Positions 1 to 21,051 of a stretch of DNA of 21,051 bases are shown piece after piece. The stretch is from a virus. Made by a program: the position numbers and the translations under genes. Below the pieces are notes generated by a model. It did no database searches, had not been told where the DNA came from, and saw nothing but the letters and a program-made list of their open reading frames with translations. Each line of letters begins with the position of its first letter. Position 1 is the stretch's first letter. The stretch covers positions 1 through 21,051 of the IMG/VR virus record IMGVR_UViG_3300031510_000047; one strand, 5' to 3'.

Positions 1-2
1 CC

Positions 3-149
3 GCAAGCGGTTCTTACAATACAACTCTCTACGCAGGGAGTGCTTCAATCGGTGGAGGCGGTGGTGCCTGCACCAATACAGCATACGGGCCATACGCTGT
101 TAGCGGCAGCGGTGGTGCAGGTCTTGTAATCGTTCAGTACATACCGTAA
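3..149 (+). CDS. C-terminal end of a glycine-rich tail fibre/tip protein (5' truncated)
   Basis: An open frame enters from the left edge and stops with TAA at 147-149, giving 48 residues. The sequence is rich in Gly, Ser and Ala, with a run of five Gly and the ending GGAGLVIVQYIP. Many phage tail fibres and tip proteins end in a Gly-rich domain closed by a short hydrophobic strand of this type. It sits directly upstream of a tail-fibre chaperone gene, as expected for a fibre. The start and most of the protein lie outside the window, so the exact role cannot be read; host-surface contact is inference. Confidence 0.7.
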   Translation, partial: ASGSYNTTLYAGSASIGGGGGACTNTAYGPYAVSGSGGAGLVIVQYIP

Positions 150-161
150 AAGGAGAAGAAT

Positions 162-452
162 ATGAAATATAATATTAAAGATGCTGATAATAACGTCATC
201 AATACTATTAAAGCCGACCTAGCATTTGTTGAAGCTAACTTTGACTACTACGAAGAGTGGGTTGCACCTACGCCTGCAGAGCCTACAGCAGAAGAGACTG
301 CAAGACTTTGGCGAAATCAAGAACTAGCGACCACTGACACAGCCTCGCAAACTCAAGACTGGCCTAATCGGGACAACATCCTGACTTATAGGACTGCCTT
401 GCGTAACTGGCCGTCCACTTCAGATTTTCCAGAAACAAGACCAGAACTATAA
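162..452 (+). CDS. Tail fibre assembly chaperone-like protein
   Basis: A 96-residue protein whose second half (about residues 49-96) follows the Phage_tail_APC (tail assembly chaperone) pattern: RNxEL, a TD/SDW-like region, a YRTALRNWP segment and a closing FPxTRP. Such proteins assist folding or assembly of the adjacent fibre and usually sit next to it. Here it lies 12 bp after a fibre end and 21 bp before the next fibre gene. The start is supported by AGGAG at 151-155, about 6 bases before ATG. It is shorter than the second chaperone at 6221-6664, mainly in the N-terminal part. Family assignment is by motif only. Confidence 0.65.
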   Translation: MKYNIKDADNNVINTIKADLAFVEANFDYYEEWVAPTPAEPTAEETARLWRNQELATTDTASQTQDWPNRDNILTYRTALRNWPSTSDFPETRPEL

Positions 453-473
453 CCGCGCTCGAAGGAATTAAAA

Positions 474-2003
474 ATGGCTCTTACAAAAATCAAAACGGGC
501 AGTGTCTCCGATGATTCAATCACTACGGCAAAGATCGTAGATGGTGCAGTGACCACAGCTAAGTTAGCCGCAGGTGTCGGTGGCGGCAACATAGACTTCG
601 TCGCTAGTGGCACACTGCCAAATGGTAAGCCAGTTGTCTTGAAGGCTGATGGAACTATTGAAGTAGTGGCAACGGCAGGCGCGGGCAATGTCATTGCAGC
701 AGGAACTCCCGCTGTGTTTGAGTCAGCATCTTCTAGTTTCATCTCAGTCACTACGTTGACCACGACTAAAGCCTTAGTTGTTTATAGGGATGAAGGTAAC
801 TCTAGCTATGGTACTGCTTGTGTTTTAACTGTGTCCGGTAGTTCTATTACAGCGGGAACTCCCGTTGTGTTTGAGTCTGCAACCATGTACTACCCCTCAG
901 TAACTATGTTAACCGACACTAAGGCTTTAGTCTCTTATCAAGATCGCAGTAACTCTGGCTATGGTACTGCTAATGTTATAAATGTTTCTGGTACTTCCAT
1001 AACAGTCGGAACTCCAGTTGTGTTTAATTCAGCATTTAGCGAATACGTCTCATCCACCATGCTGAACTCCACTAAAGTTTTAGTGGTTTATAGGAATGCA
1101 GAGAACGCTGGGAAGGGTACTTCTCGTATCTTAACTGTTCAGGCCGGATCAGGCACCAATATCTCAGTATCGGCCGCAGTTTTGTTTGAGAACGCATCCG
1201 TATACTACCCCGAAGTCACTGCGTTGAGCGCCACTAAAGCCATAGTGGCTTATTATGATGCTGGTAACTCTCAAGTATTTACTGCTTGTGTCTTAGACGT
1301 GTCTGGCACCTCTATTACAGCAGGAACTCCCGCTAATGTTACGTCAACAGCCGGAATTGGGAGACTTTCAATCACCACGTTGACTACTACTAAAGCTTTA
1401 GTGACTTATCAGGATAATGCTAACTCTGGCTATGGTAGTTCTAATGTTATAACTGTTTCGGGTAGTTCTATATCTGCTGGAAGTACAACTGTATTTGAGT
1501 CTGCATCATCAGACGCCATGTCAGTTACTACGCTGACTTCTACAAAAGCCCTAGTGACTTATCGAGATCAGCCTAACTCTAACTATGGTACTTCTTGCAT
1601 CCTAGACGTGTCGGGCACTTCTATCACGGCAGGAACTCCAGTTGTGTTTGAGGCCGCAAATGTACCATACACCTCAGTAACTATGCTGACCGCCACTAAA
1701 ACTATCGTGACTTATCAGGATGCTGTTAACTCTGCCTACGGTACTTCTTGTGTCTTAGATAATGTAATAGATACAAATCTATCAACAACAAACTTTGTAG
1801 GTATGTCTTCAGGGGCATACACGAATGGTCAGACAGCGACTGTTGATGTATTAGGGGGCATATCCAGCAATCAAACATCGCTAACCATAGGCGCAACCTA
1901 CTACATTCAAGTCGATGGGACACTGTCCACAACCGCAGACACTCCATCGGTAATCGCAGGTAAGGCTGTGTCAGCCACTAAATTAATTTTGAAAGGTGTT
2001 TAA
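474..2003 (+). CDS. Tail fibre protein with seven ~51-residue repeats
   Basis: A 509-residue protein. Residues 1-35 have the short repeating TTAKI/TTAKL style common at the start of phage tail fibres, which usually joins a fibre to the tail. Residues 77-430 hold seven tandem copies of a 51-54 residue unit with the core VFESA..SVT.LT.TKALV.Y.D..NS.YGT..VL.VSGTSIT, the last one slightly short. Residues 431-509 form a non-repeated C-terminal domain (SSGAYTNGQTATVDVLGG onwards) of the kind seen in fibre tips. Each unit has about four short hydrophobic stretches, and seven such units would fit a seven-bladed beta-propeller; that is inference. AGGA 5-10 bases before the ATG supports the start. A receptor-binding role is likely from architecture and neighbours. 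Confidence 0.8.
   Translation: MALTKIKTGSVSDDSITTAKIVDGAVTTAKLAAGVGGGNIDFVASGTLPNGKPVVLKADGTIEVVATAGAGNVIAAGTPAVFESASSSFISVTTLTTTKALVVYRDEGNSSYGTACVLTVSGSSITAGTPVVFESATMYYPSVTMLTDTKALVSYQDRSNSGYGTANVINVSGTSITVGTPVVFNSAFSEYVSSTMLNSTKVLVVYRNAENAGKGTSRILTVQAGSGTNISVSAAVLFENASVYYPEVTALSATKAIVAYYDAGNSQVFTACVLDVSGTSITAGTPANVTSTAGIGRLSITTLTTTKALVTYQDNANSGYGSSNVITVSGSSISAGSTTVFESASSDAMSVTTLTSTKALVTYRDQPNSNYGTSCILDVSGTSITAGTPVVFEAANVPYTSVTMLTATKTIVTYQDAVNSAYGTSCVLDNVIDTNLSTTNFVGMSSGAYTNGQTATVDVLGGISSNQTSLTIGATYYIQVDGTLSTTADTPSVIAGKAVSATKLILKGV
702..1763 (+). repeat. Seven tandem ~153-bp coding repeats in the tail fibre
   Basis: Units start near 702, 855, 1008, 1170, 1323, 1479 and 1632. They share GGAACTCC, TTTGAGTC, ACTAAAGC and TCTGGCTATGG-like blocks. 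DNA copies have diverged clearly while the protein pattern is kept, so this is an old, selected array and not a recent slippage product. The third unit is 9 bases longer, through an insertion of VQAGSGTN type. Confidence 0.85.
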
Positions 2004-2005
2004 CC

Positions 2006-2290
2006 ATGAAAACTATTACACTTAACTCTAACAACGTATCAGTCTATACCTTTGAAGATTCAGATTCAGTTGTCTCAACTGCTTCCAACATCACTTGTCA
2101 GCAATTTATCATTGGTGACATGAACTCAAGCAACGCTACCATCCATACAGACGCAACACCTCCCGCCGATTGGCAGGGTGGTCGTTACACCTTCGATGGT
2201 ACTACCTGGGCTGAAGTAGCGGGTTGGGAAGACCCAAAGGTCGCTGAGATTGCTCGATTGCAAGCCGAAATTGACGCTTTATCTGCTTAG
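2006..2290 (+). CDS. Small fibre-associated protein, unknown function
   Basis: A 94-residue protein starting 2 bases after the fibre stop codon (TAA-CC-ATG), with AAAGGTG upstream, so the two are probably translated together. Residues 1-45 are Ser/Thr/Asn rich with alternating hydrophobic residues. Residues 50-75 include PPADWQGGRYTFDGTTW, and residues 77-94 form a short amphipathic helix (DPKVAEIARLQAEIDALSA) that could be a small coiled coil. The position suggests a fibre accessory, hinge or assembly factor. I do not recognise a named family. Confidence 0.6.
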   Translation: MKTITLNSNNVSVYTFEDSDSVVSTASNITCQQFIIGDMNSSNATIHTDATPPADWQGGRYTFDGTTWAEVAGWEDPKVAEIARLQAEIDALSA

Positions 2291-2352
2291 TAAATAAGGC
2301 AAGGAATAGACACGAATCCTCAACTCAAAAAAACCGCATTAGGAATTAAAAA

Positions 2353-4071
2353 ATGGCGTACTTCAAGCGTGAAAGATTTAGCGGCATAGCGCCTGGAGTC
2401 TCTCCACGTCTGCTAGCAGATCAGTTCGGCCAGATCTCGGAGAATATTGACTTTGAGTCTGGGCGGCTAGTTTCTACTACTAATGATTCGGATACGCTTA
2501 CGCTTCAAAATACCGCGCGCCGGTCTATTTATTACTACCGTGATACAAGCTGGCTTGAGTGGAGTGAAGATTCTGTCTCCGTTGTGCCTGGGCCAATTCC
2601 TGGCGATGCGACTGACCGCTTGTATTTTACAGGCGATGACTATCCCCGCGTCGGAACAGTATCAACTCTAGTGTCTGGAAGTTCAGGGTATCCGGTAAAC
2701 TCTTTTCGGCTCGGGGTTCCCGCTCCATACGGTAATGGTCCAGGCGTAACGGTCAATGGTTCAGCCGACGCCACTGCTACTCCGTCTGATGTCAGTTATG
2801 TGTATACTTATGTTACTGCTGCTGGCGAAGAAGGCCCGCCTAGTTCTCCAAGCAACGTGGTCCAGATGGACGATTCGCAAACCGTTACTATTGGCATGGC
2901 AGCGAATTCCCAACCGTCTGGCAACTACAACTTTGGCACTGGTTCTCTCAAGCGAATCTATCGGTCTAACACAGGCTCAACAAATACGCAGTTCCAGTTT
3001 GTTGCGCAAGTTGCTTATACAACGGTCACTTACACGGACAGCACTGACGCCGCGAACCTCGGTGAAATACTGCCAAGTGGAGGTTGGATCGGGCCACCTA
3101 ATGACGACTCATCGTTATATCCTGATGGCCCGTTAAAAGGCTTAATCGCTCTGGCGCAAGGCACGATGGCAGGGTTTACTGGCAAGCGGTTTTGTTTATC
3201 TGAACCGTTCCTCCCGCACGCTTGGCCGATTCAATATAGGATTACTACTGAAGAAGACATCGTTGCTATTGCTAGCACGGCAAATGGTGTAGCAGCTTTA
3301 ACTGACGGACAGCCGTATTTCATTACGGGTACTGAGCCGTCCGCCATGACCGCTGTCCGAATAGATTTTAGTCAAGCGTGTGTGAACAAGCACAGCGTTG
3401 TGGACATGGGAGACGTGGTTCTATACGCAGGGCCAGAGGGCCTCTGTGCAATCCAATCCGCGTCAGGACAGGTTGTTACTAAAGGTTTGATCTCAGTCAA
3501 ACAGTGGAACGCCGACTTTCACCCAGAAACCATTCGGGCATTTAGGCACGAAGGTACTTACGTCGCATTCTGGACAAGCGGCGGTACGCACGGGGGTTTT
3601 GTTTATGACCCGCGCGGTAGCGAGAACAGTTTGTCAACGCTATCAATTGCAGGCGAAGTACGCGGCGGACATATGAACCCGAAAGACGGTGAGCTGTACA
3701 TTATTGTTGGCAACAAAATCAAGAAGTATCGAGGCTCCAATACGCCCCGCACGTTAACTTTTAAGAGTAAGAAGTTCGTGACTCCCGCTCCCTTGTCGAT
3801 GGGATGGGTATCTGTACACGCGAACGTGTATCCAGTAACTGTAAAAGTTTATGGTGACGGAGCATTGGTAGCACACTACACGCTTTCAAAAGCGGGTGCG
3901 AATTACACGCAGGCGACTACCGTCCCCTCCAACATCAGCAATGGCACACTACGTGAACCAATCATGCGGATGCCTGCTGCTGTAGCGCAAGAGTGGGAAG
4001 TCCAAGTGCAAGGTACTGACATCAACGATTTCTGCTTAGCTCAATCAATGGATGAGGTACGTCAATCGTGA
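2353..4071 (+). CDS. Conserved phage structural (tail) protein, 572 residues
   Basis: A 572-residue protein beginning MAYFKRERFSGIAPGVSPRL, followed by QISENIDFESGRL. This N-terminus occurs in virion-associated proteins of many tailed phages. The middle (about residues 140-215) resembles a fibronectin-like segment (SDVSYVYTYVTAAGEEGPPS). Residues 300-380 hold the conserved stretch EDIVAIASTANGVAALTDGQ, then GPEGLCAI. The protein is beta-rich with no membrane segments. AGGAATT upstream gives a good ribosome site. It overlaps the next gene by four bases (GTGA at 4068-4071), indicating coupled translation with the J-like protein. A tail or tail-tip component is likely; the precise place in the particle is not visible. 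Confidence 0.7.
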   Translation: MAYFKRERFSGIAPGVSPRLLADQFGQISENIDFESGRLVSTTNDSDTLTLQNTARRSIYYYRDTSWLEWSEDSVSVVPGPIPGDATDRLYFTGDDYPRVGTVSTLVSGSSGYPVNSFRLGVPAPYGNGPGVTVNGSADATATPSDVSYVYTYVTAAGEEGPPSSPSNVVQMDDSQTVTIGMAANSQPSGNYNFGTGSLKRIYRSNTGSTNTQFQFVAQVAYTTVTYTDSTDAANLGEILPSGGWIGPPNDDSSLYPDGPLKGLIALAQGTMAGFTGKRFCLSEPFLPHAWPIQYRITTEEDIVAIASTANGVAALTDGQPYFITGTEPSAMTAVRIDFSQACVNKHSVVDMGDVVLYAGPEGLCAIQSASGQVVTKGLISVKQWNADFHPETIRAFRHEGTYVAFWTSGGTHGGFVYDPRGSENSLSTLSIAGEVRGGHMNPKDGELYIIVGNKIKKYRGSNTPRTLTFKSKKFVTPAPLSMGWVSVHANVYPVTVKVYGDGALVAHYTLSKAGANYTQATTVPSNISNGTLREPIMRMPAAVAQEWEVQVQGTDINDFCLAQSMDEVRQS

Positions 4072-5207
4072 CAGTACGTCCAACTAAAGTGCCAGGCATT
4101 GGAAAGCTACCGGCATCTCTTGATCCGCAAACACGTATGGTTCTTGAAAGCCTCATCGAAGCAGTTGAGATACGGCTAGGCCGAAAAGGCGACCCACAAG
4201 ACCGTGCTATTACACTGAGGGAGCTTGTTGATTCGGGGTTAGCATCAAGACTAAAAGCTACAGCAGGCTTTGATCCGAACCAAATTACTACGAGCAATCT
4301 TGGCGTCGAACCTCTGATCGTGCCGACCTCGCCTTATGCTCCAGTAGGTTTTACAGCAAGCGGCGCGTACTCCCAAGTAAATATATTTTGGACAGCCGCT
4401 TTTTATAGGGGCCATAACCAAACTGAGATTTGGTCCCACACGTCAGACGCGCTTGGTGACGCGACCCTAGCCGGCGTATCGACAGGGATAAGCTTTATAG
4501 ATCCTGTCGGTTCGGGCGTCACGCGATACTACTGGATTAGACACGTCAATCTTAATGGTATAAAAGGGCCATTTAATGCTGGTGCTGGAACTGTTGCGGC
4601 AACTGCTACGGACGTGGCGCACCAACTTGCTGTTTTATCAACGGCTATTACATCCTCGCAACTTGCTAGCGCACTAAGTACACCCATTAGTCAGATACCA
4701 GGCATAAATAGTAAAATTGAGAACATAGAGGGGCAGTACTCGGTAAAGATTGACAACAACGGCCACGTTGCGGGTTTTGGTCTGAGTAACACAGGTACTA
4801 CCGCAACTCCGTCGTCCGCTTTTATTGTTCGCGCCGATAAGTTTGCGGTCATTGACCCTGCTTCAAGCGCGGATGGTCTCGGGTCAACAAGTCCGACTGC
4901 AGCGAACATACCGTTTATCGTCGATAGCGGTGTAGTATTTATGGCGAGCGCGATGATTAAAGACGCGACTATTACTTCTGCAAAAATTGGATCAGTGAAT
5001 GCGGACACGATTAACGCTGGCACACTGAGCGCGAACCGTATTGCAGCAGGCGCGATCGGTGTAAACAAACTGAACCTCGTCGGCACTGGTGCGACGATAA
5101 ACCTCAAGAGCGCGAACAGCGGAGCGCGAATGATAATTGAAGGGGCGAAAATCACGGTTTTTGATGCGTCGGGTGCGCCTCGCGTTAAGCTTGGGAATCT
5201 TGCCTAA
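4068..5207 (+). CDS. Tail tip / central fibre protein with J-like (DUF1983) domain
   Basis: A 379-residue protein. Residues 85-175 look like a fibronectin type III unit (PVGFTASGAYSQVNIFWTA ... YYWIRHVNLNGIKGPF). Residues 215-265 match the DUF1983 domain at the C-terminal side of lambda host-specificity protein J, with the pattern QYSVKIDNNGHVAGFGLS and FIVRADKFAVIDP. Residues 290-345 carry short repeats ending in TINAGTLSANRI, typical of fibre stalks. J-type proteins form the tail tip and contact the receptor. This one lacks the large N-terminal hub region of J, so it is a short, stand-alone form. The start is GTG with GAGG upstream, overlapping the previous stop; it ends in TAATG shared with the next gene. 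Confidence 0.8.
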   Translation: MTVRPTKVPGIGKLPASLDPQTRMVLESLIEAVEIRLGRKGDPQDRAITLRELVDSGLASRLKATAGFDPNQITTSNLGVEPLIVPTSPYAPVGFTASGAYSQVNIFWTAAFYRGHNQTEIWSHTSDALGDATLAGVSTGISFIDPVGSGVTRYYWIRHVNLNGIKGPFNAGAGTVAATATDVAHQLAVLSTAITSSQLASALSTPISQIPGINSKIENIEGQYSVKIDNNGHVAGFGLSNTGTTATPSSAFIVRADKFAVIDPASSADGLGSTSPTAANIPFIVDSGVVFMASAMIKDATITSAKIGSVNADTINAGTLSANRIAAGAIGVNKLNLVGTGATINLKSANSGARMIIEGAKITVFDASGAPRVKLGNLA

Positions 5208-5506
5208 TGGCCTACGGTCTTCGCGTTGAAAACGCAGCGGGAAATATAATAGTTGACTATACCAGTCGGCTATTGCGAATCGTAGCGAATGGCACAGTGA
5301 CTGTTTCTCGAAATAGTTATGTCGATGTCACAATCAGCGGTATGGCTAACGACGACTCGTGGACCGTGGGGCTTAATAACTCAATTTTATCGTCATTTTA
5401 TCAAGATTGGTACTACACAAAATCTACAAATAATTTAAGAATAGGATTTAATTCGAGCAGCGGTTCAGCTACCCAAGCAATTTCATATTACGTTTTTAGG
5501 ACTTGA
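5207..5506 (+). CDS. Small tail protein, paralogue of the next gene
   Basis: A 99-residue protein beginning MAYGLRVENAAGNIIVDYTSR. Its start shares one base with the previous stop (TAATG), so translation is coupled. The N-terminal 30 residues resemble the start of the next gene (MAYGIQIFNSAGRKIIDSTE), a form seen in small virion proteins of other phages, possibly the DUF6453 group; I cannot confirm that name. The rest is predicted all-beta, rich in Ser, Asn and Tyr. A role in the tail tip or distal fibre is inferred from position. Confidence 0.65.
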   Translation: MAYGLRVENAAGNIIVDYTSRLLRIVANGTVTVSRNSYVDVTISGMANDDSWTVGLNNSILSSFYQDWYYTKSTNNLRIGFNSSSGSATQAISYYVFRT

Positions 5507-5507
5507 T

Positions 5508-6209
5508 GTGGCATACGGCATACAAATTTTCAACAGTGCTGGTCGAAAGATAATTGACAGCACTGAGCTAACGCCAAATTTGCAGTTTACAAACGGGGCT
5601 GCGTCCGCGTATTCAGCGATGGCTTACCCGCCCTCGGGCTATGTTGTGGGAGACTTGATTATCGCAAGACCCGTCAACAATCCAGTTTATGAGACGGGTG
5701 GCTATGTGCCAATCGCGGCAGGAACTGCCAGCCGGTTTTATGGCTCACAAACGTCGGCTAACAGCCAGAACTTTCAAAACACTGCGGGCATACATACTGC
5801 GTTATTAAAAAAACAGTCGGTCGGGATATCTGGGCCGGCGTCTGGCGAGTATGGTTTTGACGTATATTCTAGTGATGGTTCTACGATTTTGTTCTCTGCG
5901 ACTAGAGCAACCGGAGCGACGGTTTTAGCTGTGGGCACGGCCAGTTTAGGGCAATCGATTACTTATACGCCGCCGTCCTCTCTTACTTTTAATAAGATAT
6001 ACGCGGTCGTTAATGGCTCTTCACACTCAAAATTCCCAGGCGTGTCAGGCCAATTTTCCCAACCCTCTTTTTTTATAGAGTGCGGATATCATTTTTATCC
6101 TGCGCTGAGCACACCGAAAATCGTAGTGCAGCATAAGCTTACTTATAACAATAGTAATTTGACTGGGTCTGGCACATTCACTTATATGCTTATTTACGAC
6201 CCGAACTGA
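5508..6209 (+). CDS. Tail protein, longer paralogue (233 residues)
   Basis: A 233-residue protein that begins at GTG 5508, with AGGA six bases upstream; the frame has no ATG near this position. Residues 1-30 are related to the 99-residue neighbour. Residues 30-233 are an all-beta, Ser/Thr/Gly/Pro-rich domain with no Cys-pair motif or membrane segment. One base separates it from the previous stop. The shared N-terminus suggests a common attachment module carrying two different C-terminal domains. Probably part of the tail tip; function not recognised beyond that. Confidence 0.65.
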   Translation: MAYGIQIFNSAGRKIIDSTELTPNLQFTNGAASAYSAMAYPPSGYVVGDLIIARPVNNPVYETGGYVPIAAGTASRFYGSQTSANSQNFQNTAGIHTALLKKQSVGISGPASGEYGFDVYSSDGSTILFSATRATGATVLAVGTASLGQSITYTPPSSLTFNKIYAVVNGSSHSKFPGVSGQFSQPSFFIECGYHFYPALSTPKIVVQHKLTYNNSNLTGSGTFTYMLIYDPN

Positions 6210-6220
6210 AGGAGAAATAT

Positions 6221-6664
6221 ATGGCAGTGCAATACGCTTTTGTTGCAGAGAATGGTGAAGTCCAACATGTGATGAGTGCTGACGACGCTTATGTCGACGG
6301 CCAAGTCTATGACGGCTTGACTGCCATAGCTGTATCTGTTGATTCTGACGTTGGGGCGCTCATCACAACCCAATACAGGTTGAACGGGGCATGGGCAACG
6401 CGCGCCGCCAGAGAGAACCAATTTCAAGATTGGGTGAACAACGTCTGGGTAATTAATACTGAAAGATTTTGGGAGCATGTACGCGTTGATCGCAATCTAA
6501 AGCTAGCGCAATCAGACTGGACACAAATGCCCGATGTTAATTTTAACGTTGGCGTTAAAGCGGCGTGGGCAAATTACCGTCAAGCACTAAGACAAGTCCC
6601 TGCAAATAATGCGGATGTCACGTCACTAGAAGAGGTGTCATGGCCGACTGCCCCTGGGAGCTAA
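6221..6664 (+). CDS. Tail fibre assembly chaperone (Phage_tail_APC type)
   Basis: A 147-residue protein. About residues 90-142 match the tail assembly chaperone pattern well: RNLKLAQSDWTQMPDVNF, a central helix, AWANYRQALRQVP and a closing SWPTAP. The N-terminal 60 residues (AFVAENGEVQHVMSADDAYV) are a variable part typical of the family. AAGGAG lies 7-12 bases before ATG. It follows the last tail-tip gene, as expected for a chaperone acting on a neighbouring fibre. This is the second such gene in the window. Confidence 0.75.
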   Translation: MAVQYAFVAENGEVQHVMSADDAYVDGQVYDGLTAIAVSVDSDVGALITTQYRLNGAWATRAARENQFQDWVNNVWVINTERFWEHVRVDRNLKLAQSDWTQMPDVNFNVGVKAAWANYRQALRQVPANNADVTSLEEVSWPTAPGS

Positions 6665-6667
6665 AGC

Positions 6668-7105
6668 ATGCTTGCTGAAATAGCGGCAGCTAATGCAGCG
6701 TTCAATATCATTAAAAGCGCACTGTCCAATGGCAAAGAGCTTTACGACGTGTCGGCTCAAGCTACGCAGTACTTTGACAACAAGTCAGCCATCATTAAGA
6801 AAGCTCAGAAGGGTGGGGGTAAAGAAGAACTCCAGTGCTTCATGGAGCTTGAAAAGATCAAAGAGCAGGAGGAATGGCTTAAAGAATACATGATCTACGC
6901 AGGGCGAGCAGACATGTATAAGGACTGGTTGCAGTTTCAGGCTGAGTGCAAACGGAACAGGGACAAAGAAGAGCGTATGCGTAAACACAAAAAAGCAAAG
7001 AACATTACGCTCTTTTGGACAATCCTGCTGTGGGGGACAGGTGGTCTTGTGGTGTTGCCGCTAACAATGTACATAGCCTTTATATTTTTTGGGGTTATTA
7101 AATGA
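6668..7105 (+). CDS. Membrane-anchored phage protein, unknown function
   Basis: A 145-residue protein. Residues 1-60 are helical (AEIAAANAAFNIIKSALSNG). Residues 58-108 are highly charged and probably coiled (EELQCFMELEKIKEQEEWL), with a KKAK end. Residues 113-143 form one strong transmembrane segment with a short cytoplasmic side. Similar proteins follow tail genes in marine phages; a virion or lysis-related role has not been established to my knowledge. The SD (GGGAG) lies inside the end of the previous gene, three bases separating stop and start. It ends in ATGA, overlapping a ten-codon reading frame (7102-7134). Confidence 0.6.
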   Translation: MLAEIAAANAAFNIIKSALSNGKELYDVSAQATQYFDNKSAIIKKAQKGGGKEELQCFMELEKIKEQEEWLKEYMIYAGRADMYKDWLQFQAECKRNRDKEERMRKHKKAKNITLFWTILLWGTGGLVVLPLTMYIAFIFFGVIK

Positions 7106-7136
7106 CGAATTTAATCTATAACGCGGGAGCGTAATT

Positions 7137-7214
7137 ATGCATGTAGGTAAAGGTAAGCAGTGTGTTTTGAATCAGCCAGACAAACCTAAAAAGAAGCGGG
7201 TAAAAAGTAAGTAG
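7137..7214 (+). CDS. Possible 25-residue basic micro-protein
   Basis: ATG at 7137 opens 25 codons ending TAG. The peptide begins MHVGKGKQCVLNQ and ends in a Lys/Arg-rich tail. GGGAG at 7125-7129 lies seven bases upstream of the ATG, within a ten-codon frame (7102-7134) that starts on the preceding gene's stop. Small GKGK-type basic peptides occur in phages, but I cannot place this one. Coding status rests on the ribosome site and position only. Confidence 0.35.
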   Translation: MHVGKGKQCVLNQPDKPKKKRVKSK

Positions 7215-7308
7215 GCATTACACTATGACATGCTGTCTATGAGAAGTATGCATTAGTTGACAACGTTAGGCGCTAGTATAATTGCCCCTTAACTACCCAG
7301 AGGCAAGT

Positions 7309-7377
7309 ATGCTAATCTACTACGTAATCGGTTTCACCCTAGTCGCTCTCGGCGCAATAGCAAAGCAAGATTTGTAA
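7309..7377 (+). CDS. Possible 22-residue hydrophobic micro-protein
   Basis: ATG at 7309 is preceded by AGAGG at 7299-7303. The peptide, MLIYYVIGFTLVALGAIAKQ plus two residues, could form one membrane helix. A hairpin (7386-7402) follows the stop within ten bases. Single-span micro-proteins of this kind occur near phage lysis and integration genes, but no function can be assigned. It may be non-coding. Confidence 0.35.
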   Translation: MLIYYVIGFTLVALGAIAKQDL

Positions 7378-7385
7378 GGGGTACA

Positions 7386-7402
7386 GGGGTACAGCGTACC
7401 CC
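7386..7402. repeat. Perfect inverted repeat GGGGTAC-AGC-GTACCCC
   Basis: Seven-base arms with a three-base loop, just after the 7309-7377 ORF. There is no run of T on either side, so it is not a standard intrinsic terminator. GGGGTACAG is also partly repeated in direct orientation at 7379-7385. It may be a protein site in the attachment region or a simple transcript-end hairpin. Confidence 0.5.
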
Positions 7403-7433
7403 GCAGGATTAATGTAAACTAATATATATATAG

Positions 7434-7449
7434 TTATCAGGCACTTACG
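7434..7449 (+). repeat. Direct-repeat arm P (candidate integrase/Xis arm site)
   Basis: TTATCAGGCACTTACG; 14 of 16 bases match the copy at 7569-7584 (TTATCAGGTAGTTACG). The two copies lie on either side of the tRNA-derived core in the same orientation, the arrangement expected for arm-type binding sites of a tyrosine integrase or its excisionase. Confidence 0.5.
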
Positions 7450-7531
7450 ATCCCCGAGAATATATTAGCTTTGGTAATAATATAGAGGTAAAACCCAGTA
7501 TATATAGGGCTTTGCGAGGTGTTACGGGAGA

Positions 7532-7551
7532 AAATCCCTCTTTCTCCGCCA
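7532..7551 (+). other. attP: attP core: 3' end of a tRNA-Ser gene
   Basis: AAATCCCTCTTTCTCCGCCA reads as the end of a tRNA: the T-loop end AAAT, a T-stem 3' strand CCCTC, the acceptor 3' strand TTTCTCC, discriminator G and CCA. The G-CCA ending with a CTCC acceptor strand fits tRNA-Ser best. The 5' side does not complete the tRNA: the matching T-stem strand is only partly present and there is no anticodon arm. So this is a tRNA end carried by the phage, which would restore the host gene on integration. It lies 91 bases upstream of the integrase, with repeat arms on both sides. Confidence 0.75.
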
Positions 7552-7568
7552 ATTTTAAAAGTAGCTAT

Positions 7569-7584
7569 TTATCAGGTAGTTACG
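7569..7584 (+). repeat. Direct-repeat arm P' (candidate integrase/Xis arm site)
   Basis: Second copy of the 16-base repeat, 17 bases after the attP core and 58 bases before the integrase start. See the copy at 7434-7449 for the comparison. Confidence 0.5.
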
Positions 7585-7601
7585 TTACAATCCTAGACGC
7601 T

Positions 7602-7616
7602 GTACACCATGTGTAC
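7602..7616. promoter_or_regulatory. Inverted repeat GTACAC-CAT-GTGTAC before int
   Basis: Perfect six-base arms around a three-base centre, ending 15 bases before the integrase ribosome site. Its size and place fit an operator controlling int, but no regulator can be tied to it from the sequence. Confidence 0.4.
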
Positions 7617-7642
7617 CCCCCAATCGGATCTAGGAGAGATGA

Positions 7643-8704
7643 ATGGCGTCAATCAAAGCCCGTGGCAAGCGATGGATGGCCAGAGTAAAGCGCTTAGGCT
7701 ACCCCCTTCAATCAAAAACGTTTCCAACTCAAGAGTTAGCAAAAGCCTGGGCACGTAAGATTGAGACGAGCATGGACGATCATTCGTGGATCGATACCCG
7801 CGCTGGCGAGTCGGTTTTCATCGACAAGCTCATAGACAACCTAATTCATGGTTACACTCGATTTGGCATTGAGATTCCGGTCCCAAAAATGAGCCAGCTT
7901 AAAATGCTTAAAAAATATTTTGCAGGGGTGTCAATCCACGATTTGACTCGCGAGCACATTCTTGCTTTCGCTGAAATGCGCAGAAGCGGTTCGAATAAAA
8001 ATTATGGTCAGAAGGCCATTGCAGCTTCGACTTTGCAGTATCAAATTTATTACCTCCGACAAGCCTTAAAGTATTCTAACATTCGTACAAAAACCGATGA
8101 ATTAAAATTGGCAATTAACGAGTTAAAATTGAGGAATCAAATTACGGGTAGCGTAGAGCGAGACCGTCGGCTGGAAAAGGGGGAGTACGATAAGTTAATC
8201 CAAAATCAGCTTGTGATGACCAAAAAACAAATGGGACCGCAATCAAAATATATTCATGCTGCAATCGACATTGCGATCGAGTCAGCGATGAGACAGGGTG
8301 AGATACATGCGCTTCGCTGGAGCAATATTGATTTTGAGAAAGGTCTTATCACAGTTTGGCGCAAAGATAAGCACGCGGAAGGCGGTAAGACAAAGATGAA
8401 AATACCTCTTCTAAAGGGCGTGAGAGCGGCGCTCCTGCGCCATCGAAGTGTACTTGGCAAGACTGACTTACTGTTTACAGTTAAGCTGGCATCGTCCATG
8501 TCAGACGAGTTCGCCAAGTTGCGTAAGAAAGCGGGTATTGTCGGCCTGGATTTTCACGACTTGCGCCATGAAGCCCTTTCAAGATTATTTGATATGAAAA
8601 TGAACCCAGCGCATGTTTTGTTGGTAAGCGGCCATCGCAGCCTTGAGCAATTATCGCGTTATATAAACCCGCGACCTGAAGACGTGATCAAAGCGGGTTT
8701 CTAG
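7643..8704 (+). CDS. int: Tyrosine recombinase (phage integrase)
   Basis: A 353-residue site-specific recombinase that should join attP to the host tRNA-Ser gene and, with an excisionase, release it. The N-terminus (residues 1-50: GKRWMARVKRLGYPLQSKTF) is an arm-binding domain and residues 60-165 the core-binding SAM-like domain. The catalytic domain shows Arg217 (AMRQGEI), Lys251 or Lys253 in the beta-hairpin (TKMKIPL), His305-x-x-Arg308 (HDLRH), His331 (SGH) and the nucleophile Tyr340 (LSRYINP); all catalytic residues are present. AGGAGA ends five bases before the ATG. Its stop overlaps the stop of the convergent HTH gene in CTAG at 8701-8704. Confidence 0.95.
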   Translation: MASIKARGKRWMARVKRLGYPLQSKTFPTQELAKAWARKIETSMDDHSWIDTRAGESVFIDKLIDNLIHGYTRFGIEIPVPKMSQLKMLKKYFAGVSIHDLTREHILAFAEMRRSGSNKNYGQKAIAASTLQYQIYYLRQALKYSNIRTKTDELKLAINELKLRNQITGSVERDRRLEKGEYDKLIQNQLVMTKKQMGPQSKYIHAAIDIAIESAMRQGEIHALRWSNIDFEKGLITVWRKDKHAEGGKTKMKIPLLKGVRAALLRHRSVLGKTDLLFTVKLASSMSDEFAKLRKKAGIVGLDFHDLRHEALSRLFDMKMNPAHVLLVSGHRSLEQLSRYINPRPEDVIKAGF

Positions 8705-8913
8705 ATTCTGGTTTCATCAAGTTTTTGATCTAGGTACAGCCCGACTTCGTGCGTTGGGAACAAATACTTTTTGCCGCGTCTGACGTGTGGAATGTCAAGC
8801 TTGCCGTTATAAATTTGTTGGTACATCGATTGTGTTTTAATTCTTAGTAGCGTTGCTAACTCGTCCATGTCCATGAATGGGCCATACTTTACCGCTAAAA
8901 TTTTTGTCATCAT
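8701..8913 (-). CDS. Excisionase-like helix-turn-helix protein
   Basis: A 70-residue protein with the layout of the HTH_17 / excisionase (AlpA-like) family: MDELATLLRIKTQSMYQQI forms the HTH (about residues 16-36), followed by the wing VRRGKKYLFPTHEVGLYL. Such proteins bend DNA in excision or act as small regulators. It is convergent with int and shares its stop region, so it is a natural candidate for Xis, although here it is on the early transcript and not in an operon with int. A dyad of the TAATA-N7-TATTA type lies 67 bases upstream. The SD is weak (GGGGTG, 12 bases). ATG at 8910 is an alternative start. Confidence 0.75.
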   Translation of the reverse strand: MMTKILAVKYGPFMDMDELATLLRIKTQSMYQQIYNGKLDIPHVRRGKKYLFPTHEVGLYLDQKLDETRI

Positions 8914-8977
8914 TGTGCATTACACCCCATTTTTAATATTCTTATGATCTGAGTACAAAACAATCTATACTGACTTT

Positions 8978-8998
8978 TTTAATACCATCAGTATTAAA
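8978..8998. promoter_or_regulatory. Operator-like dyad, copy e
   Basis: TTTAATAC-CATCA-GTATTAAA is a perfect eight-base inverted repeat that contains the 17-bp pattern TAATA-N7-TATTA (8980-8996). It lies 67 bases before the HTH gene on the minus strand. Confidence 0.6.
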
Positions 8999-9146
8999 GA
9001 GTACTGAGTATAATGCATGGATAATATGTTCTCCACTAATAAATAGTTCTATATATTAGTAAATAGCAACGTATTTTAATGCTTGTATAAAAATAGACAT
9101 CTACAGGGGTTTTTAGATGTTTACATTGTTAACGAAGGGGGGTAGG

Positions 9147-9165
9147 AGCAGGGCTGAACCCTGCT
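9147..9165. terminator. GC-rich hairpin, possible terminator
   Basis: AGCAGGG-CTGAA-CCCTGCT forms a seven-base stem. On the plus strand TAGTTTTG follows; on the minus strand no T run follows. It lies about 40 bases beyond the repressor stop. It may end or slow transcription, but it lacks a full U tract in either direction. Confidence 0.35.
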
Positions 9166-9192
9166 TAGTTTTGACGGGGGGGGAGGCGTTTC

Positions 9193-9209
9193 TAATACTA
9201 AGACTATTA
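9193..9209. promoter_or_regulatory. Operator-like dyad, copy f
   Basis: TAATA-CTAAGAC-TATTA is a perfect copy of the 17-bp dyad, overlapping the stop codon of the repressor gene (9207-9209). Confidence 0.55.
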
Positions 9210-9791
9210 CTGGTAGTGCATTGAGATGACTGCCCACATTGTATGTATAAGTGAAGGCTCAGGAATATCGTCTTTTGTGTACCACCGGAGCGCCTTTTCT
9301 TTCTTGAGACGCACAGCGCACAGGCTGTTACCAGTGTACGCTTCTGGAACACAGAGCCTGGCGTAACCTCGCATCTGTGTTGTTGTTTGCGTGGTTAGCG
9401 ACCCATTTATTATGATGTCAGGATAATTTTCAATTGCAGTTGCACCGATTAACTCTACATAAAAAGACTTGATATCATCTCGCGAATATACGATCGCAGG
9501 GGATGACTTTGACATGTCATCTGATTTGTTAGCGATCTGTAGTTTTCGAACATTAGGAAGCTTAGATACAATTTCTGGATCAATTTCAACGGGATCAACG
9601 TCTAAGAAGTTTGCTAGCTTAACAACAGCAAGCGCTCCGAGAGGCGTCTGGTTGTTAAGGTAGTGAGAAATAGCGCCTTGGCTCCAGCCTAGTTCTGTTG
9701 CAGCTTCACTCTGATTGACATGCATCTCAACTTTTTTAGAAGCCCAAATCTTTCGAAGATTCTGTACTGCGATTGGCAGTGGTTCTGTCAT
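9207..9791 (-). CDS. XRE-family phage repressor-like regulator
   Basis: A 194-residue protein with an N-terminal XRE/CI-type helix-turn-helix: residues 26-46 (NQSEAATELGWSQGAISHYL) are the HTH, followed by ALAVVKLANFLDVDP, the usual fifth-helix region. The C-terminal domain (about 110-194) does not show the Ser and Lys signature of S24/LexA self-cleavage, so SOS-type autocleavage is not supported. The start is fixed by AGGAGG about nine bases before ATG 9791, although this places the start 56 bases inside the upstream nuclease gene. It reads in the same direction as the replication genes, with no divergent Cro partner visible. It is the best candidate for the protein that binds the TAATA-N7-TATTA dyads; that link is inference. 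Confidence 0.75.
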   Translation of the reverse strand: MTEPLPIAVQNLRKIWASKKVEMHVNQSEAATELGWSQGAISHYLNNQTPLGALAVVKLANFLDVDPVEIDPEIVSKLPNVRKLQIANKSDDMSKSSPAIVYSRDDIKSFYVELIGATAIENYPDIIINGSLTTQTTTQMRGYARLCVPEAYTGNSLCAVRLKKEKALRWYTKDDIPEPSLIHTMWAVISMHYQ

Positions 9792-10194
9792 TCGGTGTCC
9801 CCTCCTGGGGTTTGTGTGTAACGCTATATATGAACTGAGCAGCTTCTTTGCGACTTAGAGAATGTTCTATATAGGTATCTTTACATATAATACTAGAAAA
9901 GTCATCTAGTATTATTATGCAGGTATCCGCTACGCCAACGATTAATGCTGCGTTTGCGGGCTGGTTCACACGGTTTAGCCACTGCAATTGCAGTGCGGAG
10001 AGGGAGTGTTTAATGCTTGTAGTTGCTTTCTTTGGAAGTTCTTTGACGTACTTGTACTCAACAAACAGCAGGCCAGCTGGGCCAGAATACATCGCGTCGG
10101 GCACACCGCCTGTGTACGTGTCATGGATTTTCCACGAATGCACGTCAGGATGTAAGTAACGGTGGATAGACTTGATGAAGCTGTGTTCGTTCAT
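9736..10194 (-). CDS. VRR-NUC-like PD-(D/E)XK nuclease
   Basis: A 152-residue protein with a compact PD-(D/E)XK core: GGVPD (Asp33), a turn, then VEYKY (Glu46 and Lys48), and LSALQLQWL (Gln71 region), the order seen in VRR-NUC and Holliday-junction-resolvase-like enzymes of phages. It would cut branched or structured DNA during replication or recombination. The last 30 residues are polar and overlap the repressor start. No clear ribosome site precedes ATG 10194; instead a short stem-loop element (10201-10231) ends six bases before it, so translation may be controlled or coupled. Confident about the fold, less about the substrate. Confidence 0.7.
   Translation of the reverse strand: MNEHSFIKSIHRYLHPDVHSWKIHDTYTGGVPDAMYSGPAGLLFVEYKYVKELPKKATTSIKHSLSALQLQWLNRVNQPANAALIVGVADTCIIILDDFSSIICKDTYIEHSLSRKEAAQFIYSVTHKPQEGTPNDRTTANRSTESSKDLGF
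9887..9915. promoter_or_regulatory. Inverted repeat inside the nuclease gene, upstream of the repressor
   Basis: ATAATACTAGA / TCTAGTATTAT is an 11-base perfect inverted repeat with a seven-base centre. It contains TAATA-N17-TATTA, the same half-sites as the operator family but ten bases (about one helical turn) further apart. It sits 96 bases upstream of the repressor start, a fitting place for an autoregulatory site, though it lies in coding DNA. Confidence 0.45.
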
Positions 10195-10200
10195 ATAAGC

Positions 10201-10231
10201 GATGCGTTCTGACTACCAGTGCATCAAGCTG
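10201..10231 (-). promoter_or_regulatory. Leader stem-loop element, copy A
   Basis: On the minus strand CAGCTTGATGCACTG, then a loop, then GCATC. GATGC and GCATC pair to close a 15-base loop. The same element precedes the 114-residue gene (10614-10642). The stem ends six bases before the nuclease start codon, so it could affect ribosome access. Confidence 0.5.
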
Positions 10232-10241
10232 GCTGGAGATT

Positions 10242-10586
10242 TTAGTCAGTAATACAAATTGACTTGCCGACATCAAGTAATTCGGGAATTACATCGCAAG
10301 CGATATACCAAGTTAGCCGCTCTGCGTCAGAATAATACAAATGAGTCTCGGCACCATGCTGGGTTTCTAGATACTTCTGCACAACCGTTGCTTCAACGAA
10401 GCCCCCAAAAATCTGGGAAAGGAAGCGTTTGTTTGACCGTGTATCTACGGTCACGAAGCGTTCGTCAGATCGGTCTTTTACGGGTTCTAGGCTACTGTAA
10501 ATATTACACCAATGGGGGTCATCTATTGCCAAGAAGCTAGTGAGGAACCCAATGTCGTTGTCCGTGAAGTTTAGTTCTATATTCAA
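10242..10586 (-). CDS. Hypothetical 114-residue phage protein, TTG start
   Basis: A 114-residue acidic protein beginning MNIELNFTDNDIGFL. No in-frame ATG lies between the upstream TAG and this TTG, and AGGAAG stands five bases before the TTG, so TTG at 10586 is the likely start. No catalytic or binding motif is recognised; residues 58-110 are mixed helix and strand with several aromatic residues. It has a long leader: a compound dyad (10698-10729), a 12-base hairpin (10652-10686) and the shared stem-loop element all lie between the previous stop and this start. That suggests tight control, but the role is unknown. Confidence 0.55.
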   Translation of the reverse strand: MNIELNFTDNDIGFLTSFLAIDDPHWCNIYSSLEPVKDRSDERFVTVDTRSNKRFLSQIFGGFVEATVVQKYLETQHGAETHLYYSDAERLTWYIACDVIPELLDVGKSICITD

Positions 10587-10613
10587 GTTAACTTCCTATT
10601 ATTAGTTATGGGT

Positions 10614-10642
10614 GATGCGGCCGGCTACAGTGCATCAAGCTG
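10614..10642 (-). promoter_or_regulatory. Leader stem-loop element, copy B
   Basis: CAGCTTGATGCACTG on the minus strand is identical over 15 bases to the element before the nuclease gene; TAG, a changed loop and CGCATC follow. GATGC/GCATC closes a 13-base loop. It ends 27 bases before the TTG start of the 114-residue gene. Confidence 0.5.
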
Positions 10643-10651
10643 TTTCGCGAA

Positions 10652-10686
10652 CGTTAGAGTTGAACTGGAGACACTCAACTCTAACG
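10652..10686. repeat. Hairpin with perfect 12-base arms
   Basis: CGTTAGAGTTGA and TCAACTCTAACG flank an 11-base loop. No T run follows on either strand, so it is not a typical intrinsic terminator. If transcription starts at the TATAAT in the neighbouring dyad (10695-10700, minus strand), this hairpin would lie at the very 5' end of the mRNA. Confidence 0.55.
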
Positions 10687-10697
10687 CCTAGCCTAAT

Positions 10698-10729
10698 TAT
10701 AGTAACAGTATTATAATACCGTTACTATA
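10698..10729. promoter_or_regulatory. Compound operator-like palindrome, copy a
   Basis: A 32-base near-perfect palindrome with one mismatched pair (10707/10720), built on the centre GTATTATAATAC with flanks ATAGTAAC and GTTACTAT. It starts five bases after the stop of the preceding gene. It reads as two overlapping half elements TAATACYGTTACTAT in opposite directions, and includes TATAAT-like hexamers on the minus strand. Confidence 0.6.
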
Positions 10730-10733
10730 GTTC

Positions 10734-11426
10734 TTATGCAGCATACTGTTCATAAAGTCCTTCTGCGACTTTATAGTCAGCTTCCTGCGCCCAACCGACA
10801 AACGACACTTCGCAATTCATGAAGGCTTTACCCATCTTGTTTTCGGTGGGTACACCTGACACTTTCCACAGAGCCGCGAAACGATCTCCGCCCTTCATGC
10901 CGATCTGAGAGTTCCAAGCTTTGGATACGCGTAGCTTAGAGCTTGCGAAGTCCATGATTGCAGGAGAGCGTTCAAGCTCGCCGGTCTCAGGGTTCTTGAT
11001 GAGAAGAACATGTGCGTGAGTTTCGTTAATGTCATACTCGGTCGGCTTATCCTGAGTATCGACATACGCTTGCGCGTCTGCGTGTGATACAAATGCGCCG
11101 CCGTAACCGCCGCCAGCTTCGAGGTGCCGCCAAACCACGAACTCAGTCTTGAACTGCAAAGACATGCAGTACAGGTCATTGCCGTAGTTGTGATTGGTAA
11201 GCGTGTTGACCATGTGTCCTGGCTCGCAGCCTTCGACGTAATTGCCGTGGTGCTTATCGACCTCATTCGACATCTTTTGCAAGAGCTTAACGCGGGGGAT
11301 TTGGACATTAGCGCCAACGTGTTCATTACCACGACCCGCACCTTCCACTGCTTTTAGGTGAGCAGGTAGCTCGTTAGTTGATGCTACTAGGCTGTTGATG
11401 GATGTTACTGTTGCTGATTTACTCAT
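10734..11426 (-). CDS. Conserved phage replication-cluster protein (possible ssDNA-binding protein)
   Basis: About 230 residues. The central part (PRVKLLQKMSNEVD, then NYVEGCEPGHMVNTLTN and LQFKTEFVVWRH) is a conserved pattern found beside DNA polymerase and helicase genes in many phages. No function is proven to my knowledge; position and beta-rich nature make a single-stranded-DNA-binding role possible. I chose ATG 11426 (MSKSATVTS) because GAAGAG lies nine bases upstream. ATG 11450 is an alternative that would start two bases after the previous stop without its own SD. A 32-base palindrome follows its stop within five bases. Confidence 0.65.
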   Translation of the reverse strand: MSKSATVTSINSLVASTNELPAHLKAVEGAGRGNEHVGANVQIPRVKLLQKMSNEVDKHHGNYVEGCEPGHMVNTLTNHNYGNDLYCMSLQFKTEFVVWRHLEAGGGYGGAFVSHADAQAYVDTQDKPTEYDINETHAHVLLIKNPETGELERSPAIMDFASSKLRVSKAWNSQIGMKGGDRFAALWKVSGVPTENKMGKAFMNCEVSFVGWAQEADYKVAEGLYEQYAA

Positions 11427-11452
11427 AGTTTTATACTCTTCATGATTCATGT

Positions 11453-11818
11453 TTATAGGGAGCGAAAGTTAATGCGTCGAATTTCTCTGGGCTGCAAGCC
11501 AGGGACTGACTCTTCAAGCTTGAGTAGTTCCTTATAAGCAGTCGACGATACCCTGCGTTGTAGAAGACTGAAGTCCTTCTGTTCGAGAACATAGGCGTAG
11601 AATGCATCCCAGTCCGTCACTTCTGGTACAGTATCTTGGTTGATGGATACACTTGCTTTGCCGTTTGCGGTACGTGACAAACCTTCTGCATCCAGTGAGT
11701 TTAAGAGTTGATAATCCAACTCATCTTTGGTTTTGTTAAGCTCTTTGAGTTGGGCAGTTAAGACAGCTGACTCGTCTTTTACCCGTGCGCGTGCTTCGAT
11801 TAGTTCGTTAATGTTCAT
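11453..11818 (-). CDS. Conserved coiled-coil phage protein, unknown function
   Basis: A 121-residue protein. Residues 5-40 form a charged helix (LIEARARVKDESAVLTAQLK) likely to be a coiled coil. Residues 50-121 carry a recurrent phage pattern: GKASVSINQDTVPEVTDWD, FSLLQRRVS and VPGLQPREIRRINFRS. GGAGA lies before the ATG with about seven bases of spacing. It lies 11 bases after the helicase gene and just before the possible ssDNA-binding protein, so it is likely part of the replication or recombination set. No enzyme motif is seen. Confidence 0.65.
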   Translation of the reverse strand: MNINELIEARARVKDESAVLTAQLKELNKTKDELDYQLLNSLDAEGLSRTANGKASVSINQDTVPEVTDWDAFYAYVLEQKDFSLLQRRVSSTAYKELLKLEESVPGLQPREIRRINFRSL

Positions 11819-11829
11819 GTTGATCTCCG

Positions 11830-13173
11830 TCAGGCTGCTTGTTTAAATTGGTTAAGAATTCCTAAGAGGTCTTCCATCCGGCGTAGTTTGCTTTGTAGTT
11901 TTTCGTACACATCGGGTTCCCAGGTATTGCGTGCTGCAATATGAATAACTTCTGTGCGTTCGTTTTGACCTGCCCGGTATATGCGTCGGTTGAACTGCTG
12001 GTAGTGCTCAGCGTTGTAAGTGGGTGATGCCCATATGACTGCTGTTGCTTTAGTCATCGTGAGACCATGACCTGCGGATTGCGGGTGACAGAACACAACC
12101 TGCAGCTGGCCAGCTTGCATGCGATCGACAATCTCTTTGCGTTTGTGGGGGGGCGTGTCACCGTCGATCGTTGCGTAACTGATGCCTTGTTTTTCTGCAA
12201 GCGCGGTCATTGCATGTTTCTCATGCTTCCAGTTGAATGCTACGAGGCTGTGCTTCCGCTCCGCGACTAACTGCATCACTAATTCATAACGCTCTGGATG
12301 TACTGACTGGATGCCCCCGTGTTCGTCATACACAGCGCCTGTGCACAGTTGTAATAGCTTCTTGACTTTGGCACCTGCATGCACTGCATTGATTGTTGCT
12401 GTACCCGTGTACAACACTGAGTCATCAGAAAGCTGTTTGTATTGCTTCATGATCTTTGCGGGCAGGGTGATGCTGAGCGTGTGCGTCGTTTGTGGTGGCA
12501 TGTCGATACAAGCTTCGAGTTCGTGCCGAATGTTGATGTCACCTATAAGAGATGCAACGATTTCTTCTGCGTCGGTTTTGTCGACCCACTCGTTTGCAAA
12601 GCCGTTGAACCGTGCAGTACAAACTGCTGAACGGAAGCTATAGAAGCGATGTCCGAGACGTTCTCCGTCATCCACGATTAACGTTGGATGCCATATGTCT
12701 AAGATAGTATTGCTATTGGGTGTGCCAGACATTGCGATGCGATAGGAAAAATTCTTAGATAGCTTGAGCATAGCTTTAGAGCGCTGTGAATCTTTGTTCT
12801 TGAATGCTGTGAACTCGTCGATGACCACCGTATCGAAGCCGTCAAGTACAGAACTATTTTTAAGTATCCACTTCACTGCGTCGTGATTTGCGATGACTAC
12901 CTGCTCAGTACCTGCAAATGCTTTTGCTCGATTCTTGGCATACGCAACAACGTAAGTAAGGTCGGGTGTGAACTTCTCGATGTCGTCTCCCCACGATGCT
13001 TCGAGGATGGACAACGGAGCGAGAACCAAGATTCGTGATTCACGGTTAGCGATCGCGTCTAGGACTGAACGGGTCTTACCAGTGCCAGGATCTGACGTGA
13101 TTAAGCAGCGATCATTCTTACTAATGAAGTCTGTTGTAACGGTCTGATGTTCGAAAGGTTTAAACATAATCAT
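11830..13173 (-). CDS. SNF2-like superfamily 2 DNA helicase/translocase
   Basis: About 447 residues, with both RecA-like domains of an SF2 enzyme. Counted from the GTG at 13176: Walker A PGTGKT near 30-35, Walker B/motif II VVIDEFT at 118-123 (DEFT), motif III SGTPNSN at 150-156, and motif VI QFNRRIYRAGQ at 394-404, which is typical of Snf2/Rad54-like proteins. It should use ATP to move along or unwind duplex DNA in phage replication or recombination. Starts at GTG 13176, ATG 13173 or ATG 13167 are all possible; the SD is weak in each case. A promoter with an operator-like dyad lies directly upstream (13193-13224). Confidence 0.9.
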   Translation of the reverse strand: MIMFKPFEHQTVTTDFISKNDRCLITSDPGTGKTRSVLDAIANRESRILVLAPLSILEASWGDDIEKFTPDLTYVVAYAKNRAKAFAGTEQVVIANHDAVKWILKNSSVLDGFDTVVIDEFTAFKNKDSQRSKAMLKLSKNFSYRIAMSGTPNSNTILDIWHPTLIVDDGERLGHRFYSFRSAVCTARFNGFANEWVDKTDAEEIVASLIGDINIRHELEACIDMPPQTTHTLSITLPAKIMKQYKQLSDDSVLYTGTATINAVHAGAKVKKLLQLCTGAVYDEHGGIQSVHPERYELVMQLVAERKHSLVAFNWKHEKHAMTALAEKQGISYATIDGDTPPHKRKEIVDRMQAGQLQVVFCHPQSAGHGLTMTKATAVIWASPTYNAEHYQQFNRRIYRAGQNERTEVIHIAARNTWEPDVYEKLQSKLRRMEDLLGILNQFKQAA

Positions 13174-13192
13174 CACTCATTGATAGTTTAGA

Positions 13193-13210
13193 ATAATAGC
13201 AGGGGTATTA
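13193..13210 (-). promoter_or_regulatory. Operator-like dyad, copy d
   Basis: TAATA-CCCCTGC-TATTA on the minus strand, with arms that extend to AATAATA/TATTATT. It follows the stop of the 58-residue gene by seven bases and precedes the helicase by about 20. Confidence 0.65.
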
Positions 13211-13221
13211 TTATGTATCAA
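13193..13221 (-). promoter_or_regulatory. Promoter for the helicase operon
   Basis: On the minus strand TTGATA (5 of 6 to TTGACA), a 17-base spacer, then TATTAT (5 of 6 to TATAAT) preceded by TGC, an extended -10 form. The -10 is the downstream half of the dyad, so a bound regulator would block the polymerase. The -35 overlaps the last codons of the 58-residue gene. Confidence 0.6.
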
Positions 13222-13394
13222 ACGGATATGCGTCTGGTGCATCGTTTGCAGTTATCAGGCCAGTCACCGATACGGTCTTCTGGCCAACATCTACAGTACA
13301 TTTTTGTATTGGGTACTTCGTTAAACTTGTATCCTCCGTGCGTCTTTATTTTTTTGGAAGTTAGAATAAGCTTATCGAATTTTGTTAACTGCAT
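13218..13394 (-). CDS. 58-residue zinc-ribbon-like small protein
   Basis: ATG at 13394 opens 58 codons ending TGA. The protein starts MQLTKFDKLILTSKK and contains Cys34-x-Cys36 and Cys49-x2-Cys52 in the stretch MYCRCWPEDRIGDWPDNCKR, a small zinc-ribbon-like arrangement. A further Lys/Arg-rich N-terminal half fits nucleic-acid binding. AGG lies seven bases upstream of the ATG, and the start is 18 bases after the GP88-like stop. It fills an otherwise empty space in the operon. The function is unknown; a DNA- or RNA-binding accessory role is inference. Confidence 0.6.
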   Translation of the reverse strand: MQLTKFDKLILTSKKIKTHGGYKFNEVPNTKMYCRCWPEDRIGDWPDNCKRCTRRISV

Positions 13395-13412
13395 GTATTA
13401 GCCTGACTAATA

Positions 13413-14099
13413 TTAGTGTTCGAGAAAAGTAATGGGTTGGTCGCTAGACCAGCAATAACCGCATGTTGCGCAGCTATCGGTTGTACCATTTTGTTCAGGA
13501 CACATTATACCAAGCGTCATGTCAGTGCCGACACCCACATGGGCACTAAATTTTGTGTTTTTATCGTCGGAAAATCGAATACGAAAACGTTGTGGGTAGA
13601 TGCGGTTTACGTTATTAATCATACTGCCTAGCAGGCTATTAAACGGCAGGTGCGTGTACCCAAACACGCGTAGATTTTCGTACTGTGCTAGCCACAGCTG
13701 CCATTGAACTATGTATTTCCCGTGATAGAAGTCTCCTAATACATGGAGACGCACGACGAATCCATTGGTATGCTTTTCATTGAGCGCGCGTAGCTGAACT
13801 TCAAGGTAACTTATGTAGTTTGGGTCAGTGTGATCAAAGCGATGTGCGAACGGCATGTTGTCGCCATAGCAGTTATCCCATTGCTCACACTCAGTAGGGC
13901 AGGTGGCTCGCTCTTCTAGAGTCAGCGAGTACATTGTCATACCTTTCCACATTTTTACTGTGACTTTGTCACCTAGCTTTTTGTTTTGTTTGCCGCGTTT
14001 TAACATGTTCAGGCTCGCGGGCTTTACGCCCTTGCGGTATCTCGTCGTTGGTGGGCGTAGATTTTTTACTGGGATTAGGTTCACGGCTAATGATGTCAT
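13413..14099 (-). CDS. GP88-like Cys-rich phage protein
   Basis: A 228-residue protein with a conserved phage pattern: KGMTMYSLTLEERATCPTEC, WDNCYG, RLHVLGDFYHGKYIVQW, NLRVFGYTHLP and a C-terminal C-x2-C-x2-C cluster (DSCATCGYCW). This resembles the GP88/DUF7227 group, whose function is not known. Cys67, Cys71 and Cys77 (approximate) plus the C-terminal Cys set could hold a metal or iron-sulphur centre. AGGA lies eight bases before ATG 14099, so the start is good, but it lies inside the 98-residue ORF upstream. It is in the helicase-side operon. Confidence 0.65.
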   Translation of the reverse strand: MTSLAVNLIPVKNLRPPTTRYRKGVKPASLNMLKRGKQNKKLGDKVTVKMWKGMTMYSLTLEERATCPTECEQWDNCYGDNMPFAHRFDHTDPNYISYLEVQLRALNEKHTNGFVVRLHVLGDFYHGKYIVQWQLWLAQYENLRVFGYTHLPFNSLLGSMINNVNRIYPQRFRIRFSDDKNTKFSAHVGVGTDMTLGIMCPEQNGTTDSCATCGYCWSSDQPITFLEH

Positions 14100-14265
14100 C
14101 GAACACGTCCTGTTTAATTTCAGCTGTCTCGCTGCGGTTGAACTTCGATACTAGTTGCACGTCGCTCTTCTTGAGTCTGTGTGTCGTCCAGTAGATAGCT
14201 TCTGGCGGATCTGTGACGAGCTTGTACTCGACTGCGTTCCCAGCGCTTGTATAAAACATTTGCAT
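13969..14265 (-). CDS. Possible 98-residue protein, overlapping the GP88-like gene
   Basis: ATG 14265 follows AAAGGA by eight bases. The protein starts MQMFYTSAGNAVEYKLVTD and has a natural-looking composition to about residue 70, then a Lys/Arg/Pro-rich tail. It overlaps the next gene by 131 bases in another frame, which is more than usual for this phage. No family is recognised. The frame may be real in its first part only. Confidence 0.45.
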   Translation of the reverse strand: MQMFYTSAGNAVEYKLVTDPPEAIYWTTHRLKKSDVQLVSKFNRSETAEIKQDVFDDIISREPNPSKKSTPTNDEIPQGRKAREPEHVKTRQTKQKAR

Positions 14266-14320
14266 CTAATTGATCCTTTACGTGGCCTGTAAGTAAGGTT
14301 TTTAAATCATTGTTGGTCAT
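14120..14320 (-). CDS. Possible 66-residue protein or N-terminal part of a frameshifted gene
   Basis: ATG 14320 has GGAG seven bases upstream, a good ribosome site. The first 27 residues (MTNNDLKTLLTGHVKDQLDA...) look like a real helical N-terminus; the remainder is Arg/Gln-rich and looks like the shadow of the 98-residue frame, which is +1 to it. Either a short overlapping gene, or the true start of a gene continued in the other frame. Confidence 0.3.
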   Translation of the reverse strand: MTNNDLKTLLTGHVKDQLDANVLYKRWERSRVQARHRSARSYLLDDTQTQEERRATSIEVQPQRDS

Positions 14321-14335
14321 TGGCGTACTCCAAAC

Positions 14336-14626
14336 TTAGGGACTGACTTCTACCCATCGTAGTTTTCTATATGGAAAAGATTTGGTTTTTATAACGCACA
14401 GTTCTTCGCGCGTCATAGTTGCTTTCATGGCAAACAGTACGACTGATATAAATAATCCGCCAACCATTGCAGCCATCATGCCTCCGAATGTCCCTGCGAA
14501 CAGGAACATAAGAAGAGCAGTTGTGCCGATATCAATAGGTATGTCGAATGATATAACGCGTCGGATTCCAAACTTAAACAGTAGGAACAGAATGCCTAGC
14601 GCTGAGATAACTCCTGCAAATATCAT
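14336..14626 (-). CDS. Small membrane protein
   Basis: A 96-residue protein with two or three membrane segments (about residues 1-20, 30-52 and 53-70), separated by FGIRRVISFDIPIDIG and followed by a short charged tail. Small proteins of this plan recur in phage early regions; the function is unknown. AGGAC lies seven bases before ATG 14626. It follows the other small membrane gene by 38 bases and is downstream of a terminator, so it needs its own promoter or read-through. Confidence 0.6.
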   Translation of the reverse strand: MIFAGVISALGILFLLFKFGIRRVISFDIPIDIGTTALLMFLFAGTFGGMMAAMVGGLFISVVLFAMKATMTREELCVIKTKSFPYRKLRWVEVSP

Positions 14627-14664
14627 AGATAAGTCCTATACACGTAATTAAGATTATTAAATTG

Positions 14665-14835
14665 TCAATTGTCATTGGGTTTCCTGAAGTGAAAATACAA
14701 CACACAGCAAATAGCACCGACTAAAGCGGCGATATATATGCCTAGTGCTAACATGTGTGCAAAGAGTGTTAATAGAATAGCTACTGACATACCGTAGCCG
14801 AGGTATAGCAAGATTTTATTAGTAAGCTTTTTCAT
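14665..14835 (-). CDS. Small membrane protein, 56 residues
   Basis: A protein beginning MKKLTNKILLYLGYGMSVAI with two adjacent hydrophobic segments (about residues 8-28 and 29-47) and a short basic end. I chose ATG 14835, which has AGAG seven bases upstream; ATG 14859 (eight residues more) is also open but has no SD. It is the first gene after the terminator at 14887-14925. Function unknown; the pair of membrane genes could act in exclusion or lysis control, but nothing in the sequence shows it. Confidence 0.5.
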   Translation of the reverse strand: MKKLTNKILLYLGYGMSVAILLTLFAHMLALGIYIAALVGAICCVLYFHFRKPNDN

Positions 14836-14886
14836 TGGGAGTCTCTGTTCATGGTTCATGAGGATCAGTTAGATTCCGATCGGGAA

Positions 14887-14925
14887 TAAAAAAACCCTAC
14901 TAAGTAGGTGTGACTACGAAGTAGG
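14887..14925 (-). terminator. Intrinsic terminator after the RecB/Cas4-like gene
   Basis: On the minus strand CCCTACT-TC-GTAG, a six-base loop, CTAC-TT-AGTAGGG and then seven T. The two-part stem and clean U run make a standard intrinsic terminator. It ends the PolA-CsrA-primase-nuclease transcript 34 bases beyond the stop at 14959. Confidence 0.85.
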
Positions 14926-14958
14926 GCAAAGGTACGACACGGAGGAAACTACGTTTGT

Positions 14959-15708
14959 TTAGCTAACACCCCAATTACATTCTGGGTCGTCTCCTTTGCG
15001 GAAACTACACCATCTGCAATTGTCCTTACTGGGCGTTGGATTAAACTCTTTTTCAGTGGTCATCTTGACGGCGCGACGATGGAAAGCAGGAGCGAACAAC
15101 ATAGCTTGATCGCGTGTGTACTGCTTTGTAGTCGTCTCGCCTTTATCAAGATACCAGAATTCTGTTTGTACAAACTGGACGTGCGGGTAGCGGAAGAAAG
15201 TGCCAATCGCATACAGCAAACCTTGCTGCCCATGAGTGATCTCATTGCCCCACTTTTTACCTGTTTTGTAGTCGATGACGCGGGCTGATGTGTCGTCCTC
15301 TTGCACTAATGCATCGAGCTTGATACGCGCCCACGTAGCTTTTTCCATCCAGCCGACGACGGCCCAATCAATATCAAAGCCCCAATCGCCTTCGAGTTCT
15401 ACCTTTGCATTGATGTAGAGTTCACGGAGTTCTTCGAATTGGTCTTTGAATTTGAATAGTGTGTCGTGCATCTCACCCATCGTGCCGTTGACATAGTCTT
15501 CAGCGTACTGGTGGATTTGCGTACCGCGATCGGCTGCTGGACCGCTGGCTTCTTTAACGCCTTTGACTCGGCTTATATATGTTCTATAAGGGCATTCTTC
15601 GTAAACTTTAAGTGCTGAATAACTCCAGGCACGAACATCACCTAGCTTAGCCGGTTTTTCGAAATCGGGGAGGGGGTCGGGTCTCGTGTCCTGAGTCAAT
15701 TTAATCAT
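14959..15708 (-). CDS. RecB/Cas4-like PD-(D/E)XK nuclease with four cysteines
   Basis: A 249-residue protein of the PDDEXK_1 group. Motifs: RGTQIH with His66, KLDAL with Asp132, and VIDYKTGK with Asp146 and Lys148, giving the metal-binding set; then QGLLYAIG, the usual Q-rich helix. Cys39 (EECPYR) and Cys231, Cys234 and Cys244 (NCRWC, ECNW) are placed as in the [4Fe-4S] cluster of Cas4 and AddB nucleases. It probably processes DNA ends in replication or recombination. AGGA lies about eight bases before ATG 15708. A dyad (15732-15749) lies just upstream, and a terminator just downstream. Confidence 0.85.
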   Translation of the reverse strand: MIKLTQDTRPDPLPDFEKPAKLGDVRAWSYSALKVYEECPYRTYISRVKGVKEASGPAADRGTQIHQYAEDYVNGTMGEMHDTLFKFKDQFEELRELYINAKVELEGDWGFDIDWAVVGWMEKATWARIKLDALVQEDDTSARVIDYKTGKKWGNEITHGQQGLLYAIGTFFRYPHVQFVQTEFWYLDKGETTTKQYTRDQAMLFAPAFHRRAVKMTTEKEFNPTPSKDNCRWCSFRKGDDPECNWGVS

Positions 15709-15731
15709 TTCAATTCCTAAGAGTAATTAAA

Positions 15732-15749
15732 ATAATAGTAACGGTATTA
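15732..15749 (-). promoter_or_regulatory. Operator-like dyad, copy b
   Basis: TAATA-CCGTTAC-TATTA on the minus strand, overlapping the stop codon of the primase gene and 24 bases before the nuclease start. It also contains AACGGT-TAAT-ACCGTT. A TATTAT -10-like hexamer is its downstream half; no good -35 is seen. Confidence 0.6.
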
Positions 15750-18251
15750 ACCGTTTGCTGCAACAAGTAATTTTTTATCCTTGTCATCGAAGTACTTGTC
15801 AGTGACTTCTGTTAACTGGTCGGCGTCTAGTTTCCACGACGTTACAACTCCAGTTACTGGCGTTGAATTCCTTGTAGCGTTATTGAGTCGTTTTCGTTCT
15901 TTACTGACGCCGCAGCGTGCTGCTTTCTTTTGGAAGTCTCGTTGAGATAAACGATCGTCAGTCAGTACGCCATACACAACACGCATGTGCTCAAGAGGAA
16001 TGACTGAATATGGTTGTTGAGATTCTGCTACCCACTGTTTGACAAAACGTTGTGCGGTGGTGATTTCTTGCCCTTGCAATACGTTGGTTAGGCTGATGTC
16101 TAAGATGTCTAGGAAAAAGCTAAGGTTGCCATGTCTTACTGCAGCGAAGAACTCTTCCATAACAGACATAGTAACTTGAGCCATCTGTGCTTTTGCATTA
16201 TTAGCGATAGGCGTACGTACCAGCTGCTTGTTAACGTTGTAGTTACGCAGCAATGCGGCGAACTTATGCAGCTCAGCGCTGATGTCATCGATGCCTTCGA
16301 TAACTTCTGGATACACATGTTCTAACTTTTGTTCTTGGCGAGGCGCGATATTATATCGGCGGTCGCCTTCTTCAATTTTTACTGCATCCATACGGTTGGT
16401 TAAGAAGATGAAATTTGTATAGTTAGGCATCTCAACTTGGTTAGAACGCATGGCACGAATGGTCATCGTGTTTTCTGTAATAGCGTTCTTGAGCTTGTCA
16501 GCGATCTTCATAGCGCCTGAGTTGGCTGAGGCCATATGAAACTCGTCGACTACTAAGAAGAGTGCTTGTCGCATGTACAGGTTGAATTGCTCTTCGATGT
16601 TTTGTAATGCACGCATTGGTACGTGCTCGTTACCGAACAGGGGTCTGAGCACCTTGGTGTAGAAGATACCTTTACCAGTACCAGGGACACCTTGCAGTAC
16701 CCAAGCAGTCATTGCTTTTCTACGGGTCTGGAATATATAAGCAAGCCAGTTGGTGAAGTGCTCAACTTCGAGGTTTTGTCCTCCTAAGATGTGAGTCATC
16801 AACTTATAGATTAGTGGGCAGGAGTCCGCGATCTTAGCTGCGTCACCCATGCTAAGCGGTTCGTGCTCACGCTTTGACAAAAGGTATTCTGTTTTACGGA
16901 ACATGTTTACAAAGTACGGAACGGTTGACAGGTTGACTGCTGCTTCGTCACTTGCTGGATCGAATACGACTCTTGCGTCTGGCACAAAGTCAGGCCGACT
17001 TCTGCCGTGTGAGCGCATGAACCCTTCTATACTAGATGATGCGCAAGGCATTAGCGGGAAGTCTTCACTGAATTGATTAAGGTTTGGGTCGAACACACCG
17101 TTGTAATGTGTGTCTGTGTAGTAGTCACGCAAAGCAACTGGGAACGTAGCCCTACCTTCTTTAGCCATTTCTTCTTGGTATACATCGAAGAGCGTCTTGT
17201 AGAAGTCAGGATCTGCTTGCTCGATAGACCAAATAGGTTCGCCTTTAAAGTTGAACATGTACGTTGGATCTTCGAGTTTGAAGTAGTAGGCGTTGCTGTC
17301 TCCGCCGTTTACATTACACCGAATGTATGGAGGGTTTGTATCGTCGGTGATCTGTATTGACATACGATCTGGGTTAGTCAGAATTTCTTCTGATTTGTTA
17401 TCTACAGTTGCAATAGTGAGGCGTTCTTTTTTTGCATTGAAGCCACGTTTTACACGTAGTTTGTTCTTATGCTCGTTGCTCCTTTGATGGACCACCTCGG
17501 GGCTGATGTCACTCATCAGCTTACCTAGATCCAGTGTGTCAGTAATACCGGAAACACGCACGATCCGCTCATCGCAATCGGTGAACGGATCGTGGGTTCC
17601 GTCTTCAAAGGTAGGAGGAGCAATGAAGATTAGTTTTGAGTTGTCAGCTACGCTGATGTCTAGTGGGTACTTGAGAGAGTGCCCGTTAGACGACAGTTCT
17701 AGTTGTGATGAGAAGAGCTTAGACTCGAAGTTGCAGTGCTGGAACCAAAGCTTCATGGCTTTTGCAGGTAACGCATGGCTTAGCAGTATGAATATATGTA
17801 GCGAAACTTTCTCACCTTTGAGTCCAAGGCTGGCTGACGCTTGCGCAATGAAGCTGCAGTCTTGTACGGCTGCTGGAAGCTCGCGCATCACTACTTTTGC
17901 TAGTTTGCTGATATCGGTGCTATTAAACGTCTTTGGGTTTGTATGCCCTGGGATCGTAATGCCGTCGATGTCTAGTACAAGTAGATTGGAGTACGCAACA
18001 CGGTCAGTCTTGCCCGCGCGCGACTCGTTTTCTAGTGGGCGTTTAAGTCCACCTTTTAGTAGACAGTGACCGTTTGTTGAGTGGTCACGCATTAGCCGCT
18101 CAAGCATTGCTAAGCCAGTGCCGTCTAAAGGTATGGTGTGTTCGTGCGATGTTACGTTCTTAACGTGAGGGTATGGGGTGAACCCATTTATTACGGAGTG
18201 GTGTTTGCTTAACCGCTGTCCGCTAGCGGCTTCTAAGAATGTTAATTGCAT
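15747..18251 (-). CDS. Primase-helicase (AEP-like primase plus D5/DUF5906 SF3 helicase)
   Basis: An 834-residue protein. The N-terminal part (about 85-215) has archaeo-eukaryotic primase features: LLVLDIDG with Asp94 and Asp96, SLHIFI (His152) and LDISVADN with Asp198. The C-terminal part is a superfamily 3 helicase of the D5/DUF5906 type: Walker A GVPGTGKG at 521-528, Walker B LFLVVDEF at about 564-571, motif C FIFLTNR at about 614-620, then GDRRY at 629-633. It should prime and unwind at the phage origin. AGGAGGAG four bases before ATG 18251 is the strongest ribosome site in the early block and contains tandem GGA triplets of the type CsrA binds. A promoter-operator lies directly upstream. 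Confidence 0.9.
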   Translation of the reverse strand: MQLTFLEAASGQRLSKHHSVINGFTPYPHVKNVTSHEHTIPLDGTGLAMLERLMRDHSTNGHCLLKGGLKRPLENESRAGKTDRVAYSNLLVLDIDGITIPGHTNPKTFNSTDISKLAKVVMRELPAAVQDCSFIAQASASLGLKGEKVSLHIFILLSHALPAKAMKLWFQHCNFESKLFSSQLELSSNGHSLKYPLDISVADNSKLIFIAPPTFEDGTHDPFTDCDERIVRVSGITDTLDLGKLMSDISPEVVHQRSNEHKNKLRVKRGFNAKKERLTIATVDNKSEEILTNPDRMSIQITDDTNPPYIRCNVNGGDSNAYYFKLEDPTYMFNFKGEPIWSIEQADPDFYKTLFDVYQEEMAKEGRATFPVALRDYYTDTHYNGVFDPNLNQFSEDFPLMPCASSSIEGFMRSHGRSRPDFVPDARVVFDPASDEAAVNLSTVPYFVNMFRKTEYLLSKREHEPLSMGDAAKIADSCPLIYKLMTHILGGQNLEVEHFTNWLAYIFQTRRKAMTAWVLQGVPGTGKGIFYTKVLRPLFGNEHVPMRALQNIEEQFNLYMRQALFLVVDEFHMASANSGAMKIADKLKNAITENTMTIRAMRSNQVEMPNYTNFIFLTNRMDAVKIEEGDRRYNIAPRQEQKLEHVYPEVIEGIDDISAELHKFAALLRNYNVNKQLVRTPIANNAKAQMAQVTMSVMEEFFAAVRHGNLSFFLDILDISLTNVLQGQEITTAQRFVKQWVAESQQPYSVIPLEHMRVVYGVLTDDRLSQRDFQKKAARCGVSKERKRLNNATRNSTPVTGVVTSWKLDADQLTEVTDKYFDDKDKKLLVAANG

Positions 18252-18278
18252 GGCTCCTCCTACAGAGCTTTAGCATAA

Positions 18279-18304
18279 CAGTATTATAATACTGCTGCTA
18301 TTAT
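18279..18304. promoter_or_regulatory. Operator-like dyad, copy c, with perfect 16-base palindrome
   Basis: CAGTATTATAATACTG (18279-18294) is a perfect palindrome, and TAATA-CTGCTGC-TATTA (18287-18303) is the 17-bp dyad on the plus strand. It starts at the csrA stop codon and ends 28 bases before the primase start. Confidence 0.65.
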
Positions 18305-18315
18305 TAATTGTCGAA
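18281..18315 (-). promoter_or_regulatory. Promoter for the primase gene
   Basis: On the minus strand TCGACA (5 of 6 to TTGACA), a 17-base spacer and TATTAT, with the -35 inside the last codons of csrA and the -10 in the operator dyad. Layout and sequence are very like the trp/tac type of sigma-70 promoter. The primase can thus be made separately from csrA and polA. Confidence 0.55.
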
Positions 18316-18492
18316 GGAGGTCGCTTTGTTGAAAATTTCTAACCGATCGATCTTTATGTCTTCGGGGGCTTCAAATGTGAGCCTGACTTGATTACGATCT
18401 ATTTTAGATACTTTAACTTTCGCCAAAACGCCTTGTTCGTCATGGATAATGACTTCTTCGTCGAGCTTCCGTGTTAGTACTAGTCTTGGCAT
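18304..18492 (-). CDS. csrA: CsrA-family RNA-binding translational regulator
   Basis: A 62-residue CsrA homologue: PRLVLTRKLDEEVIIHD at the start, the KVSKIDRNQVRLTFEAP strand region and IDRLEIF near the end. Arg8 matches Arg6, and Arg50 matches Arg44, of E. coli CsrA; these are the main RNA-contact residues, so binding to GGA-containing mRNA leaders is likely to be kept. The usual GNQVR is RNQVR and a short insertion precedes it. CsrA dimers block or expose ribosome sites. The start lies two bases after the polA stop (TAA-TT-ATG) with no SD, so its translation depends on polA. Targets could be host or phage mRNAs; the sequence does not settle which. Confidence 0.92.
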   Translation of the reverse strand: MPRLVLTRKLDEEVIIHDEQGVLAKVKVSKIDRNQVRLTFEAPEDIKIDRLEIFNKATSFDN

Positions 18493-18494
18493 AA

Positions 18495-20300
18495 TTATTT
18501 ACTGTATCGGGTATCGTACCCGCCCTCCGCGTCGAGCGGAATGTCTGGAGCCCAGCTGGGTGGTGTACACATATGTCTTATGAGTTTCTCCATTGTAGCA
18601 TCTGGATTAATAGCTGCGCTAATTAAAACGATTTCATCGTGTACTGTCAGTACTACGTCTGCATCCAGGTCTTTGTCTGCTTGTATACGCAACATTGCGT
18701 CGGTAACAATCAGGCGAGATAGCGCCTGCACTACGTTTTCTGTAATGCGGCCCCCCCATGTTGATTCTGTGGTGCGGGACTCATACGTTAACTTGTTATC
18801 TTGAAAACGCAGGTCGTTGTAGTGAAGAGCAAGGCCGTTAGGCAGATGTATCTTACCTTTCTCGAAAGTAAGGCACCTCCATTGCTCGTAGTAATTCTGG
18901 TTTATGGTACTCGCTAGCTTTGTCTCTAGCTTTTTCCATAGGGAAGGCACACCAGAGTATGTACTGCGGTATGTATTTACAACGTCATACGCCTCATTAG
19001 TACTGAACTTCATGGGCGGCCCCATAGCACCAGCCTCCAATGTGGCTTGGAACTTGGGTGCGCCCATGCCGTAGCCTAGACCAAGCACAGCGGTCTTGCC
19101 GACAAACCGTTCGGTAGGGTCTTTGACTTTATCGATAGGGCGTCCATATATAATGGTCGCTAAATTGCTATAAATGTCATCGCCTTCTCTGAACTGTGCA
19201 AGCAGATCTTGCTCGTCAGCTAACCATGCGAGCATGCGTGCCTCGATGTTAGATAAGTCGGCAACGAAGACGAGCTTGCCTGGTGGTGACTGCAGCGCGA
19301 GTCGCAACGGTGATTTACGTGGCATGTTCTGCATGTTGATCTTTTCTGTACCACCGAAGCGGCCAGTGTGAGCTGCGTAGTAGCGCAGTGGTACAGAAAT
19401 AGTGCCGTCATCGTGCGTTGCGTCGATGAAGCGCTGCGCCCTGGTCTCGTTGATGCGACTCTTAACAGCTTTGCGTGCGTCCCAGATTAGCTTGTGTTCA
19501 GGGTACATCGCTTGCATCTGAGTGAACGCTTTGTCGTTCTTCCCTAGAGCAGGGATGTTTTCACCTGTGGTTGGGCTAACTTTGGTCGGCGGTATAATCT
19601 TGAGAGTTTCGTTAATGTATACAGCGAACTGCTGATTGGAGCTAAGTACCTTGCGGTCGACGCCCCCAGCCAAGATGGCTGCTTCACTAGCTGCGATAGT
19701 GTCGTCACGGAACGTGACTAACGCTTCACGGTCCACGATCAGCTTGGGTTCGCAAAACATACGACATGTCATGTCGATAAGATCAAGCTCACTCAGAGGC
19801 ATCTCATTGATCATCTTTCTATAGAGGGCATATGTTAAGTCGACATCTTGTATACAGTAGCCTGCAAGGGCTTGCTCTGTATCAGGGTCGAGGTCATACA
19901 TGCCTTTGGCGTCGATGAGTTCGTCACCTTTGCGCATTGATTCGTCGTCTGGGAAGTGCCGAATGGCACAGTCTTTAAGGCGGGCTGATTGACCAGGCGC
20001 GAGAGCGCGGGACATTGAGGCAGTATCTACATAGTATTTAGGTATGACACCGTAGTGGCGGGTTAGTATATAGCCATCGAAAGGGGTGTTGTGGCACACA
20101 ACTGTCGCGTCACTCCAGTCGATGTCATTGATCGCGGCTTGTGCTTCGTCTTCGCCGAACCATTCTGTTGCATCATGATCTATCTTGATGCCCACGCCCC
20201 ACACTTTGAATTGTTCGTGTCGGACGTAGTCCATCGTTGTCATTTTTGTAAGGGACATCTTGCTGTCGAAATATGTTTCGAAATCTAATGTTATGAGCAT
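18495..20300 (-). CDS. polA-like: Family A DNA polymerase
   Basis: A 601-residue replicative polymerase. 3'-5' exonuclease: Exo I DFET (Asp6, Glu8), Exo II NTPFDG (Asp75) and Exo III YCIQD (Tyr148, Asp152). Polymerase: motif A VADLSNIEAR (Asp348), motif B RFVGKTAVLGLGYG (Arg398, Lys402, Tyr410) and motif C VHDE (His554 to Glu556). The proofreading and polymerase residues are all present; there is no 5' nuclease domain, as usual in phages. Leu406 stands where E. coli Pol I has Phe762. AAGG about eight bases before ATG 20300 supports the start. It is followed directly by csrA. Confidence 0.95.
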   Translation of the reverse strand: MLITLDFETYFDSKMSLTKMTTMDYVRHEQFKVWGVGIKIDHDATEWFGEDEAQAAINDIDWSDATVVCHNTPFDGYILTRHYGVIPKYYVDTASMSRALAPGQSARLKDCAIRHFPDDESMRKGDELIDAKGMYDLDPDTEQALAGYCIQDVDLTYALYRKMINEMPLSELDLIDMTCRMFCEPKLIVDREALVTFRDDTIAASEAAILAGGVDRKVLSSNQQFAVYINETLKIIPPTKVSPTTGENIPALGKNDKAFTQMQAMYPEHKLIWDARKAVKSRINETRAQRFIDATHDDGTISVPLRYYAAHTGRFGGTEKINMQNMPRKSPLRLALQSPPGKLVFVADLSNIEARMLAWLADEQDLLAQFREGDDIYSNLATIIYGRPIDKVKDPTERFVGKTAVLGLGYGMGAPKFQATLEAGAMGPPMKFSTNEAYDVVNTYRSTYSGVPSLWKKLETKLASTINQNYYEQWRCLTFEKGKIHLPNGLALHYNDLRFQDNKLTYESRTTESTWGGRITENVVQALSRLIVTDAMLRIQADKDLDADVVLTVHDEIVLISAAINPDATMEKLIRHMCTPPSWAPDIPLDAEGGYDTRYSK

Positions 20301-20332
20301 CTAACTAACCTTTTTCTAAGCCACTTGTTGTT

Positions 20333-20371
20333 AAGCTGTTGCAGAGCTAGCAGCTTATTTTCTTTTTTTTT
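20333..20371 (+). terminator. Terminator-like hairpin on the plus strand, opposite to the genes
   Basis: AAGCTG and CAGCTT (20333-20338, 20351-20356) pair around a 12-base loop, then ATTTTC and a run of nine T follow on the plus strand. Only plus-strand transcripts would be ended here. No plus-strand gene is visible nearby, so it may stop antisense transcription or be chance. Confidence 0.35.
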
Positions 20372-20403
20372 GTGTCGATTTTGACTTGTTGGTTTGTTTG
20401 TTA

Positions 20404-20607
20404 TCAAAACGGCAACTCCGAGTTTTTTGCATCGGTTTCGTACTGGGCATAGATTTCACCCTCTATATTTTTAAACTGTGAGAGTAGTTCGTTATACAGG
20501 GTAGGTTGGCGGGACTTAATCCAGACAGCAGCGAACGCCAGGAACTCAGGGTGCGTGTTGTCTTTGTTAAAGGTAGTTGCGTGCTCTAGGTACTCTTTGG
20601 TATCCAT
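20404..20607 (-). CDS. Hypothetical 67-residue protein
   Basis: Begins MDTKEYLEHATTFNKDN and is helical with a polar, acidic tail. I chose ATG 20607, seven bases after GGAG; the ATG at 20613 is only one base from that SD and is less likely. No motif is recognised. It lies between the 63-residue gene and PolA, in the same operon. Confidence 0.55.
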   Translation of the reverse strand: MDTKEYLEHATTFNKDNTHPEFLAFAAVWIKSRQPTLYNELLSQFKNIEGEIYAQYETDAKNSELPF

Positions 20608-20619
20608 TTTCATACTCCG

Positions 20620-20811
20620 TTATGTTTGTTTTCTAAATATCTCCAGTACTGCACACCGTCGCCATTTGTTGTCGTTATACTGATCCTCAGTAATGACATA
20701 CATACGGTTGGGTGTGTGTTCGATGATTACGATGTACACAGTTTTCCTGAGCGTGTGCTGAATGAAGTCAGCTTCGCCCACTGCGCTTTCGTGGCATGTA
20801 AAGTACGACAT
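20620..20811 (-). CDS. Hypothetical 63-residue protein
   Basis: Begins MSYFTCHESAVGEADFIQ. Residues 25-45 (TVYIVIIEHTPNRMYVITED) form two strands, so a small alpha/beta or all-beta fold is likely. The start codon overlaps the stop of the DUF3310 gene in TAATG, so translation is coupled and the frame is well supported, although there is no SD. No named family is recognised. Confidence 0.6.
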   Translation of the reverse strand: MSYFTCHESAVGEADFIQHTLRKTVYIVIIEHTPNRMYVITEDQYNDNKWRRCAVLEIFRKQT

Positions 20812-21051
20812 TACGTTTTACTGAGGGTGGTAATTAATTTGGTTAAATACCACTGCGCTTTTTGAAGGTCTTGTACTTGTAATTCAGGATCATCTGCGTT
20901 TTTGTATCGAAAGCGGTGAAGGTATTTTTTGATTGAGCCTTCAAGGTAAGATGTAAACCCTTCGCCTAGCGTATCTTCTAGATAGTCAATGCACTCTATA
21001 GTGCCGTGATTGTAGTGCGGAGGGCGGTCTACTAGATTTACAGGTGTGATG
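20811..21051 (-). CDS. DUF3310 protein (5' end outside the window)
   Basis: An open minus-strand frame enters from the right edge and stops with TAA at 20811-20813, giving 79 residues. It shows the DUF3310 pattern: RPPHYNHGTIECIDYLEDTL, GEGFTSYLEGSIKKYLHRFR and, after a spacer, LQKAQWYLTKLI. DUF3310 proteins are common in phage nucleotide-metabolism and replication regions; some are annotated as nucleotide kinases, without proof known to me. The start is not visible. Confidence 0.85.
   Translation of the reverse strand, partial: ITPVNLVDRPPHYNHGTIECIDYLEDTLGEGFTSYLEGSIKKYLHRFRYKNADDPELQVQDLQKAQWYLTKLITTLSKT

Follow-up and report, generated by a model that had tools for sequence, protein, structure and literature searches.

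Dispersed 17-bp dyads are predicted operators of a lambda-CI-type repressor in a group of uncultured temperate phages

The CI repressor of phage lambda reads a 17-bp dyad with the half-site TATCACC. In cluster A mycobacteriophages a single repressor serves many sites across the genome, the stoperators, of which some lie in promoters and most do not; these are 13 bp long, mostly in one orientation and 20-30 per genome, and their motif varies among related phages along with the repressor (PMC6550527). They are described as asymmetric in the title of PMC9283540. The C1 repressor of P1 has 22 dispersed operators of 17 bp (PMC8546580), and for the E. coli protein DicA there is in vivo support for binding to the inverted repeat TTGTTAGTCATAACTAACAA (PMC3441716).

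The DNA analysed here (the window) is a 21-kb viral fragment (21,051 nucleotides), the entire content of IMG/VR record IMGVR_UViG_3300031510_000047. Its minus strand carries genes for a DNA polymerase, CsrA, a DUF5906/VapE-like primase, a PD-(D/E)XK nuclease and an SNF2 helicase, genes like those for Pam3 gp34 and gp33, an HTH repressor gene and an xis-like gene; an integrase gene on the plus strand faces them. A phage DNA search found no DNA-level relative among isolated phages, nor did searches of the literature turn up an account of operators in this phage group.

Dyads in the window

The initial annotation had reported five perfect copies of TAATA-N7-TATTA (8980-8996, 9193-9209, 13194-13210, 15733-15749 and 18287-18303), and all five are present as described. 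Dinucleotide shuffling gives an expectation of 0.06 copies, compared with the 0.04 first estimated, and five or more copies arose in none of 100 shuffles. The reported compound near-copy at 10698-10729 is also real, and consists of two abutting near-copies (10697-10713 and 10714-10730). The statement that positions 1-8900 contain no site holds for the exact pattern and fails for a sister spelling, TATTA-N7-TAATA, which had been overlooked, and which is found at 7463-7479, upstream of the integrase gene, and in exact form at 13396. The motif first described is genuine, and belongs to a family wider than that one spelling. That the seven-base centre begins and ends with C proved only roughly right, as relatives mostly have G or C at position 6 and C or G at position 12.

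Scanning with matrices derived solely from relatives finds ten sites in the window, spread over 11 kb, which are listed here with the associated genes and promoter. The scores of the top eight were not reached in 10 shuffled windows, and for the two lowest-scoring sites, at 10714 and 18608, shuffling gives 0.2 and 0.3 expected.

7463-7479: predicted operator in the sister spelling, TATTAGCTTTGGTAATA, in the gap separating the integrase gene from the last late gene; matrix score 25.4
8701-8913, minus strand: Xis-like HTH_17 gene, putative downstream target
8980-8996: predicted operator, TAATACCATCAGTATTA, 66 bp upstream of the start of the xis-like gene; the corresponding repressor-xis gap holds dyads in relatives too
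9193-9209: predicted operator, TAATACTAAGACTATTA, overlapping the repressor stop codon
9207-9791, minus strand: repressor gene, with a lambda-CI-like N-terminal HTH (HTH_3, E = 5.7e-8) and a C-terminal domain that is beta-rich and fits no recognised family
10697-10713: predicted operator half of the compound palindrome, TTATAGTAACAGTATTA; matrix score 18.8
10714-10730: second, weaker, abutting predicted operator of the compound palindrome, TAATACCGTTACTATAG; matrix score 12.3
11830-13176, minus strand: SNF2-family helicase gene, target of the best-supported putative promoter-operator
13193-13221, minus strand: predicted sigma-70-like promoter, TTGATA-17-TATTAT, before the SNF2 helicase gene
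13194-13210: predicted operator, TAATAGCAGGGGTATTA; read on the minus strand, its right arm and one further base form TATTAT, the -10 box of the predicted SNF2-helicase promoter
13396-13412: predicted operator in the sister spelling, TATTAGCCTGACTAATA, which takes up the space from the stop of a gp88-like gene to a 58-codon gene; matrix score 26.2
15733-15749: predicted operator, TAATAGTAACGGTATTA, sharing bases with the primase stop codon and 24 bp upstream of the PD-(D/E)XK nuclease gene; 51 sites of relatives lie at this junction
15747-18251, minus strand: primase/helicase gene (DUF5906/VapE-like), putative target
18287-18303: predicted operator, TAATACTGCTGCTATTA, between the csrA stop and the primase start; TCGACA-17-TATTAT on the minus strand overlaps it
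18608-18624: weak candidate operator, TAATAGCTGCGCTAATT, within the coding region for DNA polymerase, 115 bp upstream of csrA; matrix score 11.6

The placement at gene junctions noted in the initial annotation is borne out, nine of the ten sites being intergenic or on a gene end. The stop codon of the upstream gene is overlapped or abutted at 9193 (repressor), 15733 (primase), 18287 (csrA) and 13396 (gp88-like gene), and the sites at 13194 and 10714 follow a stop codon by 7 and 3 bases, respectively. The exception is the candidate at 18608 in the polymerase gene; exact dyads are found upstream of csrA in 13 relatives.

The repressor and the dyads of its relatives

Relatives were gathered by primase (65 viral contigs) and by repressor (the best 80 of 104 viral stretches, plus three genome contigs), and orthologues of the repressor are encoded by 68 phage groups. 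Most relatives have no exact TAATA dyad, and carry instead TATTAG-N5-CTAATA, also 17 bp long, in which each arm is symmetrically changed. The dyads recur at the same junctions, namely csrA-primase, primase-nuclease, before the 58-codon gene, before snf2 and in the gap between repressor and xis. Counting either spelling, there are 228 in the 749 kb of 60 primase-relative loci, where the reversed-pattern control has 3. The presence of dyads depends on that of a repressor orthologue: a distant sister clade with the same replication genes (6 loci), in which no orthologue was detected, has 2 dyads in 92 kb. Around two of the orthologues (L149 and L150), 13-kb stretches hold one dyad or none. Scans for further repressors of this type found no new lineage.

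Confinement of the sites to the early region, as first proposed, does not extend to relatives, whose dyads run along whole contigs of about 55 kb (of 12 long contigs of 43-61 kb, 11 have 6-15 sites each). The abundance inside unrelated coding regions that would have spoken against operators was not seen: the window and seven long contigs together have 81 dyads, and only 15 of these fall within a predicted gene by more than 50 bp, compared with 80.5% of random positions.

By profile, the N-terminal domain of the repressor matches chains of lambda CI, which is its best match in both sequence and structure. The AlphaFold2 model (mean pLDDT 92.5) aligns by Foldseek with the lambda repressor-operator structure 1lmb at a TMt of 0.77 and an rmsd of 1.9 Å over 78 columns, and the recognition helix is almost invariant throughout the alignment. 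The C-terminal domain has no Pfam match to a peptidase family, and its isolated model matches the lambda fragment 2ho0 weakly (E 0.27). No site lies directly before the repressor gene, the nearest clear one being about 0.9 kb upstream, so that no lambda-style autoregulation at the gene's own promoter can be seen; nor was a divergent cro arrangement found. Among isolated phages the only homologue is dicA of prophage Rac-SA53 (37% over 78 amino acids), where the gap between dicC and dicA contains TATTAGCCTCACTAATT (locus positions 595-611), with one mismatch to the sister consensus.

Judged from sequence comparison, the dyads are very probably operators of the phage's own lambda-CI-type repressor (9207-9791, minus strand), which would silence many genes through them. 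This protein is the putative binder because its N-terminal domain resembles that of lambda CI, a reader of 17-bp dyads, because dyads of that length occupy the same junctions where an orthologue is encoded and nearly vanish where none is detected, and because a nearly perfect dyad of the sister type lies in the intergenic region of the Rac-SA53 homologue. Reading as an operator is further favoured by the position of the dyad on a sigma-70-like promoter at several sites. A repressor dimer would sit on each 17-bp site, with one N-terminal domain per TA(A/T)TA(G/C) half-site, and the bound repressor would keep the prophage silent and immune. The original proposal that the sites are the code of this repressor and define its regulon is thus supported by comparison, with the provisos that the family is wider and more widely spread than proposed and that not all members look like promoter operators.

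Promoter geometry, operator spelling and other explanations

Of 213 nonredundant sites, 49 have a TTGACA-like hexamer at offset -11, most other offsets having 3-16. At this offset the hexamer is separated by a 17-bp spacer from a -10 box, TAATAT or TATTAT, made up of the right arm and one further base. The -35 occurs there before snf2 in 17 of 17, 22 of 26 or 10 of 15 sites of relatives, depending on context, before the 58-codon gene in 7 of 15, and also in distal TTGACT promoters of relatives. It is rare at the csrA-primase (2 of 37) and primase-nuclease (1 of 51) sites of relatives, and the TCGACA of the window, the -35 at csrA-primase, is not kept in relatives and so is not counted as a conserved promoter. 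By consensus alone, most sites are without an associated promoter and lie near gene starts or stops. A reverse-strand -35 signal at offset -14 was traced to sequence shared at the SNF2 start, and a looping code, considered for the frequent site spacing of about 200 bp, was set aside, as much of that spacing reflects the 58-codon gene, which is constant in length and has a site on either side.

Since the -35 is missing at the csrA-primase and primase-nuclease junctions, two modes of action are likely, with occlusion of promoters at one class of site and a block to elongation at the other. The first class would comprise the SNF2 helicase, the 58-codon gene and the distal early promoter of relatives, where the right arm plus one base would serve as a sigma-70-like -10 box, seventeen bases downstream of the -35, and where repressor binding would exclude RNA polymerase because the operator arm is the -10 box. 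The second, without a conserved -35 in relatives, would comprise the csrA-primase and primase-nuclease junctions and the repressor stop; here bound repressor would probably stop elongating polymerase at gene boundaries, as at the stoperators of L5-like mycobacteriophages. The general lack of a -35 there in relatives suggests that the csrA-primase and primase-nuclease sites are such roadblocks.

The two spellings may be related to the repressor itself. TAATA arms are in the majority in 4 of 4 genomes whose repressor has Pro50 and in 2 of 54 others (p 3.5e-5), and residue 50, in the loop after the recognition helix, is the top spelling-associated column among nine proteins, an association that is not significant after correction for about 12,000 column tests and that has two origins only. 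Two genomes with a majority of A arms are without Pro50, and Rac DicA, which has the proline and a TATTAG-type site, is a counter-example; a firm Pro50 code was rejected for these reasons. A DNA pattern search for Pro50 revealed no new lineage either. The corresponding loop of lambda CI includes Asn55, which contacts a base (PMC5222340), and the profile alignment places Thr49 of the window repressor at that position. Between the window and one relative (L027), identity is 94% for the nucleases but 58% for the repressors, and the operator spellings are opposite. It is conceivable, if rather doubtful, that a small alteration of the loop at residues 48-50 (I-T-E to x-T/V-P) turns a TATTA half-site into TAATA and that all the dispersed operators of the genome followed, at least twice independently. 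If true, this would be a natural series of operator-repressor re-codings within one phage group.

The dyads might instead serve another phage protein, such as the xis-like HTH_17 protein, a Cro-like protein or another early regulator, with the CI-like repressor acting elsewhere or sharing them. The phage does encode further DNA-binding proteins, and two proteins read the same operators in many temperate phages; we nevertheless consider this unlikely, given that a lambda-type domain predicts a 17-bp dyad, that the best (though, after correction, not significant) spelling-associated column falls in the repressor, beside its recognition helix, and that the homologue DicA has a similar half-site (PMC3441716). 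Action as RNA, in the form of small intergenic hairpins or processing sites bound for example by the phage CsrA, would fit the intergenic position, the adjoining csrA and the compound site, which folds well as RNA (z -5.8). Single sites, however, mostly fold poorly or not at all (0 to -5.3 kcal/mol), which led us to reject hairpins as the main explanation. CsrA favours GGA, which appears in none of the seven-base centres on the transcribed strand, and the arm of some sites coincides with a -10 box, an element that precedes the start of transcription, so an RNA role is very improbable.

The match of the arm to a -10 box, in DNA that is locally AT-rich between genes, might also be taken to mean that the dyads are promoter parts or AT-rich junction sequence kept by chance. 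Against this, both arms and the 17-bp spacing are kept, TAATA..TATTA and TATTA..TAATA are swapped on both sides at once in most genomes, and the excess over the reversed control tracks the repressor orthologue; this is the least credible of the alternatives, and operators of the CI-like repressor remain the preferred reading.

Comparison with known repressor networks

The sites are likely to be the regulatory code of a large group of uncultured temperate phages, read from sequence alone, and would join a lambda-type repressor to the kind of genome-wide operator network best known from P1 and the mycobacteriophages. Dozens of matched repressor-operator sets at homologous positions make it testable how the specificity of a repressor and of ten or more sites changes together, and which phages are immune to which.

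With lambda CI the system shares the 17-bp length of the dyad and the N-terminal domain, and its sister half-site TATTAGC has T1, A2, T3, A5 and C7 in common with TATCACC (5 of 7); the lambda operators form two clusters of three at divergent promoters beside the repressor, whereas those described here are dispersed. DicA has a homologous HTH and the half-site TGTTAG, compared with TATTAG here, but in its Oc, in the form printed in PMC3441716, the centre is one base longer, and the protein acts at the divergent dicA/dicC switch rather than at many junctions. The P1 C1 operators are alike in dispersal and in their 17 bp, and differ in being asymmetric (ATTGCTCTAATAAATTT). The cluster A stoperators are alike in dispersal, in the majority of sites outside promoters and in the variation of the motif with the repressor; the symmetric 17-bp dyads, at 6-15 per contig, nevertheless fall outside the 13-bp, asymmetric, one-orientation type of L5 and Bxb1. 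The combination of a symmetric lambda-type operator, a dispersed network like those of P1 and L5, and two spellings within one group is a new combination of a known kind.

Dyads upstream of csrA

The phage csrA gene has 63 homologous ORFs across the window and its relatives, the uncultured viral contigs and loci sharing primase or repressor homologues with it. Exact copies of the 17-bp dyad (TAATA-N7-TATTA or TATTA-N7-TAATA), the predicted operator of the lambda-CI-like repressor, occur 5' of csrA in 13 relatives, within sequence that apparently codes for the end of the DNA polymerase, and have a degenerate counterpart in the window:

18304-18492, minus strand: phage csrA, placed between the DNA polymerase and primase genes
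18608-18624: degenerate dyad copy, counterpart of the relatives' exact dyads upstream of csrA

An operator may be embedded in a conserved coding stretch.

Spacing of dyads and other repeats

Adjacent dyads are frequently 199-213 bp apart, both in the window (pairs 13194/13396 and 8980/9193) and in relatives, including the latter's late regions. This spacing possibly reflects gene length, or is possibly a sign of looping.

Separately, the gene at 474-2003 carries repeats of approximately 153 bp across 765-1400 (plus strand), visible as an ACTAA dyad recurring at 765, 918, 1071 and 1389.

Predicted RNA structures

Two minus-strand elements have marked RNA folding:

9888-9915, minus strand: within the gene lying upstream of the repressor gene, a perfect 10-bp stem, TAATACTAGA..TCTAGTATTA
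14888-14932, minus strand: past the end of the nuclease gene, a strong hairpin with a trailing T run, resembling an intrinsic terminator

The former, which is distinct from the 17-bp dyad type, folds much more strongly than shuffled sequences (z -7.1). The fold of the latter has a z of -5.4, and early transcription beyond it would require antitermination or a new promoter.
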